DNA of 60,033 bases from Ignavibacteriales bacterium (GTDB taxonomy: Bacteria; Bacteroidota; Ignavibacteria; Ignavibacteriales; Melioribacteraceae). Numbering within the stretch: position 1 is the first letter of the stretch; every line of letters begins with the position of its first letter. Made by a program: the position numbers and the translations under genes. Below, one piece after another: positions 1 through 60,033 of this stretch. Below the pieces are notes generated by a model. That model was given only the letters and a program-made list of their open reading frames with translations. It was not told where the DNA came from and made no database searches. The DNA lies in NCBI GenBank assembly GCA_003599395.1, contig QZJX01000009.1, forward strand, positions 1 to 60,033. The letters run 5' to 3'.

Positions 1-546
1 TTAATTGTAACAATTGCAATTATACAGTTGAATTCAATATACAATAATATATTCGAATTTGATTTTAGCGAGGTTGTGCTTCCCCCCGATCCACATGAAT
101 TTGTATCTGAGGTTGACAAACAAAACTTTGAATACATAAAAGATTACTTCGATAACGAATTCCGATCAAAATTTTTAGATTCAATTAAAGCCAATACTCT
201 TGTAAAGATTGACACAGTTTATCAGGAAATTTTAAAAGATGCCGCGTTAGCCGACAGTATAAAAAAACTGCAAAATGAATTAAGCACATTAAGAACACAA
301 GCTATACAAAAAGATACAACGAATAATGTGATTGTTAATAAAAATATTATTGATGAACAGTGGGCAAAAAAGACAGCAAAACTAATTGAATCCATGAACC
401 CAAAAAATGCTGCTAAAGTAATCCAAAATTATTCCGATAATGAAGCAAGAGAACTTATATACAAAATGAAACAAAGCAAAGCAGCAGCAATATTGTCACA
501 TTTAGATCCCAATTTTGTTAATAGAATAACCAAATCACAAATATGA
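1..546 (+). CDS. MotE-like flagellar protein with MgtE_N-type domain, 5' partial
   Basis: The reading frame is open from base 1, so the N-terminus lies upstream. The visible protein begins with a hydrophobic stretch (LIVTIAIIQL), probably the end of a membrane anchor. A charged, coiled-coil-prone middle follows, and the C-terminus has the repeat typical of MgtE N-terminal domains (ESMNPKNAAKVIQ... ILSHLDPNFVNRI). Membrane-anchored MgtE_N proteins in flagellar operons are called MotE and are thought to act in export or motor assembly as chaperone or scaffold. Its stop overlaps the fliK start (ATGA at 543-546), indicating translational coupling. The TTG at 28 is an internal codon rather than the start. 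The domain is fairly clear; the exact role is inferred. Confidence 0.7.
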   Translation, partial: LIVTIAIIQLNSIYNNIFEFDFSEVVLPPDPHEFVSEVDKQNFEYIKDYFDNEFRSKFLDSIKANTLVKIDTVYQEILKDAALADSIKKLQNELSTLRTQAIQKDTTNNVIVNKNIIDEQWAKKTAKLIESMNPKNAAKVIQNYSDNEARELIYKMKQSKAAAILSHLDPNFVNRITKSQI

Positions 547-3125
547 TATTTAATCCATTGTTCATAGATTCTGACACTAAGCAGATAAACCCGGTTGGTT
601 TTGGGAAGACTAATAGTACATATCTTTTTAAAGATATAATTAATGTCGCTAAAAACTTTTCTGCAGAAAGATCATTCAACTCTACTTCTATTCTATCAAA
701 TATTTTAAGTGATATTAAAGGGCTTATAAATTCTCCCGAAGATGCTGGAATTAAGCTTGATAATAAACTCAACTTATTATTGAATGAGTTGAATATCTCA
801 AGTGCAGTCAATCAAATTGGTTTTGATGATATATCAAATGATTTATTTAAAGAGTCAAGTATTATTTCCGGTTCACCAAAAGAAGTTACTGAATTAATCA
901 CCGAAGCTCTTAAAAAATTAGAAGAAGAATTTAAACTAGAAATTGTATTACCCAAAGACCTTCCCGGCGAAACGGAACAAGAATTATCTAACGAATCAAA
1001 TTTATCAGCACATATAGCTTCGCTTTTACTTTCTGATAAACCACTTACATTTCATATTCTACAAAACAATTCCGAAAACCTACTCACATTAAGTATTGAA
1101 AAGGTTCCTCAACAATCGATGGAAATGAAGTCCGGTAAATTTAATGTAACACTATTTTCAGTTACCTTGAATCAATCAGAAAGTGTTGAGCTACAAGAAT
1201 CTTCATTGGAGAAGTTTATTTCGAAAATCAATGCGAAAGAAGAAAATCCGGATATTAGACCAACTGATAATTCTAAACCAACAGTTGATAATAAACTCAT
1301 TAAAAATATAGATACACAACAAAATAACAACTCAAAGATTATCGAATCCCTCCAGACTAGCGAAAAAGATATTCCGGGTAAAAATATTGACCAAAAGATA
1401 AATTTAGTTCAAGAAAAACCTCTAACCCAAAGCGAAAATCAAAATCCATCGTATAAGGGAATTGATCTTTCAACTGTAAAAGAACTTGAAAAAAACTCTT
1501 TAAATAAAGGAATTAATTCTACAGAGGTTGAACAGAAAAAAGTCTTTGACTCAGCAATAAAGAGTGAAGCAGCAAATTCGAAAACAACAAATCAGAAAGC
1601 AGAAACAAATACAAAGATTAATGATGACGCCTCAACCAAATCCGAGAATCAAACAAAAATTACTAAGAATGATAGCCCGATTGTAAGAAATGAAGAAGCT
1701 TCGATGAAAATAAATTTAAATGGCGAAAGCACTCAAGTTAATAATCAAAAAGATTTACGTGTAGATTCCAAACCATTAAGCACAATTGAAGGTGATATAA
1801 AATCAGAGAACGATGTTAAGATTGAGAACCTCCCATTACATAACACAAATAAGCTAAATGATAATGACGGGAAATTAGTATCAAGCCATTCTGTGAATAA
1901 CGATGTTACGAAATTAAACTCAACAAAACATCAATTGGAAGCAAATTCTGAGATCTCTTATAAGAATGATTTATCAGAGGATAGCAATTTAGGTAATGAT
2001 GTTTTCGCTAAGAGAATCAATTCAGCTCAGAAGCATGAAACAAACAATGAAATTATAATCAAACTAGAGCCCAAGCAAGAAAAACAAATTGACGAATTCA
2101 ATAATAACGTTCGCAAAAATTTTGTTGAGAATATTGAAAAGATTATAACTGCCAACAAAACAAACTTTGTTAAAATAGATGAAAGTATTTTGGACAATAA
2201 AGAAGAGTTGACGTTAAAATTAAATCAGGTAATTAATTCAGACAATAGATTTGCTGATACGAAGAAAGAACCAAAAAATAATACAAAAGCAATCGATCAG
2301 ATCTCAGATATATTTAAAAAAGTTGAGCAGCGGTTGGAGAAAATAAATTTGAGTTCACAGTCAAATGCTCAAAGCAATACATTTTCGGAACACGAAATTT
2401 TAACGGGGAAGATTCGAGCTTCAAAACCGGAAGAAGTAGCAGGAATCAAGATTGATGAAAGTGATATGCGATTGAAGATTGATACACCTCAAAAAGATGC
2501 TGATTCCCCCGCTAATGAAAATAGTGGAAAAGAATCTAAAATAGTCGATTCCGACAGCAGGGATAAAAATGTATCTAAAAACAACACTGCACCAACTGAT
2601 ACTCAATCAACTAAGATTGACAATCCAGTTTCATTGAGTCAAAGCAATCGACAAGTAATTTCAGAAAATCAACCAAATAATTTTAACGAAGCGGTTCATG
2701 TTAGAACTAAAGAAATATTCCAACCGGAGTTAAATAAAAAACTTCTTAATGAAATTTCCAATATGGCGATTTCTGACAAGAAAGATAAAGCCATTATAAA
2801 TCTGGCTCCGGCAAAACTGGGTAAGATTAGAATTGCTTTGGAAATTATAGACAACAAACTTAACGCAAGATTGGAAGTTGAAAGTCAAGCCGCAAAAGAA
2901 ATGTTAACTAATCAAGTTGATTTCCTTAAAGAAAGTTTGAACAGCAATGGACTTCAACTAAATACTATTAACATCTCACTACAGAATTCTGATCAAAAAA
3001 ATAATAAAGCGGCTCGCGAAAAACGCAAAGATACAAATGTTGAAAAACTTGAATCCAAAGATAAAGGCAGTAAAGAGAATAAAACAAAAACCTTAGGTTA
3101 CAACACATACGAATTTATAGCATAG
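543..3125 (+). CDS. fliK: Flagellar hook-length control protein FliK (very long)
   Basis: FliK is the secreted ruler that measures hook length and switches export specificity through FlhB. The C-terminal ~100 residues match the Flg_hook domain (INLAPAKLGKIRIALEI, then a Gln/Asn-rich tail around LNTINISLQ). About 600 residues in the middle are low complexity, rich in Asn, Lys, Ser and Glu, as expected of an extended tether. At 860 residues it is about twice the enterobacterial FliK length. It starts in the ATGA overlap with the preceding gene and is followed 9 nt later by flgD, its usual neighbour. The C-terminal domain and context make the call firm; the middle shows no recognisable domain. 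Confidence 0.88.
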   Translation: MIFNPLFIDSDTKQINPVGFGKTNSTYLFKDIINVAKNFSAERSFNSTSILSNILSDIKGLINSPEDAGIKLDNKLNLLLNELNISSAVNQIGFDDISNDLFKESSIISGSPKEVTELITEALKKLEEEFKLEIVLPKDLPGETEQELSNESNLSAHIASLLLSDKPLTFHILQNNSENLLTLSIEKVPQQSMEMKSGKFNVTLFSVTLNQSESVELQESSLEKFISKINAKEENPDIRPTDNSKPTVDNKLIKNIDTQQNNNSKIIESLQTSEKDIPGKNIDQKINLVQEKPLTQSENQNPSYKGIDLSTVKELEKNSLNKGINSTEVEQKKVFDSAIKSEAANSKTTNQKAETNTKINDDASTKSENQTKITKNDSPIVRNEEASMKINLNGESTQVNNQKDLRVDSKPLSTIEGDIKSENDVKIENLPLHNTNKLNDNDGKLVSSHSVNNDVTKLNSTKHQLEANSEISYKNDLSEDSNLGNDVFAKRINSAQKHETNNEIIIKLEPKQEKQIDEFNNNVRKNFVENIEKIITANKTNFVKIDESILDNKEELTLKLNQVINSDNRFADTKKEPKNNTKAIDQISDIFKKVEQRLEKINLSSQSNAQSNTFSEHEILTGKIRASKPEEVAGIKIDESDMRLKIDTPQKDADSPANENSGKESKIVDSDSRDKNVSKNNTAPTDTQSTKIDNPVSLSQSNRQVISENQPNNFNEAVHVRTKEIFQPELNKKLLNEISNMAISDKKDKAIINLAPAKLGKIRIALEIIDNKLNARLEVESQAAKEMLTNQVDFLKESLNSNGLQLNTINISLQNSDQKNNKAAREKRKDTNVEKLESKDKGSKENKTKTLGYNTYEFIA

Positions 3126-3134
3126 AGGCTTATT

Positions 3135-3851
3135 ATGATTGATATACTTTCAAACAACTACAACACAAACACTCCGGTCTATGGACAGCAACAAGGTGTA
3201 CTTGGCAAAGATGATTTCATGAAATTGATGATACAGCAACTGAAACATCAAGATCCGTTAAGCCCCATGGAAAGTCAAGAATTTGCCGCTCAACTTGCTC
3301 AGTTTACATCACTTGAACAATTATCAAACCTCAATAGCAATGTGAGAGAAAGTATTGATGCTAATTATTTATTGTCCCAATCTATCAACAATACAATGAT
3401 GTCAACCCTGATCGGGAAAGATGTCAAATTCCAAAGCAATGTAATGGAAAATAAAGGTGACAATACTGTAAGTCTTGGCTACAATTTACCGGCAAATGCT
3501 ACTAATGTTAAAGTTAATATCTATGATGCAAACGGTAAAATAGTCCGCACGATAGAAAATGCAGGAAATACTCAAGGTGACCATAAACTTTCATGGGATT
3601 TTACCGATAATGAAGGTAACAAATTAGCAAATGGTAAATATACTTTTGAAGTAGAAGTAACAAATGGCGGAGAAACAAGCGTGAGTAACAATGTATTTCA
3701 ATATGGCTCTATAACCGGTGTTAGGTTCACTGAAAATGGAACTAAGATTTTAATAAACAATATTGAATACTTACTCTCGGATATTCTCGAAATACTTAAC
3801 CCAACTCAAATTACAAATAATGGAGGTTCGGAAGACGATGCCACAAATTAA
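3135..3851 (+). CDS. flgD: Flagellar hook capping/assembly protein FlgD
   Basis: FlgD is the scaffold cap that guides polymerisation of FlgE hook subunits. The N-terminus has the family signature (LGKDDFMKLMIQQLKHQDPL, then SQEFAAQLAQFTSLEQL). It is followed by a FlgD Ig-like/tudor-type region with the typical 'GDHKLSWDFTDNEGNKLANG' turn around residues 145-165. The length of 238 residues is normal. An AGAGG-like ribosome site precedes the ATG. The 3' end overlaps the next gene by 14 nt. Its position between fliK and flgE is the classic order. Confidence 0.95.
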   Translation: MIDILSNNYNTNTPVYGQQQGVLGKDDFMKLMIQQLKHQDPLSPMESQEFAAQLAQFTSLEQLSNLNSNVRESIDANYLLSQSINNTMMSTLIGKDVKFQSNVMENKGDNTVSLGYNLPANATNVKVNIYDANGKIVRTIENAGNTQGDHKLSWDFTDNEGNKLANGKYTFEVEVTNGGETSVSNNVFQYGSITGVRFTENGTKILINNIEYLLSDILEILNPTQITNNGGSEDDATN

Positions 3852-4212
3852 CGGTGTAAGTGTTCCTTTCGTCCCGATAATTGAAAATAATAACTTCGAT
3901 CGCTTTAACTCATCGAAAGAAGTCAGTTCAAAATTCAATGATCTTCTTAATGATGAGTTATCGAAACTGAAATTCTCAAGCCACGCAACAAAACGGCTTG
4001 AAGATAGGAACATTGTTCTAAGTAATGAAGAAATGGGAAAAATTAATGAAGCAGTTCAAAGAGCAGAAGACAAAGGCTCTAAAGATTCATTAGTGATGAT
4101 GAACGGAAATGCTTTCATTGTAAACATCCCAAACAAAACAGTGATCACAGCAATGCCTTTAGGTAGCAATGATAATGTTTTCACAAATATTGATAGTGTA
4201 GTTTTTGCTTAA
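3838..4212 (+). CDS. Flagellar operon protein, TIGR02530 (flg_new) type
   Basis: This is a 124-residue protein whose core (FSSHATKRLEDRNIVLS, then a helical stretch and 'SLVMMNGNAFIVNIPNKTVITAM') matches the small conserved family found between flgD and flgE in many flagellar operons. Its molecular role is unknown; it is presumed cytoplasmic. The ATG at 3838 is preferred because GGAGG lies about 11 nt upstream and the protein then starts MPQINGVSVPF, like homologues. A TTG at 3763 would add 25 residues that merely overlap flgD in another frame. No signal peptide or membrane segment is seen. Confidence 0.82.
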   Translation: MPQINGVSVPFVPIIENNNFDRFNSSKEVSSKFNDLLNDELSKLKFSSHATKRLEDRNIVLSNEEMGKINEAVQRAEDKGSKDSLVMMNGNAFIVNIPNKTVITAMPLGSNDNVFTNIDSVVFA

Positions 4213-4236
4213 AAAATAATTAAACAATAACAATAA

Positions 4237-4308
4237 AGAGCGGGACCTAATGAGGACGCTCTAACTCGGCCGACCGACTGACGCTGAGTAAAACAACCTT
4301 AGGAGGTT
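4237..4308 (+). promoter_or_regulatory. Structured GC-rich leader of flgE, possible RNA regulatory element
   Basis: This intergenic stretch is about 62% GC over 4238-4289 (32 of 52), far above its surroundings. Hairpin 1 pairs AGAGCG (4237-4242) with CGCTCT (4257-4262) around a 14-nt loop. Hairpin 2 pairs ACTCGGC (4264-4270) with GCTGAGT (4283-4289), with one G-U. Loop 1 contains CCTAA (4246-4250), complementary to TTAGG (4299-4303), which overlaps the flgE Shine-Dalgarno AGGAGG. Alternatively AACC (4295-4298) can pair with GGTT (4305-4308), placing the Shine-Dalgarno in a loop. The geometry suggests translational control of hook protein. I do not recognise a known riboswitch class, and folding was done by eye. 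Confidence 0.5.
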
Positions 4309-4312
4309 AAAA

Positions 4313-6019
4313 ATGGCACTTCTAAATTCACTTTTCGCTGGTGTATCCGGTTTAAGAAACCACCAATCAATGATGGACGTAATTGGTAACAATATTGCCA
4401 ACGTCAATACAATAGGTTACAAAGGTTCAAGAGTTACTTTCAGTGATACTTTTAATCAATTCGTAAAAGCCGGTACAAACCCAACCGAAAACACAGGCGG
4501 TACAAATACATTTCAAGTTGGTTTAGGTATGAAGATTAATTCAATCGATCGTAACTGGAATCAAGGTACATTTGAAAGAACAGGAATCACAACTGACTTA
4601 GCATTACAAGGTCCGGGAATGTTTGTTCTTAAGAGTAACGGAGAACAATTCTATTCACGTGCAGGCGCTTTCGTTTTTGATGCTGAAGGTAAATTGGTTA
4701 ATCCACAAAACGGAGCGATTGTTCAAGGTAAAATTGCAAACAGTGAAGGCGCAATACCTCCCGGAAACAATTTAGAAGATATTATAATCGACACAAACCA
4801 AAAATTACCAGCTGTCGCTACAAGTTTAATTAGCTGGGGCGGTAACTTAAAAAGTAATTCTGATTTAACTAGAAGTGAAAGCGTTATGATGCGCGGAAAT
4901 ATTCAGAATGACGGAACCTTAGATGGATCTTCCACAATGGTGTCCACAAAAGTTTATGATACTTTTGGTGAAGAATACAAACTAGAAGTAAAATACACAG
5001 AGACAGCTAATCCAAACGAATATGATATGACTTGGGAAGTTTTGGATGCAGACGGAAACTCAGTCGGTACTTCAGCAGCAGCAATTACTGTTGCATTTGT
5101 CGATGACGGTTCAGGTAATTTTGTAATGGATGATGCTTCAAAAGAAAAATTTGATCCTAATGCAGCAGGTTATGATGCAAACACATCAGTATCTTTCACA
5201 GGTGTCGGTGCAAACGCCGGTGATCTTCAATTTCAAATTGATGCTTCAACCACTTCAAACAATGCAAGCACTCAGACACTAAGTATTTCAGCTGATGGAA
5301 ATAGAACTCCAAATATAGTTTCCGGTTCGGTTACAGCATTTGATTCTCTCGGTAACTCACATCAATTGACTTTAAAATTCACAAAGATTAATACAAACGA
5401 ATGGGCTTGGACAGTAACCGTTCCCGGTACAAGCACTGCTGGTGGACAATCAACATCGACAAGCGGTACAATTGCATTTAATGCTGATGGTACATTGGAT
5501 CCTGCAAATATTTCACCAAATAATCCGCAATTCACATTCCAGCCTGATGGTGGTGCTAATCCTGTTGTAATCGACTTAAATTTCGGTAGCGGATTCTCAG
5601 GTGTTACTCAGACTTCATCTAGTTCGGTTGTTTCTGCATTGAGTCAAGACGGATCAGCTGCAGCATCACTTTCAAACTTAAACATCGATCAATACGGAAA
5701 TATAGTTGGTATTTTTTCAAATGGTAATTCTAGAACATTAGCGCAAATTATGGCTGCGACATTTACCAACCTAAACGGATTGATAAGTGTTGGTGATAAC
5801 ATGTACTCAGCATACGCAAACTCGGGTGAACCAAGAATCGGAAGTCTGGGTGAAGAAACAGGAACTACAGTTCAGTCCGGTGCGTTAGAACAATCAAATG
5901 TTGATCTTTCTGAAGAATTCACAAAAATGATCGTATCACAAAGAGGATTTCAAGCAAACGCCAGAGTAATAACTACCGCGGATAATCTTCTTCAAGAAAT
6001 AACTAATCTAATAAGATAA
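4313..6019 (+). CDS. flgE: Flagellar hook protein FlgE
   Basis: FlgE polymerises into the curved hook that links rod and filament. The N-terminus carries the rod/hook signature (SLFAGVSGLRNHQSMMDVIG, 'NNIANVNTIGYKGSR'). The C-terminus has the matching helix ('VDLSEEFTKMIVSQRGFQANARVI... LLQEITNLIR'). Between them are FlgE D1/D2-type beta domains rich in Ser, Thr, Gly and Asn. At 568 residues it is longer than enterobacterial FlgE (about 400), consistent with an extra outer domain. A strong AGGAGG lies 7 nt before the ATG, within a structured leader. Two terminators follow, so flgE ends this transcription unit. Confidence 0.97.
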   Translation: MALLNSLFAGVSGLRNHQSMMDVIGNNIANVNTIGYKGSRVTFSDTFNQFVKAGTNPTENTGGTNTFQVGLGMKINSIDRNWNQGTFERTGITTDLALQGPGMFVLKSNGEQFYSRAGAFVFDAEGKLVNPQNGAIVQGKIANSEGAIPPGNNLEDIIIDTNQKLPAVATSLISWGGNLKSNSDLTRSESVMMRGNIQNDGTLDGSSTMVSTKVYDTFGEEYKLEVKYTETANPNEYDMTWEVLDADGNSVGTSAAAITVAFVDDGSGNFVMDDASKEKFDPNAAGYDANTSVSFTGVGANAGDLQFQIDASTTSNNASTQTLSISADGNRTPNIVSGSVTAFDSLGNSHQLTLKFTKINTNEWAWTVTVPGTSTAGGQSTSTSGTIAFNADGTLDPANISPNNPQFTFQPDGGANPVVIDLNFGSGFSGVTQTSSSSVVSALSQDGSAAASLSNLNIDQYGNIVGIFSNGNSRTLAQIMAATFTNLNGLISVGDNMYSAYANSGEPRIGSLGEETGTTVQSGALEQSNVDLSEEFTKMIVSQRGFQANARVITTADNLLQEITNLIR

Positions 6020-6038
6020 TTTAAGTTAAGTCCATTAT

Positions 6039-6064
6039 AAGGAGAGATGAAATATTCTCTCCTT
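6039..6064 (+). terminator. Rho-independent terminator after flgE
   Basis: AAGGAGAGA (6039-6047) pairs perfectly with TCTCTCCTT (6056-6064) around an 8-nt AT loop. A T-rich tail (TTCATTTT) follows. It lies 20 nt after the flgE stop. Confidence 0.75.
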
Positions 6065-6077
6065 TTCATTTTGATCA

Positions 6078-6097
6078 AGTGGTTAATATCAGCCACT
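6078..6097 (+). terminator. Second, tandem terminator-like hairpin
   Basis: AGTGGTT (6078-6084) pairs with AGCCACT (6091-6097), with one G-U, around AATATC. A pyrimidine-rich run (CTTTTCTTCATTTTCC) follows. It would back up the terminator just upstream and insulate the fliL operon. Confidence 0.5.
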
Positions 6098-6145
6098 CTT
6101 TTCTTCATTTTCCTTCAAAAATCTAAATTTTCGAACTTTTTTCCA

Positions 6146-6161
6146 TGGCACAGCAGTTGAA
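6146..6161 (+). promoter_or_regulatory. Possible sigma-54-type promoter for the fliL operon
   Basis: TGGCAC-N5-TTGAA differs from the sigma-54 consensus TGGCAC-N5-TTGCA at one base. It lies between the flgE terminators and fliL, where a promoter is needed. Predicted transcription would begin only about 4 nt before the fliL ATG at 6176, implying an almost leaderless mRNA, and no Shine-Dalgarno is seen there. This short spacing lowers confidence. No sigma-54 activator gene is in the window. Confidence 0.35.
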
Positions 6162-6175
6162 ATTAAATAGATACT

Positions 6176-6742
6176 ATGGAACCAAAAGAAAAAAACTTAG
6201 ACGAAAATTTAGAGGAAATAACTTCCACACCGGAAGTTAAACCAAAATCTAAATTCAATCCAAAAATCTTGATTTTCGGATTGCCCCTTTTTGTACTTCA
6301 ATTAATAGTTGTGTATTTCATAACCGCAAACATCTTAATCAAAAAGATGGATGGAAGAACTCCCGAGAAAACCGCAACTGAAGCTGTAGCGGAATCACCG
6401 GCGGAAGCTGAGGAAGAAGACACAACCATGAATCATTTTGGTGAATATATTTTTCAAATAGAGGACATAATTGTAAACCCGGCTTATACCAAAGGCGAGC
6501 AGTTACTTCTATCTTCTGTTGCGTTCGATGTACCAACTGAAGTTACAAGAAAAGAACTTGAGAAAAAACAAATTCTGGTTAAGGATATGATTATCTCAAT
6601 CCTTTCCAGCAAGACGATTAACCAACTCAGTAACGTAACTTATAAAGACACTTTAAGAGTTGAAATCACCAATAAGTTACAAAGCAGTTTTAGTGAAATG
6701 AAAATTAACAGAGTTTATTTCAGTAAATATATAATCAACTAA
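6176..6742 (+). CDS. fliL: Flagellar basal body-associated protein FliL
   Basis: FliL is a single-pass inner membrane protein that surrounds and stabilises the stator around the rod. Residues ~1-27 are charged and cytoplasmic. A transmembrane helix follows (ILIFGLPLFVLQLIVVYFIT, about 31-50), then a Glu/Ala-rich linker and a periplasmic FliL domain ('YIFQIEDIIVNPAYTKGEQLLLSSVAFDV', later 'LRVEITNKL'). The length of 188 residues is typical. No ribosome site is obvious before the ATG. It is first in a long run of export and switch genes and is separated from fliM by 5 nt. Confidence 0.88.
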   Translation: MEPKEKNLDENLEEITSTPEVKPKSKFNPKILIFGLPLFVLQLIVVYFITANILIKKMDGRTPEKTATEAVAESPAEAEEEDTTMNHFGEYIFQIEDIIVNPAYTKGEQLLLSSVAFDVPTEVTRKELEKKQILVKDMIISILSSKTINQLSNVTYKDTLRVEITNKLQSSFSEMKINRVYFSKYIIN

Positions 6743-6747
6743 AAACT

Positions 6748-7716
6748 ATGGCTGAAGTACTAAATCAACAAGAAATTGATAATCTGCTAAACAACGTCAA
6801 AAGCGGAACGGAAGAAAAAAACGATTCGTTCGAACAAAAAGAAGCTGTTCCTTTTGACTTTCGTTTACCAAATAGAATATCAAAGCATCAATTAAGAACC
6901 ATCACAAACATTCACGAAAATTTTGCCGAAAGTTTGAGTTCATTTTTAGTTTCAAAACTTCAGACATTGGTATCAACATCCGTAGCTTCTGTAGATCAGC
7001 TATATTATTCGGAATATGTTCTATCGGTATCCAATCCCTCTTGTTTGTTCACCTTTGATATTAGAAATACGGATATAAAAGGAATTTTAGAATTCAGTCC
7101 CGAATTAGCTTTGGTACTTGTTGATCGCTTACTCGGTGGCAGTGGCGAAGGTAAAAAAGAATCGAAGATCATTACTCCTATAGAACAAAAAGTTCTAAAC
7201 GTTGTTGTTGAAAGTGCGATGGTAAATTTGACAAAAGCATGGAGCGTTGTTGATAAATTAGATTTTGCGGTTGATAGATTTGAACCCGATATAGACTTCG
7301 CACAAATAACGTCACAAAATGAATCAGTTTTACTTATTTCATTTGAAGTAATGATAGGTGAAGAAAGTCATTTTATGAATTTGTGTTTTGCGACTTTCTC
7401 TTTCGATAGAATTCTTGCAAAACTAGCTTCACAAAAGTTTTCATCAATTAGACCCACGGATTATCATGGTTCAACTTCACGTGAAGTAATTTCTAAGAGC
7501 TTATTATATGCAGAAGTTCCTTTAAAAATCGAACTTGGTAAATCATCAATTTCAGTTGCAGAGTTTATGAACTTAGAAGTCGGCGATATAATCAACTTGA
7601 ACAAAAAAATATCCGATAACTGTGAAGTAAAAATGGAAAATAAAGTTATTGGCTACGGCCGACCCGGATTAGTTAATAAGCGTAAAGCCATAAAGATCAT
7701 TCAAAAATTAATATAA
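6748..7716 (+). CDS. fliM: Flagellar motor switch protein FliM
   Basis: FliM is the C-ring protein that binds phospho-CheY and, with FliG and FliN, sets rotation direction. The N-terminal CheY-binding motif is present (LNQQEIDNLLN, residues 5-15). The middle CheC-like domain contains 'VLVDRLLGGSGEGKKESK'. The C-terminus is the FliN-like SpoA domain ('LEVGDIINLNKKISDNCEVKMENKVIGYGRPG'). At 322 residues the length is standard. It lies directly ahead of fliN. An intact CheY-binding peptide implies the motor is under classical CheY control, although no cheY or cheA gene is in this window. Confidence 0.96.
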   Translation: MAEVLNQQEIDNLLNNVKSGTEEKNDSFEQKEAVPFDFRLPNRISKHQLRTITNIHENFAESLSSFLVSKLQTLVSTSVASVDQLYYSEYVLSVSNPSCLFTFDIRNTDIKGILEFSPELALVLVDRLLGGSGEGKKESKIITPIEQKVLNVVVESAMVNLTKAWSVVDKLDFAVDRFEPDIDFAQITSQNESVLLISFEVMIGEESHFMNLCFATFSFDRILAKLASQKFSSIRPTDYHGSTSREVISKSLLYAEVPLKIELGKSSISVAEFMNLEVGDIINLNKKISDNCEVKMENKVIGYGRPGLVNKRKAIKIIQKLI

Positions 7717-7734
7717 AGTAAGAGTGGTAATAAA

Positions 7735-8106
7735 ATGGAAGATAAAACAACAAAACCCGAATCAGAAAAAAGTGTAAATCCATCAGTAGAAACTCAAGCA
7801 GCCGTTTTTGACGAGTTTGATGAATCGACAAAGAAAACATTCGGTGAAAACAAACTGGACTTTCTGCAAGATCTGCAGCTTAATGTATTTATTGAACTGG
7901 GTAGAACAAAAATGCAGATCAAAGATATTCTAGAATTAGAACGCGGTTACGTAATTGAACTTGATAAGATGGCAAGTGAACCGGTTGATATCTACGTAAA
8001 CAACAAAAAAATTGCAGAAGGCGAAGTTGTTGTGATCGATAAGCATTTCGGAATTCGCATTACTAACCTAAGCCAACCGGCAGAAAGATTAAAAGGATTG
8101 TATTAA
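7735..8106 (+). CDS. fliN: Flagellar motor switch protein FliN
   Basis: FliN forms the base of the C-ring and docks the export ATPase complex. The protein has a short acidic N-terminal extension (~40 residues) followed by a complete SpoA domain: 'NVFIELGRTKMQIKDILELERG', 'DIYVNNKKIAEGEVVVID' and 'FGIRITNLSQPAERL'. The length of 123 residues is normal. The ATG follows a weak GTAAGAG-type ribosome site. Its TAA shares one base with the next ATG (TAATG at 8104-8108), so it is coupled to fliO. Confidence 0.96.
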   Translation: MEDKTTKPESEKSVNPSVETQAAVFDEFDESTKKTFGENKLDFLQDLQLNVFIELGRTKMQIKDILELERGYVIELDKMASEPVDIYVNNKKIAEGEVVVIDKHFGIRITNLSQPAERLKGLY

Positions 8107-8447
8107 TGGGAATCTCCGATGTTTTCCAAATGATCTTTCCACTATTGGCAATAACTTTGCTGTTAGGCGGTGTTTACTTTTTTATTAGTAAGAAAAAGTT
8201 CATCGGTAATTTTGCTAAATACAATTCAATCCCGATTGATATTGTTAGTGTAAAATCAATAATGCCGAAGAAGTATATCGCTGCTGTTAAAGTTGAAGAC
8301 AAACTTTTAATTCTTGGAATCTCGGATCATTCAATAAATCTTTTACAAGAAAAAGATTTTGATTCAGAGCAGTTGATTAATCCAAACAGTGAAAAAGTTC
8401 GTTCAAAATTTCATGAAATATTAAAAAACAGTTGGCCAGGTAAATGA
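8106..8447 (+). CDS. fliO: Flagellar biosynthesis protein FliO
   Basis: This 113-residue protein has one N-terminal membrane helix (residues ~8-27, FPLLAITLLLGGVYFFI) and a small cytoplasmic domain resembling FliO ('IDIVSVKSIMPKKYIAAVKVEDKLLILGISDHSINLL'). FliO helps assemble the FliP5 ring of the export gate. Sequence conservation in this family is low, so the call rests on the helix, the beta-rich motif and the fliN-fliO-fliP order. It overlaps fliN by 1 nt and fliP by 4 nt (ATGA). Confidence 0.82.
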   Translation: MGISDVFQMIFPLLAITLLLGGVYFFISKKKFIGNFAKYNSIPIDIVSVKSIMPKKYIAAVKVEDKLLILGISDHSINLLQEKDFDSEQLINPNSEKVRSKFHEILKNSWPGK

Positions 8448-9199
8448 AAGCAGTTAGAATTATATTGTTTGTCATATTGCTTTCATTAGCTGCACAAGAA
8501 ATTCAAGCTCAATCAACTATTCCATTTCCCAAAATTGGAATTGATGTCGGTCAAGCTCAAAGTGGTGAAGATGTTTCTACAACTTTACAAATCTTACTTT
8601 TACTTACTGTTTTATCTCTAGCACCATCTATTCTTATAATGACCACTTCTTACTTAAGAATAATTATAGTTTTTCATTTCTTGAAAAATGCTTTAGGTAC
8701 ACAACAAATGCCACCCAGCCAACTTTTGGCGGGAATTGCATTGTTCATTACATTTTTTATTATGGCACCGACTTGGTCTAAAGTTAACGACATAGCTTTA
8801 AAGCCTTTGATGGACGGTGAAATGACTGTTGAACAGGCTTATGATGCCGGTGTTGAACCGATAAGAGAATTTATGTTTACTCAAGTACGAAATGAAGATT
8901 TAGAATTATTTGTCGGTTTGGCTAACATCGAACAACCGGAAGATAGAAATGATTTACCGACATACATCTTAGTCCCGGCTTATGCACTGAGTGAGCTAAG
9001 AGCAGGATTTATTATCGGGTTCTTTTTGTTTATACCATTTGTGATGATCGACCTTATAATCGGAAGTATTTTGCTTTCGATGGGTATGATGATGATACCT
9101 CCGATGATGATTTCTCTTCCATTCAAAATTTTACTTTTCATATTGGTTGACGGTTGGAATCTAATTGTTGCATCTGTTGTGCAAGGAATATTAAAATGA
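8444..9199 (+). CDS. fliP: Flagellar export gate protein FliP
   Basis: FliP is the main subunit of the helical FliP5Q4R1 export gate in the inner membrane. It has a cleavable-type signal peptide (ending near 'AAQEIQAQS'), as FliP proteins usually do. Family signatures follow: 'LLTVLSLAPSILIMTTSYLRIIIV', 'QMPPSQLLAGIALFITFFIMAP', and a C-terminal 'IPFVMIDLIIGSILLSMGMM' plus 'MMISLPFKILLFILVDGWNL'. At 251 residues it is the usual size. It starts in an ATGA overlap with fliO and ends in an ATGA overlap with fliQ. Confidence 0.97.
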   Translation: MKAVRIILFVILLSLAAQEIQAQSTIPFPKIGIDVGQAQSGEDVSTTLQILLLLTVLSLAPSILIMTTSYLRIIIVFHFLKNALGTQQMPPSQLLAGIALFITFFIMAPTWSKVNDIALKPLMDGEMTVEQAYDAGVEPIREFMFTQVRNEDLELFVGLANIEQPEDRNDLPTYILVPAYALSELRAGFIIGFFLFIPFVMIDLIIGSILLSMGMMMIPPMMISLPFKILLFILVDGWNLIVASVVQGILK

Positions 9200-9462
9200 C
9201 AGAAGAATTAGTTATAGAAGTATTGACCGAGGTTTTCTACACAGTATTTATAATACTTTTACCAATACTCGGTGTTTCATTAGTCGTTGGTATTGCAATC
9301 TCAATTTTCCAAGCAGTTACCTCAATTCAAGAAATGACATTAACATTTGTACCAAAAATTTTATTCACCGCAGTGATGATTGTGTTTTTGATACCATGGA
9401 TTTTAGACAAGTTGATAAGTATAACACTAAAACTGTTTAATATAATGGTGACAATTGTATGA
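9196..9462 (+). CDS. fliQ: Flagellar export gate protein FliQ
   Basis: This is an 88-residue protein of two membrane helices with FliQ signatures: 'LPILGVSLVVGIAISIFQAV', 'TSIQEMTLTFVPKI' and 'PWILDKLISITLKLF'. The start is taken at ATG 9196, inside the ATGA overlap with the fliP stop, giving MTEELVIEVLTEVF, as in homologues. A TTG at 9154 would add a cysteine-rich, non-homologous stretch read from fliP in another frame. The stop overlaps the fliR start. Confidence 0.95.
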   Translation: MTEELVIEVLTEVFYTVFIILLPILGVSLVVGIAISIFQAVTSIQEMTLTFVPKILFTAVMIVFLIPWILDKLISITLKLFNIMVTIV

Positions 9463-10235
9463 TGAGTGAAATTCTTGTTACCCATTTTATGATATTTCTT
9501 TTCATCTTTGTACGCATTATTACCGTTTTCGTAACAGCTCCGTTATTCAGCAATAAAGCATTCCCTAGTATGGCAAAAGTTTCCTTAGCTCTCGTTATTT
9601 CCTATTTAATATTTACTTTTATAGATAAGTCAAGTGTGCAATTGGAAATCACAATTTGGTTTATAGCCACCAACGTAATTAAAGAAATTATAACCGGGGC
9701 GCTTATTGGTTTTAGTGTCACATTGGTTTTTTACGCAATATCATTCGCCGGAACCATTATCGGTTTTGATATTGGTCTTGCCATGGCTCAGGTATTTAAT
9801 CCGACAGAAGAAACAAATAATAACGTACTTGGCGAATATCTTTACATTCTTGCAATACTCGTTTTAATATTAATAGATGGTCACCATTATATAATTCGCG
9901 GTGCTGTTTATTCGTTTACTATAATTCCACTTGGGCATTACACTATTAATGCCGAAGTGTATGATTACTTGGTGAAAATGGGTGCAATGGTTTTTGTACT
10001 TGCTGTAAAAATTGCATCTCCAATATTGGTTTCCTTTTTCCTCGTTCATATCGCCGAAGGAATCATGGCAAGAGTAATTCCGCAAATGCAAGTTTTCTTT
10101 GTTACTTATCCCCTTAAAATTGGATTAGGTATTGTTCTCTTAATGGTTACAATTCCATTGTATTTACACATGATTAAAAATCTACTACATCTTTATGAAG
10201 AAAAGTTATATCAACTAATTCAGTATATGAGTTAA
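9459..10235 (+). CDS. fliR: Flagellar export gate protein FliR
   Basis: FliR caps the FliP5 ring in the export gate. The 258-residue protein has about six hydrophobic segments and FliR signatures: 'RIITVFVTAPLFSNKAFPSMAKV', 'EIITGALIGFSVTLVFYAISF', 'GTIIGFDIGLAMAQVFNP' and 'PILVSFFLVHIAEGIMARVIPQM'. The Pro-Gln-Met after the arginine is typical. Two ATGs in tandem (9459 and 9462) overlap the fliQ stop; either could be used. flhB begins 3 nt after the stop. Confidence 0.95.
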   Translation: MMSEILVTHFMIFLFIFVRIITVFVTAPLFSNKAFPSMAKVSLALVISYLIFTFIDKSSVQLEITIWFIATNVIKEIITGALIGFSVTLVFYAISFAGTIIGFDIGLAMAQVFNPTEETNNNVLGEYLYILAILVLILIDGHHYIIRGAVYSFTIIPLGHYTINAEVYDYLVKMGAMVFVLAVKIASPILVSFFLVHIAEGIMARVIPQMQVFFVTYPLKIGLGIVLLMVTIPLYLHMIKNLLHLYEEKLYQLIQYMS

Positions 10236-10238
10236 GAA

Positions 10239-11321
10239 ATGGCCGAGCAACCGGGACAAGAAAAAACCGAACAACCTACGCAGAAGAAACTTGATGACGC
10301 CAGAGATAAAGGCCAAGTTGCTAAAAGTATGGAAATTTCTTCATTTACCGTATTTGGAACCGGTCTGTTAATTCTATTTCTATTTCAGGGTTTTATAGGA
10401 CAAAGATTATCTCAAATCTCTACTTCTGTTTTTTCTTCACTAAGCACTTTGGAACTGAGCTATAACTTAGTTCAAATGTACGCATTAAAGGGTGCGGGAT
10501 TTTTTTTCATATCGCTATCCCCTTTCTTTATTGGCATTCTTGTTTTAGCACTTGCAGTAAACTTGGCTCAAGTTGGAATAAAACTTTCACCTAAAGCTTT
10601 ACAGCCGAAATTTGAAAAACTCGATCCGATTAAAGGATTAAAAAACAAAATATTCTCTTCCCGAGCATTGGTCGAGGCGCTTAAGTCAATATTGAAACTC
10701 GTGATGATCGGGTTGTTTACTTACATTTCATTAAGCACGTTAATTATTCAATCAACCAACTTGCTGGATCAATCAATAGAAGAAATAGTTGATTTTATGG
10801 CTGATGCAGCACTTTCATTTTTGTGGAAGATACTGATTGTTTACGCTGTTCTTTCGATTGCAGATTTTCTATTTCAGAAATACAAGTTTAAGAAAGACAT
10901 GATGATGACCAAGCAAGAAATTAAAGATGAGCATAAACAAACCGAAGGTGATCCATTTATTAAAGGGAAAATTAAAACCAAGCAGTTTCAAATGTCTCGT
11001 AACAGAATGATTATGGAAGTGCCGAAAGCCGATGTTGTTATTACAAACCCAACTCACTTTGCAATTGCTTTAAAATATGATTCGGCAAAAAATTCAGCAC
11101 CAATAGTTCTTGCAAAAGGTATGGATGAAGTTGCATTGAAAATAAAAGAAATTGCTCGTAAAAATAACATACCATTATATGAAGATAAGCCTTTAGCTCA
11201 AGCATTGTATAAAGCTTGCAACATCGGTGATGAAATTCCGGAAAAACTTTTTGAAGCTGTCGCAAAAATTCTAGCATTTGTATTCAAGGCTAAACATAGT
11301 AAGAGGAAGAGTATAGTATAA
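10239..11321 (+). CDS. flhB: Flagellar export specificity switch protein FlhB
   Basis: FlhB switches export from rod/hook to filament substrates after FliK signalling. The N-terminus is typical ('EKTEQPTQKKLDDARDKGQV'). Four membrane segments span about residues 35-210. The C-terminal cytoplasmic domain contains the autocleavage site NPTH at residues 270-273, followed by 'FAIALKY' and 'LAKGMDEVALKI'. The length of 360 residues is standard. The TAA shares its last base with the flhA ATG (11321). Confidence 0.97.
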   Translation: MAEQPGQEKTEQPTQKKLDDARDKGQVAKSMEISSFTVFGTGLLILFLFQGFIGQRLSQISTSVFSSLSTLELSYNLVQMYALKGAGFFFISLSPFFIGILVLALAVNLAQVGIKLSPKALQPKFEKLDPIKGLKNKIFSSRALVEALKSILKLVMIGLFTYISLSTLIIQSTNLLDQSIEEIVDFMADAALSFLWKILIVYAVLSIADFLFQKYKFKKDMMMTKQEIKDEHKQTEGDPFIKGKIKTKQFQMSRNRMIMEVPKADVVITNPTHFAIALKYDSAKNSAPIVLAKGMDEVALKIKEIARKNNIPLYEDKPLAQALYKACNIGDEIPEKLFEAVAKILAFVFKAKHSKRKSIV

Positions 11322-13372
11322 TGTTCAGCATCAATAAAAATAGCGATGTTATATTAGCATTTGGCTTGATCTTAATGCTGGGATTAATGCTAATTCCTCT
11401 ACCGGCAGTATTTTTAGATTTCTTTTTGGCGTTGAATATTTCGCTCGCTCTTTTAGTGTTAGTTCTATCTTTATACATAAAATCACCCTTAGATTTCTCA
11501 GTTTTCCCAGGATTACTCTTAATTCTGACTCTATTCAGATTGGCATTAAATATCAGTTCAACAAGATTAATATTAATAGATGGTTATGCCGGACAAGTTA
11601 TTGAATCTTTCGGGAGCTTTGTTGTAAGTGGAAACTTTGTTGTTGGTTTTATCATCTTTATGATTCTCGTTATTATCCAGTTTATTGTTATCGTAAAAGG
11701 TTCGGGAAGAATCTCTGAAGTTTCTGCACGGTTTACCTTAGATGCTATGCCGGGTAAGCAAATGGCAATCGACGCTGATTTAAGCTCTGGATTAATTTCC
11801 GAATCTGAAGCCAGATCAAGGAGAGATAACATTTCACGTGAAGCCGAATTTTTTGGCGCTATGGATGGCGCCAGCAAGTTTGTTAAGGGTGATGCTATCG
11901 CCGGGATTTTAATTAATGCTATAAACATTATTGGTGGATTTATAATAGGTGTTGCTCAAAAAGGAATGCCATTTACGGATGCTCTTCAAAGCTATACAAT
12001 TTTAACAATCGGTGATGGATTGGTTTCACAGATTCCGGCATTGGTTATTGCAACTTCTGCCGGTATGGTGGTTACACGAAGTGCTTCTGGATCATCATTG
12101 GATTCACAAATGAAGTTACAGCTTCTATCAAATCCTCGTGTGCTTGGTACACTTGCCGGTGTTGTTATGTTAATGGCTTTTGTTCCCGGGATGCCTATGA
12201 TTCCTTTCATGTTTATAAGTATCGCAGCGGGTGCCGGTTCATTTTTTACTAAGAAGAGTTTGAATAAAAAACAATTAGACATTACGGACAAAGAAGAGAA
12301 CGCCGAAGAAGAAAAAGAAGAGAATGTTGAGCAATATCTGCAAGTCGATCCGATCGAGTTAGAGATTGGTTATGGTTTAATTAGTCTTGTAGATGAAAAT
12401 GAAGGCGGAAATTTATTTGAAAAAATTTCATCAACAAGAAAATTTATTGCATTAGAATACGGAATTTTAATTCCCCCTGTTAGAGTTAGAGATAACTTAC
12501 AATTAGAACCGAATCAATACATTATAAAAATTAAAGGCAACATCGTCTCTTCGTTTGAAATTCATACTGACAGATGGCTTGCAATGAACAGCGGATTGAT
12601 TGACGAGGTACCGGATGGCATTCCTACAAAAGATCCGGCATTTGATCTCCCTGCTGTTTGGGTTAATAAGGAAGGCAAAGAAAAATCAGAAATTCTTGGC
12701 TACACAGTTGTCGATGCTATTTCTGTTTTAACAACTCATCTGCAAGAAACATTGAAGAAAAATTTTGATAAGATTTTAACAAGACAATCAGTTAAACAAT
12801 TATTAGAGAACTTGAAAAAAGATTACAATGCGGTTATTGAAGATATTAATCCGGAAGTTCTTCCGCTTGGAACAATACAAAAAGTACTACAAAATTTATT
12901 GCGAGAATACATTCCGATTAAAGATCTAGTCCAAATTCTTGAAGCGCTAATAGATTATTCAAAAGTCACAAAAAATATAGATGTATTAACAGAATATGCA
13001 AGACATGCAGTGGGGGATGTAATTGCAAATAACTTTAAGGATTATAACAATATTATTCACGCAGCTGCTCTTGGAGAAAAACTTGAACAACATATAATCT
13101 CATCAATAAAAGAACAGAAAGATGCTATACAAACTCTCGGATTGAATCCGAATTTATTAAATACACTTAAACAAAATATTGCAAGACTTATTGATAAGTT
13201 TACAAGTCTAGGTTATTCCCCTGTAATTATTACATCAGCAACAATTCGACCATACTTTTATAGATTATTTACTTCGAGTTTCCCGGAACTAGCCGTTATT
13301 TCTTATTCGGAATTACCTTCTCACATCGAACTCGAGTTAATTGATAAGTTAGAGGTTTCAAATGCAAACTAA
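11321..13372 (+). CDS. flhA: Flagellar export gate protein FlhA
   Basis: FlhA forms the nonameric export gate that binds chaperone-substrate complexes. About eight hydrophobic helices fill residues 8-320. The FHIPEP family signature is present in the first cytoplasmic loop (ARFTLDAMPGKQMAIDADL). The C-terminal cytoplasmic domain (~350-683) follows a charged, acidic linker. At 683 residues it has the normal length. It overlaps flhB by 1 nt and flhF by 11 nt. Confidence 0.97.
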   Translation: MFSINKNSDVILAFGLILMLGLMLIPLPAVFLDFFLALNISLALLVLVLSLYIKSPLDFSVFPGLLLILTLFRLALNISSTRLILIDGYAGQVIESFGSFVVSGNFVVGFIIFMILVIIQFIVIVKGSGRISEVSARFTLDAMPGKQMAIDADLSSGLISESEARSRRDNISREAEFFGAMDGASKFVKGDAIAGILINAINIIGGFIIGVAQKGMPFTDALQSYTILTIGDGLVSQIPALVIATSAGMVVTRSASGSSLDSQMKLQLLSNPRVLGTLAGVVMLMAFVPGMPMIPFMFISIAAGAGSFFTKKSLNKKQLDITDKEENAEEEKEENVEQYLQVDPIELEIGYGLISLVDENEGGNLFEKISSTRKFIALEYGILIPPVRVRDNLQLEPNQYIIKIKGNIVSSFEIHTDRWLAMNSGLIDEVPDGIPTKDPAFDLPAVWVNKEGKEKSEILGYTVVDAISVLTTHLQETLKKNFDKILTRQSVKQLLENLKKDYNAVIEDINPEVLPLGTIQKVLQNLLREYIPIKDLVQILEALIDYSKVTKNIDVLTEYARHAVGDVIANNFKDYNNIIHAAALGEKLEQHIISSIKEQKDAIQTLGLNPNLLNTLKQNIARLIDKFTSLGYSPVIITSATIRPYFYRLFTSSFPELAVISYSELPSHIELELIDKLEVSNAN

Positions 13373-14465
13373 AAAATATACTGCCGCCACATTAAAAGAA
13401 GCTACCGAAAAAATGAAAACTGAACTCGGAAGTGAGGCGATGATATTAAGCACTCGTATAATTGAACAACCTAAAAATGGAACTATCCAAAAATTATTTG
13501 AAGTTGTTGCCGGTTATGAAGAGGAGATCAAACAGTTAAATAAAATTCAGAAAATCACTAAGAATGCAGAAAGTCGCCCGAAGCCGGCATTAAAAGCGAG
13601 CACTGACCTTGAAGCAAGAAAATCGGCTGCAAAAAAGATACTTTCAAACGGATTATTCAATGAGAAAAAAAACGTTGACGATCTGAAGAAGGAAATACAG
13701 ACTGTAGTTGAAGTCTTACGTGAAAAAGATGTAAAAGATGATGTTATCAAAATGGTTATAGATTATTTAAAAAAATCAGAAAAATTTCTTTCTGTTAACA
13801 ACTTAGATGATTACGTAATTACCGGATTAGCGTCCTTGATAAAAACAAAAAACTTTTCTGTTGAAAAAAGAAAGACCGGTAAAGTTGTTAGTATTATTGG
13901 TCCAACCGGTGTTGGCAAAACAACATGCATTGCTAAACTTGCAGCTATCTCAAAAATAATTCACAACCTTGATATCGGAATTATATCAATTGATACATAT
14001 CGATTAGGTGCTATTGATCAACTTAGAATTTTCTCGGAGATCAGTAATGTTGATATGCTGGTTGCTTATGAGCCCGAAGATATGCCAAAGTTGATAGATA
14101 AACTAAAAAAGAAAGATTTGATTTTTATCGATACTACCGGAAGAAGTCAAAGAAACATTGGTGAACTCCAAAAGATGAAAGAGTTTTTATCTCAAATAAA
14201 AATCGATGAAACTTATTTGGCATTATCATTATCAAGTTCCTCAAAAAATCTAATTGATGCGGCGGATAAGTTCAGCATGTTTAATTATGATTCTTTTATT
14301 TTCACAAAAGTTGATGAAGCAGTTACTCATGGGAATATGGTAAATCTTTCCGTAAGAACACAAAAGCCTGTAATATATTTGACCAATGGACAAATAATTC
14401 CGGATGATATTTTATCAGCAGATCCTGAGTATGCAGCAACTTTGATTTATAATGGACATAACTAA
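13362..14465 (+). CDS. flhF: Flagellar biosynthesis GTPase FlhF
   Basis: FlhF is an SRP-type GTPase that sets the position and number of flagella, usually with FlhG. A short N-terminal region ('KKYTAATLKEATEKMKTELGSEAMIL') is the typical B domain start and is followed by a variable charged linker and an N domain. The G domain begins with the P-loop GPTGVGKTT at residues 180-188, then 'DTYRLGAIDQL', the DTTGRS switch and TKVD (G4). At 367 residues it is compact. It overlaps flhA by 11 nt and is followed 5 nt later by flhG. Presence of both argues for polar or otherwise controlled placement. Confidence 0.96.
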   Translation: MQTKKYTAATLKEATEKMKTELGSEAMILSTRIIEQPKNGTIQKLFEVVAGYEEEIKQLNKIQKITKNAESRPKPALKASTDLEARKSAAKKILSNGLFNEKKNVDDLKKEIQTVVEVLREKDVKDDVIKMVIDYLKKSEKFLSVNNLDDYVITGLASLIKTKNFSVEKRKTGKVVSIIGPTGVGKTTCIAKLAAISKIIHNLDIGIISIDTYRLGAIDQLRIFSEISNVDMLVAYEPEDMPKLIDKLKKKDLIFIDTTGRSQRNIGELQKMKEFLSQIKIDETYLALSLSSSSKNLIDAADKFSMFNYDSFIFTKVDEAVTHGNMVNLSVRTQKPVIYLTNGQIIPDDILSADPEYAATLIYNGHN

Positions 14466-14470
14466 TTGTC

Positions 14471-15316
14471 ATGTTTGATCAAGCTCAAAAACTGAGAGAC
14501 TATTATAATTCTCCGGTTTCAAAAAAAGCAAATAATAACCGTCAATTAATTTCTATAACATCGGGCAAAGGCGGAACAGGTAAAACATTTGCAGCGTTTT
14601 ATCTATCTCAATTTCTTGCTAAGCAAGGCTACAAAACTCTTCTTGTTGAATTTGATTTTAACCTTGGCAGTTTGTCCTACCATTTGAACATTAATCCTGA
14701 TGCAACGATTTGCGATCTCTTTTCCGGTTCTGCCTTGTTTGATGAAACAATAGTCGAAGTGGAAAACAATTACAGTATTATCTTTGGTGATAATGGCAAA
14801 CTTAATTTCCCAGAAAACAAAGTTGCTCACATTCGAAATTTCTTCGGTTATCTTAATAATAAAACAAATAATTATGATTATATAATTTTGGATAACGGAG
14901 CCGGAATAAGTAATGAAATATTTGAAACGATAAAGCACTCAACAATGAATTTAATTGTTACAACTCCCGATCCCGTTGCTGTTATGGATGCTTATGTAAT
15001 TCTAAAATTAATGACAAAAAATTCTATAGATATCCATAAAGGGATAATTATTAATAAATGTAAAAACCCTGAAGAAGGAAAAACAGCTTTCGAAAACTTA
15101 AGTAAAGCGAGCAAACATTTTCTTAAAGAAGATATCAATTTTGTCGGCTCAATAAGTAATTTCGATCTTACCAATTCGCTGCAATTAATAAGTTCTTCTA
15201 ACTTTAACGATACCCCAAACAGAAAATTATTTAGTGAATTTGAGCTCATATCTCAAGCAATTTCTAAAATCGGGCAAGTGGCTAATAATCACCAACCTAA
15301 TTTTATCCAGCCATAA
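14471..15316 (+). CDS. flhG: FlhG/FleN (YlxH)-type MinD-like ATPase, flagellar number regulator
   Basis: FlhG is a ParA/MinD ATPase that stimulates FlhF GTPase and restricts flagellar number. The N-terminal activating helix is visible (FDQAQKLRDYY, residues 2-12). The deviant Walker A is GKGGTGKT at 32-39. The usual VDAD box is replaced by EFDFNLGSLSYHLN, and the Walker B region reads 'YDYIILDNGAGIS'. C-terminal residues include basic and hydrophobic positions that could form the membrane helix. The length of 281 residues is normal. It directly follows flhF. Confidence 0.93.
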   Translation: MFDQAQKLRDYYNSPVSKKANNNRQLISITSGKGGTGKTFAAFYLSQFLAKQGYKTLLVEFDFNLGSLSYHLNINPDATICDLFSGSALFDETIVEVENNYSIIFGDNGKLNFPENKVAHIRNFFGYLNNKTNNYDYIILDNGAGISNEIFETIKHSTMNLIVTTPDPVAVMDAYVILKLMTKNSIDIHKGIIINKCKNPEEGKTAFENLSKASKHFLKEDINFVGSISNFDLTNSLQLISSSNFNDTPNRKLFSEFELISQAISKIGQVANNHQPNFIQP

Positions 15317-15402
15317 AAAATCAATTTTTTAGCTTAAAAACGAACATTATCAAAACTATTTAATGGTACAATCTTTGTCTTTTAGTAACAAAGGAGAAAG
15401 AA

Positions 15403-15627
15403 ATGAACAAAATAGTACTAAATGTTGGGATCTTGGTTTTTTCACTTTCGCTAATTTATTTCGGCCAACGCAACCTAGAGTTTACGGAAGTATTACTCCG
15501 ATCATTTGTTATGTTCGTTTTTTCAACCCTTGCACTCGCGGTTATAACAATTTTATTTATAAAATCAATTAACCGCACAACAACAAAAAAGAATGCTGAA
15601 ATAGCTAGAAACATAACTAGGAAGTAA
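15403..15627 (+). CDS. Small two-helix membrane protein of unknown function
   Basis: This 74-residue protein has two hydrophobic segments (about residues 4-20 and 31-53) separated by a short polar loop, and a basic C-terminal tail (SINRTTTKKNAEIARNITRK). It has a good ribosome site (AAAGGAG about 8 nt before the ATG) and ends 2 nt before fliA, so it is probably translated with fliA. No family is recognised. Its position between flhG and fliA suggests a role near the flagellar base or in sigma-factor control, but that is context only. Confidence 0.7.
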   Translation: MNKIVLNVGILVFSLSLIYFGQRNLEFTEVLLRSFVMFVFSTLALAVITILFIKSINRTTTKKNAEIARNITRK

Positions 15628-15629
15628 AA

Positions 15630-16250
15630 ATGTCAAACACAGATTTGTGGTCAGAATATAAGAAGTCACCAAATTTTGAACTCAAAAAAGAGATTGTGAT
15701 AACATACTCAAATCTGGTTCATTATGTTATCCACAATTCCAAATTTATCAACTACGATATATTTGATGAAAAAGATTACTTCCAATTTGGTATTGAAGGA
15801 TTAAGCGAGGCTATTGACAGATTTGATCCTGATTACGGCACAAAATTCGAAACTTATGCACTTCAAAGAATCCGTGGTAAAATAATTGATGAAATAAGAA
15901 AAGTACAAAGCAAATATCGAGTTCAGACAAATTCAAACATTCTTGCAACAAATCTATCATTAAACAAAAGTGTTTCGGATGACGAAAGTTTTATGCTTTA
16001 TGAAGTAATTCCGGACGACAATGAAGAACCCGACGAAACCTTAGAAAATCTAGAAGCAAAAGAATTATTAGTCGAAGCATTACAAAAACTAGAAGAAAGA
16101 GATAGACTAATTATAACTCTCTATTATTACGAACATCTTAACTATAAAGAGATAGCACAAATTTTAGGAATTACAGTTTCACGAGTATCACAAGTTCACT
16201 CAAAAATAATTGACAAACTCAGATCAAAATTAGCGCACTTGAATGATTAA
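15630..16250 (+). CDS. fliA: RNA polymerase sigma-28 factor FliA (flagellar sigma)
   Basis: FliA directs transcription of late flagellar and chemotaxis genes. Region 2 is clear: 'YFQFGIEGLSEAIDRFDPDYG' followed by 'FETYALQRIRGKIIDEIRK', a motif specific to FliA/WhiG sigmas. Region 4 ends with the helix-turn-helix 'LNYKEIAQILGITVSRVSQVHSKIIDKL'. At 206 residues it is shorter than E. coli FliA (239), mainly in the linker. It overlaps the next gene by 8 nt. Sites resembling its promoter consensus occur at four places later in the window. No FlgM anti-sigma gene is visible here. Confidence 0.95.
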   Translation: MSNTDLWSEYKKSPNFELKKEIVITYSNLVHYVIHNSKFINYDIFDEKDYFQFGIEGLSEAIDRFDPDYGTKFETYALQRIRGKIIDEIRKVQSKYRVQTNSNILATNLSLNKSVSDDESFMLYEVIPDDNEEPDETLENLEAKELLVEALQKLEERDRLIITLYYYEHLNYKEIAQILGITVSRVSQVHSKIIDKLRSKLAHLND

Positions 16251-17124
16251 TTTAAACGAAGAAATAGAACTTAAACGAGTAATCTATTATCGCCATTTAT
16301 CAAGGATTAGAAATCTTCCTTCGGTTCCGACATTAATGATGGAAATATCAAGATTACTCGAAGACCCAAAAACAAGCGCTGCCGAGTTAGGCAGAATTAT
16401 TTCAAAAGACCAGGCAATGGTTGCAAAAGTATTGATGGTGGCAAACTCACCACTTTATGGTATTCCACGTAAAGTATCAACGGTAGAATTTGCAATCGTT
16501 ATTCTCGGATTCAATCATATTAAAAATATTGTGGTAGCTCTTTCCGTAATGGATGCTTTCAAAAACGGTGAAAATAAAAATTGGAATAAAAATAAATTCT
16601 GGACTCATTCACTTGCTACGGGAGTTCTGTCGAAAAGAATAGCAGCAGATTTAGGTTACAAACGAACCGGCGAGGCATTTACTGCCGGTCTTCTACATGA
16701 TTTAGGAATCTCAGCTATACAAAGATATTTCAACAAAGAATTCAATGAGATTGTTAATCTAGTTGAAACAGAAAAAGTTAGATATGATGTTGCAGAAAAA
16801 GCCACTCTTGGTTTAACCCATTCCGAAATCGGACAATTTTTAATTAAAAACTGGAATCTTCCCGATTTATTAGGCGATGCTGTAAGATACCATCATAATC
16901 CGTCAGAAGCAGAAGAAGATAAAATTTTACCGTCTATAATTCACTTAGCGGATTATATGACACAGAAGTATCAACAAGGAAATTTTGATTGGGACGAAAA
17001 CATAACATTTGATAAGGAAATAATTCACAACCTTTCATTTGGTGATGTCTCATATCTCAACTCATTTGTTGAATCATACAAAGAATTATTTACAGAACAT
17101 ATAAACACTATTCAACTTTACTAA
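16243..17124 (+). CDS. HDOD-domain signalling protein (copy 1)
   Basis: The protein is a single HDOD domain of 293 residues. Signature stretches are 'LPSVPTLMMEISRLLEDPKTS', 'VAKVLMVANSPLYGIPRKVS', 'AIVILGFNHIKNIVVALS' and 'GEAFTAGLLHDLGISAIQRYF'. The HD pair (LLHDLG) and a later 'RYHHNPS' are retained, so metal binding is possible, although HDOD proteins usually lack phosphodiesterase activity and act as protein-interaction modules. It starts inside fliA. A close paralogue follows. In other bacteria HDOD proteins beside flagellar genes affect flagellar number or signalling; here the role is inferred from context. Confidence 0.9.
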   Translation: MINLNEEIELKRVIYYRHLSRIRNLPSVPTLMMEISRLLEDPKTSAAELGRIISKDQAMVAKVLMVANSPLYGIPRKVSTVEFAIVILGFNHIKNIVVALSVMDAFKNGENKNWNKNKFWTHSLATGVLSKRIAADLGYKRTGEAFTAGLLHDLGISAIQRYFNKEFNEIVNLVETEKVRYDVAEKATLGLTHSEIGQFLIKNWNLPDLLGDAVRYHHNPSEAEEDKILPSIIHLADYMTQKYQQGNFDWDENITFDKEIIHNLSFGDVSYLNSFVESYKELFTEHINTIQLY

Positions 17125-17139
17125 GAAAGAGTTTATGAT

Positions 17140-18018
17140 ATGGAACTAATATCAATCGAAAACAAAATTAAGAAGACTGAAGCGGTTCTTAATAATGTAT
17201 TTAAACTTCACTCAATGCCGAAGGTTCTTGGAGAAATTTTACAATATCTAAACTCTGATTCTGTAAATAATACTACACTTAGTAAAATGATTTTACGTGA
17301 TCAAAGTTTAGCTACAAAAATTTTAGCTATCGCAAATTCGCCTTTGTATGGATTACAACGAAATGTTACGACAATCGATTTTGCGGTAATGGTTCTTGGT
17401 GTTGAAGAAATTAAACACATAGTGTCTTCACTTTCAATGATGGATACATTTAAGAACAAAACAGATGATTACTTGGATCAAGCAAAATTTTGGGAACATT
17501 CATTTTTGGTAGCATTAATTTCCAAGAAGATTGCGGAAGATTTTAAAATGAAATATGTAGGTGAAATTTTTACCGCCGGTTTTTTACATGATTTAGGACT
17601 GCCAATTATTCACAGATACTTTCATTCATCGTTTGTTAAAATTAAAGAAGATATCGAATTAGCTGGAACAAACTTTATAGAAGCCGAAAGAGAAAACATT
17701 GGTTTAACTCATGCTGAAATTGCTTATCGTTTATTAGATAAGTGGAATTTACCTGTAATACTTTGCGATATTACAAAACATCATCACGCACCGTTAAACT
17801 CCGAAGAGTTCCCGAAACAAACAGCTGTTGTTCACCTAGCGGATTATACAACGAAGTATTTAAGCACAGGTTCATTCTTTTGGAATCATCAATTGGAGCT
17901 TGATTATACTGCTGCAAAGTTGATTGGCTTTAAAACAGATGAAGAAGTGATTGAATATATCGAGCAGTTCCGTTCAATACTTCCACAACAACTAGAATCG
18001 ATGAGGCACTTACTTTGA
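17140..18018 (+). CDS. HDOD-domain signalling protein (copy 2)
   Basis: This is a paralogue of the preceding gene with the same architecture over 292 residues: 'LHSMPKVLGEILQYLNSDS', 'LATKILAIANSPLYGLQRNVT', 'FLHDLGLPIIHRYFHSSF' and 'KHHHAPLNSEEFPKQTAVVHLADY'. The two proteins align along their full length, so a local tandem duplication is likely. The HD motif is intact. The stop overlaps a TTG start for the next gene (TTGA at 18015-18018), linking it translationally to a degenerate kinase. Confidence 0.9.
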   Translation: MELISIENKIKKTEAVLNNVFKLHSMPKVLGEILQYLNSDSVNNTTLSKMILRDQSLATKILAIANSPLYGLQRNVTTIDFAVMVLGVEEIKHIVSSLSMMDTFKNKTDDYLDQAKFWEHSFLVALISKKIAEDFKMKYVGEIFTAGFLHDLGLPIIHRYFHSSFVKIKEDIELAGTNFIEAERENIGLTHAEIAYRLLDKWNLPVILCDITKHHHAPLNSEEFPKQTAVVHLADYTTKYLSTGSFFWNHQLELDYTAAKLIGFKTDEEVIEYIEQFRSILPQQLESMRHLL

Positions 18019-19298
18019 GAATAATAAAGAGAAATACACTCGAATTTCCTTCACTTTATACAACACTTATTGCTGATAAAAAAGGTACGCCAAGCAGAAA
18101 AACTAATATATGCGAAAGAATGATACAGACATCAACTAAACACGAAGAACTTTTTGAATCACTTTATACATTCGGAAGAAAAATTAGAGAAACAAACAGT
18201 ATTCCGGTTATAAGTGAATACATGAAAACGTCATTAAAGAAATTTATTGATGTTTCTGAAGTTGTTTGTTTCAATACTGCAAAAGATGATAGCGAACCAA
18301 TTCCGTTATCGAGCATAAAGGATACAACTTGGGGATTTGTTAAAACAATTCATGAAGATGGAATGCTTCATAAAATTTTACATCGTGGTCATTTATCAAT
18401 AATTCCAACAAGAAATAAAAATTCGCAAATATATAATTACTATTTAGTTTATCCGATAATTGATTTAGACCGAACAAATAATCATTTCATTCTATTCAGC
18501 ACTACAGAAAAACATTTTGAAAGCGGAACTTTTATGCGAAAAGTTCTTGAATCTTTCGTTCAATTATTAATTCCACGTGTAGAGTATCTTCTTCAGAAAA
18601 AAGATTTGGGACAAACATACGACGAGCTTCAAGTCTATCAATCAAAAATTTCTAACGACTACAAACTATCTGCAATTGGTGAAATGACTTACTCGCTTAT
18701 CAACCAAATTATATCACCAATGCAAGTTGTGTTAAGTTGTGTAGATATAATTGAAAACAAAACCGGTCCGGATGACAAAGTTGTAAACACTATTAAAACA
18801 CAAGTAAAGAAAGTACAATCAATAACAGATAAAATCGTAAAGTTTTCTGCAGGCGATAATGCCAGGTTATCAGTTATTCCTTGTTCACTAAACGGCTATG
18901 TAAATAAATTTCACGATTTCATTAAGTCATCGCTTACAAAAAGAAATTATGAAATTATTCTTGATCTTGATAATTCCCTTCCTCCGGTATTAAGTACACC
19001 AAATTATATGCATCAGATTTTAACAAACACATTTAGTTTAATGGTTACTACAGCGGAAACCGGTGGATTATATCTACAAACAAAGTACTTCGAAGGAAAT
19101 GTTTTACTCAGAATTATATCAACGGATCATACAAATATTCAAACAGAGGAGCAACAAGATTTCAGTAAGAACATTAATTTAATGATGTTAGAAACATTGA
19201 TGAAAAAGCACGAAGGTCATGTAAAATTCACTTCAGATCAAGATAGAGGCTCAAACTTAGAACTGATATTTCCATTAAAAAGGAAATTATTGAAATGA
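18015..19298 (+). CDS. Degenerate histidine-kinase-like protein (pseudokinase)
   Basis: Residues ~40-195 resemble a GAF-like sensory fold. Residues ~215-250 resemble a DHp helix: 'IGEMTYSLINQIISPMQ' aligns with the common GELxxGxAHEINNPL box, but Asn230 replaces the phospho-accepting His and Gln231 the Glu. The C-terminal half resembles HATPase_c ('YMHQILTNTFSLMV', 'TSDQDRGSNLELIFPL') but lacks clear DxGxG and GTGLG boxes. It is probably not an active kinase and may act as a scaffold or phosphotransfer antagonist. The TTG start is supported by GAGG 8 nt upstream and the TTGA overlap with the HDOD gene. Confidence 0.68.
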   Translation: MRIIKRNTLEFPSLYTTLIADKKGTPSRKTNICERMIQTSTKHEELFESLYTFGRKIRETNSIPVISEYMKTSLKKFIDVSEVVCFNTAKDDSEPIPLSSIKDTTWGFVKTIHEDGMLHKILHRGHLSIIPTRNKNSQIYNYYLVYPIIDLDRTNNHFILFSTTEKHFESGTFMRKVLESFVQLLIPRVEYLLQKKDLGQTYDELQVYQSKISNDYKLSAIGEMTYSLINQIISPMQVVLSCVDIIENKTGPDDKVVNTIKTQVKKVQSITDKIVKFSAGDNARLSVIPCSLNGYVNKFHDFIKSSLTKRNYEIILDLDNSLPPVLSTPNYMHQILTNTFSLMVTTAETGGLYLQTKYFEGNVLLRIISTDHTNIQTEEQQDFSKNINLMMLETLMKKHEGHVKFTSDQDRGSNLELIFPLKRKLLK

Positions 19299-19828
19299 TA
19301 CAAAAAGTGATCATACTAATTGCTTTAATGGTTATAATAAACGCACAAGAACTAGCCGTGGATAACAGTGTAAATGTTAGAGAAATTGTACAAAAGCAAA
19401 TTGAAGAAGCAAAAAAGAAAGAAGCAAAAGCGGTTAAACATATACCAGCTACTATGAAGCCTGTTAAAATGGTAGAGAAACCTGTAATCAATATTCAAAC
19501 GACGGACTATACTCTAATAGGGAAAATTGTTGTGCTGGGACTTTCGGCAACAATAATTCTTTCAGTAGTTGCAATACGAAGAAGGAAATTAAGAAGCCAT
19601 ACTTCTTCAAGTGATCTTAAAACTAACATTCAATTAATGAGACAAGAAAAGTTCATCAAACCAATTGATCCTAAGTTGAAAAAACTACGAACAAATCTAT
19701 GTCTCAATTCAAAGTATCTTAATAACTCAGAGATTGACATAACAAATGCGGCAAGAAAATATAACATTGCAAAAACCGAATTATTATTGGCAGCAAGACT
19801 AAGAAATCAGACACTAAAAGTAAGTTAA
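19295..19828 (+). CDS. Single-pass membrane protein, possibly SwrB/DUF6115-like
   Basis: The 177-residue protein has an N-terminal signal-like helix (residues 3-17), a Lys/Glu-rich segment, a central membrane helix (LIGKIVVLGLSATIILSVVA, about 74-93) and a basic cytoplasmic tail. The last ~30 residues (DITNAARKYNIAKTELLLAA) resemble the helix-turn-helix-like motif at the C-terminus of SwrB/DUF6115 membrane proteins found in flagellar operons. It starts in an ATGA overlap with the pseudokinase and precedes flgF by 11 nt. The SwrB link is a motif impression, not a firm family assignment. Confidence 0.6.
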   Translation: MIQKVIILIALMVIINAQELAVDNSVNVREIVQKQIEEAKKKEAKAVKHIPATMKPVKMVEKPVINIQTTDYTLIGKIVVLGLSATIILSVVAIRRRKLRSHTSSSDLKTNIQLMRQEKFIKPIDPKLKKLRTNLCLNSKYLNNSEIDITNAARKYNIAKTELLLAARLRNQTLKVS

Positions 19829-19839
19829 GAGAAATCATC

Positions 19840-20553
19840 ATGGTAAACGGATTAGAATCAGCAAGTAAAAGCTTAACGCTGAATGAAAAGAAAATCGGAT
19901 CGCTTGTAAACAACTTGGCGAATTTAAATTCAACCGGTTATAAACGCGAGCTTCCGTTTGAACAGATTATGAATTCAAACGGTGAAAACACAATTAGAAA
20001 AAACATGCTTGATTTTACGCAAGGTGATCTCATTCAAACCGATAATCCGCTTGATCTTGCAATTAATGGTGATGCATTTTTTGTAATTGCAGCAGAGGAT
20101 GGTGATATGCAGTTCACAAAAAATGGAAAATTTACTGTTTCTGATGAAGGTTTTTTGGTTGACAATCTCGGTAATAAGGTAATGGGTCAAAGCGGTGAAA
20201 TTCAACTACTTGAAGATTTCTGGCAGAAAGATAGAACTGTTTCCATTTCAACTAATGGTGAGATTTTCGTAGGCAAGAACTTTATAGACAAATTAAAAAT
20301 TGTCGCCGTTGAAGAGAAAGCCGATCTAATAAGATGCGGAAACAATAACTATAAAGTGAGTAACGGATACTTTGAAGATTTAGAAGAAGATCAATTTAAA
20401 ATTGCTCAAGGATATCTTGAAAACTCAAACGTGAATCCAATTATTGAAATGGAAGAGATGATTCGTATAAGTAAAGAATATGAATCAGCTCAAAAAATGA
20501 TTCAATACATAGATGAAATAATGGCAAGAGCTAACGAAATAGGCACTATCTAA
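19840..20553 (+). CDS. flgF: Flagellar basal-body rod protein FlgF
   Basis: This proximal-rod protein carries the family N-terminal motif ('KKIGSLVNNLANLNSTGYKR'), the central 'NPLDLAINGDAFFVIAAEDG' and 'FTKNGKFTVSDEGFLV' motifs, and the C-terminal helix ('LENSNVNPIIEMEEMIRISKEYESAQKMIQ'). It is 237 residues long, and pairing with flgG downstream identifies it as FlgF. The N-terminus MVNGLESASKSL is slightly unusual, but no better start is seen. flgG follows after 16 nt. Confidence 0.9.
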   Translation: MVNGLESASKSLTLNEKKIGSLVNNLANLNSTGYKRELPFEQIMNSNGENTIRKNMLDFTQGDLIQTDNPLDLAINGDAFFVIAAEDGDMQFTKNGKFTVSDEGFLVDNLGNKVMGQSGEIQLLEDFWQKDRTVSISTNGEIFVGKNFIDKLKIVAVEEKADLIRCGNNNYKVSNGYFEDLEEDQFKIAQGYLENSNVNPIIEMEEMIRISKEYESAQKMIQYIDEIMARANEIGTI

Positions 20554-20569
20554 ATAATAGGTAAAAATT

Positions 20570-21367
20570 ATGGCAACAAAATCATTAAGAACCGCAGCAA
20601 CCGGGATGTACGCACAGCAATTAAACATTCAGGTTATATCAAATAACATTGCGAACATCAACACGACCGGCTTCAAAAAGAATAAAGCTGAGTTTCAAGA
20701 TCTCATGTATCAAGAAATTCCATCTTCAAATTTGGCTCAGAATAATATTGCCGGTCCACAAGCTTCCGGTGAGATGCTGCAGGTTGGTAGCGGTGTAAAA
20801 GCCTCTTCAACTCAAAAAATATTTAAGCAAGGAGATTTACAGCCGACAAACAACTCTCTCGATCTAGGAATTAACGGTGAAGGCTTTTTCCAAGTTAGAA
20901 AAGCCGACGGAACTTTTGCCTATACAAGAGACGGAAGCTTTAAGATAAGCGGTGAAGGAAGAGTTGTAACCGCAAGCGGTTATGTTTTAGAACCCGATAT
21001 CACTCTTGATGATGACGTACTGCAAATAAATATTTCACGTGACGGCGAGATTAGCGTTCAATCAACAGGTGGTAATTCTTATGTGCTTGATAATATTCAA
21101 TTAGTAAGATTTATGAATCCCGGCGGATTGGAAGCGTTAGGCGATAATCTTTATGCCGAGACTGAAGGTTCGGGACAACCAATGTTCGGAACACCCGGTG
21201 CGGACGGATTTGGTGAAATTCAACAAGGTTTTCTTGAAGCGAGCAATGTTGATATTGTTGAAGAAATGATTGCAATGATTACAGCTCAACGAGCATATGA
21301 AATAAATTCAAAAACAGTACAGACAGTTGAAGAAATGATGACAATTACAAATAATCTAAAACGATAA
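20570..21367 (+). CDS. flgG: Flagellar distal rod protein FlgG
   Basis: FlgG forms the distal rod. The sequence is highly typical: 'SLRTAATGMYAQQLNIQVIS', 'NNIANINTTGFKKNKAEFQD', 'LYAETEGSGQP' and 'GFLEASNVDIVEEMIAMITA'. The length is 265 residues against about 260 in E. coli. A TAGG ribosome site precedes the ATG. It is followed 2 nt later by flgA, a common arrangement outside enterobacteria. Confidence 0.97.
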   Translation: MATKSLRTAATGMYAQQLNIQVISNNIANINTTGFKKNKAEFQDLMYQEIPSSNLAQNNIAGPQASGEMLQVGSGVKASSTQKIFKQGDLQPTNNSLDLGINGEGFFQVRKADGTFAYTRDGSFKISGEGRVVTASGYVLEPDITLDDDVLQINISRDGEISVQSTGGNSYVLDNIQLVRFMNPGGLEALGDNLYAETEGSGQPMFGTPGADGFGEIQQGFLEASNVDIVEEMIAMITAQRAYEINSKTVQTVEEMMTITNNLKR

Positions 21368-21369
21368 AC

Positions 21370-22017
21370 ATGTTGGCAATATTCTTAAATATGATTCTAT
21401 GCTTACTCCCGGTTGATAAATTATCACTTGTTGAGATTGATCACTATATCCAAAATCATTTCGCCGAGTATGATAGTATTAGCTATTCTATTCAAGACGA
21501 TTTATCGAGCACAGCTGAACTTGAAATCAATCATTCAAGGTCATCAAATAGAATCGGTAATAAGTTTTTCATCCCCGTAATAACAATAGAAGCAAACGGT
21601 GTTTCAAAAGAAAAGTTTTTGAATGTTGAAATAGAACTATATCAAAGAGTTTCAATAGCATTAGATCATATAAATAAAGGCGATCAAATTGCTTTAGGAA
21701 ATACAACTTTTGAATTACGAGATATAACCGGATTTAACAAATCTCCTCTCACTGATCTGGAGAGAATCGGCAGCATAATTTCAAAGTATAATATGAAACC
21801 CGGTGATATAATTTTTACTGAATTTATTGATACGATGCCTGTCGTGAATCCCGGTGATCCTGTAAATATTATGTATCAGGTTGGAGGCGTTCATGTTTCT
21901 TTTATTGGTACTGTGCGCCAAGCCGGCGCGATTGGTGACGTAATAAAAGTAAAAGCACAAAATCAGCAGTATTCAGCTAAGGTAATTAACACAAACGAAG
22001 TTTTAATAATAGAGTAA
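21370..22017 (+). CDS. flgA: Flagellar P-ring assembly chaperone FlgA
   Basis: FlgA is a periplasmic chaperone for P-ring formation by FlgI. An N-terminal hydrophobic stretch (residues 1-15) can act as a signal. The C-terminal SAF/ChapFlgA domain is visible: 'DHINKGDQIALGNTTFELRD', 'MKPGDIIFTEFIDTMPVVNPGDPV' and 'GDVIKVKAQNQQYSAKVINT'. The length is 215 residues. The ATG lies 2 nt after the flgG stop and a 4-nt gap separates it from flgH. The order flgG-flgA-flgH-flgI supports the call. Confidence 0.9.
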   Translation: MLAIFLNMILCLLPVDKLSLVEIDHYIQNHFAEYDSISYSIQDDLSSTAELEINHSRSSNRIGNKFFIPVITIEANGVSKEKFLNVEIELYQRVSIALDHINKGDQIALGNTTFELRDITGFNKSPLTDLERIGSIISKYNMKPGDIIFTEFIDTMPVVNPGDPVNIMYQVGGVHVSFIGTVRQAGAIGDVIKVKAQNQQYSAKVINTNEVLIIE

Positions 22018-22021
22018 CAAA

Positions 22022-22594
22022 ATGAAAAAAATAACTTTGCTACTATTTGCGATTACTATATTAATATCAGCTCAAGATATGAGACAAAATAGTTTTAGAT
22101 CTCTCTTCTCGGATCAAAAAGCCAATCGTCTTGGTGATGCTATTACAATTCTAGTTATGGAAGCATCAGAAGCATCAAACAATGCCCAAACTTCAGCAGG
22201 AAGAAATAGTGAAATCGGCTTTGGCGCAAGCGGCTCAATGGATGGAAATTCTGTTGTTCCAAATGTTGATCTTAATATTGGAAGCAATAATGAATTCAAC
22301 GGTTCGGGTGCAACAAAATCTGCGGGTATGGTCAAAACAAGAATCACTGCAACTATAGATTCAGTTCTGCAAAACGGAAATTTATTTATAAGAGGCAGCA
22401 GATTAATTTCTATCAACGGAGAAGAACAGAAAATTTTTCTCACAGGTGTTGTTCGTGTTGCTGATATTGCTTCCGACAACACTGTTAAATCATACAACAT
22501 TTCCGATGCTAAAATCATTCTTGAAGGAAACGGAATGATAGATAGAATGCAAAGTCCTGGTTGGTTAACAAAATTATTTCATTGGTTATTCTAG
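22022..22594 (+). CDS. flgH: Flagellar L-ring protein FlgH, apparently without lipobox
   Basis: FlgH forms the outer-membrane L-ring. Typical motifs are 'SLFSDQKANRLGDAITILVMEASEASNNAQTS', 'ITATIDSVLQNGNLFIRGSR' and 'INGEEQKIFLTGVVRVADI'. It has an N-terminal signal peptide (MKKITLLLFAITILISAQ), but unlike most FlgH proteins no Cys follows it, so it is unlikely to be a lipoprotein. The length of 190 residues is a little short. flgI begins 8 nt after the stop. Confidence 0.93.
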   Translation: MKKITLLLFAITILISAQDMRQNSFRSLFSDQKANRLGDAITILVMEASEASNNAQTSAGRNSEIGFGASGSMDGNSVVPNVDLNIGSNNEFNGSGATKSAGMVKTRITATIDSVLQNGNLFIRGSRLISINGEEQKIFLTGVVRVADIASDNTVKSYNISDAKIILEGNGMIDRMQSPGWLTKLFHWLF

Positions 22595-22602
22595 GTATAA
22601 TT

Positions 22603-23697
22603 ATGAAAAGTTTACTTAAATATATAGCGCTCTCAATTATTGCAATACAAATTCTTCCCGCACAAAGAATAAAAGATATTGCATATGTAAACGGTGATAA
22701 CTCAACACAAGTTATCGGTTATGCAGTTGTTGTCGGTTTAGGCGGTACCGGTGATAGCCATAGAACGTCTTTCACAATTCAGTCAATTAGCAGTATGCTA
22801 AAAAGATTTGGGATCACCGTCCCACAAGATCAAATAAAAACACGTAATGTTGCCGCGGTTATGGTAACAGCAACAATTTCTAATTTTCTAAAACCGGGTT
22901 CAAAGTTTGATGTTAATGTATCATCACTAGGCGATGCAAGAAGTCTTCAAGGCGGAACTTTACTAATGACTCCCCTATCTGACATTGAAGGGACTGTGTA
23001 TGCAATGGCACAAGGACCAATATCTGTCGGTGGTTATGAATTAAATTCTCCAACTGGGAATAAAGTCGGAAGAAACCATGTGTTAGCCGGACGTGTTCCT
23101 CTCGGTGGAATTTTACAAGTTCCTCTGCCGGGCAGTGGATTTAATACTAGCGCTCTTAAAGTTTATTTAAGATCTCCGGATATAACAACTGCAAGTAATG
23201 TATCTACAGCAATTAATCAATACTTTTCACAAAGTATTGCGATGGCAATCGATCCATCTGAAATTGAGGTTCAAGTTCCGGCTGATCGCCAGCAAGAAGT
23301 AATATCATTTTTATCTGAACTAGAGTCAATCGAAGTTGCAACCGACTATACTGCAAAGGTTGTTCTTAATGAACGAACAGGTACAGTTGTCGCCGGTAGC
23401 AGTGTAAAAATTCAGCCTGTAACTATTTCGCATGGCGGATTAAATATTGCTATTAGATCATACCCAATGGTATCTCAACCCGGAGCATTTTCAAGAGGTG
23501 AAGCAATTTTCTTTAACAATATGGTTCCATATGCTCAACAAGACTCAACTACTGCAATTGCACTCAATGCTGCAACAAATGTTCAAGAAGTTGCCGCTGC
23601 ACTTAATACATTAAAAGTTTCTCCGAAAGATATAATTGCAATATTCCAAGCATTAAAAGAATCTGGAGCTTTAACGGCAGAACTAGTAATCATGTAA
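22603..23697 (+). CDS. flgI: Flagellar P-ring protein FlgI
   Basis: FlgI forms the periplasmic P-ring. After a signal peptide (MKSLLKYIALSIIAIQILPA) come the family motifs 'RIKDIAYVNGDNSTQVIGYA', 'VVVGLGGTGDSHRTSFT', 'NVAAVMVTATISNFLKPGSKFDVNVSSLGDA' and 'VVLNERTGTVVAGSSVKI'. It has 364 residues, as expected. The ATG at 22603 is chosen because it gives a proper signal peptide; a TTG at 22561 lies inside flgH. flgJ follows after 5 nt. Confidence 0.97.
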   Translation: MKSLLKYIALSIIAIQILPAQRIKDIAYVNGDNSTQVIGYAVVVGLGGTGDSHRTSFTIQSISSMLKRFGITVPQDQIKTRNVAAVMVTATISNFLKPGSKFDVNVSSLGDARSLQGGTLLMTPLSDIEGTVYAMAQGPISVGGYELNSPTGNKVGRNHVLAGRVPLGGILQVPLPGSGFNTSALKVYLRSPDITTASNVSTAINQYFSQSIAMAIDPSEIEVQVPADRQQEVISFLSELESIEVATDYTAKVVLNERTGTVVAGSSVKIQPVTISHGGLNIAIRSYPMVSQPGAFSRGEAIFFNNMVPYAQQDSTTAIALNAATNVQEVAAALNTLKVSPKDIIAIFQALKESGALTAELVIM

Positions 23698-23702
23698 TCG
23701 AT

Positions 23703-24554
23703 ATGGAAGAATTAAAATTAAAAATAACGAATAGTCTAAAGCACATTGCGGATACTCAATCTGTAAATAAGACTGAGCGCTATTCAGAACCCGAAAAAAG
23801 AAAAATTGCCGGTGCTTCGAAAGACTTCGAAAGTATGCTCACTTCAATGATGTTGAAAAGTATGACTTCATCTGTTGAGGGATTTTTCGGTGAAGATAGT
23901 TATGGCGGTGATTACTTCGATTCAATTTTTACAATGGAGCTTGCTTCAAAAATTTCTGAAGGCAACAGCTTAGGCATTGCACAGCAAATTTATCAAAAAG
24001 TAACCGGTGAAAAATGGGACGATTCGATAATGAATCCCCAACAAAAAGTGAATTTTGATGATCTTCGCATACAAATTAACCAAAAGAATAAACTTGATGC
24101 AGAACAGGTTAATCTTGGAGGTTCAAAAGTTGATAAAATATCTCCTTCTAATCACTCTTTAAAAAGACTAGAAAAGTATGAACCTGTCATCTCAAAATTT
24201 GCCGATAAATTTGAAGTGGATAAACACTTAATTAGATCAATAATTCTAGCGGAATCAGCAGCTAAACCGGATGCCGTATCCACAGCAAAAGCTAAAGGTT
24301 TGATGCAATTAATGGATGGAACGGCAAAAGAAATGGGAGTTAAAAATTCGTTCGATCCTGTAGAAAATATTCACGGTGGGACTAAATATTTCACCCATTT
24401 ACTTCGAAAATATAGTGGGAATATTCCTTTATCATTAGCTGCCTATAATGCCGGACCGGGAAATGTTGAAAAATATAACGGTATTCCCCCATTTGATGAA
24501 ACTAAAAATTACGTAAACAGAGTACTAGGATACTACAATTATTTTAATGGTTAA
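23703..24554 (+). CDS. flgJ: FlgJ-type rod-binding protein fused to a lytic transglycosylase (SLT) domain
   Basis: Residues ~28-105 form the FlgJ rod-cap domain ('KDFESMLTSMMLKSMTSSVEG', 'MELASKISEGNSLGIAQQIY'). Residues ~155-283 form a GH23 SLT domain: candidate catalytic Glu184 in 'SIILAESAAKPDAVS', then 'KAKGLMQLMDGTAKEMG', 'LSLAAYNAGPGNVEKYNG' and 'YVNRVLGYY'. It caps the growing rod and opens the peptidoglycan. Proteobacterial FlgJ instead carries a GH73 glucosaminidase, so the enzyme module differs. No signal peptide is seen, consistent with export through the flagellar apparatus. Confidence 0.92.
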   Translation: MEELKLKITNSLKHIADTQSVNKTERYSEPEKRKIAGASKDFESMLTSMMLKSMTSSVEGFFGEDSYGGDYFDSIFTMELASKISEGNSLGIAQQIYQKVTGEKWDDSIMNPQQKVNFDDLRIQINQKNKLDAEQVNLGGSKVDKISPSNHSLKRLEKYEPVISKFADKFEVDKHLIRSIILAESAAKPDAVSTAKAKGLMQLMDGTAKEMGVKNSFDPVENIHGGTKYFTHLLRKYSGNIPLSLAAYNAGPGNVEKYNGIPPFDETKNYVNRVLGYYNYFNG

Positions 24555-25011
24555 CATGGAAACTAAAAAATTACCAGAAGTTCTAATCTCAATCGACGAG
24601 ACAATCAAAAATTTGCTTGATCTTTCTAAAGTAAAGCAAACTGTCTTGATAAACAGAAATCATGATGAACTTAATGAATTAACTGAGAGAGAACAAAAAT
24701 ATATAACTAACATCTCCCATTTATCAAAACAACAAAAACTTTACACCGAACAACTAAAAGAAAATTTTGAAGTACCGACTGATATAAGCAGTATCATTGA
24801 TATTCTAGAAATTGTAGGTAATCGACTTGATCCGAATTTTCGTAATACGGTTTTAACAACATTGTACAGCATACAAGAAAATAGTTTAGAACTTCACAAA
24901 ATAAATGAACAGAATAAAATGCTTATAGATACTTCAAGAGCATTCATTAAAAGTATAATCCAAGCAGTACGCGGTTCGGTTGATACTTCAATAATTAACA
25001 GAAGAATGTAA
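24547..25011 (+). CDS. flgN: FlgN-type chaperone for FlgK/FlgL
   Basis: This is an all-helical 154-residue protein with the FlgN pattern of an N-terminal four-helix region ('LISIDETIKNLLDLSKVKQT', 'ELNELTEREQKYITNISHLSKQQ') and a C-terminal amphipathic helix. FlgN binds hook-filament junction proteins FlgK and FlgL before export, and both genes follow directly. ATG 24547 overlaps flgJ by 8 nt; ATG 24556 would remove three residues, and neither has a clear ribosome site. The family is divergent; context carries much of the weight. Confidence 0.82.
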   Translation: MVNMETKKLPEVLISIDETIKNLLDLSKVKQTVLINRNHDELNELTEREQKYITNISHLSKQQKLYTEQLKENFEVPTDISSIIDILEIVGNRLDPNFRNTVLTTLYSIQENSLELHKINEQNKMLIDTSRAFIKSIIQAVRGSVDTSIINRRM

Positions 25012-25012
25012 A

Positions 25013-26371
25013 ATGTCACTAAGCAGAATTTTCGACATAGCACAAAGAAGTTTAGGCTCATACCAACGAGCGATTGATGTAACAGCACATAACATTGCTA
25101 ACGCATCTAATCCAAATTATTCAAGACAGCGAGTGAACTTCGGGACAGAAATTCCTGAAATCAATGCCGGAATGATTTGGGGAACAGGTGTAAGATTAGA
25201 AAGTGTTGAACGAGTTCGAAATCAATTGACCGAATCACAAATATTAAATAATAGACCAAAATTCAGTTCAAACGAAAAAACATCTTATTTATTAGGTCAA
25301 GTAGAAAATGTATTTTCTGAACCTTCTGAATTGGGTTTGTCAAATTTGATAAACGAGTTCCTCAATTCATGGGGCGAATTATCATCAACTCCTAATAGTA
25401 TTCCGCTAAGAAATAGTGTTGTTTATTCTGCACAAAAATTAGCCTCAAAAGTTGTCAACATAAAAGAAAGCTTCGATATCATTAGAACAGATATAAGCAA
25501 CGAATTTAAAAGTAACGTAACTCTCATCAACGGATATTTAAAACAAATTCAAAGTTTGAACGCAAGAATTTTTGAAGCAAAAAGCAGTGGTGTTAATCCA
25601 AATGATTTTCTAGATGAAAGAGATAAACTTATAAACGAACTAAGCAACTTTGCTAACATAAATGTTAGTTATGATGATAAAAACATGGCAACAATTTCAA
25701 TCGGTGGTGTATTTGCCGCGGACGGAAATGATTCAATTGAGTTTGAGGCATTTGAAGACGATGGAGAACTTTTACTGCGTACGGCCGGCAGTAATAATAT
25801 TGTAGCATTAAAATCCGGAGAAATGTTTGCGTTGAAAGATGTTTATTCAAATAAAATGGCAAACTATGAAACGCAGCTTGATAATGTTGTTGATGCAATA
25901 AGAGATCAAGTTAATTCAATTCATTCAACAGGTTATTCAATCGACAATCCCCCGCAAACCGGAATCAACTTTTTCTTGGTTACAGATTCAGGTAAGCTTG
26001 TTGTTAACTCTGAGATTCTCGATGATCCATATAAAATTGCAGTCTCAAGTGACGGTACAAATGGGAATGGTGATCTGGCTATAAGTATTTCCAACATAGC
26101 AAATAAAAAAGTTATAAATAATCTAACTATTTCAGAAGCTTACTCAAGTATCATAAGCGGGATTGGTAACAACAAACAATCTGCAGATAATATGGCTGCT
26201 ACGGATAAACTGGTCTTAGAACAACTTGAACTCCAAAAGGCATCTTATTCCGGAGTATCAATTGATGAAGAAATGGCAAACGTCATAAAATTTCAGCGTT
26301 CATACGATGCATCTGCAAAATTAATTAGGGTTGCAGACGAAATGTTAGAAACAATACTAAACATGGTATAA
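25013..26371 (+). CDS. flgK: Flagellar hook-associated protein 1 FlgK
   Basis: FlgK forms the first hook-filament junction zone. N-terminal motif: 'RSLGSYQRAIDVTAHNIANA' followed by 'SNPNYSRQRVNF'. C-terminal motif: 'GVSIDEEMANVIKFQRSYDA' and 'RVADEMLETILNMV'. The middle carries the typical 'LNARIFEAKSSGVNPNDFLDERDKLINELS' segment. At 452 residues it is on the short side of the range. The ATG follows the flgN stop by 1 nt. Confidence 0.97.
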   Translation: MSLSRIFDIAQRSLGSYQRAIDVTAHNIANASNPNYSRQRVNFGTEIPEINAGMIWGTGVRLESVERVRNQLTESQILNNRPKFSSNEKTSYLLGQVENVFSEPSELGLSNLINEFLNSWGELSSTPNSIPLRNSVVYSAQKLASKVVNIKESFDIIRTDISNEFKSNVTLINGYLKQIQSLNARIFEAKSSGVNPNDFLDERDKLINELSNFANINVSYDDKNMATISIGGVFAADGNDSIEFEAFEDDGELLLRTAGSNNIVALKSGEMFALKDVYSNKMANYETQLDNVVDAIRDQVNSIHSTGYSIDNPPQTGINFFLVTDSGKLVVNSEILDDPYKIAVSSDGTNGNGDLAISISNIANKKVINNLTISEAYSSIISGIGNNKQSADNMAATDKLVLEQLELQKASYSGVSIDEEMANVIKFQRSYDASAKLIRVADEMLETILNMV

Positions 26372-26373
26372 TT

Positions 26374-27276
26374 ATGAGAGTGTCCGATTTATTAATGAGC
26401 AATACTTACTTAAGCGGAATAGCAAAAAATAAAAGTAAGATTGATACTTTGAGTAAACAGATTGCAAATCAATCATCCATACTCAAGCCATCGGATTCTC
26501 CGATTGGTACCGCAAAAATTATGCGCTTCGAAAGTAAGATAGCTTCAACCGATCTTTATCTTAAAAACATTAACAGTAGTTATGGTTTTGTAAATGAAAC
26601 AATTCGTGGACTTGAATCCATGGAATCTGAAATCTCCGGAATTCTTGTAAAATTAACCGAAGCAAATAATGCCATTAATCAAGATCATTTAGAAAATTAT
26701 GCAGCACAACTTGATCAATCGCTGGATGCTTTGTTAACATCTGCTAATCTTAGCTATGATGGGAAATATTTATTTGGCGGTACTTCCCATTCCTCACAAC
26801 CGTTTGCAATAACAGCTGATAGATCAGAGGTTGTGTTAAACAGTCCTGATGTAAGCGGAAATTCAAATGTAAAAATTGGGAATAGCACAAATCTAAAAAT
26901 TAACATAACCGGTGAAGAGCTTTTCGGAACAATTAGTTCGGATCCTGAACGTGATATATTCAATACAATTATAAAAATTCGAGATGATCTGAAAAATGGA
27001 GTAATGCCAACCGAAGCAGATGTGACGGCGGTAGATTCATTCCACAAAAAATTGTTAAACAAAATGTCTGATGCCGGATATATCTACAATACTCTTGAAA
27101 ATACTCAGTCACTACTAGAATCACAGAGAATCGAATTAGAAAGTATGCTTTCTACTGAAAAAGATATCGATATGGCTAAAGCCATAGTTGATATGCAGAA
27201 TTATGATTACCTGCTTCAAGTTTCTTATAAAATGTCGGCTATGATACTTCCAAAATCATTATTGGACTTTATCTAA
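26374..27276 (+). CDS. flgL: Flagellar hook-associated protein 3 FlgL
   Basis: FlgL forms the second junction zone and resembles flagellin. The N-terminus has 'MRVSDLLMSNTYLSGIAKNK' and 'LSKQIANQSSILKPSDSPIG', and the middle 'ANLSYDGKYLFGGTSHSSQPF'. The C-terminal flagellin-like helix ('KDIDMAKAIVDMQNYDYLLQ') completes the fold. The length is 300 residues. The stop shares one base with the motA ATG (27276), so a stator gene is coupled to the hook-filament operon. Confidence 0.95.
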   Translation: MRVSDLLMSNTYLSGIAKNKSKIDTLSKQIANQSSILKPSDSPIGTAKIMRFESKIASTDLYLKNINSSYGFVNETIRGLESMESEISGILVKLTEANNAINQDHLENYAAQLDQSLDALLTSANLSYDGKYLFGGTSHSSQPFAITADRSEVVLNSPDVSGNSNVKIGNSTNLKINITGEELFGTISSDPERDIFNTIIKIRDDLKNGVMPTEADVTAVDSFHKKLLNKMSDAGYIYNTLENTQSLLESQRIELESMLSTEKDIDMAKAIVDMQNYDYLLQVSYKMSAMILPKSLLDFI

Positions 27277-28058
27277 TGAAAATGGTAGGCGGATTATTCG
27301 GTTTATTTCTTGGTATAGTTTCCATCTTCGGGGCTTTTCTGCTTGAAGGCGGATCACTTAAAGCTCTGTTTTTAATTGCTCCTTTACTTATTGTTTTCGG
27401 CGGAACATTTGCAGCAACAATCATAGGCTTCGGTTTCGAAAAATTTAGATCAATTTTTAAACTGATTCAAATCGCATACTTCCCGAAGAGATACGATTTC
27501 AAATCATTGATTAATTCATATTTCGAAATTTCCGTGATGGCAAGAAAAGAAGGATTGCTCTCGGTAGAAAAAGAACTTGATAACCTTATGTACACCTTTC
27601 CTAAAAAAATGGTTAGGTATGGAATTGACGGTACCGATGCTGACATGCTGGAAGACATTGCTAGATTAGAAATGAAATTGGTTCAAGAAAGACACTTAGC
27701 AAACGCTGCAATCTTCAACAAGATGGGAGGATACGCTCCCACAATGGGAATTTTAGGAACAGTTATGGCATTAATAATGACTTTAGCAAATGCCGGTTCC
27801 GATCCCGACCTATTAATAAAAAATATAGCAACTGCATTTATTGCAACTTTATGGGGTGTATTAAGTGCAAATTTAATATGGCTTCCGATTGGAGATAGAT
27901 TAAAAGAATGTCATTTAGAAGAAAAACATATGATGGAAATTTCGTTGGAGGGGACAGTAGCACTCTTGAGCGGAGAGATTCCTTCGGTGCTAAAAGCACG
28001 ACTCGTAGGAATGCTGCCTCAAAGAGAGCAAAGAGATCTTCTAGAATTTCAAGTTTAG
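27276..28058 (+). CDS. motA: Flagellar motor stator protein MotA (set 1)
   Basis: The 260-residue protein has four membrane segments with stator motifs: 'ALFLIAPLLIVFGGTFAATIIG', the cytoplasmic loop 'ARKEGLLSVEKELDN', 'MGGYAPTMGILGTVMALIMT' and 'IATAFIATLWGVLSANLIWLPIGDRL'. The C-terminal 'LSGEIPSVLKARLVGMLPQREQRD' is typical of the Gram-positive-like MotA/MotP branch. It is coupled to flgL by a 1-nt overlap. Its last 151 nt overlap the only conventional start of the partner motB gene. A second, different motA lies about 2 kb downstream. Confidence 0.93.
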   Translation: MKMVGGLFGLFLGIVSIFGAFLLEGGSLKALFLIAPLLIVFGGTFAATIIGFGFEKFRSIFKLIQIAYFPKRYDFKSLINSYFEISVMARKEGLLSVEKELDNLMYTFPKKMVRYGIDGTDADMLEDIARLEMKLVQERHLANAAIFNKMGGYAPTMGILGTVMALIMTLANAGSDPDLLIKNIATAFIATLWGVLSANLIWLPIGDRLKECHLEEKHMMEISLEGTVALLSGEIPSVLKARLVGMLPQREQRDLLEFQV

Positions 28059-28720
28059 AGACTGATCTCTACCAAGAGGATAACGATAAAGATCGTTACT
28101 TAATTACTTATGCTGATCTTATTACTCTTTTGTTAGGACTATTTATTATTCTTTACGCAATTTCAAATATTGATATAAAAAAATACGAAGAGATGATGAG
28201 TGCGATTGGAAGTGTTTTTGGTGGTGCAAATGTAATCAACAGTCAACCGGCTGCAACTAGTGCAATTGCCGTTGAGCCGATTGACAAACTTAAAGATGAA
28301 CTAAATTCTTTAATAACCGAAATGAATTACACAAAATCTATTTCGGTAGAGCAAAACGAAAGAGGTTTAACGCTTCATATATTAGATGATATTTTATTTC
28401 CTTCCGGAAGTGCAGAGTTAAATTCCGGATCTGTTGTTGTTCTTAATCAACTTGCATCGATAATTAAAAAACTGCCGAATGATATTAGGGTTGAAGGTCA
28501 TACTGATAATATACCTATAAAAAGCGGCTTATATCCTTCAAACTGGCATTTATCAGTAGCTCGTGCACTAAACACTGCGTACTTTTTAATCGATAAAGAG
28601 AATATAAATCCTGATAAAGTTTCGATTGTCGGATATTCCGAATATCAACCGATTGCGACAAACTTAACTGATGAAGGCAGAGCAAAAAATAGAAGAGTAG
28701 ATTTAGTAATAATAAAATAA
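27908..28720 (+). CDS. motB: Flagellar motor stator protein MotB (set 1), start uncertain
   Basis: MotB anchors the stator to peptidoglycan. The single membrane helix follows 'DRYLITYADLITLLLGLFII', with the ion-binding Asp at residue 70 from this start. A C-terminal OmpA-like domain has 'IRVEGHTDNIPIKSGLYPSN' and 'RRVDLVIIK'. The reading frame has no ATG, GTG or TTG between 27908 and the membrane helix. The protein therefore either begins at 27908, giving a 50-residue Arg/Lys/Ser-rich extension that overlaps motA by 151 nt, or starts at a rare codon such as ATT at 28049. GGAGA lies 12 nt before 27908. Confidence 0.85.
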   Translation: MSFRRKTYDGNFVGGDSSTLERRDSFGAKSTTRRNAASKRAKRSSRISSLETDLYQEDNDKDRYLITYADLITLLLGLFIILYAISNIDIKKYEEMMSAIGSVFGGANVINSQPAATSAIAVEPIDKLKDELNSLITEMNYTKSISVEQNERGLTLHILDDILFPSGSAELNSGSVVVLNQLASIIKKLPNDIRVEGHTDNIPIKSGLYPSNWHLSVARALNTAYFLIDKENINPDKVSIVGYSEYQPIATNLTDEGRAKNRRVDLVIIK

Positions 28721-28732
28721 GTAGAAAGAAAA

Positions 28733-29116
28733 ATGAAAATAACTAACAAACAGTTCGGAGAATTTGAATTCTCCAAAGAAAATATACTTCATTTCAAGAA
28801 TGGTTTATTCGGTTTTGAAGAGTATAAAAGTTTTCTTCTAATCAAAAGTGAAAACGATTTATTCTTTTGGCTTAATTCGGTTGATCAACCCGAATTAATT
28901 TTCCCGCTTGTGGGTTTAAGAGTTATTGATGATTCTTATCCACAAAATGACGAAACCGAAGCATTTGGGATTGTTACTTTAAATAGCGATCCAAATAATA
29001 CAACGGTAAATCTTAAAGCACCCGTTTACATAAATCAAGATAAGAAAGAAGGTTTTCAAACCATCATTGATCATGATAAGTATATGGTTAATTATAAATT
29101 ATTTGTTGAAGATTGA
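28733..29116 (+). CDS. fliW: Flagellar assembly factor FliW
   Basis: FliW binds flagellin and, when free, sequesters CsrA allosterically, coupling flagellin translation to export. The 127-residue protein has family motifs 'GLFGFEEYKSFLLIKSEND', 'FFWLNSVDQPELIFPLV' and 'NPNNTTVNLKAPVYIN' (here DPNNTTVNLKAPVYI). It has a ribosome site (TAGAAAGAAA) and is followed 9 nt later by csrA, the diagnostic pairing. Confidence 0.95.
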   Translation: MKITNKQFGEFEFSKENILHFKNGLFGFEEYKSFLLIKSENDLFFWLNSVDQPELIFPLVGLRVIDDSYPQNDETEAFGIVTLNSDPNNTTVNLKAPVYINQDKKEGFQTIIDHDKYMVNYKLFVED

Positions 29117-29125
29117 GAGAAGACA

Positions 29126-29377
29126 ATGCTTGTACTTAATAGAAAACCAGGCGAAGAAATTCGAATAGGAAGTGATATTCTTATTAAAATAATTTCTTCA
29201 GCTGACGGAAATGTGAAAATCGGAATTGATGCACCACAAGATGTTGCAATACTTCGCGGTGAATTATATCAAAATGTTAAAGAAAGTGTGATCAAAGCTT
29301 CAGAAGAAAGTTACAAACCATTATCCGAAGCTAAATCACTTACAATTAATAAGTTAAGAGATACAGATAATGAATGA
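29126..29377 (+). CDS. csrA: Carbon storage regulator CsrA
   Basis: CsrA is an RNA-binding translational regulator that represses flagellin mRNA in FliW-containing bacteria. The 83-residue sequence is typical: 'MLVLNRKPGEEIRIGSDILI', 'VKIGIDAPQDVAILRGELYQ' with the key Arg in the last beta strand. The C-terminal tail is slightly extended, as in FliW-partnered CsrA. It overlaps the next gene by 8 nt, tying this switch to the stator/signalling operon. Flagellin, its expected target, lies outside the window. Confidence 0.97.
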   Translation: MLVLNRKPGEEIRIGSDILIKIISSADGNVKIGIDAPQDVAILRGELYQNVKESVIKASEESYKPLSEAKSLTINKLRDTDNE

Positions 29378-30101
29378 GCCTGCTGAAAAACTAAAAATTT
29401 TAGTAGTGGATGATTCCGATTTAATTCTGCACGCACTAAAAAATTTCTTTCGTGAATATAATCTCGAAGTAATTACTTGTCATGATGGGCTTGAAGGTAT
29501 TCAGCAAGCAATGGAAACCAGACCGACTCTCATCATACTGGATTTAATGATGCCGAATTTAGACGGTGTTAAGATGTTAAATGTCATCAAACTGATGAAA
29601 GAACTCAAGGATATTCCGGTTATTGTAATAAGTGGCAATACAAATAAACGAAATGTTATAGCAGCGATTGAAGCCGGAGCCGAAAAAGTTTTATCAAAAC
29701 CACTTAAGAAAGAATTGCTAAAGAAAAGCATCTCGGAAGTATTGGATCCGGAGTTTCTCAAGAATGCAAAGAAACCAGAGCAAAAAATCGATTTGAACAA
29801 AGAAGATCAAGAATTCATAAATGAACTACGTCAATATTTTTTGAATGGATTTAATTCAAAAGTTGAATTGATGGAATCTGTTTTTAGAAAAGAAGATATG
29901 GATAATCTTCGATTTGTCTTCCACGAATTAAAAGGAACCGGTTCAACAATTGGCTCACCCGAACTTACTCAAATAGGATTGGAAGTTGAGCAAAAAGTTG
30001 ATGAAAAGATTAAGGATTGGAATTACTATAAACAAAGATGGGATGAAGTACTGGAAATAGTTAAAGAAATTAAAAAAGAACAAGTCTCTTTGGAAGATTA
30101 A
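29370..30101 (+). CDS. Response regulator receiver fused to Hpt domain
   Basis: Residues 7-125 form a receiver with acidic pair D14/D15, phospho-acceptor D58 ('LIILDLMMPNLDG') and K110. Residues ~145-240 form a helical Hpt-like domain with candidate phospho-His H185 in 'RFVFHELKGTGSTIG'. The protein could pass phosphate between receivers and kinases. There is no DNA-binding domain. It overlaps csrA by 8 nt and motA2 by 1 nt, so it belongs to the csrA-motA2-motB2 operon. The partner is not identifiable from sequence; the kinases nearby are candidates. Confidence 0.87.
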   Translation: MNEPAEKLKILVVDDSDLILHALKNFFREYNLEVITCHDGLEGIQQAMETRPTLIILDLMMPNLDGVKMLNVIKLMKELKDIPVIVISGNTNKRNVIAAIEAGAEKVLSKPLKKELLKKSISEVLDPEFLKNAKKPEQKIDLNKEDQEFINELRQYFLNGFNSKVELMESVFRKEDMDNLRFVFHELKGTGSTIGSPELTQIGLEVEQKVDEKIKDWNYYKQRWDEVLEIVKEIKKEQVSLED

Positions 30102-30958
30102 TGCTTATAATTATCGGAATATTTGTTGTTACTGTATCTGTTATTGTCGGGTTTGTTATTGCCGGCGGTAATTTACTTTTACTGCTCCAATGGGCGGAAT
30201 TTTTAGTAATTGGTGGTGCCGCTATTGGTAGTCTTCTAATTTCATCGCCGGTTTCATTAATTAAAAAAATTATAAAAGCCATTCCGGAAGCAATTAAGGG
30301 TAGTCATCTTACCAAACAAGATTTTATGGAATTATTAAAATCTTTTAACGATTTATTCCTAATCGCACAGCGAGATGGTTTACTTTCAATAGAAAGTCAT
30401 ATAGAAAATCCTGATGAAAGTGAAATACTATCAAGAAGTAAAAAATTCATCCAGCAAGATTTTATGAAGAATTTCTTCTGTGATACAATGAAAGTTATGC
30501 TTTCCGGTGGAGTTCCGCCTCACGAGTTAGATGCACTGATGGATATAGAAATAGAAACTTTCGAAATTGAGAGTCAACCTGTTAGTCACTCAGTAGCTAA
30601 AGTCGGGGATGCATTACCGGGTCTGGGTATAGTTGCGGCGGTTCTCGGTATTATTGTCACAATGAGTTCAATCGATCAAGGCGCTGCAGCAGTTGGTGCA
30701 CACGTTGCCGCAGCGTTAGTTGGTACTTTTCTTGGAGTGTTGCTTTCCTATGGATTTGTAAATCCACTCGCTACCAGCATTGAACATATGATAGAACACA
30801 AAACCAGATATTTGCAAACTATAAAGTCATGTATTGTTGCATATGCAAAAGGTAATCCGCCGATTGTAGCTGTTGAAATTGCAAGAAGAACAATTTTCTC
30901 GGAAGATAGACCATCATTTTCGGAGCTGGAAAATTACATAAGAGGAAAAACTGAATAA
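30101..30958 (+). CDS. motA: Flagellar motor stator protein MotA (set 2)
   Basis: This 285-residue stator protein is of the branch usual in proteobacterial MotA. Motifs: 'LQWAEFLVIGGAAIGSLLIS', 'LIAQRDGLLSIESHIENPDES', 'PGLGIVAAVLGIIVTMSSID' and 'VGAHVAAALVGTFLGVLLSYGF'. It differs clearly from the first motA. It is flanked by 1-nt overlaps on both sides, with the REC-Hpt gene before and motB2 after. Ion specificity cannot be read safely from sequence alone. Confidence 0.93.
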   Translation: MLIIIGIFVVTVSVIVGFVIAGGNLLLLLQWAEFLVIGGAAIGSLLISSPVSLIKKIIKAIPEAIKGSHLTKQDFMELLKSFNDLFLIAQRDGLLSIESHIENPDESEILSRSKKFIQQDFMKNFFCDTMKVMLSGGVPPHELDALMDIEIETFEIESQPVSHSVAKVGDALPGLGIVAAVLGIIVTMSSIDQGAAAVGAHVAAALVGTFLGVLLSYGFVNPLATSIEHMIEHKTRYLQTIKSCIVAYAKGNPPIVAVEIARRTIFSEDRPSFSELENYIRGKTE

Positions 30959-31734
30959 TGCGCGGAATAGATAACCCGGAACCTCCAATAATAGTAAAGA
31001 AAATTAAGAAAGGAGGCGGTCATCACGGCGGCGCTTGGAAAGTTGCCTATGCTGATTTTGTTACCGCTATGATGGCTTTATTTATTGTGCTCTGGGTACT
31101 TAGTGCAGGCGAAGATGTTCAACAAGCTGTTGCCGGATACTTTAAAGATCCTGTTGGGTTTAGCTCCGGCGGCGGAAAGTTAATTGATCCGAATACAAAA
31201 TTGAATTTGATGGACAACAATATTCTGAATGAAAAAGATTTCAAGGAAATGCAGAAACAAAAATTTGAAGAAATGAAACAAGAAATTATAGATAAGCTTT
31301 CGGAAAGTGAGGGACTTGCATTTCTATTAGATCAAGTAAAATTTGAATTGACCGACGAAGGTCTTAGAATAGAGTTGTTGGATTCATCAAACGATGTATT
31401 TTTCCAGCTTGGTAGTGCTCAGTTAAATCTTGCGGCAAAAGAAGTTCTTAACAGAGTTGGAAGCGAGATAAGTAAAATCCCGAATAAAGTAGCAATTGAA
31501 GGACATACCGACATCAGACCCTTTAACTCCGGCGGTATAGAATATACCAATTATGAATTAAGTGCAGATAGAGCAAATTCAGCAAGACGAGAATTAATAA
31601 AAGGTGGACTTCGAGAAAATCAGTTGGATGAAATTAGAGGTTACGCCGCTAATCGTCTGCGAGATAAAGATGATCCGTATAACATAATTAACAGAAGAAT
31701 TAGCATTATTATTAAATATTCAGATCAATTATGA
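30958..31734 (+). CDS. motB: Flagellar motor stator protein MotB (set 2)
   Basis: The N-terminus and membrane helix are classical MotB: 'KKGGGHHGGAWKVAYADFVT' then 'AMMALFIVLWVLSA', with the ion-binding Asp at residue 33. A plug-like segment follows, then an OmpA-like peptidoglycan-binding domain ('AIEGHTDIRPFNSGG', 'YELSADRANSARRELI'). The length is 258 residues. The stop overlaps the next ATG (ATGA at 31731-31734), coupling a receiver protein to the stator. The helix resembles E. coli MotB, which is proton driven, while set 1 resembles the MotS/MotB group; the functional meaning is inference. Confidence 0.93.
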   Translation: MRGIDNPEPPIIVKKIKKGGGHHGGAWKVAYADFVTAMMALFIVLWVLSAGEDVQQAVAGYFKDPVGFSSGGGKLIDPNTKLNLMDNNILNEKDFKEMQKQKFEEMKQEIIDKLSESEGLAFLLDQVKFELTDEGLRIELLDSSNDVFFQLGSAQLNLAAKEVLNRVGSEISKIPNKVAIEGHTDIRPFNSGGIEYTNYELSADRANSARRELIKGGLRENQLDEIRGYAANRLRDKDDPYNIINRRISIIIKYSDQL

Positions 31735-32126
31735 GTTCAAAGATTGCAATAATAGAAGACGATCCGTTTACACAGCATTTATATTCACATCTTATGAGAA
31801 GAGCGGGGTATGAAGCTTACATTATGGAGGATGCGAATCTTTTATTAAAGAAACTTGATGAAGAAAATATTGCACTTATAATAATGGATATAAACTTGCG
31901 AAATACATATCTTAATGAAGAGAAAATAAACGGCATTCAATTGTCAAAATACATTAAAACGCACGACAAATATAACCACGTTCCTGTTATTCTTGTTTCT
32001 GCTTTTTCAATGGCTAACGAAAAAAATAATGTTTTGGAAGAAAGTTTAGCACATCATTTTATTACCAAACCAATTACTGATTTTAATGCTTTTATCACTA
32101 CTTTAAAAGAGACAATGTTAAATTGA
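31731..32126 (+). CDS. Single-domain response regulator (receiver only)
   Basis: The 131-residue receiver has acidic residues E9/D10/D11, phospho-acceptor D53 ('IIMDINLRN') and a conserved Lys in 'HHFITKPIT'. The loop after the acceptor is longer than usual (NTYLNEEKING). As a stand-alone receiver it could act like CheY or as a phosphorelay intermediate. It starts in the ATGA overlap with motB2 and ends in a TTGA overlap with the next gene. It lacks obvious CheY-specific features, so a CheY call is not made. Confidence 0.88.
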   Translation: MSSKIAIIEDDPFTQHLYSHLMRRAGYEAYIMEDANLLLKKLDEENIALIIMDINLRNTYLNEEKINGIQLSKYIKTHDKYNHVPVILVSAFSMANEKNNVLEESLAHHFITKPITDFNAFITTLKETMLN

Positions 32127-32791
32127 GCGACGAACAGAAAAAAATATTGATTGTTGAAGATGAAGCCGATACTGCCTATATACTTGGTTTGCTTCTTAAG
32201 AAAAATAACTTCATATCCAAAATTGCAAAGAACGGACAAGAAGCCCTAGAGATTCTTGAAAACTTTACACCCGAAGTAATTATTGCAGATTGGAACATGC
32301 CTATAATGAATGGTATAGAATTATGCGAAAAGGTAAAAAGTTCGGATAAATATAAACTTATCTATTTCATTATTTTAACAGCCAGATCTACATTACAAGA
32401 CCGCGTAAAAGGATTAGATGTCGGAGCAGATGACTTTCTTCTCAAGCCTATTGAGAATCAAGAGTTATTAGCTAGAATTAGAACCGGTATGAGAATTCAC
32501 AATCTTCAAAATGAACTTCGTCAGATTGAACACAGTAAAGCGTTAATTGAAATGGCTACAACCATCGGACACAATATTAATAATCCGCTAAGTAGTCTTC
32601 TTCTTTCTCTTGAAAATATAAAAGCTGAATTAAAAGAAAATAAGTTAATTGCCTCAATTAGCGAAGATGTAAATATCATCGAAGAATCCCTCAAAAAGAT
32701 ACAAATACTAGCCAAAGATTTAACAAACCTTCAGAGGCCTGAATTAATTCAATATGCAGAAAATAAGAGCATGTTGAATTTTAAGGACTAA
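32123..32791 (+). CDS. Receiver fused to a DHp (HisKA-like) domain without ATPase domain
   Basis: Residues 7-122 are a receiver (E12/D13, phospho-acceptor D56 in 'VIIADWNMPIMNG', K108). Residues ~130-205 are a dimerisation/phosphotransfer helix pair with a full H-box: 'ALIEMATTIGHNINNPLSSL', His at 150. The chain ends before any HATPase_c domain, with an in-frame stop and no continuation downstream. It therefore resembles a Spo0B-like phosphotransferase module rather than a kinase. TTG is the likely start, in the TTGA overlap with the previous stop; AAGAGA lies upstream. Confidence 0.8.
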   Translation: MSDEQKKILIVEDEADTAYILGLLLKKNNFISKIAKNGQEALEILENFTPEVIIADWNMPIMNGIELCEKVKSSDKYKLIYFIILTARSTLQDRVKGLDVGADDFLLKPIENQELLARIRTGMRIHNLQNELRQIEHSKALIEMATTIGHNINNPLSSLLLSLENIKAELKENKLIASISEDVNIIEESLKKIQILAKDLTNLQRPELIQYAENKSMLNFKD

Positions 32792-32815
32792 TTCGAACAA
32801 TTTGATTTTTTACGC

Positions 32816-32842
32816 TTAACTTTTTGCAGAATCACCCGATAA
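32816..32842 (+). promoter_or_regulatory. Sigma-28 (FliA)-type promoter
   Basis: TTAA (32816-32819), a 15-nt spacer and CCCGATAA (32835-32842) match the consensus TAAA-N15-GCCGATAA at 3/4 and 7/8 positions. Predicted transcription starts near 32849, 9 nt before the following gene. It is the best -10 box of the four similar sites in the window. Confidence 0.7.
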
Positions 32843-32857
32843 TAAAGTGGTGACTTT

Positions 32858-33496
32858 ATGCTTAAAAGTATAGCAAATATAAAATCTAGTTCCGGTGCTG
32901 AAAATTCCGGTAAAAATATTTATAGAAAATTTATGTCCTCTACTATTTTGAAACATGAAGACGTACACGACAGCTTAAATATTTCTCAAGGCTATCGAAT
33001 TTTCAGAGACTATAATTTTGATCTAAAGAGATTTAGGAAGAATAATACCGGTCTGCTAGAAATCATTTTTGATTATTCGGAAATTAAGTTTGAAACACTA
33101 TTGAATATTGAAAATCTCACAAATTTTTTACGATTGGATTATGAACTTAGATTCAAAGAAGATAATCCACAATTTGCAGCATCTGTATTTACAAGAACAT
33201 ATTACTCGGAATTTATTGAGAATCAATTACGTATAAATAATATCTCGTTTCTAATGGATAGAATTAACACGCTTGGAGTAGGAAGTGAAATAAATATTTC
33301 AAACACTCGCGCTCTAAGTAATTTATTAGATGGTGCTTATAACGGTATATTAAACGAATTTAAAACTATAAATTCAATACTAATTACAGCTGCAAAAAAT
33401 ACATTTAACTTGGGTATAAAGCATTTACCAAAGAACGATGCAGAAAACGAACTTGTATTAATTCAGAAGATTACTCCGCTTAATGGAAACTATTAA
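32858..33496 (+). CDS. Protein of unknown function, first gene behind a FliA-type promoter
   Basis: I do not recognise this 212-residue protein. It is predicted soluble and mostly helical, with no signal peptide or membrane segment. The N-terminal ~30 residues are Ser/Asn/Lys-rich and probably disordered. A distinctive conserved-looking stretch is 'FDYSEIKFETLLNIENLTNF', and a C-terminal helix runs 'RALSNLLDGAYNGILNEFKT'. It ends inside the next gene (14-nt overlap), so it is co-translated with a PAS histidine kinase. The promoter context suggests a late flagellar or chemotaxis function, possibly a kinase partner. Confidence 0.75.
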   Translation: MLKSIANIKSSSGAENSGKNIYRKFMSSTILKHEDVHDSLNISQGYRIFRDYNFDLKRFRKNNTGLLEIIFDYSEIKFETLLNIENLTNFLRLDYELRFKEDNPQFAASVFTRTYYSEFIENQLRINNISFLMDRINTLGVGSEINISNTRALSNLLDGAYNGILNEFKTINSILITAAKNTFNLGIKHLPKNDAENELVLIQKITPLNGNY

Positions 33497-35378
33497 TAAC
33501 ATAATTGATAATATTGCAAAACATCAGACTGATTCTGATAGCTCTGAACACATCATAAATTCCGCAAAACTAGCCAACTTCATGTTTGTTGATGAAACAG
33601 GATTAATACTTTATAAAAGTGATAGTTTTTGTGCAGAGTTTGATTTAGTAAGAGACTTAAAATCCATAGATGAACTTCAAACCGATCCTGATATTTCCTT
33701 AATTATAAAAGGAATGAATTATAATAAAACCGATCGGCTCTCTCTTGAATTACTTTTCTATTTCGTAAGGCAATCCGAAGTTAAAGATTACCTAGTTCAG
33801 ATAAACAGAATTACACTTCTAAATAAAAAGTTCTTCTTGTTACTTTTTGAAGAGCCAAAAATTTATAAGGTATTTGAAAATAAAATTAACACTTTGCAGC
33901 ACGCGTTAGAAAGAGGAAACATACCTGTATTAATAGCCGATGAAGAATACAAAACAAAATATGTAACGCAAAATTTTGAAGAGATCCTTGACAAAAACAT
34001 CGAGGACTTATACGATAAACCGATTTTTGATATTTTGATTTCCTATCTAACCGAATCTGATGAAACAATTTTACTACATGCTATGGAGACCAAAAAACCT
34101 TGGTCAAAAGTTATAAGCATTAATCATCCGAAAAAAGAAAATGCTTTTTATGATATAAGCATCACTCCGGAATTTGATTCTTCTCTCAGAAAGTGGAGTT
34201 ACATCTTAAGTGCTTATGATATTACCGATTATATACTTAAAAACCGAACTCTGAAAAAAGAGGAAGCACGTTTAAGAGGAATTATAAATAACATTGCAGA
34301 TTCACTTTTTGTTATAAAAATAAAGAACAAACTGACCAATTTTGAAATTGGCAACGATAGATTTTTTGAAACATTCCATATTGACAAAAATAAATTTGAC
34401 GCATCTTTATTTGAAAAACATTTTGATGTTGACCTTTGGAATACAGTCAAACAAATGATTGTTCAAGCTGATCAATCTAAATCCAAATACAGCTCCTATA
34501 AATTTTATTATAAGAAAGTCGATAAATATTACGATATAGGTATTACCTATGTGGACAATAAATTTGATGATGAACGATATTACATTATAACACTGCGAGA
34601 TATTACGGTTAAAGAAAACTACGAAAAACATCTTGAATCGGCCTATGCTAAAGAACGAGAGTTAAACAAACTCAAGACGTTAATACTTCATAACATGTCA
34701 CATGAGTTAAGAACACCCGCAAATGCAATGATGGGTTATACCGAAATTATTGAAGATGCCATTGAGTCGAAAGATTATGATACTGTTTCTCAAATAAGTA
34801 TTTCAGTTAAAGAGATACTTGGTAAACTCATTAATCTCTTTACTAATATAATAGAATTATCAAGTATTGAATCCGGAGAATATGAAGTTGAGATAGTGAG
34901 AATAAATTGCAATCAAGTTCTTCAAAGTGTTTTCAACAAAAAATTTGCTGAAGCATTAAGCAAAAATCTTAATTTCTCTTTTGAATCCAGAGATAAGAAT
35001 TTATTTATAAAAACAGATTGGGTAAAATTCGAAAAGATCATTCGAGAAATAGTTGATAATGCAATCAAGTTTACACAAGAAGGATCCGTAAAAATTGAAT
35101 CTTTTTTAAATGAATATCACGATGCCGAGATAAGAATTATTGATACCGGCGAAGGCATTGAAGAAGAGAATATCAAAAAAATACTAGAGCCGTTTCAACA
35201 GGAAGCTGAATTTTATACAAGGAGTTATGAGGGAAATGGACTTGGTATAACAATTTCTCATAAATTGACTTCTTTACTTGGTGGTAAATTTAAAATTGAG
35301 AGTAAGAAAAATAAAGGAACAGTTGTAACATTAACCTTCCCTACCGTCTCACCAAGACCCACAATTGAACTAGAATAA
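33483..35378 (+). CDS. Cytoplasmic PAS-domain sensor histidine kinase
   Basis: The 631-residue protein lacks membrane segments. An N-terminal region of unknown fold is followed by PAS-like segments (about 145-250, 'IPVLIADEEYKTKYVTQNFE', and about 265-380, ending 'YYIITLRDITVKENYEKHL'). HisKA has H407 in 'ILHNMSHELRTPANAMMGYTE'. HATPase_c follows with the N box 'IIREIVDNAIKFT', 'DTGEGI' and 'GNGLGI'. It lies in the operon led by the unknown protein and overlaps it by 14 nt. Its cytoplasmic nature suggests sensing of an internal or redox cue. No cognate regulator is fused. Confidence 0.92.
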   Translation: METINNIIDNIAKHQTDSDSSEHIINSAKLANFMFVDETGLILYKSDSFCAEFDLVRDLKSIDELQTDPDISLIIKGMNYNKTDRLSLELLFYFVRQSEVKDYLVQINRITLLNKKFFLLLFEEPKIYKVFENKINTLQHALERGNIPVLIADEEYKTKYVTQNFEEILDKNIEDLYDKPIFDILISYLTESDETILLHAMETKKPWSKVISINHPKKENAFYDISITPEFDSSLRKWSYILSAYDITDYILKNRTLKKEEARLRGIINNIADSLFVIKIKNKLTNFEIGNDRFFETFHIDKNKFDASLFEKHFDVDLWNTVKQMIVQADQSKSKYSSYKFYYKKVDKYYDIGITYVDNKFDDERYYIITLRDITVKENYEKHLESAYAKERELNKLKTLILHNMSHELRTPANAMMGYTEIIEDAIESKDYDTVSQISISVKEILGKLINLFTNIIELSSIESGEYEVEIVRINCNQVLQSVFNKKFAEALSKNLNFSFESRDKNLFIKTDWVKFEKIIREIVDNAIKFTQEGSVKIESFLNEYHDAEIRIIDTGEGIEEENIKKILEPFQQEAEFYTRSYEGNGLGITISHKLTSLLGGKFKIESKKNKGTVVTLTFPTVSPRPTIELE

Positions 35379-35427
35379 CTCAAGCTGATCTGTAGCAAAT
35401 TATTAACTAAAGAATGCATAGTTGGTC

Positions 35428-35454
35428 TAAATTTCCACTCATATTATTCGATAA
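35428..35454 (+). promoter_or_regulatory. Sigma-28 (FliA)-type promoter for cheW-mcp
   Basis: TAAA (35428-35431), exactly 15 nt, then TTCGATAA (35447-35454). The -35 matches perfectly and the -10 at 6/8. The predicted start near 35461 gives a leader of about 35 nt before the cheW ATG. Chemotaxis genes are classical FliA targets, which supports the reading. The -10 lies in an ATATTAT-TCG-ATAATAT inverted repeat (35441-35457). Confidence 0.7.
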
Positions 35455-35496
35455 TATATATGGAATATTAAGTCAAATCTAACATGAGGAAATGAA

Positions 35497-35979
35497 ATGG
35501 AAAATCAAAAAATAGAGATTACCGATTTAATACAACTTGTCAGTTTTAAAGTCGGGCGCGAAGAATTCGGAATTGACATTCTAAAAGTTCAAGAAATTAA
35601 TAGAATGTTAAAAATAACCAAGGTTCCAAATGCACCGGATTTTGTTGAAGGAGTTGTAAATCTAAGAGGAAGAATTATACCGGTTATCGATTTAAGAAAA
35701 AGACTTAAAATTGAAAGTAGAGAGCACGACAACAAGACAAGAATTGTTGTCGTTGATATAACCGGCAATACAGTAGGATTTATTGTTGACGAAGTAAACG
35801 AAGTACTTCGCATTCCTAAAGATATTATAGAAAATCCGCCGGAATTAGTTGCTACTGTCGATAGTGAATTTATTACATCGGTAGCAAAATTAGAAGACAG
35901 AATTATAATCTTGCTTGATTTAGATAATCTTCTTAAACAAGACGAACAAGCAAATCTAGATAAACTAACTGAACAATAA
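35497..35979 (+). CDS. cheW: Chemotaxis coupling protein CheW
   Basis: CheW links chemoreceptors to the kinase CheA. The 160-residue single CheW domain has 'LVSFKVGREEFGIDILKVQE', 'ITKVPNAPDFVEGVVNLRGRIIPVIDLRKR' and 'TVGFIVDEVNEVLRIPKDII'. A TGAGG ribosome site precedes the ATG. It is followed 46 nt later by a chemoreceptor gene. No cheA, cheB, cheR or cheY is present in the window, so the partner genes must be elsewhere. Confidence 0.96.
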   Translation: MENQKIEITDLIQLVSFKVGREEFGIDILKVQEINRMLKITKVPNAPDFVEGVVNLRGRIIPVIDLRKRLKIESREHDNKTRIVVVDITGNTVGFIVDEVNEVLRIPKDIIENPPELVATVDSEFITSVAKLEDRIIILLDLDNLLKQDEQANLDKLTEQ

Positions 35980-36025
35980 ACAAAATATAAGCGAATAACT
36001 TACAGCTATATTAGCTGAGGACAAC

Positions 36026-38113
36026 ATGAGTATTCTTAATAACTCCAAATCATTATCAAAAAAAATATCCCACTCAGTTGCAGGTGCATTAATACTTCTA
36101 TTGGGTGTGCTTTTGATCTTTGTTTTATATTATTCACAAAGTTCAAAACTCGAAAGTGCAAAGGATTTGACAGACGAAGTAAATCAAACAATGAAGCAAT
36201 CCATACTATTCTCAATGGGAGAAGGTATTACTGATGTTGAACCATTTGTCGATAGGATCAAACAACTTGACAACATAGCTGAAGTAAGAATAATTCCCAC
36301 AGATTTAATTGACGACACAAAAGCAAAAAGCATAAATTCACTCGAAAAAGAAGTAATCAAATCCAAGGAAGATTATTTTGGTGAAGATGAACATAACGGT
36401 ATTCCAGTGTTTCATTCTATAACAACTTTAGTTGCTGATGAAAACTGCTTGGATTGCCATGAAGGAAATGTCGGTGATGTTTATGCGGTTATGAGTATAA
36501 AATACTCTTTAGAAGAAACCTACGCTTCCATATATGGCGAACGAATCGGAGCAATAATTCTAATTGCAGCATTTGCAACTTTTGTTTGGTTGCTGATTTT
36601 ATTTTTAGTCAAAAAGAATGTTTTGAACGATTTGTTTAACTACATCTCGAATGTTAAAAAATTAGCGAAAGGAGATCTATCCGAAAAGATTTCGGTTACA
36701 CGTAAAGATGAACTTGGTGATTTAGGTGAATCACTTCAACATCTGCAAGGAAGTTTAACAAATCATGCACAAACCGTTAAACATTTCTCCGAAGGAAATT
36801 TTGATGTTGAGGTAACCACACTATCAGACAAAGATATATTAGGCAAATCTATATTTGACATAAAAACCAGCCTAACAAATTTATCCAATGACGCGAGAAC
36901 ATTGTCGGTTGCAGCAAGAGACGGTAATCTTTCGGAAAAAGTTGATGTTGATAAACATAAAGGATTATTTAACAAAATCATCAAAGGATTTACATCTACA
37001 TTTACGCATTTAACCGATCCAATAAAAGAAGGCAATATCGTACTTCAAAAATATGCAACCGGAGATTTAACCGCTCGTGTAGAAGGCGAATATAAAGGTG
37101 AACATCAGCTTATAAAAAATAGTATTAACAATTTAGGTAATTCTCTTTCTTCGCTTATAAAGAATGTTACCGAAGCAGTTCAAGCAACAGCAAGCGCAAG
37201 CAGTGAAATTTCTGCTTCATCGGAAGAAATGGCTGCCGGTGCTCACGAACAATCCGCACAAGCTACAGAAGTAGCAAGTGCAGTTGAACAAATGACAACA
37301 ACTATTTTGCAGACTACAAAAAATGCAAACTTAGCATCAGAAAGTTCTGTAAACGCAAGCAAACTGACAAAAACCGGTGTTGAGCAAATTACAAGAGCAA
37401 AGGAAGGAATGAATGAAATTACCGCTTCTGCACAAGGAACTGCTAAAGTAATTAGTTCGCTTGCAAATAAAACCGATCAAATTGGAAAGATTGCTCAAGT
37501 CATTGATGATATCGCCGATCAAACGAATTTACTTGCACTAAATGCAGCAATTGAAGCCGCACGCGCCGGTGAACAAGGAAGAGGTTTTGCAGTTGTAGCA
37601 GACGAAGTCCGCAAACTAGCCGAACGTACGACAAAAGCTACCAAAGAGATTGCCGAAACAATCAAAGAAATTCAGAATGAAGCTCGCGAAGCAAACGAAT
37701 CAATGGTCGTTGCCGGTAAAGTAGTAATGAAAGGAATTGAGTTAAACGCTCAAGTGGAAGAAGTCTTATTAAGTATTGATAAAACAGTTAAATCTGTAAG
37801 TGATGAAATTAATCAAGTTGCATCTGCAAGTGAAGAACAATCTACGGCAGCCGAACAAATTAGCAAGAACATTGAATCAATAAGCAATGTAACACAAGAA
37901 TCTGCTGCGGGTACTCAACAAATTGCTAGAGCAGCCGAAGACTTAAACAAGCTGACGGAGAAATTACAAAGCATGGTTGCACAATTCAAAATCATAGCTT
38001 TTGAATATACCGGCAGTTCAATTAAAACTAGTTTCCACTCAGCAGATCAAACAGCAAAAATTCCTAAAATTTCTCCGAGCAATGGAAAAGGTAACGGTAG
38101 ATTAGTTCACTAA
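36026..38113 (+). CDS. Methyl-accepting chemotaxis protein with periplasmic c-type haem motif
   Basis: A membrane helix at ~18-37 and another at ~172-195 flank a periplasmic domain of ~135 residues. That domain contains CLDCH at residues 141-145, a c-type haem attachment site, within '[20 protein letters not shown]', a pattern seen in haem-c sensor receptors. HAMP and HAMP-like repeats follow (~195-380). The signalling domain has the conserved hairpin '[20 protein letters not shown]' and Ala/Gln/Glu-rich methylation helices. No C-terminal CheR-binding pentapeptide is seen. It lies behind cheW. A redox, oxygen, CO or NO taxis receptor is the natural inference. Confidence 0.93.
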
Positions 38114-38141
38114 GATTTTTCATAAACCCTCATGCCCTCAT

Positions 38142-38177
38142 AAAACACTGTCAGTCAAAAATGATTGGCAGTGTTTT
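38142..38177 (+). terminator. Terminator between convergent mcp and kinase genes
   Basis: AAAACACTGTCAGTCA (38142-38157) pairs with TGATTGGCAGTGTTTT (38162-38177) around AAAA, with two G-U pairs. It is followed by more T (to 38181). The symmetric A and T runs mean it can serve mcp on + and the kinase on -, though the + tail is stronger. Confidence 0.85.
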
Positions 38178-38258
38178 TTTTGGTTACAAAAATCTTTTAT
38201 ACCTATTATAGTTCGAGTGGGATTACTTCGTGTGGAGGAAATACGGAAATAGCAAGGC

Positions 38259-39500
38259 TTAAATTTCTTCTTGTTCAACCGGAATTCTAAAAAAGAAAGT
38301 GCTTCCTTTTTCACGTTCACTTTTAGCCCAAATTTTACCATTGTGCTTTTCAACGAACTCTTTGCTAATAAGCAAACCTAAACCGGTTCCGGTTTCGCCT
38401 TCGGTTCCTGAACTTGTTACTTTGCTATCTAGTTTGAATAATTTATTTACAATCTCTTTACTCATACCGATCCCGGTATCTTCTACTGAAACAATTAAAT
38501 CATCAATATCGAATCCGGACGAGATTTTTATCAATCCATATTTTGGTGTGAATTTAATTGCGTTGTTCACAAGATTTCTAATGATTGTTTTTATCATGTG
38601 AGCATCCGCATTTATTGTACAGTTTTTGGGGACCAAATTAACAACTGTAATATTTTTGTCCTTCGCTACCGATCGCAATGCGTTAACAACTGAAGACACA
38701 ACTTCATACAAATTGAAAACTTTCGGCTCAAACTCAATTCTGTTGAATTGTATTCTTGACCAATCCAGTAAATCTTCTATTAAGTTGAATAAACCTTCCG
38801 AAACTTGATGAAGATTATATAATGAATCTTTTATTTCCTCTCTTGAAAATCCGTCAAAGTCTTCAAGAATTAGTTTGGTTAGACCAAGTAAAGAGTTAAA
38901 CGGACTTCTGAGATCGTGTGAAATAATAGAAAAAAATCTATCTTTATTTTTATTTATCTCTTCAAGCTGCATTTCGGATTGACGCAATTTTTCATTAAGA
39001 AGAGCAAGTTCACTAGTTCTTTCTTCCAGATCATCTCTAACAACCTGCATCTCTTCAAAATATCTACGAATATATTGTTCCTCTTCTTTCTTAGAAGAAA
39101 TATCCTCCACTGCAGCAACTATTTTTAATTCACTATTATCTTCGGGAAAGTAGTGCGAGAATTTGTACAGAAATGTAATGACCTTCCCTTCTTCAATTTC
39201 ATATTTGACATCGACTTGTATTACATTTTCACTTGTAGAATTTTTAATCTGATTAAAGTATTCACTAAGTTTTAATTTTGATTCACGATTTTCAAGATGA
39301 AGCAAATTTAATTCAGTCGGATCTTTTGAAACTTTAGAAAAAAGTTTTTTTGCGGAATTATTATAATTAATTATTGTTCCATCTTGATCAATTTCTAGTA
39401 ATGCGATTGGCGCCAGTCTAAAAATGCGGTCATCTTCATTTTTAGTAATATTATTCTGAACGTCAGGATTATTTTCGAGAGTTGAGATTTCGGTGTTCAT
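38259..39500 (-). CDS. PAS sensor histidine kinase, cytoplasmic
   Basis: The 413-residue protein has a PAS domain (~25-140, 'LAPIALLEIDQDGTIINYNN', ending 'KIVAAVEDISSKKEE'), a coiled coil (~140-185), HisKA with H195 ('FFSIISHDLRSPFNSLLGLT') and HATPase_c ('IIRNLVNNAIKFTP', 'VEDTGIGM', 'GTGLGLLISKEFVEKH'). All catalytic boxes look intact. No membrane segment is present. A FliA-type promoter lies directly upstream. The start ATG at 39500 is the first in frame after that promoter. No regulator is adjacent in the same unit. Confidence 0.92.
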   Translation of the reverse strand: MNTEISTLENNPDVQNNITKNEDDRIFRLAPIALLEIDQDGTIINYNNSAKKLFSKVSKDPTELNLLHLENRESKLKLSEYFNQIKNSTSENVIQVDVKYEIEEGKVITFLYKFSHYFPEDNSELKIVAAVEDISSKKEEEQYIRRYFEEMQVVRDDLEERTSELALLNEKLRQSEMQLEEINKNKDRFFSIISHDLRSPFNSLLGLTKLILEDFDGFSREEIKDSLYNLHQVSEGLFNLIEDLLDWSRIQFNRIEFEPKVFNLYEVVSSVVNALRSVAKDKNITVVNLVPKNCTINADAHMIKTIIRNLVNNAIKFTPKYGLIKISSGFDIDDLIVSVEDTGIGMSKEIVNKLFKLDSKVTSSGTEGETGTGLGLLISKEFVEKHNGKIWAKSEREKGSTFFFRIPVEQEEI

Positions 39501-39557
39501 TTAAATTCGGCTGATTATTTATCACTGAATTAACTAAAGATGCTACTAGCTAATTCA

Positions 39558-39584
39558 TTATCGAATGAAAAATAGATTTGTTTA
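39558..39584 (-). promoter_or_regulatory. Sigma-28 (FliA)-type promoter for the 38,259-39,500 kinase
   Basis: Read on the - strand: TAAA (39584-39581), 15 nt, then TTCGATAA (39565-39558). This is the same pattern and spacing as at cheW. The predicted start near 39551 gives a leader of about 50 nt. Confidence 0.65.
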
Positions 39585-39604
39585 GGCTGCGTTTACAAAT
39601 ATAT

Positions 39605-40669
39605 TCAAGAAGCTAAACCGAGGTTTATTTTTACTTCGGTTCCTTCATCTTTTTTACTATTTATTTCGAAGTTTCCATCTGCAAGTTTAACTATATTTTT
39701 CACAATGGCTAGACCAAGACCATTTCCTTCCTGTTGATTCTGCTCTCTGTTGAATTGCTTAAATGCAGTTATTTGTTTTTCTTCATCCTTAGTCATTCCC
39801 ATACCTTTATCAATAACTAAGATTTGATAAGTATTACCAATTACTTCTCCGCTAATAATTATTGGAGAACTCGAATGCATAAATTTATATGCGTTATCGA
39901 CTAACTCAATTAAGATTCTAGACAAATAGTCTTGTGAAATTTTTAATTCTGCTTCATCTATTTTAATAGAAAGAAGACTGACATCATTATTACGGAATTT
40001 TGAAGTAAGCAAATTTGTGACATACATACTATCTATTTGAGTTTTATCAATAGATTTGTTTTCTGTTTTATTTAATTCTAATTCCGCGAAGTACAGGAAC
40101 TTTTCAATTCTATCGTAAAGTCTTAATCCGGAATGCTTCACCTTCTCAGCCATTTCTTTAATTTCTCTTTTTTCCAAATCATCAAGATTATTGATGATTA
40201 AATCGGCAAAACCAAGTATTGAAACTAAAGGTGTTCGCAGTTCATGCGGAATGTACATTGAAATATTGGATTTAAGATCATCAAATTTCTGTTTAAAATT
40301 ACTTTGTTTTTGTAAGCGAGTTTTCACAGCCGAAATTAAATCATTCGCTTTAAATGGTTTAGTGATATAATCATCAGCGCCGTATTGCATCCCCATTCTA
40401 ATATCTCGTGTTTCGGATCTTGCGGTAAGTAAGATTATTGGAATTCCGGAGGTAACAGGATTTGATTGAATATATTTTACTAAATCGTAACCATCTATTC
40501 CGGGCATCATAATGTCTGATATAATTAAATCGGGAAGACTGTTTTCTAAAGACTTTATTGCGCTGATTCCGTTATCTGTTTCGATCACTTCAAAATTTTC
40601 AGATTCCAAAATTTCAGCAATATTACTGCGAACAATTTCTTCATCTTCAACGATTAAAATTTTCTTCAC
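39605..40669 (-). CDS. Hybrid response regulator - histidine kinase (REC-HisKA-HATPase)
   Basis: The 354-residue protein starts with a receiver (VKKILIVEDEEIVRSNIAEI, phospho-acceptor D52 in 'LIISDIMMPGIDG') followed by HisKA ('NISMYIPHELRTPLVSILGF', H142) and HATPase_c ('DKGMGM', 'GNGLGLAIVKNIV'). GTG at 40669 is chosen because GGGAGG lies about 5 nt upstream and the protein begins at the receiver; an ATG at 40699 would add ten residues encoded by that ribosome site. Soluble. The receiver probably controls the kinase in cis. Its own promoter is not obvious in the 121-nt gap upstream. Confidence 0.88.
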   Translation of the reverse strand: MKKILIVEDEEIVRSNIAEILESENFEVIETDNGISAIKSLENSLPDLIISDIMMPGIDGYDLVKYIQSNPVTSGIPIILLTARSETRDIRMGMQYGADDYITKPFKANDLISAVKTRLQKQSNFKQKFDDLKSNISMYIPHELRTPLVSILGFADLIINNLDDLEKREIKEMAEKVKHSGLRLYDRIEKFLYFAELELNKTENKSIDKTQIDSMYVTNLLTSKFRNNDVSLLSIKIDEAELKISQDYLSRILIELVDNAYKFMHSSSPIIISGEVIGNTYQILVIDKGMGMTKDEEKQITAFKQFNREQNQQEGNGLGLAIVKNIVKLADGNFEINSKKDEGTEVKINLGLAS

Positions 40670-40790
40670 TGTCCCTCCCGGCTGTAAATTGATTTTCAAT
40701 TTGAAGAAATCAAAGCGTCTTTAAGTATTTGCTTTAACCTGGCAATAATTGTCGATAAATACAATACAAAGAAGAAATATATTTTAAAAA

Positions 40791-43700
40791 TTATTGAATG
40801 AGAGGAAGGATGATTTCGAACTGAGTCCACTTTTTAATTTCACTATTTACATTAATAGTTCCGTTGTGTAATTCCACTGCTTCTTTCACAATCGAAAGTC
40901 CTAGCCCGGTACCTGAAATATTTGAAACATTTCTACCACGATAAAATGGTTCAAATAAATTGTTAAGTTCTTCTTGTTCAATACCAATTCCATGATCTTT
41001 TATTTTTATGTTTATGTTGTCATCATAATCAGAAATGAAAAGTTCAACGTCACCACCATCAGGTGAATATTTTAACGCATTTGAAATGAGGTTTTGAATA
41101 ATATACTTAATAAGTTTTTCATCAAGAAAATATTCTTCACTTTTTAAGTTGAATTCCACCTTGAAATTATGTGTTGCCTTTTTAAGCGGTTCTAAACTGA
41201 TTAAATTTTCTTCTACAAGTTTTTTGAGTTTCAGCCTACTAGGACTGAATTCTATCTTACCGGTCTCAACTCGCGATAAAGTAAGTAGATCTTCCATTAA
41301 GTCTGTTAAGTTTTCAACAGAATATTTTATTCGAGCAATATGTGAATGAAATTTATCCTCAGTCCATTTTCTCCCAAATTTTTCTATTAATTCTGTTGAA
41401 CTGTAAATTGCTGTTAAAGGAGTTCTGAGTTCATGCGATGCAAGAGAAATAAAATTTGATTTCATTTCATTCAGTTCTCTTTCCTGCTCAAGAGCCTTCT
41501 GCATTTGATGCTGGGTTTCTTTACTTTTTGTTATATCGATAATTAAACCCACTATACCTTCAGGTACTTCTTCTTCCGGTCCAAATGATGCTTTGTACAC
41601 CATAATTGGGATAGTTCTTCCGCTCTTATTTTGCGCAACGGATTCGTAAATAATTTTACCATGTTCTTTTAATAATTTGTTATCTGCTTCTTCGGCTTCT
41701 GATGCTATTTGTGTGTTAGCAATTTTCTTAACTGTTTCCCCTATTATTTCATCAAACCCAAGTTCAAACAATTCTATAAAAGCTTTGTTTACGTCTGTAT
41801 ATTTTCCGGCTCTATTTTTTACAAAAACCGGATTTGGAATTGTGTCGATAAGTGTTCTTAAAAAGATATTTTTATTGTTTAGCTCTTCTGTTCTTCTTTC
41901 AACTACTTGTTCGAGGTATTCTTTGTAATTCTTTAATTCAATTTGAGCTTTAGTCAACTCGGTTATATCTTCTTTAACGGCAATATAATGACGAACACTT
42001 CCGTCTTCGTCTGTTATTGGTGATATCGATGCTGATTCAAAGAACAGTTCGCCATTTTTCTTTTTGTTTTGAAAAATACCGGTCCATGTTTCGCCGCCTG
42101 AAATTTTCTCCCACAATTCTTTGTATTGTTCGTCAGTTGTTCTTCCTGATTTTAAGATATTCGGATTTTTCCCAATAGCTTGATCGTAGGAATAACCAGT
42201 AACATCTTCAAACTTTGGATTAACATATTCAATATTTCCGTTTAGGTCGGTAATAACAATCGAAACCGGACTTTGTTCAACCGCTCGATAAAGGATTTTC
42301 TTTTCTTCTTCTGCTTCAATCAATGCTGTAATATCTTTTTGAGTTCCCCAAATTCTTAATAAAAATCCGTCTTCTACAATTCCAAAAGCATTATTAGAAA
42401 AGTGGAGCGTGTTTCCCTTCTTATCAGATTCCGTTGTATGCTGATTTTCAACACGATAACCACGATTAATTAGATCAACAGTTTTATTGAAGTTTTCAGG
42501 ATATCTTTCGAGATCATGAAATTCCGAAATCTGTTTTCCAATTAATTCGTAAGGGTATTTTGCACCATACATTTTTACAAAAGAAGAATTGCATTCTGCG
42601 ATATAACCATTTTTGTAAAATAATTTTGCTTGTTCTTCAGAAGGCAAATTAGTACTGATGGGCATTGTAAATTCAATTCTGTATATACCTTCATGTGTCT
42701 CGTCAATAAATGCTTCATATCGCTCTCTGCTTGCTTGAAGCATTTCTGCAATTCGTTTGTTTTCCGTTATATCTCTAATTATGGCAAGAAGTGAATTTTC
42801 ACCACTTTTAACAATTCTTGATTCATAGTATCTTATTTCATCGTTCATCTCAAGAGGATATTCATAAAGCTGCATTTCTCCCGTAACCTTAGCGGCATAA
42901 ATTTTTTCCATCGTTAAATCAGATAATTCTTTAGGGAAAATGTCACTAACTTTTTTACCAATAAATATCGCGGGATCTAAATACAGAGCTTCATCAGTAT
43001 TGGCGTAGTATTCCGTAAAGGTACCATCAGAATCAAGCTGGAATAAAAGATCAGGAAGAGCGCTAACAATCGCGCTATTTTTTTCTAAACTTTCGCGCAA
43101 GTTGTTTTCCACTTTTTTTAACTCAGAGATATCTTCCACTACTCCCATTCCGCTTATTATTCTATTATCGAGATCGCGAATACCACGGAGATAGATTTTA
43201 GCATTTACTTTTTTACCTGAGGTAATCGATGTGTATAAATCTTCGTAGTAGCCATATCCGTTCAATAATGTTAAGCGAACTTGTTCTGCTAATTTTTTAT
43301 CAGGTAATTGAAGTAAATTTATTCCGGTTAGTTTTTCTCGTGAGGAATTTAAGATTTCTATAAACTTTTCGTTGAAGTCTGTTATGATGCCATCGGAATC
43401 AAAATGAAAAATTCCAAGCGGGGAGTTCAAAAAAATGTTACGATATTTACTTTCACTATCTTTAATTCTTTGCTGGGCGGTTCCAACACTTTTAATATAT
43501 ATAAACAACCAAATAAACAGTGTTGTAAAAAGCACCACGGTTATTGCAATTCTTAATTCTTGAATTAACTCGAGCTTTTCTTGATCAACATTAATTATAT
43601 CAAGATACGTTTGGTTTAATGAATTACTGATACTTAGGAAAGTATTAAGTTTTTCAATATTAGCCGCTTGCAGAATTATAATTTCTTCGCTATTGAGATT

Positions 43701-44084
43701 GTTACTAACTATTAACCATGAGAGTTCTAGATATTCCTCCAATTCTTCTGAAGCTAATTCGAGTTGTTTTATGAGACTCGAATTCTTATCATTTGCACCA
43801 ATGCTTGCGGAATATTTAAGTGAGGATTTTAACTTCTCAAAAGACGTGCTTAATTTTTCTAATGAGTTTACCAATGATTCATTCTTATCCAAACTATCCG
43901 GATTAAAATCTTTTATTGCACTATTTGACTTGAATAAGTTCAATTCAATATCGGAGAATAATTTCATTACATGAATTTTTTCTTTATGACGGTAGTGAAC
44001 GTAGTAGTATGAGAATACCATCGAAACAATCAATAGTAGAAATACGATTGCAATGAATATTAAAAAGAATTTATTCTTTTTCAT
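40791..44084 (-). CDS. Membrane-bound multi-PAS sensor histidine kinase
   Basis: The 1097-residue protein has membrane helices at ~6-28 and ~180-200 flanking a helical extracytoplasmic domain of ~150 residues. About five PAS-type segments follow (starting near 'YRNIFLNSPLGIFHFDSDGI', 'IVSALPDLLFQLDSDGTFTE', 'YEAFIDETHEGIYRIEF', 'VEQSPVSIVITDLNGNIEYV' and 'LIDTIPNPVFVKNRAGKYTD'). HisKA carries H884 in 'FISLASHELRTPLTAIYSST', and HATPase_c has 'DHGIGI' and 'GTGLGLSIVKEAV'. It is an intact kinase. The ligands of the PAS domains cannot be read from sequence. Confidence 0.92.
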   Translation of the reverse strand: MKKNKFFLIFIAIVFLLLIVSMVFSYYYVHYRHKEKIHVMKLFSDIELNLFKSNSAIKDFNPDSLDKNESLVNSLEKLSTSFEKLKSSLKYSASIGANDKNSSLIKQLELASEELEEYLELSWLIVSNNLNSEEIIILQAANIEKLNTFLSISNSLNQTYLDIINVDQEKLELIQELRIAITVVLFTTLFIWLFIYIKSVGTAQQRIKDSESKYRNIFLNSPLGIFHFDSDGIITDFNEKFIEILNSSREKLTGINLLQLPDKKLAEQVRLTLLNGYGYYEDLYTSITSGKKVNAKIYLRGIRDLDNRIISGMGVVEDISELKKVENNLRESLEKNSAIVSALPDLLFQLDSDGTFTEYYANTDEALYLDPAIFIGKKVSDIFPKELSDLTMEKIYAAKVTGEMQLYEYPLEMNDEIRYYESRIVKSGENSLLAIIRDITENKRIAEMLQASRERYEAFIDETHEGIYRIEFTMPISTNLPSEEQAKLFYKNGYIAECNSSFVKMYGAKYPYELIGKQISEFHDLERYPENFNKTVDLINRGYRVENQHTTESDKKGNTLHFSNNAFGIVEDGFLLRIWGTQKDITALIEAEEEKKILYRAVEQSPVSIVITDLNGNIEYVNPKFEDVTGYSYDQAIGKNPNILKSGRTTDEQYKELWEKISGGETWTGIFQNKKKNGELFFESASISPITDEDGSVRHYIAVKEDITELTKAQIELKNYKEYLEQVVERRTEELNNKNIFLRTLIDTIPNPVFVKNRAGKYTDVNKAFIELFELGFDEIIGETVKKIANTQIASEAEEADNKLLKEHGKIIYESVAQNKSGRTIPIMVYKASFGPEEEVPEGIVGLIIDITKSKETQHQMQKALEQERELNEMKSNFISLASHELRTPLTAIYSSTELIEKFGRKWTEDKFHSHIARIKYSVENLTDLMEDLLTLSRVETGKIEFSPSRLKLKKLVEENLISLEPLKKATHNFKVEFNLKSEEYFLDEKLIKYIIQNLISNALKYSPDGGDVELFISDYDDNINIKIKDHGIGIEQEELNNLFEPFYRGRNVSNISGTGLGLSIVKEAVELHNGTINVNSEIKKWTQFEIILPLIQ

Positions 44085-44206
44085 CTATCTAACGTATACT
44101 TATTCTCTTAATTATAAGAAGCTATAAAGATAATAAAACCCAAGTTTAGCCAATCGGATTTTCGTAACATGTTTTGGGTAAAAAAAGAGGATCCCACTTA
44201 TAAAAT

Positions 44207-45445
44207 TTATCTGCCATTTGATTTGATGCGTAAAGAAACTGTAGTGCCTTCGTATTTTACGCTATGAATTGAAATCTCAATATCATTCAAATCGCAAAAA
44301 TATTTTACCAATGCCATACCTAATCCGTTTCCTTCATAACTTCTTGAATATCCATGCTCTTCTTGTGAGAATGGTGTGAAGATATCTTTAATATAATTTT
44401 CATTCATTCCAATACCGGTATCTTTGATGCTGATAATAGTTTCCGAATCAGTTTGGCAAAGGCTAATATTTATATAACCTGTCGAAGTAAACTTTATAGA
44501 ATTGTCAATTATATTATTAAGAATTTGGACAAAGGAATAATGATCCAAATGAACACAGCATTCCTCCAATCTTGAATCTAATTTTATCTCTAAATCCTTT
44601 CTAATTTTTTGTTTGTGTTCGTAAATCAGAGTTTCAAGAACTTCAACAACGTCGATCTCCACAATTCGTTTTTCATATGAACCTGAAATTACTTGGGACA
44701 TATCAATAAGTAAATCAATAGTTCTTATAATTCTTTCACCGGATCTTTCAATTATTGTAAAACCATCTCTAAGATCTTCGGGAACACAACTAACAGCTTC
44801 GGATTTAATTAAACTGGTAAAACTGATAATAGAATTAATAGGTGTTCTTATTTCATGAGAAACTTGCGATAGGAATTCGGTTTTCAGTTTATCAGCATTC
44901 TCCGCTTTAAGTTTAGCAACTCTCATCTCCGAATTAGATCTTTCAAGTTCTCTTGTTTTCTCTTCCAGTTGTTTTGTTCTGTGTTCAACAAGTTTTTCTA
45001 AGCTTGCTTTATATGCTTTATTCTCTTCTATTAACTGTACTTTTTCTAATGCGCGATGAAGACTTAATTCAAGCACATCAAAATTTAGAATTGGTTTTGT
45101 GATAAAATCCCAAGCACCAAGTTGAATTGCTCTAATTGCATTATCAATTTCGCCTGTTCCGGAAACAACAATCAAAGGTGTATCGGGAGAATTTCTAGAA
45201 ATGTAAGAGATAACTTGGTGGCCATCAATATTCGGCATATTAAGATCAACTACAACTACATCAAATTTTTGACTTAGAAATAACTGAATTCCTGTCCTTC
45301 CATCATTAGCTACGGCAACAACACTTTCTTGATCTTCAAAGTAAAACTTCAAACTTTCGCATAGCTGAACATCGTCATCAATGATTAATACTTGCAAACC
45401 GGTGAAGGGAACATCGTACTTACTAGAATTTGGATTATTGCTCAT
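44207..45445 (-). CDS. Hybrid response regulator - histidine kinase with coiled-coil linker
   Basis: Residues 15-130 are a receiver (phospho-acceptor D67 in 'VVVVDLNMPNIDG', K117 in 'FITKPIL'). A coiled coil follows (~135-190, 'YKASLEKLVEHRTKQLEEK'), then HisKA with H197 ('EFLSQVSHEIRTPINSIISF') and HATPase_c ('IIDNSIKFTST', 'KDTGIGM', 'EGNGLGMALV'). No membrane segment is seen. The same REC-first layout occurs in the gene at 39,605, so these two hybrids form a local pair. It is separated from the lone receiver upstream by 105 nt. Confidence 0.92.
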   Translation of the reverse strand: MSNNPNSSKYDVPFTGLQVLIIDDDVQLCESLKFYFEDQESVVAVANDGRTGIQLFLSQKFDVVVVDLNMPNIDGHQVISYISRNSPDTPLIVVSGTGEIDNAIRAIQLGAWDFITKPILNFDVLELSLHRALEKVQLIEENKAYKASLEKLVEHRTKQLEEKTRELERSNSEMRVAKLKAENADKLKTEFLSQVSHEIRTPINSIISFTSLIKSEAVSCVPEDLRDGFTIIERSGERIIRTIDLLIDMSQVISGSYEKRIVEIDVVEVLETLIYEHKQKIRKDLEIKLDSRLEECCVHLDHYSFVQILNNIIDNSIKFTSTGYINISLCQTDSETIISIKDTGIGMNENYIKDIFTPFSQEEHGYSRSYEGNGLGMALVKYFCDLNDIEISIHSVKYEGTTVSLRIKSNGR

Positions 45446-45550
45446 ATAGGACTACTAAAGATTAAAAAAATATTGAGTGACAAAATTAAATAAATCTGCG
45501 GTAATAATTATATAAAAAGCTCCGATTAAAAATTAGATTTACAGCCAATT

Positions 45551-45928
45551 TTATAGACTGGTGGATAATTCCTTTATTTTCTTAACGAAAATGTCCATTG
45601 ATTTTATTGGTTTATGATAAACATCGTTCTGAGTCATTCCGATATCAATTAGTTCTTTTGAAAGTTTATAATCCGAAGAACCGGTGTAGATGAGAAATTT
45701 AGTTTGGGGATTTAGTTTATGTGCTTCTAATATAAACTCTTCTCCATTCATAACCGGCAAACGCAAATCCACAATTCCAACTTCAAATTCAGAATTCGAA
45801 AATTCACTTAACGCAGTTACAGAATCTTCATAAGCAGAACAATCAATGTCCTCATCTTCAAAATAGATCTGTAAGTTTAATCTTACGTCATAGTCATCAT
45901 CCAAAATTAACAGCTTAATGTTTTTCAT
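45551..45928 (-). CDS. Single-domain response regulator (receiver only)
   Basis: The 125-residue receiver has the acidic cluster at D9/D10/D11 ('LLILDDDYDVRLNLQIYFED'), phospho-acceptor in 'VGIVDLRLPVMNG' and Lys in 'VYHKPIK'. There is no output domain. It lies 13 nt downstream of the large multi-PAS kinase on the same strand, so it is the natural cognate receiver of that kinase. A function as a phosphorelay shuttle to the hybrids downstream is plausible. Confidence 0.88.
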   Translation of the reverse strand: MKNIKLLILDDDYDVRLNLQIYFEDEDIDCSAYEDSVTALSEFSNSEFEVGIVDLRLPVMNGEEFILEAHKLNPQTKFLIYTGSSDYKLSKELIDIGMTQNDVYHKPIKSMDIFVKKIKELSTSL

Positions 45929-45941
45929 TTTAGCCGCCTTT

Positions 45942-48900
45942 TTATCTTGGTAATTTTATTATAAATGTGGTTCCTCTTCCTACTTTTGAATTGAACGTAA
46001 GAATTCCATCATGATTATTCTTTATAATCATATATGATACCGATAAACCTAATCCGGTTCCGTCTCCTACTTCTTTCGTTGTAAAGAATGGTTCAAAAAT
46101 TCTATGACTAATTTTTTCGGGGATTCCGGGACCATTATCTTCAATTTCGAGAACTACATATTCAGCTTCCAATTTCAATCTAAAAATAATTTGTGGGATC
46201 TTTTCCAAATTATTTTCTTCATGAATAGCTTGAGCCGCGTTACGCACAATGTTGAAAATTACTTGTTCAATTTCAGTTACTGTAATCTTTATATCAGGCA
46301 ATGATTCGGGAAACTCTTTAATTATATCAATATTCCTAAAATCGAATTTCTTCTTCATATCGTAATCATTATATGCTAATTCAAGCGTATCGTTAACGAG
46401 CTTAATCATATCGTATTTTACTTTCTTAGATTCACTTCTTCTGCTGAACTGGAGCATGTTCTTTATAATCTCGGAAGCTTTAGCGGCTGCTGTTCTCATA
46501 GATTCAATGATATCATGTATTTGCCGTTCTTTCATGTAAGCTTCAATCGCTGTAATTGTTAAACCAAGTCCTTGTGCAATATCATTATTCTTCGGTAAAA
46601 CGTCTGATGTTCTACGTAAAATGTTTTGACATCCTTGAACTATTGTACCAAGCGGATTATTTATCTCGTGCGCCATACCGGCTGCTAATCCGGCAACACT
46701 TAACATTTTTTCTGATTGAATCATAAGTTCATCAATCTTTTGTCGTTCGGTTACATCTTCAATCATTAATACAAAACCGGGTTGCTGTTCATTTTTAATT
46801 TTTGAAACCGTAAGTAGAAAATTTTGAATCTCGCCATTTTCTTTTATTATACTTTTTGTAGTACTGTCGGATTCTGATTGATTTCTAATTGCATCACGTA
46901 AAGAATCTTCAATAAAATTAAGCCCCGGGAACATGTTAAACAAATATTCATCTTCTGCCTCTTCATCAAAATATTCGCGTGATGCTTTATTAGAATGAGT
47001 CACAAACAATTCAACATCCACCGAAATTATTACACTTTGTATCGAATCCATAATAAATTGGATATAGTTAAAAGCCGATTGTAATTCTTTCCTTGCCTTT
47101 TCTATCTCGGTGATATCTTGAACCACATTAAGGATACATTCTTTATCGTTGAAAATTATTGGGCGAAGTGTAAGCAGTAAATTTCTTTTACCAAGTTTTT
47201 TGTGATAAAAATTAAAAGGATGATTTTCTAACTCACCATTATATTCAAGCATATGACTTAGTTCACCATAAAGCTCAACCGGCAAATTTTCATTTTTAAC
47301 GGCATCAATAATTGACGACGAGTAAATTTCTTGAATACTTACACCGACTAAATCTGAGTAAGCTTTGTTAACAATTAATCTCTTATGCGGTACTTCTTTC
47401 TCGATAATTTGCATTGGTATCGGTGAATCTTCAAATATTCGCAAGAAATTTTTTCGTTCAATTGCAATTATATCTTCAGCTTTTCGTTTTTCTGTAGTAT
47501 CAATAAAAAATACACTCATTTTATTTTCGCCGGTATTAAACGCAAAGATTTCAAAAATTCCTCTTACTCCCTTTTCGTCATATCTTATTATTCCCTCATA
47601 ATTCCTAAGTTCACCTTTAGCCAATTTTTTATATACATCAACCAATTCGGTTTTGGTTAAATGCGGGAAAAGTTCTTCCATAGTTTTGTTCATAAAAACA
47701 GAATGATCCGAACCTAATATTTGCTCCGCTGATTTATTATAGCCGCTAAAGATAAGATCATCGTTGCCGTTAATTTTATAACTATGAGCACCAAAAGGAG
47801 AAGAATCAATTATGTTTCTAACAGCTTCTTCAGCTATCTTTCTCTCTGTTATATCGATATAAATTGAACCAACATAGAGTTCTTTTTCAGTTTGAATCGG
47901 GAAAATAGATTGAAGAATTACCAAACTATTTCCGTTTCTATTAATAATTTTTATTTCCGTCTGTTTAATTTTTTCGATAAAACTTCTACCGCGTTTAGGA
48001 TCACTTGTCAACATTTTAATTCTATTTAACTTCTCCTTTGCTTCCAGCAGAGGAATTTCTGAAGTGTCAATTATACTTAGCTGTATATCCCATATATATT
48101 TACCTATTGCTTGCTGCTTTGGAATTCCGGTCAACTTTTCTTGTGCAGCATTAAATTCTATTATGATTCCGTTCTTATCCATCAAAACAAAACCGTTTGA
48201 AGATTGCTCGATAAACGATCTAAATTTTTCTTCACTTAACTTGATTCGTTCTTCGGATGATTTCCTTAAAGTTATATCCGTCAACACACCAAATGAGCCT
48301 ATTACCTCACCTTCTGAATTATAAACCGGCGATCCGCTTACTAAGAAATCGATTTTCTTTCCGCTCTTACTTCTAAATGCAATTTCATATTGACTTGCTA
48401 CTTTCTTTGTACGAAGTGTGTTCATTTTTTTAATAATATGATGATCAGCCTGATCGAGCAAAACTTCGTAACCAGGTTTACCTTTGATTTCATCCAATGT
48501 ATAACCAAGAATTTCGGTAAACTTATTATTTACAAACACAATTCTATCATCATTATCGACCTGCATAACACCGTCGTTCATTCCTTCGATGAGTGTTCTT
48601 AATTTAAACTCACTTTCTTTTAATTGAATTTCCATACTTTTTGTATGAGTAACATCTTTAACACGGGCTTGCAAAAAATGATTTTCATTTATAATAAATT
48701 TGTCCAGCGTAATTTCTGCGTTAAAAAGTGAACCGTCTTTTCGCTTGTGAATCCATTCGAAAAATAAACTCTCGCCAACCAATGCCTCTTTAATCTTTTG
48801 TTCTTCGAGTTCGGATGAAAGCTCCCCCGATGATTGATATTTGGGAGAAATTTCATGAGGAGCTTTACCTATTAATTCATCTTCTTTGCAATCAAATATT

Positions 48901-49727
48901 TGCAATGATTTTTTATTGCACTCTATAATCTTACCATCTTTTATAAGCAGAATTCCATCGCCGGCATTTTGAAACAAAGATCGAAATTTAATCTCATTTT
49001 GTTCTAAATCTTTTTTCATTTGGGCTGATTTCAGAACACTGTAAAAATTTATATATCCAACTAAAACTATAAAGCCCATGTAACCCAAATCATCCAGCAG
49101 CAGGATTTGAATATTGTAGAAATATATTAGAGCTTGATCAACTATTAATCCGGATAAACCAATGGTAAACATTGATAATAAAATTACGGCTTTTTGTTTT
49201 TGTCCTGTTCGGAATAAAAAACGTATTGCTAACGATGAATAGAAAAGAAGTAATAGTAAAATTGCCAGCACAAACAACAACCATCTTGATGCAGTACCTT
49301 CAGCGTAGTAGATTGTTTCTACATTAAAGATTTGTGTAGGAGACATTTGCTCAACGTGACTCCATGCTGCACCGTTAGGTAATACAATGTTGATGATAAA
49401 AAATATTGATAAACATATTATTGCAAAGATTTCAAGCGGACGATTTACATACTTGGTAAGATTCGATAATAGATAAATATATGAAATACCTGCAATGGCT
49501 AACAATGAAGTACTAATTTTATCGATTAATAAAAATTCTGAAACTTGGTTAGAATAAAACCCGAGGAGGTTAAAAGTTATACCCAATCCGAGAAAGGTTG
49601 CAAATACAAAATATGCTAGATTCGTTTTTCTATCGATGTACTTTAAAGCCAAGAATAGACTGAAGAGAGCACTAAAGAAAAACAATCCAATCAACATTCC
49701 TTCGAAAAGGGTAAAAAGGCTGATCAT
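45942..49727 (-). CDS. Large membrane sensor histidine kinase with seven-helix N-terminus and about six PAS domains
   Basis: The 1261-residue protein has about seven hydrophobic helices in residues 1-235, resembling 7TM sensor inputs. A tandem series of about six PAS segments follows (for example 'FQNAGDGILLIKDGKIIECN', 'IEGMNDGVMQVDNDDRIVFV', 'IEQSSNGFVLMDKNGIIIEF', 'FEDSPIPMQIIEKEVPHKRL'). HisKA has H1020 in 'AGMAHEINNPLGTI', and HATPase_c has 'IEDNGPGIP', 'FFTTKEVGDGTGLGLSV'. It is an intact NtrB-like kinase. It is first in the - strand signalling cluster, behind a FliA-type promoter, and precedes a lone receiver by 13 nt. Confidence 0.93.
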   Translation of the reverse strand: MISLFTLFEGMLIGLFFFSALFSLFLALKYIDRKTNLAYFVFATFLGLGITFNLLGFYSNQVSEFLLIDKISTSLLAIAGISYIYLLSNLTKYVNRPLEIFAIICLSIFFIINIVLPNGAAWSHVEQMSPTQIFNVETIYYAEGTASRWLLFVLAILLLLLFYSSLAIRFLFRTGQKQKAVILLSMFTIGLSGLIVDQALIYFYNIQILLLDDLGYMGFIVLVGYINFYSVLKSAQMKKDLEQNEIKFRSLFQNAGDGILLIKDGKIIECNKKSLQIFDCKEDELIGKAPHEISPKYQSSGELSSELEEQKIKEALVGESLFFEWIHKRKDGSLFNAEITLDKFIINENHFLQARVKDVTHTKSMEIQLKESEFKLRTLIEGMNDGVMQVDNDDRIVFVNNKFTEILGYTLDEIKGKPGYEVLLDQADHHIIKKMNTLRTKKVASQYEIAFRSKSGKKIDFLVSGSPVYNSEGEVIGSFGVLTDITLRKSSEERIKLSEEKFRSFIEQSSNGFVLMDKNGIIIEFNAAQEKLTGIPKQQAIGKYIWDIQLSIIDTSEIPLLEAKEKLNRIKMLTSDPKRGRSFIEKIKQTEIKIINRNGNSLVILQSIFPIQTEKELYVGSIYIDITERKIAEEAVRNIIDSSPFGAHSYKINGNDDLIFSGYNKSAEQILGSDHSVFMNKTMEELFPHLTKTELVDVYKKLAKGELRNYEGIIRYDEKGVRGIFEIFAFNTGENKMSVFFIDTTEKRKAEDIIAIERKNFLRIFEDSPIPMQIIEKEVPHKRLIVNKAYSDLVGVSIQEIYSSSIIDAVKNENLPVELYGELSHMLEYNGELENHPFNFYHKKLGKRNLLLTLRPIIFNDKECILNVVQDITEIEKARKELQSAFNYIQFIMDSIQSVIISVDVELFVTHSNKASREYFDEEAEDEYLFNMFPGLNFIEDSLRDAIRNQSESDSTTKSIIKENGEIQNFLLTVSKIKNEQQPGFVLMIEDVTERQKIDELMIQSEKMLSVAGLAAGMAHEINNPLGTIVQGCQNILRRTSDVLPKNNDIAQGLGLTITAIEAYMKERQIHDIIESMRTAAAKASEIIKNMLQFSRRSESKKVKYDMIKLVNDTLELAYNDYDMKKKFDFRNIDIIKEFPESLPDIKITVTEIEQVIFNIVRNAAQAIHEENNLEKIPQIIFRLKLEAEYVVLEIEDNGPGIPEKISHRIFEPFFTTKEVGDGTGLGLSVSYMIIKNNHDGILTFNSKVGRGTTFIIKLPR

Positions 49728-49757
49728 AATTCCTCAAATTAAACACAATACCATATC

Positions 49758-49784
49758 TACATTATCGAAGATAATTTTCGATAA
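49758..49784 (+). promoter_or_regulatory. Weak + strand copy of the FliA-type motif in an inverted repeat
   Basis: TACA (49758-49761), 15 nt, TTCGATAA (49777-49784) reads toward nqrA. It arises because ATTATCGAA (49761-49769) and TTCGATAAT (49777-49785) form a perfect 9-bp inverted repeat. It may be a divergent promoter or only a by-product of the symmetry. Confidence 0.3.
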
Positions 49785-49788
49785 TTAA
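49762..49788 (-). promoter_or_regulatory. Sigma-28 (FliA)-type promoter for the large sensor kinase
   Basis: On the - strand: TTAA (49788-49785), 15 nt, TTCGATAA (49769-49762). The predicted start near 49755 gives a leader of about 28 nt before the kinase ATG at 49727. It matches the other three sites in spacing and -10 sequence. Confidence 0.6.
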
Positions 49789-50014
49789 ATTGAGGATCTG
49801 CTTTGGAACTAAAAACACAAGTAATGTTTTCTTGAATATATGCTTAAATTTTTTGAAATACTTAAAAATCTTTAAAAATTTATCTATTATGGCACTTTTT
49901 TATTAATTTTACTAAAGTCTAAACAATCCAGATCTAATCATTAATTTTCTTTTAAGTTGCGATTTATTTCGTGTTAGTTAGCTGGATTTTCTTTAATAAG
50001 ACAGTATAAATCGT
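49789..50014. other. AT-rich divergent intergenic region
   Basis: This part of the 325-nt gap between the sensor kinase and nqrA holds no credible gene. It is strongly AT-rich with A and T tracts (for example around 49,860-49,915), which may bend DNA or act as an upstream element. A TGGCAC near 49,894 lacks a sigma-54 -12 box. Confidence 0.5.
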
Positions 50015-50022
50015 TATCTTTG
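50015..50022 (+). promoter_or_regulatory. Bacteroidota-type -7 box (TAnnTTTG) before nqrA
   Basis: TATCTTTG matches the Bacteroidota sigma-A -7 consensus TAnnTTTG exactly. It is 30 nt before the nqrA ATG and near a plausible transcription start. No clear TTG -33 element is seen at the usual distance, so confidence is moderate. Confidence 0.45.
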
Positions 50023-50052
50023 TCTCTTTATTTTGAATTATGTAGGAAGAAT

Positions 50053-51402
50053 ATGGGAAGAATAAAACTTACTAAAGGATTGGACATTCCGATAAAGGGA
50101 AAACCAGTCCAAGAAATTTCCGATGCAGCACCAGTAAGGCGTGTTGCTGTGCTTGGAAATGATTACGTGGGTATGAAACCCACAATGCTGGTTCAAGAAG
50201 GAGATATTGTAAAATTAGGGCAGCCTCTTTTTACGGATAAAAAAAATCCTTCAGTTCAATATACATCGCCGGGTAACGGAAAGGTTGTTGAAATTAATCG
50301 TGGAGAGAAAAGAGTTTTTCTTTCACTTGTTATTGAATTAAGCGGTAATGAAGAAGTTACTTTCAAAACTACATCTCAAGCTGAATTAAATAATTTGAAA
50401 CGTGAAGATGTAGTTACTCGTCTCATCGAATCGGGTGAATGGACAGCTTTAAGAGTTAGACCATTCAGCAAAGTTGCAGATCCCGATACAACACCTCATG
50501 CTATATTCGTAACCGTGATAGATACGAATCCATTTGCGCCTTCGGTTGAAAAAATTGTTGGGATGAATGAAAATTATTTCAAAAATGGTCTGTCTGTAAT
50601 TTCTAAACTTACAGATGGAAAAATATTTGTATGTAAATCACCAAACTCAAAAGTTCCGGTTATTGATTCACCGCAAATTTCAGTTGAAGAATTTGAAGGT
50701 CCACATCCGGCAGGTAATGTTGGAACACATATACATTTCTTAAGCCCGGTTAGCAGAAAAAGATTTGTCTGGCACATAACCACTCAAGACTTGATAGCAA
50801 TAGGTCATCTCTTTACAACCGGTAAAATTATGACAGATAGAATTGTTTCTCTTGCCGGTTCTTCAGTTAAAAATCCTAGATTAATTAAAACCAGACGCGG
50901 TGCATCAATTACCGAAATAATTACAAATGAAATTAATGATGATAACTATAGAGCAATTTCCGGTTCGGTACTTTCAGGAAGAAACGCGGTTGATGCCGAA
51001 GCCTATTTAGGAAGATTTCATCAACAAATTTCTGTTATTCCTAATCCGGTTAAACGAAATTTCTTAGGATGGTTAAATCCATTTGTTAATCATTATTCAA
51101 TGAAAAATATAGTATTCTCAAAATTGTCTCCATCTAAAGAATACGAATTCAGCACAGAACTTCACGGCGGTAAAAGAGCAATTGTACCAAGTGGAAATTT
51201 TGAAGAAGTAATGCCGATGGATATTCTTCCGACATATCTATTACGTGCACTGGCGGTAAAAGATGTTGAAGAAGCTGAACAACTCGGCATATTAGAATTA
51301 GATGAAGAAGATTTAGCACTATGTACTTTTTCTTGTCCTTCTAAACTAGAATACGGACCTATGTTAAGGGAAAATTTAACAATTATTGAAAAGGAAGGTT
51401 AA
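50053..51402 (+). CDS. nqrA: Na+-translocating NADH:quinone reductase subunit A
   Basis: NqrA is the cytoplasmic quinone-associated subunit. The 449-residue protein begins 'MGRIKLTKGLDIPIKGKPVQ' and has 'TSPGNGKVVEINRGEKR', 'FEGPHPAGNVGTHIHFLSPV', 'GRFHQQISVIPN' and the C-terminal 'CTFSCPSKLEYGPMLRENL'. Length matches the family. ATG 50053 is preferred over TTG 50020 because GGAAGA lies upstream and the homologous N-terminus begins there. It is first of eight tightly spaced genes for the pump and its maturation. Confidence 0.96.
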   Translation: MGRIKLTKGLDIPIKGKPVQEISDAAPVRRVAVLGNDYVGMKPTMLVQEGDIVKLGQPLFTDKKNPSVQYTSPGNGKVVEINRGEKRVFLSLVIELSGNEEVTFKTTSQAELNNLKREDVVTRLIESGEWTALRVRPFSKVADPDTTPHAIFVTVIDTNPFAPSVEKIVGMNENYFKNGLSVISKLTDGKIFVCKSPNSKVPVIDSPQISVEEFEGPHPAGNVGTHIHFLSPVSRKRFVWHITTQDLIAIGHLFTTGKIMTDRIVSLAGSSVKNPRLIKTRRGASITEIITNEINDDNYRAISGSVLSGRNAVDAEAYLGRFHQQISVIPNPVKRNFLGWLNPFVNHYSMKNIVFSKLSPSKEYEFSTELHGGKRAIVPSGNFEEVMPMDILPTYLLRALAVKDVEEAEQLGILELDEEDLALCTFSCPSKLEYGPMLRENLTIIEKEG

Positions 51403-51405
51403 TTC

Positions 51406-52608
51406 GTGAAGCTTTTAAGAAACTTTTTAGACAAACAGGAAAAACATTTCCATAAAGGCGGAAAACTTGAGAAGTTATTCCCCTTGTATGAAGCTGCTGA
51501 TACTTTCCTCTATACAACCGCATCCCAGACTAAATCGGCTTCGCATGTTAGAGATGTGATGGATCTTAAACGTATGATGATGATGGTTGTTATTGCGTTA
51601 GCTCCGGCAGTTTTTATGGCTTTTTATAATACAGGTTTACAAGCTAATCTTGGTTTGCAGGCAACCGGTGCAACAAGCTCGCCACACTGGCAAGCTCAAG
51701 TTTTACAATGGCTTGGGTTCGGTTTTGATCCTTCAAACATTTTAGCCAATATAATTTTTGGCGGGTTGTACTTTCTGCCGGTTTATTTGGTAACTATTGC
51801 TGTCGGTGGATTTTGGGAAGTGATTTTTGCCACCGTTAGAAAACATGAAATCAATGAAGGATTTCTTGTTACATCACTCTTATTTCCATTAATACTTCCT
51901 CCTAATATTCCTTACTGGCAAGTTGCTCTCGGAATTTCATTCGGTGTAGTTATTGGAAAAGAAGTTTTCGGCGGTGTTGGAATGAATATTCTAAATCCCG
52001 CTTTAACCGCAAGAGCATTTTTATTCTTCGCATATCCAGCAGAAATTTCAGGTGATAAAGTTTGGGTTGCGGTAGATGGATTAAGTCAAGCAACAGCGTT
52101 AGCTCAATTTGCAGATTCAACAATGGAAGTTACTTATTCATGGATGGATGCGTTCTTAGGTTTTATTCCAGGTTCCATGGGAGAAACTTCAGCACTTGCA
52201 TGTTTAATCGGCGCAGCAATATTAATTATAAGTAAAGTTGGTTCATGGAAGATAATGTTCTCAATTGTTATTGGAACAACACTTACAACCTTATTACTCA
52301 ATACAGTTGGAAGTTCAACAAATCCGATGTTTGAAATGCCATTATACTGGCATTTTGTATTAGGCGGATTTGCATTCGGAACCGTATTTATGGCAACTGA
52401 TCCGGTAAGTGCGGCAATGACTGAAAATGGTAAATATGTCTATGGATTTTTAATCGGTTTCCTAACAGTTTTAGTAAGGGTTATTAATCCGGCTTTCCCG
52501 GAAGGTATGATGTTGGCCATTTTATTCATGAACGTATTCGCTCCTATAATAGATCGATACTTTATAAACAAAAATATTAAAAGGAGGCTTGCAAGAAATG
52601 TCATCTGA
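51406..52608 (+). CDS. nqrB: Na+-translocating NADH:quinone reductase subunit B
   Basis: NqrB is the large membrane subunit with riboflavin and a covalent FMN; it forms much of the sodium channel. The 400-residue protein has many membrane helices, '[21 protein letters not shown]', '[20 protein letters not shown]' and '[19 protein letters not shown]'. The FMN-threonine site reads [11 protein letters not shown] with Thr230; the residue two before Thr's Ala is Gln rather than the more common Gly or Ser. The start is GTG with AAGGAAGG upstream. NqrC overlaps its end by 11 nt. Confidence 0.96.
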
Positions 52609-53407
52609 TAGCACAAAAAAAACTATACAGGTTGCGTTAGGAATATGTCTTGTATGCTCTATTTTAGTTTCTGCTGCTGCGGTCTCCTTGAGTTCTAGAC
52701 AAGCAGAAAATAAACAAGTAGATAAAATAAAGAATATTCTTGCAGCCGGCGGAATTGATTATGAAAATAAGAACCCGCAAGAAATTTATAACAACAAGAT
52801 AAAAGCCGTAACTGTCGAACTAGAAAGTGGTGAAGTGATAAATCCGGAAGAAAAATCCGAATTGCTTACACCCAAAAACTTCGACATAAAAAAAGTAAGT
52901 AATATCTCTGACTTAAGCGTAAGTATTCCAGCCTCGGAAGATATTGCCGGGATTAAACGAAAACCAACTCACATGATCGTATATGAAGTTCTCGATGAAA
53001 ATGGAGATATTGATAAATATATTTTCCCTGTTCACGGAAAAGGACTTTGGTCAACCATGTATGGTTTTATTTCCTTCGATAAAGAATTGAAGAAAGTTGA
53101 AGGAATTACTTTTTATGATCACGGTGAGACTCCAGGTCTAGGCGGTGAAGTAGACAATCCAAACTGGAAGAACAGTTGGAAAGGTAAAACTGCTTTTAAC
53201 GAAGATGGAGAGTTCATAATTGATGTACTTAAAGGTAGAGTTGATCCAACAAGTCCCAACGCGGATCATCAAATAGATGGTTTGTCAGGTTCAACTTTAA
53301 CTACACGCGGTGTTGATTATTTACTCAAATATTGGCTTGGCGAAAACGGCTATGGCGCGTTTATCGATAAAGTGAGAGGAGAGGAGGGGTCAAATGAAGA
53401 AATATAG
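52598..53407 (+). CDS. nqrC: Na+-translocating NADH:quinone reductase subunit C
   Basis: NqrC carries a covalent FMN on a periplasmic domain held by one N-terminal helix (residues ~9-31). Motifs: '[20 protein letters not shown]', '[20 protein letters not shown]' and the flavinylation site [10 protein letters not shown] with Thr233. The length is 269 residues from ATG 52598, which has AAGGAGG 10 nt upstream; a TTG at 52589 is too close to that site. It overlaps nqrD by 14 nt. ApbE encoded downstream is the expected flavin transferase. Confidence 0.96.
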
Positions 53408-54014
53408 AGAAATATTACTCGACCCAATATTTAATAATAACCCTATAGCATTACAAATACTTGGTATATGTTCGGCATTGGCAGTTACCTCTAAGTTAGA
53501 GACTTCAATTGTAATGTCAATTGCGGTAATATTTGTATTAACTTTTTCAAACTTTTCAGTCAGTTTAATTAGAAAACATATCCCAAGCAGTATAAGAATA
53601 TTAGTTGAAATGACAATCATTGCATCGCTTGTAATTATTGCCGATCAAATAATTAAAGCATTTTTATATGATATAAGTAAACAACTTTCGGTATATGTTG
53701 GATTGATAATTACAAACTGTATAATAATGGGTAGAGCTGAGGCATATGCGCTTCAAAATCCTCCCGGAAGAAGTATTCTAGATGGTATAGGAAACGGATT
53801 AGGATATACATTCGTTTTATTATTTGTTGGATTTTTCCGTGAACTTTTCGGTTCAGGTAAATTACTTGGTTACACAATCTTTCAACTTAACACAGAAGGC
53901 GGATGGTATAATCCAAACGGGTTATTCCTTTTATCACCAAGTGCGTTTATTCTAATCGGTTTACTAATATGGGCTATTCGTGCATGGAAACCTGATCAAG
54001 TTGAGGAGGCATAA
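53394..54014 (+). CDS. nqrD: Na+-translocating NADH:quinone reductase subunit D
   Basis: NqrD is a six-helix membrane subunit of 206 residues. With NqrE it holds the intramembrane 2Fe-2S centre; the candidate ligands are Cys26 ('[16 protein letters not shown]') and Cys109 ('[16 protein letters not shown]'). Other signatures: '[18 protein letters not shown]' and '[14 protein letters not shown]'. A strong AGGAGG precedes the ATG, inside the nqrC end. nqrE follows after 2 nt. Confidence 0.96.
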
Positions 54015-54016
54015 TT

Positions 54017-54628
54017 ATGTTAGAACATTATTTAAGTCTTTTTATAAAATCCATTTTTATCGAGAATATGGCACTAGCATTCTTTTTAGGAATGTGTACA
54101 TTTCTTGCCGTTTCTAAAAGAGTTGAAACTGCTGTCGGTTTAGGTATTGCCGTAGTTGTTGTGCAAACTATTACGGTTCCGGTTAATAATCTTATATATA
54201 ATAATGTACTTAGAGAAGGTGCCCTTGCCGGTCTTGGTTTTGAAACACTTGATCTTACATTTCTCGGATTGATCACATACATTGGCGTAATTGCCGCAAT
54301 GGTTCAGATATTAGAAATGGTGCTTGATAAGTTCGTCCCAAAATTATATAACTCGCTTGGAATATTTTTACCTCTCATTACTGTTAACTGTGCAATCCTT
54401 GGTGGTACACTTTTTATGGTAGAAAGAGATTACATCTTCGGTGAGAGTGTTGTATTTGGGTTAGGTTCAGGCGCCGGATTTGCGATTGCGATTATTGCTC
54501 TTGCCGGTATTCGTGAGAAAATGAAATACAGTAATGTACCCGAAGGATTAAGAGGTCTCGGTATAACTTTTATAACTGTTGGATTAATGGCTATTGCATT
54601 TATGCTGTTTTCCGGAATTCAATTATAA
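54017..54628 (+). CDS. nqrE: Na+-translocating NADH:quinone reductase subunit E
   Basis: NqrE is the inverted-topology partner of NqrD, with 203 residues and six helices. Candidate iron-sulfur ligands are Cys27 ('[18 protein letters not shown]') and Cys125 ('[18 protein letters not shown]'). Other motifs: '[20 protein letters not shown]' and '[20 protein letters not shown]'. GGAGG lies just before the ATG. nqrF begins 12 nt after the stop. Confidence 0.97.
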
Positions 54629-54640
54629 GGATTTTTTAAC

Positions 54641-55876
54641 ATGGAAGGAATCAACATAATAATTATCGGCGTCGTGATGTTCACCTTGATTGTGTTGGTC
54701 TTGGTTGGATTAATCTTATTTGCTAAATCAAAATTAGTTGCTTCTGGCAACGTAAGCATTTCAATTAATGACGATCCCGAAAAAGCAATTACAGTTCCAA
54801 TCGGCGGAAAATTGTTAAACGTATTAGCCGATAACAAAATTTATCTACCCTCGGCTTGCGGCGGAGGCGGTACCTGCGGTGAATGTAAATGTGTAGTTAG
54901 TGATGGCGGTGGTGACGTTCTACCTACAGAAAAATCTAAATTGAACAGAAAACAAGTTCGCGAACATTTTAGATTGAGTTGTCAAGTTCCTGTAAAGAGC
55001 GATATGAAGATTGAAGTCCCGCATGAAGTTTTTGATATTAAAAAATGGGAATGTACAGTTAAGTCAAATAAGAACGTTGCTACTTTTATTAAAGAACTTG
55101 TTCTTGAACTACCTGAAGGTGAAAATGTAGATTTCCGTGCTGGTGGTTATATTCAAATTGAAGCTCCTCCTCACGAATTGGACTTCAAAGATTTCGAAGT
55201 TGAAGAACAATTCAGAGAGGATTGGGATAAATACAATGTTTGGCAATACAAATCAAAAGTTACCGAACCGATTGTGAGAGCTTATTCAATGGCTAACTTT
55301 CCTCTCGAAAAAGGAAAGATTATGCTTAACGTAAGAATAGCAACACCTCCACCTAGGTTACCGAATGTTCCTCCCGGTCAAATGTCATCATTCATCTTTA
55401 ACTTAAAACCGGGTGATAAAGTTACAATCTCAGGTCCATACGGTGAGTTCTTTGCAAAAGATACCGATAACGAAATGGTATTTATTGGCGGTGGTGCTGG
55501 TATGGCGCCAATGCGCTCTCATATTTTTGATCAGTTAGTTAGACTAAAATCAAAACGCAAAATGACTTTCTGGTACGGTGCCAGAAGTGTTCGTGAAATT
55601 TTCTATAAAGAAGATTTTGATAAGCTTGCTGCCGAGAACGACAACTTTACTTGGCATATTGGTTTATCGGAACCATTACCGGAAGATAATTGGACCGGTT
55701 ACGTTGGATTTATTCATCAAGTTCTTTATGACAACTATCTTAAAAATCATCCTGCGCCGGAAGATTGTGAATACTACTTATGCGGTCCGCCTATGATGAA
55801 CGCAGCAGTTTTAAAACTTCTTGATGATCTTGGCGTAGAACCCGAAAACATTTTACTCGATGATTTCGGTGGTTAA
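54641..55876 (+). CDS. nqrF: Na+-translocating NADH:quinone reductase subunit F
   Basis: NqrF is the NADH-oxidising entry subunit. An N-terminal helix (residues ~5-28) anchors a ferredoxin domain with cysteines C73, C79, C82 and C114 ('[14 protein letters not shown]', 'LSCQV'). A ferredoxin-reductase module follows with FAD motif 'RAYSMANFP', '[12 protein letters not shown]', NADH motif '[16 protein letters not shown]' and the conserved C-terminal 'LLDDFGG'. At 411 residues it is the standard length. A perfect hairpin lies between it and apbE. Confidence 0.97.
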
Positions 55877-55899
55877 TAAAATTAAAAGAAAGTCATCCC

Positions 55900-55924
55900 G
55901 AAGCCGTAATTAAATTACGGCTTC
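55900..55924 (+). terminator. Perfect hairpin between nqrF and apbE (attenuator or partial terminator)
   Basis: GAAGCCGTAAT (55900-55910) pairs perfectly with ATTACGGCTTC (55914-55924) around TAA. The tail (AGTTTATT) is only partly T-rich and the apbE ATG follows 8 nt later, so it may reduce rather than stop readthrough, or influence apbE translation. Confidence 0.55.
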
Positions 55925-55932
55925 AGTTTATT

Positions 55933-56961
55933 ATGAAACCTAAAAGAATTATATATTTTCTCATCTTCTTATTACTGCTGATTACTTCATGTACAAATGT
56001 TGAGCAAAACAATTTTTTAGAAATTAACGGCTCAACAATGGGTACAACATATTCCGTAAAAGTTGTGATCGATCAGTCAACTGCACAACTAAATGAAATT
56101 GTACTAAAAGAAAAAATTGATTCCGTTTTAGTCGAAGTAAACCGGCAAATGTCAACGTATATCCCGACTTCCGAGATTTCAGTATTTAATAATCTGGAAA
56201 GTAATAAATGGTTTGAAATTTCAGAAGACTTTGCATTTGTACTTTATGAATCGATAGATATTTGTAAATTAAGCAGCGGAAGTTTAGATATTACCGTTGG
56301 ACCATTGGTAAATATTTGGGGTTTCGGACCTGATCAAAGACCAAGAAAAATTCCATCTCAAACTGAAATTGATTCCGCAATGCAATTAGTCGGAATTCAA
56401 AATTTGAATGTGAAACTCGAACCCCCATCAGTAATGAAAGGTATTGCAAATTTGGAAATTGATTTATCATCAACGGCAAAAGGTTTTGGCGTTGATAAAG
56501 TTTTCGCTTTATTAAATGAGCTAGGTTATAAAAACTCAATGGTTGAAATCGGCGGCGAAGTTCGAACCTCGGGATTAAATCATAAAAATGAAAAATGGAA
56601 GATTGGGATTTCGGAAGCTGATCATTCCGGTGCAATTAACAAAGTTGTTCAGTTAAGTGATCTTTCGATGGCAACTTCTGGTGATTATTGGAATTACTTC
56701 GAAGAAAATGGTATTAGATATTCACATACAATTGATCCGAGAACAGGAAAACCCATAACTCATAAACTGGCATCGATAACTGTTTTTGATTCTACTTGTT
56801 TAAGAGCAGATGGTTTTGCCACTGCTTTATATGTTATGGGTCCAGAAAAAGCTTACGATTTCGCGGTTGAAATGGAACTTCCAGTTTATATGATTGTTAA
56901 GAAGGATACTGGATTTGGAACTGTTAAAAGTCCAAAGTTTATAGAACTTTTTGAAAAGTAA
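55933..56961 (+). CDS. apbE: FAD:protein FMN transferase ApbE (lipoprotein)
   Basis: ApbE attaches FMN to threonines of NqrB and NqrC. The protein has a lipoprotein signal with lipobox LITSC (Cys20), then 'INGSTMGTTYSVKVVID', 'SGSLDITVGPLVNIWGFGP', 'IDLSSTAKGFGVDKVFALL', 'GYKNSMVEIGGEVRTSG' and 'SHTIDPRTGKPITHKLASITVF'. The 342-residue length is normal. No ribosome site is visible before the ATG; the hairpin ends 8 nt upstream. Location directly after nqrF fixes the substrate. Confidence 0.96.
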   Translation: MKPKRIIYFLIFLLLLITSCTNVEQNNFLEINGSTMGTTYSVKVVIDQSTAQLNEIVLKEKIDSVLVEVNRQMSTYIPTSEISVFNNLESNKWFEISEDFAFVLYESIDICKLSSGSLDITVGPLVNIWGFGPDQRPRKIPSQTEIDSAMQLVGIQNLNVKLEPPSVMKGIANLEIDLSSTAKGFGVDKVFALLNELGYKNSMVEIGGEVRTSGLNHKNEKWKIGISEADHSGAINKVVQLSDLSMATSGDYWNYFEENGIRYSHTIDPRTGKPITHKLASITVFDSTCLRADGFATALYVMGPEKAYDFAVEMELPVYMIVKKDTGFGTVKSPKFIELFEK

Positions 56962-56978
56962 AAAGGAAATTAAAATAA

Positions 56979-57185
56979 ATGTTACAAATAGTTATAGTCA
57001 CGTTATTTTTTGTGTTAGCGTTTTCGTTAATGGCAATGGCACTTCATTTTGCAAAATGGAAGAAGAAAGGTGAATCCGGTTGCTGCGGAGGCGGGCATTG
57101 TGAAACAAATGGCGGCGGACATAGCTGCTACAGCAGTAAAATTAATTATCTTGATGAGAAGGTTTTGAAAACGAATAAGAGTTAG
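56979..57185 (+). CDS. nqrM: NqrM-like maturation protein for Na+-NQR
   Basis: The 68-residue protein has one N-terminal membrane helix (residues ~3-22) and a cysteine cluster C35, C36, C41 and C50 in 'SGCCGGGHCETNGGGHSC'. NqrM (DUF539) is a small membrane protein with four conserved Cys that is needed to deliver iron to the NqrD/NqrE centre. Size, topology, Cys pattern and position after apbE agree. AAGGAAA precedes the ATG. Cysteine spacing differs from the Vibrio protein, so the family call rests partly on context. Confidence 0.85.
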   Translation: MLQIVIVTLFFVLAFSLMAMALHFAKWKKKGESGCCGGGHCETNGGGHSCYSSKINYLDEKVLKTNKS

Positions 57186-57239
57186 AATCATTACGGATAG
57201 TTTTGTAGATACAAAGAAGATGGTATTAATCAAATAGTT

Positions 57240-57261
57240 AAGAGGGGTTATTTCCCCTCTT
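57240..57261 (+). terminator. Rho-independent terminator after nqrM
   Basis: AAGAGGGG (57240-57247) pairs perfectly with CCCCTCTT (57254-57261) around TTATTT and is followed by TTAATTTTAA. It closes the nqr operon 54 nt after the nqrM stop. Confidence 0.88.
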
Positions 57262-57311
57262 TAATTTTAATCCTATTAAAAAAAATATTTCGATATAAAC
57301 TTAATTGTAAA

Positions 57312-57330
57312 CTGTACAAAATATATACAG
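57312..57330. repeat. Inverted repeat CTGTA-N9-TACAG in the gap before the LytTR gene
   Basis: The 311-nt gap 57186-57496 holds the nqr terminator and, after it, AT-rich sequence without a gene. CTGTA (57312-57316) and TACAG (57326-57330) form a short inverted repeat with operator-like geometry, about 170 nt before the regulator start. It could be a binding site or chance. No convincing promoter was found. Confidence 0.3.
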
Positions 57331-57496
57331 ACACTTATTTTCTTAAAACTGAAGCAAATAAATATTTCATTTCTGAACCCCACTCTCAAGTCGCAAGATA
57401 GATAAGTAACTATAGAAAGTAATCCAAATATTAATGTAGTTTGTTAATAGTACAATATGTATTATTACCAGTACTAAAAAATGTGACAATCCATAA

Positions 57497-58249
57497 ATGT
57501 CTTCACAAGGCATAATAAATAAACTCACTGCCATTATAGTTGATGACGAACTTCACGGTAGAGAAAATTTAAAAGCAATTATCGAAAACTACTGCTCCGA
57601 AATTGAAATTCTCGGATTAGCCGATTCAGTAATGGCTGCAAGAAATCTTGTAAACATTCACAATCCCAATATTGTCTTTCTCGATATAAGTATGCCGGTA
57701 CTTAACGGTTTTGATTTTCTCGACGAATTTGATTCACGAAACTTTTTTGTAGTATTCGTCAGCGCTCATGAAGAATTCGGGATTAAAGCGATTAAAGCTG
57801 GTGCTACGGATTATATACTCAAACCGATAAACATTAAAGAACTGAAACAGACTGTAAAAAAAATTTTATCACTGCAAGTAAGAGCTAATCAAGTTGTAAC
57901 TCAAATTGATAATGAAAAATTAGTTCTCCCCGCTTCTCATGGTTTTAATGTAATTATTATTGATGACATAATCAGATTAGAAGCCGACGGTTGTTATACA
58001 AAAGTAATTGTTAAAGAAAAAAAGAATTCAATTATATCCCGAACATTAAAAGATTTTGAGGAGAATCTTCCAAAAGAAAAATTCTTCAGAGTTCACAAAT
58101 CTCACATCGTCAGTTTGAAGTACATTAAAGATTATTCGAATATAAGCGGGAATTATGTAACAATGATTGATGGAAGTAAAATTGAAATATCCCGCAGGAA
58201 AGCACCCGAATTTATTCAAAAAATTAAGACAGCTCTGAAGACAGTCTAA
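57497..58249 (+). CDS. LytTR-family response regulator
   Basis: The 250-residue protein has a receiver (D16/D17, phospho-acceptor D63 in 'IVFLDISMPVLNGFDFLDEF', K109 in 'DYILKPI') and a C-terminal LytTR DNA-binding domain ('IIIDDIIRLEADGCYTKVIV', 'FFRVHKSHIVSLKYIKDY', 'VTMIDGSKIEISRRK'). It is the only regulator in the window with a DNA-binding output. No clear ribosome site precedes the ATG. The next gene starts 2 nt after its stop and encodes a propeller sensor, its probable partner. Confidence 0.95.
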   Translation: MSSQGIINKLTAIIVDDELHGRENLKAIIENYCSEIEILGLADSVMAARNLVNIHNPNIVFLDISMPVLNGFDFLDEFDSRNFFVVFVSAHEEFGIKAIKAGATDYILKPINIKELKQTVKKILSLQVRANQVVTQIDNEKLVLPASHGFNVIIIDDIIRLEADGCYTKVIVKEKKNSIISRTLKDFEENLPKEKFFRVHKSHIVSLKYIKDYSNISGNYVTMIDGSKIEISRRKAPEFIQKIKTALKTV

Positions 58250-58251
58250 TC

Positions 58252-60033
58252 ATGACTAACAAAATATTTATAGTTGTTTTAATAGGTCTTTATCTGTCTA
58301 CATCTCATTATTCACAAACACCGCCTTATTATCATTACACATCCTCTAATGGACTGGCTTCTTCCACAGTTTTTCATATGATTCAAGATAAAGCTGGTTA
58401 TATCTGGTTTGGCACTCTAAATGGATTAAGCAGATTTGACGGAACTAGATTTATTACATACAGAACTAAGGATGGACTAAATTCTAATTCTATAACTCAA
58501 ATTTTAGAAGGTGAGGATAATCAACTTTATTTATCAAATTTTGAAAGAGGTATTAATTTATTAAGTAATGGAAAAATTGAAAACCTAATTGAGAATATTG
58601 ACGGTAAATATCACACTGCATCATATATGATTGACTATAAACAAAAAATATATGCATATGCACCACTGTTATCTTTTATTGTTTTTGATAAAAATAAATT
58701 TAAAAAAGACTCGGCATATATTATAACTTCAAACCCGATTTTAGTTAATAAATTAGTTGTTCTACCTAAGGGAAATCTTGCTGCACTCACTCATACCGGA
58801 TTATATGATTTTATTGATGACCAATTTTATAAAATCAGTATTAAAGGTTTGAATGACATCAATGCTACCTCATATGCAAAAGATAATGACGGAAGTTATT
58901 TACTTGGTTCAATCGGCGCTATTTACAGAATAAAAGACAATACTTTGGTAGAAAAATATAATATCGAACTTTCTAAGGATATAAAAATTGAGAATGTTTT
59001 TAGCGATAGTAAAGGGAACATCTGGTTCAGTACTCCGGGCAAGGGGTTTTATGTAATCTACAAAGGCTCCGATGAAATAATTAACTTGGGCACAAAGCTT
59101 AAACTTGATATTACACATATAACTAATTTTTTGGAGGATAGGGAAGGAAATATTTGGATTACAACATTCGGCAAAGGAGTATATTGTTTGAATAATCTTT
59201 ATTTAAAAAATTATACGGAATATGACGGATTAATTAATAATAATATTAATACCATTACAAAAGATAATTCAGGCAGAATTATAATCGGAACCTTTAAAGG
59301 AATTAACATTTTAGAAAAAAACAGTTTGCATAAACTAAGCGGCAAATTAGATAAAGAACTTATTGGAGATATTAACAGCATAATTGTTGATAAAAATAAT
59401 GTATATGTCGCTTGGTCAGCTAACCCTTTGTACTCTGCAAGTATAAAATATAAGGAGCTTCAATTTAATATTACCGGTAAACGATCTCTTTTAAAATTAT
59501 CTTCAGGTGATTTTGTTTATGGAGGATGGGGTAATGATATTAGAATAAGTAAAAATTTTGAATTAACTTCTCAAAATCCGGTATATTATTTAAGTGATCA
59601 AATGCAATCCAATAGGATTTATAACCTCAAAGAAGATAGTAAAAAAAATCTTTGGATTGCTTCAGCACTTGGTTTAATTAAATTAACAAATCTATACGAA
59701 AAAGATGCTGCTTGGAGTTGGGACAAAACTTTATACAGCAATAATCAAATTCTCAATTCAAGAATAAATTACATTCACGAGGATTCTAAAAATATAGTTT
59801 GGTTTGCCGGTTCCAAAGGAGTCGCCTCCTATGATCTTAAATCAGAAAGAATAGATAATTATATAAATGTTAACGGGTTTGATTTATCAAGTGCAACTTC
59901 AATTTCATCGGATAGTAAAAACAGAATTTGGATTGGTACTTTAAGCGGTCTTTATTTTATGGAAGGAAATAATATTAAGTATCTTAACAGCAAAACCGGA
60001 CTTCCGGCCGATGAAATACTTTCATTGTTTTAT
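58252..60033 (+). CDS. Two-component regulator propeller sensor, 3' partial
   Basis: An open frame of 594 codons runs to the window end. A signal peptide (MTNKIFIVVLIGLYLSTSHY) is followed by repeated Reg_prop strands such as 'MIQDKAGYIWFGTLNGLSRF', 'DREGNIWITTFGKGVYCLNN', 'DSGRIIIGTFKG'-like variants and 'SSDSKNRIWIGTLSGLYFME', forming a periplasmic beta-propeller. Proteins of this type usually continue into a Y_Y_Y domain, a membrane helix and a LytS/YesM-like kinase. That end lies outside the window. It follows the LytTR regulator by 2 nt, so the two probably form one system. Confidence 0.9.
   Translation, partial: MTNKIFIVVLIGLYLSTSHYSQTPPYYHYTSSNGLASSTVFHMIQDKAGYIWFGTLNGLSRFDGTRFITYRTKDGLNSNSITQILEGEDNQLYLSNFERGINLLSNGKIENLIENIDGKYHTASYMIDYKQKIYAYAPLLSFIVFDKNKFKKDSAYIITSNPILVNKLVVLPKGNLAALTHTGLYDFIDDQFYKISIKGLNDINATSYAKDNDGSYLLGSIGAIYRIKDNTLVEKYNIELSKDIKIENVFSDSKGNIWFSTPGKGFYVIYKGSDEIINLGTKLKLDITHITNFLEDREGNIWITTFGKGVYCLNNLYLKNYTEYDGLINNNINTITKDNSGRIIIGTFKGINILEKNSLHKLSGKLDKELIGDINSIIVDKNNVYVAWSANPLYSASIKYKELQFNITGKRSLLKLSSGDFVYGGWGNDIRISKNFELTSQNPVYYLSDQMQSNRIYNLKEDSKKNLWIASALGLIKLTNLYEKDAAWSWDKTLYSNNQILNSRINYIHEDSKNIVWFAGSKGVASYDLKSERIDNYINVNGFDLSSATSISSDSKNRIWIGTLSGLYFMEGNNIKYLNSKTGLPADEILSLFY

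What the first reader, a model, noticed from the sequence alone, without database searches (positions are those of the whole stretch)
4237..4308. Structured leader before flgE whose loop can pair with the Shine-Dalgarno sequence
A 52-nt GC island (62% GC) in an AT-rich genome forms two good hairpins, and loop 1 holds CCTAA complementary to TTAGG overlapping AGGAGG. An alternative local hairpin (AACC/GGTT) frames the same ribosome site. Competing folds around a ribosome site upstream of the hook gene are what a riboswitch or assembly-sensing element would look like. I recognise no known class.
Basis: partly seen in the sequence, partly recalled or inferred. Interest (0 to 1): 0.62.

Follow-up and report, generated by a model that had tools for sequence, protein, structure and literature searches.

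The report
Conserved RNA before flagellar hook gene
The mRNA just ahead of the flagellar hook gene carries a two-hairpin RNA found in all 107 genomes of one bacterial class that also carry a small uncharacterised neighbour protein; it belongs to no known RNA family and looks like a control element that this neighbour protein may read.

Summary
Window 4238-4289 is a two-hairpin RNA between the TIGR02530 gene and flgE. No Rfam family matches it. Covariance models built from relatives show compensatory changes in 15 of 16 base pairs. Hairpin 1 keeps an asymmetric GG[A/C/U]/A internal loop; hairpin 2 keeps a 12-nt loop NGANNGANNGAN (length 12 in 92 of 93).

In 294 genomes of the class, 94 match genome-wide, all carrying TIGR02530. 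The other 13 TIGR02530 genomes match when the flgE leader is scanned alone. Five flagellated genomes without TIGR02530, from two lineages, lack the element. CsrA dissociates from it both ways. Calditrichota and KSB1 have it in the same place; rare extra copies precede flagellin and fliK.

In other clades the 3' strand of hairpin 1 plus linker pairs with the Shine-Dalgarno and covaries with it, giving two exclusive folds. A predicted TIGR02530 structure resembles RelE/ParE/HigB, moderately.

Most likely: a new class of cis-acting translational control element for the hook gene (strong), read by TIGR02530 (plausible, untested).

The parts
3838..4212 (+). TIGR02530-family flagellar protein gene (124 aa), candidate trans-acting partner; predicted RelE/ParE/HigB-like fold for its C-terminal two thirds
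   Evidence: NCBIfam TIGR02530 E 3.1e-31, over cut-off; weak DUF4258 matches in 62 of 92 relatives; AlphaFold model pLDDT 85; VIA-align top 17 rows all RelE/ParE/HigB/RelBE-type, Z 4.7-5.8
4238..4261 (+). Hairpin H1: lower stem 4238-4242/4257-4261 (GAGCG/CGCUC), asymmetric internal loop GGA (4243-4245) / A (4256), upper stem 4246-4248/4253-4255 (CCU/AGG), loop AAUG
   Evidence: CM match 1.2e-10 in own genome; 7 of its 8 pairs have changes on both sides across 92 sequences; internal loop GGA 71, GGC 17, GGU 5; 3' side A 79, G 14
4264..4289 (+). Hairpin H2: stem ACUCGGC/GCUGAGU with 12-nt loop CGACCGACUGAC (4271-4282), consensus NGANNGANNGAN
   Evidence: all 8 modelled pairs covary; loop is 12 nt in 92 of 93 sequences with G/A at 2-3, 6-7, 10-11 in 97-100%
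4295..4308 (+). Shine-Dalgarno AGGAGG (4301-4306) inside AACCUUAGGAGGUU, a local 5-bp self-complementary hairpin
   Evidence: hairpin enriched in the window's order, 17 of 2000 re-deals as good
4313..6019 (+). flgE, flagellar hook protein (568 aa), the controlled gene
   Evidence: FlgE and FlgE_D2 families

Best explanation
The leader is a new class of cis-acting structured RNA that sets translation of the hook gene flgE as an internal cistron of the flagellar operon. Two recognition surfaces, the GG[A/C/U]/A internal loop of H1 and the GA-repeat loop of H2, are held by stems whose sequence is free to vary, as in a binding site. The most likely reader is the TIGR02530 protein made from the gene immediately upstream, a protein predicted to have the RelE/ParE-like fold. 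In many clades outside the window's order the 3' strand of H1 plus the linker (CCCUCC) can instead pair with the SD (GGAGGG), so closing H1 and masking the SD exclude each other: binding that stabilises H1 would free the SD and switch flgE on. In the window's own order that pairing is absent and masking, if any, is by a local SD hairpin. Shown by comparison: the structure, its conservation, its placement, the two-fold alternative in other clades, co-occurrence and co-loss with TIGR02530. Inferred: that it acts on translation, the direction of control, and that TIGR02530 binds it.
For: Covariation of 15 of 16 pairs with 0 of 500 shuffles reaching the covariation score, 11 of 16 in an unfitted alignment. 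94 of 294 class genomes match genome-wide at E <= 0.1 and all 94 carry TIGR02530 and flgE; the other 13 TIGR02530 genomes match in the flgE leader when it is scanned alone, E 1e-8 to 0.042, though two or three have a decayed H2. Genomes with flgE but no TIGR02530: G233, G244, G256, G274 and G271 have flgD abutting flgE with no element; G143 has the element and the end of a TIGR02530 frame at a contig edge; G207 and G027 are uninformative. 24 of 40 genomes of the Calditrichota/KSB1 group match, and 10 of the 11 loci of that group that were inspected have TIGR02530, element, flgE in that order. Extra copies before flagellin (G073, G211) and fliK (G054). Junction-SD complementarity in the other clades: 0 of 5000 permutations as good; CCCCC goes with GGGGG, CCUCAAA with UUUGAGG; the minimum-energy fold of L119 and L164 is the SD-masked one. 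No U-run follows either hairpin, so not a terminator. Fold neighbours of TIGR02530.
Against: No expression, binding or probing data. Co-occurrence of neighbouring genes can reflect shared ancestry, and co-loss may be one deletion that removed both. Fold similarity is Z below 6 with no significant Foldseek E-value, and a shared fold shows no function. Extra copies before flagellin are rare, so the regulon is mostly one gene. In the window's order the junction does not pair with the SD (4640 of 5000 permutations as good), so no conserved switch is shown there. Predicted SD accessibility hardly changes with the element present (0.19 against 0.21 in the window's order).
Confidence: 0.5

Rival explanations
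1. CsrA site: the two GGA motifs of H1 and the AGGAGG form a CsrA target, as in the flagellin leader of Bacillus, with FliW as antagonist.
For: csrA and fliW lie side by side at window 28733-29384. GGA occurs in H1 of most members. The own flagellin leader carries a typical-looking hairpin GGC-AAGGAA-GCC. CsrA tracks flagella in the class.
Against: The H1 GGA is GGC or GGU in 22 of 93 members and the 3' GGA is in a paired strand; L050, L052 and L053 have neither. CsrA does not explain the GA-repeat loop of H2. Four genomes with TIGR02530 and the element have no CsrA match (G152, G162, G278, G285) and four with CsrA and flgE lack TIGR02530 and the element (G244, G256, G271, G274).
Confidence: 0.12
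2. Metabolite riboswitch, for instance for a cyclic dinucleotide: H1 and H2 fold together around a ligand.
For: Two conserved unpaired surfaces, exclusive folds over the SD in other clades, motility is a usual target of cyclic dinucleotides (general knowledge).
Against: No match to any riboswitch family (weak chance-level rows only). H1 upper stem and the H1-H2 linker vary widely in length (0 to 21-23 nt linker), unlike most compact aptamers. One gene per genome in nearly all cases.
Confidence: 0.15
3. Passive element: a processing or stability hairpin pair, or a translation enhancer, that raises FlgE relative to the single-copy proteins of the same operon without any bound regulator.
For: Sits inside an operon before the one subunit needed in over a hundred copies; hairpins between cistrons are known to protect downstream mRNA (general knowledge).
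Against: Passive hairpins need no invariant loops; here an internal loop and a 12-nt loop are nearly fixed while the stems drift. Strict tie to TIGR02530 is unexplained.
Confidence: 0.18
4. It is a divergent member of Termite-flg (RF01729), an Rfam motif upstream of flagellar genes known from termite gut metagenomes.
For: Same gene class; Termite-flg is listed as cis-regulatory (PMC2864571).
Against: No RF01729 match at E up to 10 in six Rfam scans covering several clades.
Confidence: 0.05

Closest known systems
CsrA-FliW-Hag homeostasis module with the hag leader (Bacillus subtilis; PMC6529632)
   Same: Post-transcriptional control of a flagellar axial subunit through an RNA site at the ribosome site and a small protein encoded with flagellar genes.
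   Different: Different RNA (two hairpins with fixed internal and terminal loops), hook not filament, and presence of CsrA is neither needed nor sufficient for presence of the element.
Termite-flg RNA (RF01729; PMC2864571)
   Same: Structured RNA presumed to sit in leaders of flagellar genes, partner unknown.
   Different: Known from termite gut only; no Rfam-level similarity to this element.
flg-Rhizobiales RNA (RF01736; PMC2864571)
   Same: Listed as probable cis-regulatory RNA by flagellar genes.
   Different: Rhizobiales only; no match here.
RelE/ParE/HigB superfamily (for example 9g12, 3kxe, 5jaa)
   Same: Predicted fold of the candidate partner TIGR02530, Z 5.8-5.4; several members of that fold act on mRNA (general knowledge).
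   Different: Under 20% identity, no antitoxin gene seen between flgD and flgE, lies in a core flagellar operon; catalysis untested.

Membership tests
Any Rfam family (release 15) | Score at or above gathering threshold | tested here: not met
   No gathering match in the 60-kb window; only chance-level rows at E up to 10
Termite-flg RF01729 | Match to the family covariance model | tested here: not met
   No RF01729 row at E up to 10 for window or distant clades
Termite-flg RF01729 | Shared consensus structure at seed level | not testable with these tools
   The seed alignment and diagram are in supplementary files not held
CsrA target | Unpaired GGA in hairpin loops plus GGA at the SD | tested here: not met
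   GGA replaced by GGC/GGU in 22 of 93 and absent from both sides in L050/L052/L053
CsrA target | Binding by CsrA | not testable with these tools
   Needs a gel shift
cis-regulatory structured leader (general kind) | Covarying structure in the 5' leader of one gene across many genera | tested here: met
   15 of 16 pairs covary; 94 genomes, 54 genera
Riboswitch | Direct ligand binding | not testable with these tools
   Needs in-line or SHAPE probing
Riboswitch-like expression platform | Two exclusive folds, one masking the SD | tested here: inconclusive
   Supported in other clades (0 of 5000 permutations; folds of L119, L164), not in the window's order (4640 of 5000)
RelE/ParE/HigB fold (TIGR02530 protein) | Significant structural match | tested here: inconclusive
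   Top 17 VIA-align rows of this superfamily but Z 4.7-5.8; best Foldseek E 0.12

The most novel reading that the evidence does not exclude
A RelE-fold protein, the kind known from mRNA-targeting toxins, has been tamed into a flagellar assembly regulator that binds (or cuts) a dedicated two-hairpin operator in the hook mRNA and gates hook synthesis, a system of its own, conserved across Ignavibacteria-type Bacteroidota, Calditrichota and KSB1.
Probability: 0.35. Interest if true: 0.88.

Novelty: new variant of a known kind. Interest (0 to 1): 0.72.

Why it matters
It is a well-supported RNA family absent from Rfam 15, placed before the hook gene in all 107 TIGR02530-bearing genomes of a 294-genome sample and in further phyla. 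It gives a concrete, testable function to TIGR02530, a protein family in flagellar operons for which no described function was found in the papers searched, and it points to hook synthesis being controlled at the mRNA, separately from the known flagellin control by CsrA.

Tried and rejected
Intrinsic terminator: no U-run after either hairpin. CsrA operator: see rivals. Rfam membership: six scans, nothing. Search for TIGR02530 in viral contigs and plasmids to find other phyla with or without the element: no relatives found, so TIGR02530 outside this group remains untested. PDB sequence search for TIGR02530: nothing significant. Weak R1 hits G012, G030 and G204 lie outside flagellar loci and vanish with R3, so they are false positives. 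Literature: nothing found on a flgE leader RNA in this group; the 2017 survey of 224 candidate RNAs was not held, so its motifs were checked only through Rfam.

Full report
Where it lies. Window 28-8106 reads: MgtE_N/FlbB-like gene, fliK, flgD (3135-3851), TIGR02530 (3838-4212), the element, flgE (4313-6019), fliL, then fliM- and fliN-like genes (fliM/fliN by position and sequence, not scanned). The element is inside an operon, so it acts on an internal cistron.

Is it real? The 106-nt stretch around it folds better than all 200 shuffles, z -3.5. A search with the FlgE protein gave 76 loci; in 57 of them the same two hairpins lie just before flgE. In an unfitted MAFFT alignment of 39 leaders, 98.4% of cells pair and 11 of 16 pairs change on both sides, above all 500 shuffles; sliding the partner by one base drops pairing to 45-47%. 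Three rounds of covariance modelling reached 93 sequences, 15 of 16 pairs with changes on both sides and 97.2% of cells paired. The later alignments were fitted to the model, so the first is the fairer test; neither corrects for phylogeny.

Anatomy. H1 is a 5-bp lower stem, a 3x1 internal loop (5' GGA in 71, GGC in 17, GGU in 5; 3' A in 79, G in 14), and an upper stem of free length, from 3 bp with a tetraloop to long hairpins. H2 has a free stem and a loop of exactly 12 nt in 92 of 93, N-G-A-N-N-G-A-C-N-G-A-N with the three GA steps at 97-100%. Fixed loops on drifting stems are what a recognised binding site looks like.

Distribution. Model R3 finds 94 of 294 genomes of the class at E <= 0.1. 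All 94 have TIGR02530 (107 genomes) and flgE (115 genomes; overlap). The other 13 TIGR02530 genomes have a match downstream of TIGR02530 when the locus is scanned alone (E 1e-8 to 0.042); G179 and G221 keep H1 but have a decayed H2, and G111's H2 is doubtful. Beyond the class, 24 of 40 genomes around a Calditrichota locus match with the same gene order in 10 of 11 loci inspected; the eleventh (L205) did not show the TIGR02530 motif. Thermotogae and Kiloniella flgE leaders, which lack an adjacent TIGR02530, have no element.

Co-loss. Eight genomes have FlgE but no TIGR02530 hit. Two are uninformative (G207 contig edge, G027 broken flgE). G143 has the element and, at the contig edge, the end of a TIGR02530 frame. 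The remaining five, G233/G244/G256/G274 (one genus) and G271 (another family), have flgD abutting flgE: no TIGR02530, no element. One deletion could remove both, so this supports a functional pair without proving it. CsrA, the usual suspect, is absent from four genomes with TIGR02530 and the element (G152, G162, G278, G285) and present in four without them (G244, G256, G271, G274). The hand-copied CsrA list counts 114 against the tool's 113; the named exceptions were read directly.

Extra copies. G073 and G211 carry a second copy before flagellin, G054 before fliK, and G203 before a 995-aa ORF that looks like a surface protein. A sensitive scan of 39 near relatives found no others. So the element can be moved to other axial or length-control genes, which fits a trans-acting reader.

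How it may work on the ribosome site. In clades outside the window's order the 3' strand of H1 and the linker spell CCCUCC(GU) against (AC)GGAGGG at the SD; the match is better than in any of 5000 re-deals among species, and it co-varies (CCCCC with GGGGG in L051/L118/L121; CCUCAAA with UUUGAGG in L164; CCUCCAA with UUGGAGG in L134). This uses the lower H1 strand, so H1 and the masked SD exclude each other, and the minimum-energy folds of L119 and L164 are the masked state. In the window's own order this is absent (4640 of 5000); there a short hairpin on the SD itself is enriched (17 of 2000), though in the window the SD is predicted to pair with codons 3-6 instead. A control platform that differs between clades under a constant pair of hairpins is typical of leader regulation, but is inference.

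The candidate partner. TIGR02530 has no solved relative. An AlphaFold model from 92 window and locus sequences (pLDDT 85) gives no significant Foldseek hit (best E 0.12, a CdiA toxin), yet the first 17 VIA-align rows are RelE, ParE or HigB-type proteins with Z 4.7-5.8 over residues about 40-115. The tool warns that such Z values are common, so the fold is a lead. 62 of 92 members also touch Pfam DUF4258, best E 0.001.

What it is not. No Rfam family, including Termite-flg and flg-Rhizobiales, the two flagellar-associated motifs named in PMC2864571. Not a terminator. No paper on it was found.

Confidence by step: conserved structured RNA 0.97; acts in cis on flgE translation 0.75; TIGR02530 reads it 0.45; on-switch by closing H1 in the other clades 0.35.

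Noticed in passing
G000:C32 (L149, L150): The own genome has two near-identical tandem flagellin genes with identical leaders: a sigma-28-like TAAA-N15-TGCGATAA box and a CsrA-type hairpin GGC-AAGGAA-GCC, not the flgE element.
   Followed up: partly
window 28733-29384: A FliW-like gene directly followed by csrA inside the flagellar region.
   Followed up: partly
L112 (G203:C28:98510): The element precedes a 995-aa surface-protein-like ORF behind a sigma-28-like promoter box; the protein reads through a short non-secretory start before a signal peptide-like stretch.
   Followed up: partly
L110 and L114: Flagellin genes of two genera carry the flgE-type element in their leaders.
   Followed up: yes
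L168, L176: In genus g116 hairpin 2 has decayed while hairpin 1 is kept in front of flgE; a natural test of which hairpin matters.
   Followed up: no
L055, L056, L057, L059, L210: Calditrichota/KSB1 leaders share an extra conserved string TCAAGGATGA between H2 and the SD.
   Followed up: no
L004, L005, L014, L021, L028, L109: Many leaders of the window's order share AACTTAA between H2 and the SD, and TTAATTAAC before H1.
   Followed up: no
window 28-546: Gene before fliK with MgtE_N/FliG-like and weak FlbB collar-protein similarity.
   Followed up: no

Follow-up and report, generated by a model that had tools for sequence, protein, structure and literature searches.

A methyl-accepting chemotaxis protein (MCP) of 695 residues, recognised by its open reading frame and Pfam matches at 36026–38113 (+ strand) of a 60,033-nucleotide stretch of Melioribacteraceae DNA (hereafter the window), has a predicted periplasmic haem-c sensor. 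The sequence makes it very probable that this outward-facing sensor carries covalently bound haem, and profile searches together with a structural model identify the domain as a haem-c single Cache domain (sCache_heme) of the type represented by GSU0935 and GSU0582 of Geobacter sulfurreducens. Besides the two cysteines and the histidine of the attachment motif, a fourth invariant residue, Met64, probably works as the switch of the haem. The receptor type is already known from Geobacter; what is new here is a member in the Melioribacteraceae, another bacterial lineage. That the distal methionine is strictly conserved goes beyond prior description and, as read from the alignments, would favour a Met/His ligand switch.

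Attachment motif and membrane topology

The codons tgc ttg gat tgc cat at 36446–36460 (+) encode CLDCH at residues 141–145, a predicted haem-c attachment motif (Cys141, Cys144 and proximal His145) recognised from the sequence and from relatives. Cys141 and Cys144 are the sole cysteines among the 695 residues of the receptor, and no CxxCH was found in any other frame of at least 120 aa in the window. A chance origin of the motif was rejected, as CxxCH arose in only 9 of 100,000 shuffles of the receptor's own composition and the motif is conserved in relatives.

Hydropathy peaks at residues ~13–40 and ~169–200 indicate two transmembrane helices, TM1 (approximately 36074–36139, +) and TM2 (approximately 36548–36616, +), which flank the predicted periplasmic sCache_heme domain (~residues 39–173; 36140–36544, +), itself delimited by hydropathy and by the Cache fold seen in the model and fold search. 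Behind TM2 follow a HAMP signal relay domain (residues 210–245; 36653–36760, +; PF00672, 8.6e-10), a second HAMP-like domain, HAMP_2 (residues 310–374; 36953–37147, +; PF18947, 1.8e-17), and the MCPsignal signalling domain (residues 439–623; 37340–37894, +; PF00015, 1e-45). Since all three lie after TM2, residues 39–173 with their CxxCH are placed outside the cytoplasm. The first-pass annotation had put CLDCH between two membrane helices, which the translation of the reading frame and the hydropathy profile confirm. It had also named a cytoplasmic domain as the outcome that would contradict its reading; that arrangement did not appear, and a cytoplasmic sensor was rejected given the two flanking peaks and the position of the HAMP and MCP domains behind the second. 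An extracytoplasmic sensor fused to a signalling output is also the arrangement of sCache_heme Cluster 2.

Relatives of the sensor domain

Scanning genome contigs with the single receptor sequence recovered no relative, and scanning them with an alignment profile (A2) recovered 12 loci. A profile search of 97 genomes, including that of the receptor itself, gave 21 places, spread over 18 genomes; the frame read at each was the longest with CxxCH, and every one accordingly has the motif (frames for the conservation counts below were picked otherwise). The MCP domains from 19 of these places, the window's included, were aligned (A1), leaving out two partial, kinase-type matches (L027 and L030); the invariant columns are Met64, Gly67, Glu107, Cys141, Cys144 and His145. 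In a sample of 395 genomes from the phylum, 37 had a match at E ≤ 0.001, and the plasmid records searched for the sensor domain gave none. Among named relatives, metagenome genomes of Melioribacter/Ignavibacteriales come closest. The same species is also represented by a complete genome (one contig, 3,742,376 bases), which encodes a protein that has one additional residue and matches the receptor at 695 of 696 aligned positions. Going by titles and abstract openings, a literature search returned no report of haem chemoreceptors in Melioribacter.

Fold and homology to the Geobacter sensors

Searching the PDB with the single sequence yielded nothing useful (best E 1.4, unrelated). By contrast with this query, the A1 profile matched 3b42 (GSU0935) at 3.9e-8 and 3b47 (GSU0582) at 4e-5, and a 13-row profile combining MCPs with other proteins (A4) matched them at 4e-15 and 4.5e-12, respectively; the Tll0287 structure 5b82 was reached by neither sequence profile. 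In the A4 alignment, Met64 stands without a gap opposite chain residue 26 of both structures, and the histidine of the motif stands opposite chain residue 110 of 3b42 and 109 of 3b47, numbered His144 and His143 in PMC8396549, which sets the numbering offset at 34. With this offset, chain residue 26 becomes residue 60, and Met64 therefore corresponds to Met60 of GSU0935/GSU0582 (codon at 36215–36217, +; predicted distal, or sixth, haem ligand from conservation and alignment). The A1 alignment agrees for 3b47 and is one residue off for 3b42, beside a movable one-residue gap. The methionine at the distal ligand position and the histidine of CxxCH both match the GSU0935/GSU0582 type by alignment.

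An AlphaFold model built from 13 sequences (pLDDT 86.6, pTM 0.72) contains a long first helix ending right after Met64, a four-stranded sheet and, between its third and fourth strands, a short helix that bears the CxxCH. In model numbering, in which residue n is protein residue n + 12, the strands span 72–79, 105–111, 114–124 and 140–149 and the CxxCH helix 127–131. Cache structures dominate the fold-search matches of this model. Foldseek returned nine matches at E ≤ 0.001, three of which were GSU0935/GSU0582 chains, and the WalK sensor was also found; the Geobacter matches had low TM-scores, large rmsd and 14–16% identity; poor scores of this kind would be expected from setting a domain-swapped crystal form against a monomer model. 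With VIA-align, WalK sensors gave Z ~13 and Tll0287 (5b82) gave Z 9.5 (rmsd 3.2, 120 aligned).

Family profiles scored the window's own domain below their thresholds, which counts against the assignment. PF21563 (Mcp40H-20_sensor), the family of the two Geobacter sensors, scored 21.5 bits on the whole protein and 24.2 on the domain alone, against a cut-off of 27, and a 63% identical relative (G052) passed with 29.7 bits. The Tll0287 family (DUF3365, PF11845) has been named sCache_heme, and its CXXCH is conserved in at least 99% (Deshpande et al. 2026 preprint, PMC12889525). The receptor resembles this family in its CXXCH, kept in all 45 full-coverage relatives described below, and differs in that its PF11845 score stays below the cut-off (15.8 bits for the whole protein and 20.1 for the domain alone, versus 24.1). 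PF11845 matched all 19 A1 members, the window's included, at E ≤ 0.1 (best 2.5e-7). A genome search with PF11845 at E ≤ 0.001 gave no match in the receptor's own genome nor in control genomes, and was hence uninformative.

GSU0935 and GSU0582 share with the receptor the order TM–periplasmic domain–TM–HAMP–MCP, a single CxxCH, a Cache/PAS-like fold and a methionine at the distal position. They differ in belonging to another phylum and in their low sequence identity, and HAMP_2 may be an additional domain of the receptor. The Geobacter proteins form a domain-swapped dimer, with haem that is high-spin when oxidised and low-spin when reduced. By its description in PMC8396549, DcrA of Desulfovibrio vulgaris is similar in having a periplasmic c-haem domain in a chemoreceptor, and different in having a cytoplasmic PAS domain. 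The proposal of the first-pass annotation, a periplasmic haem-c domain receiving a redox or diatomic-gas signal, agrees with this homology to sensors whose structures and spectra have been studied.

A conserved distal methionine

To define a conservation set, 530 translated frames of the fetched loci were searched with the A1 profile, giving 60 distinct matches. The 45 that cover at least 130 positions were kept, and 15 with fewer were left out, 13 of which fall short of the methionine column. Although these 45 distinct relatives are only 16–68% identical to the window's domain, Met64, Cys141, Cys144 and His145 are each present in 45 of 45, and no other column reaches 85% conservation. Clustering at 60% left 37 sequences, all with the methionine. 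When the search was repeated with the methionine column masked, 35 of 37 full-coverage matches had Met in register, and the remaining two were misaligned by one residue beside a Met. The literature search returned no report of a conserved methionine in such domains, going by titles and abstract openings.

Because the profiles used to retrieve the loci include the methionine, sequences lacking it are under-sampled. In addition, where the upstream stretch was read in 12 proteins with partial matches, four (L106, L107, L109 and L110) had a Met at a like place and eight of Tll0287 type (L027, L030, L115–L119 and L123) did not. The claim of conservation therefore covers a Met-type subfamily rather than the whole Tll0287 family. 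By a rough tally this subfamily spans MCPs and histidine kinases; among its members are one sequence from Calditrichota and one from Caenispirillum. Two of the proteins with partial matches, L106 and L107 from genomes of the same class, are 725–734 aa long, contain three tandem CxxCH motifs with a Met in like context before each, and resemble triple haem Cache sensors.

These counts also bear on whether the domain binds haem at all. As the general Cache fold binds small ligands, the protein could be a haem-free receptor for a small organic molecule, its CxxCH being a relic or a disulfide. We regard this as highly improbable: CxxCH is retained in every full-coverage relative down to 16% identity, where only Met64 otherwise reaches 85%, and ccm genes are present.

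Haem supply

The first-pass annotation had called for ccm or ResBC genes, and would have abandoned covalent haem in a genome without cytochrome c maturation. Such an absence did not appear. Two proteins in the draft genome match Cytochrom_C_asm, both on contig C30: one is CcsB/HemX-like and adjoins hemA, hemC and hemD, and the other belongs to the CcmF/NrfE family, its start running past the contig end. CcmE was not found in the draft (81% complete), because the contig ends inside ccmF; it was found in seven of seven relatives tried, and also in the complete genome of the same species. There, a Cytochrom_C_asm protein, ccmE and ccmF lie side by side, and we infer the first of these to be ccmC. 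In a relative of the same genus (G002), a ccmE frame likewise adjoins a ccmF-like frame. Hence the ccm part of the proposed check was borne out, whereas ResB (PF05140) was not found in the receptor's own genome; ResB is not needed if Ccm is present.

Multihaem cytochromes are encoded on contigs C30 and C91. Directly 3' of the multihaem cytochrome gene on C91 lies a second haem-c sensor of this genome, a histidine kinase (L125:131–2014, −) whose Cache-like domain contains CFACH and a longer CYNAPCH motif.

Chemotaxis and motility genes

Directly upstream of the receptor, with a gap of 46 bases, lies the gene of the coupling protein CheW (35497–35979, +; PF01584, 1.4e-41), as annotated at first pass, and the accompanying statement that the window has no other MCP holds as well. 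The draft genome has others: two full MCPs, the receptor included, and one fragment at a contig end (C25). The second full MCP, on contig C9, has a 4HB_MCP_1 sensor in which no haem family was found. Together with the MCPsignal domain of the receptor and the adjoining cheW, the genome provides CheA, located on another contig, and flagellar genes, which make up most of the window: FliK, FlgD, FlgE, FliL, FliM, FliN, FliP, a FliR-type protein, FlhB and FlhA, as well as FlgG-type proteins, FlgA, FlgI, a flagellin-like protein, MotA/MotB and FliW. A cheW-like gene was also close to the MCP in 5 of the 11 related loci searched.

Other features of these regions were observed alongside. In G002 (loci L079/L070), the haem MCP adjoins two more MCP matches and two cheW matches, whereas the window has a single MCP/cheW pair. 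Right after the receptor, on the opposite strand (38259–49727, −), histidine kinases, PAS-rich kinases and receivers follow in series, and a comparable series of reading frames occurs in the complete genome of the same species. Two MotA-like genes lie in the flagellar region, at 27276–28058 and 30101–31734: the first adjoins a flagellin-like gene and is followed by a reading frame at 27908–28720, and a MotB gene comes after the second. The Na+-pumping NQR that the first-pass annotation had linked to the receptor is represented by NqrA and NqrB (50020–52608), and has no bearing on what the receptor senses.

Proposed mechanism and the nature of the signal

In GSU0582 and GSU0935, Met60 is a ligand of the haem in its reduced state; it departs upon oxidation, and CO and NO displace it (PMC8396549). 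As Met64 is present in 45 of 45 relatives and aligns with Met60, the likeliest mechanism, by this alignment and analogy, would be a Met/His ligand switch that responds to redox state or to NO. We infer the following course for haem attachment, the switch and the signal. In the periplasm, Ccm would attach one haem c to Cys141 and Cys144; the motif and the homologues suggest His145 as the proximal ligand. The predicted sixth ligand of the reduced haem is Met64, where the long N-terminal helix ends. Going by the Geobacter spectroscopy, Met64 would be freed once the iron is oxidised or binds NO or CO, and since its helix is a continuation of TM1, this release should move TM1 relative to TM2. Both HAMP-like domains would then relay the change to the tip of the MCP, which via CheW would alter the activity of CheA and with it the rotation of the flagella. 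Redox potential would thus guide the cell; if a gas does so instead, NO would be the likeliest. Overall, we consider it probable that the receptor is an sCache_heme MCP of the GSU0935/GSU0582 kind, in which a Met64-switched haem c steers the cell by redox, NO being the alternative gas signal.

The literature on related sensors bears on what that signal is. The earliest c-haem chemoreceptor, DcrA of Desulfovibrio, reportedly senses oxygen as well as redox potential (PMC8396549), and direct binding of O2 for aerotaxis, as proposed for DcrA, could be considered here too. Such a role is improbable, as the sCache_heme proteins tested became oxidised and formed no stable O2 complex (PMC12889525); oxygen would therefore act via the redox state. 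A dedicated NO receptor, in which the haem is mainly an NO trap, redox only sets its readiness and NO merely displaces Met64, seems a possible but rather unlikely reading. A HAMP-linked sCache_heme member has the properties of an NO sensor, with slow NO release (koff 6.25e-4 per s) in addition to the lack of a stable O2 complex (PMC12889525), and GSU0582/GSU0935 bind NO in both redox forms and CO in the reduced form only (PMC3460858). However, with potentials of −156 and −251 mV for the Geobacter sensors, their authors favour a redox-linked switch (PMC8396549), and the multihaem cytochromes of the present genome fit redox sensing, while being compatible with NO too.

Implications for the haem Cache family

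The proposed redox-led Met64 switch differs from the ligation described for sCache_heme members in PMC12889525, where the distal ligand is Cys or His in stand-alone members and water is proposed for the signalling protein of P. azotoformans; the available part of that text contains neither 'Met60' nor 'methionine'. Conservation of the distal methionine invites re-examination of the water-ligated model for signalling members. We tentatively suggest, as a reading that may well prove too broad, that Met64, Cys141, Cys144 and His145 define a 'Met-type' haem Cache clade with MCP, histidine kinase and other outputs, in which a methionine located on the helix that emerges from TM1 serves as a universal switch released by redox or NO. 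If this is true, the water-ligated NO-trap model for signalling members would be wrong or incomplete for the Met-type clade, and the low-spin spectrum of the P. azotoformans sCache_heme protein (PMC12889525) would reflect Met/His ligation. For the organism, the analysis points to a c-haem chemotaxis receptor in flagellated Melioribacteraceae, encoded beside flagellar genes; for the family, the invariant methionine narrows the question of redox versus NO sensing by haem Cache receptors to one residue.
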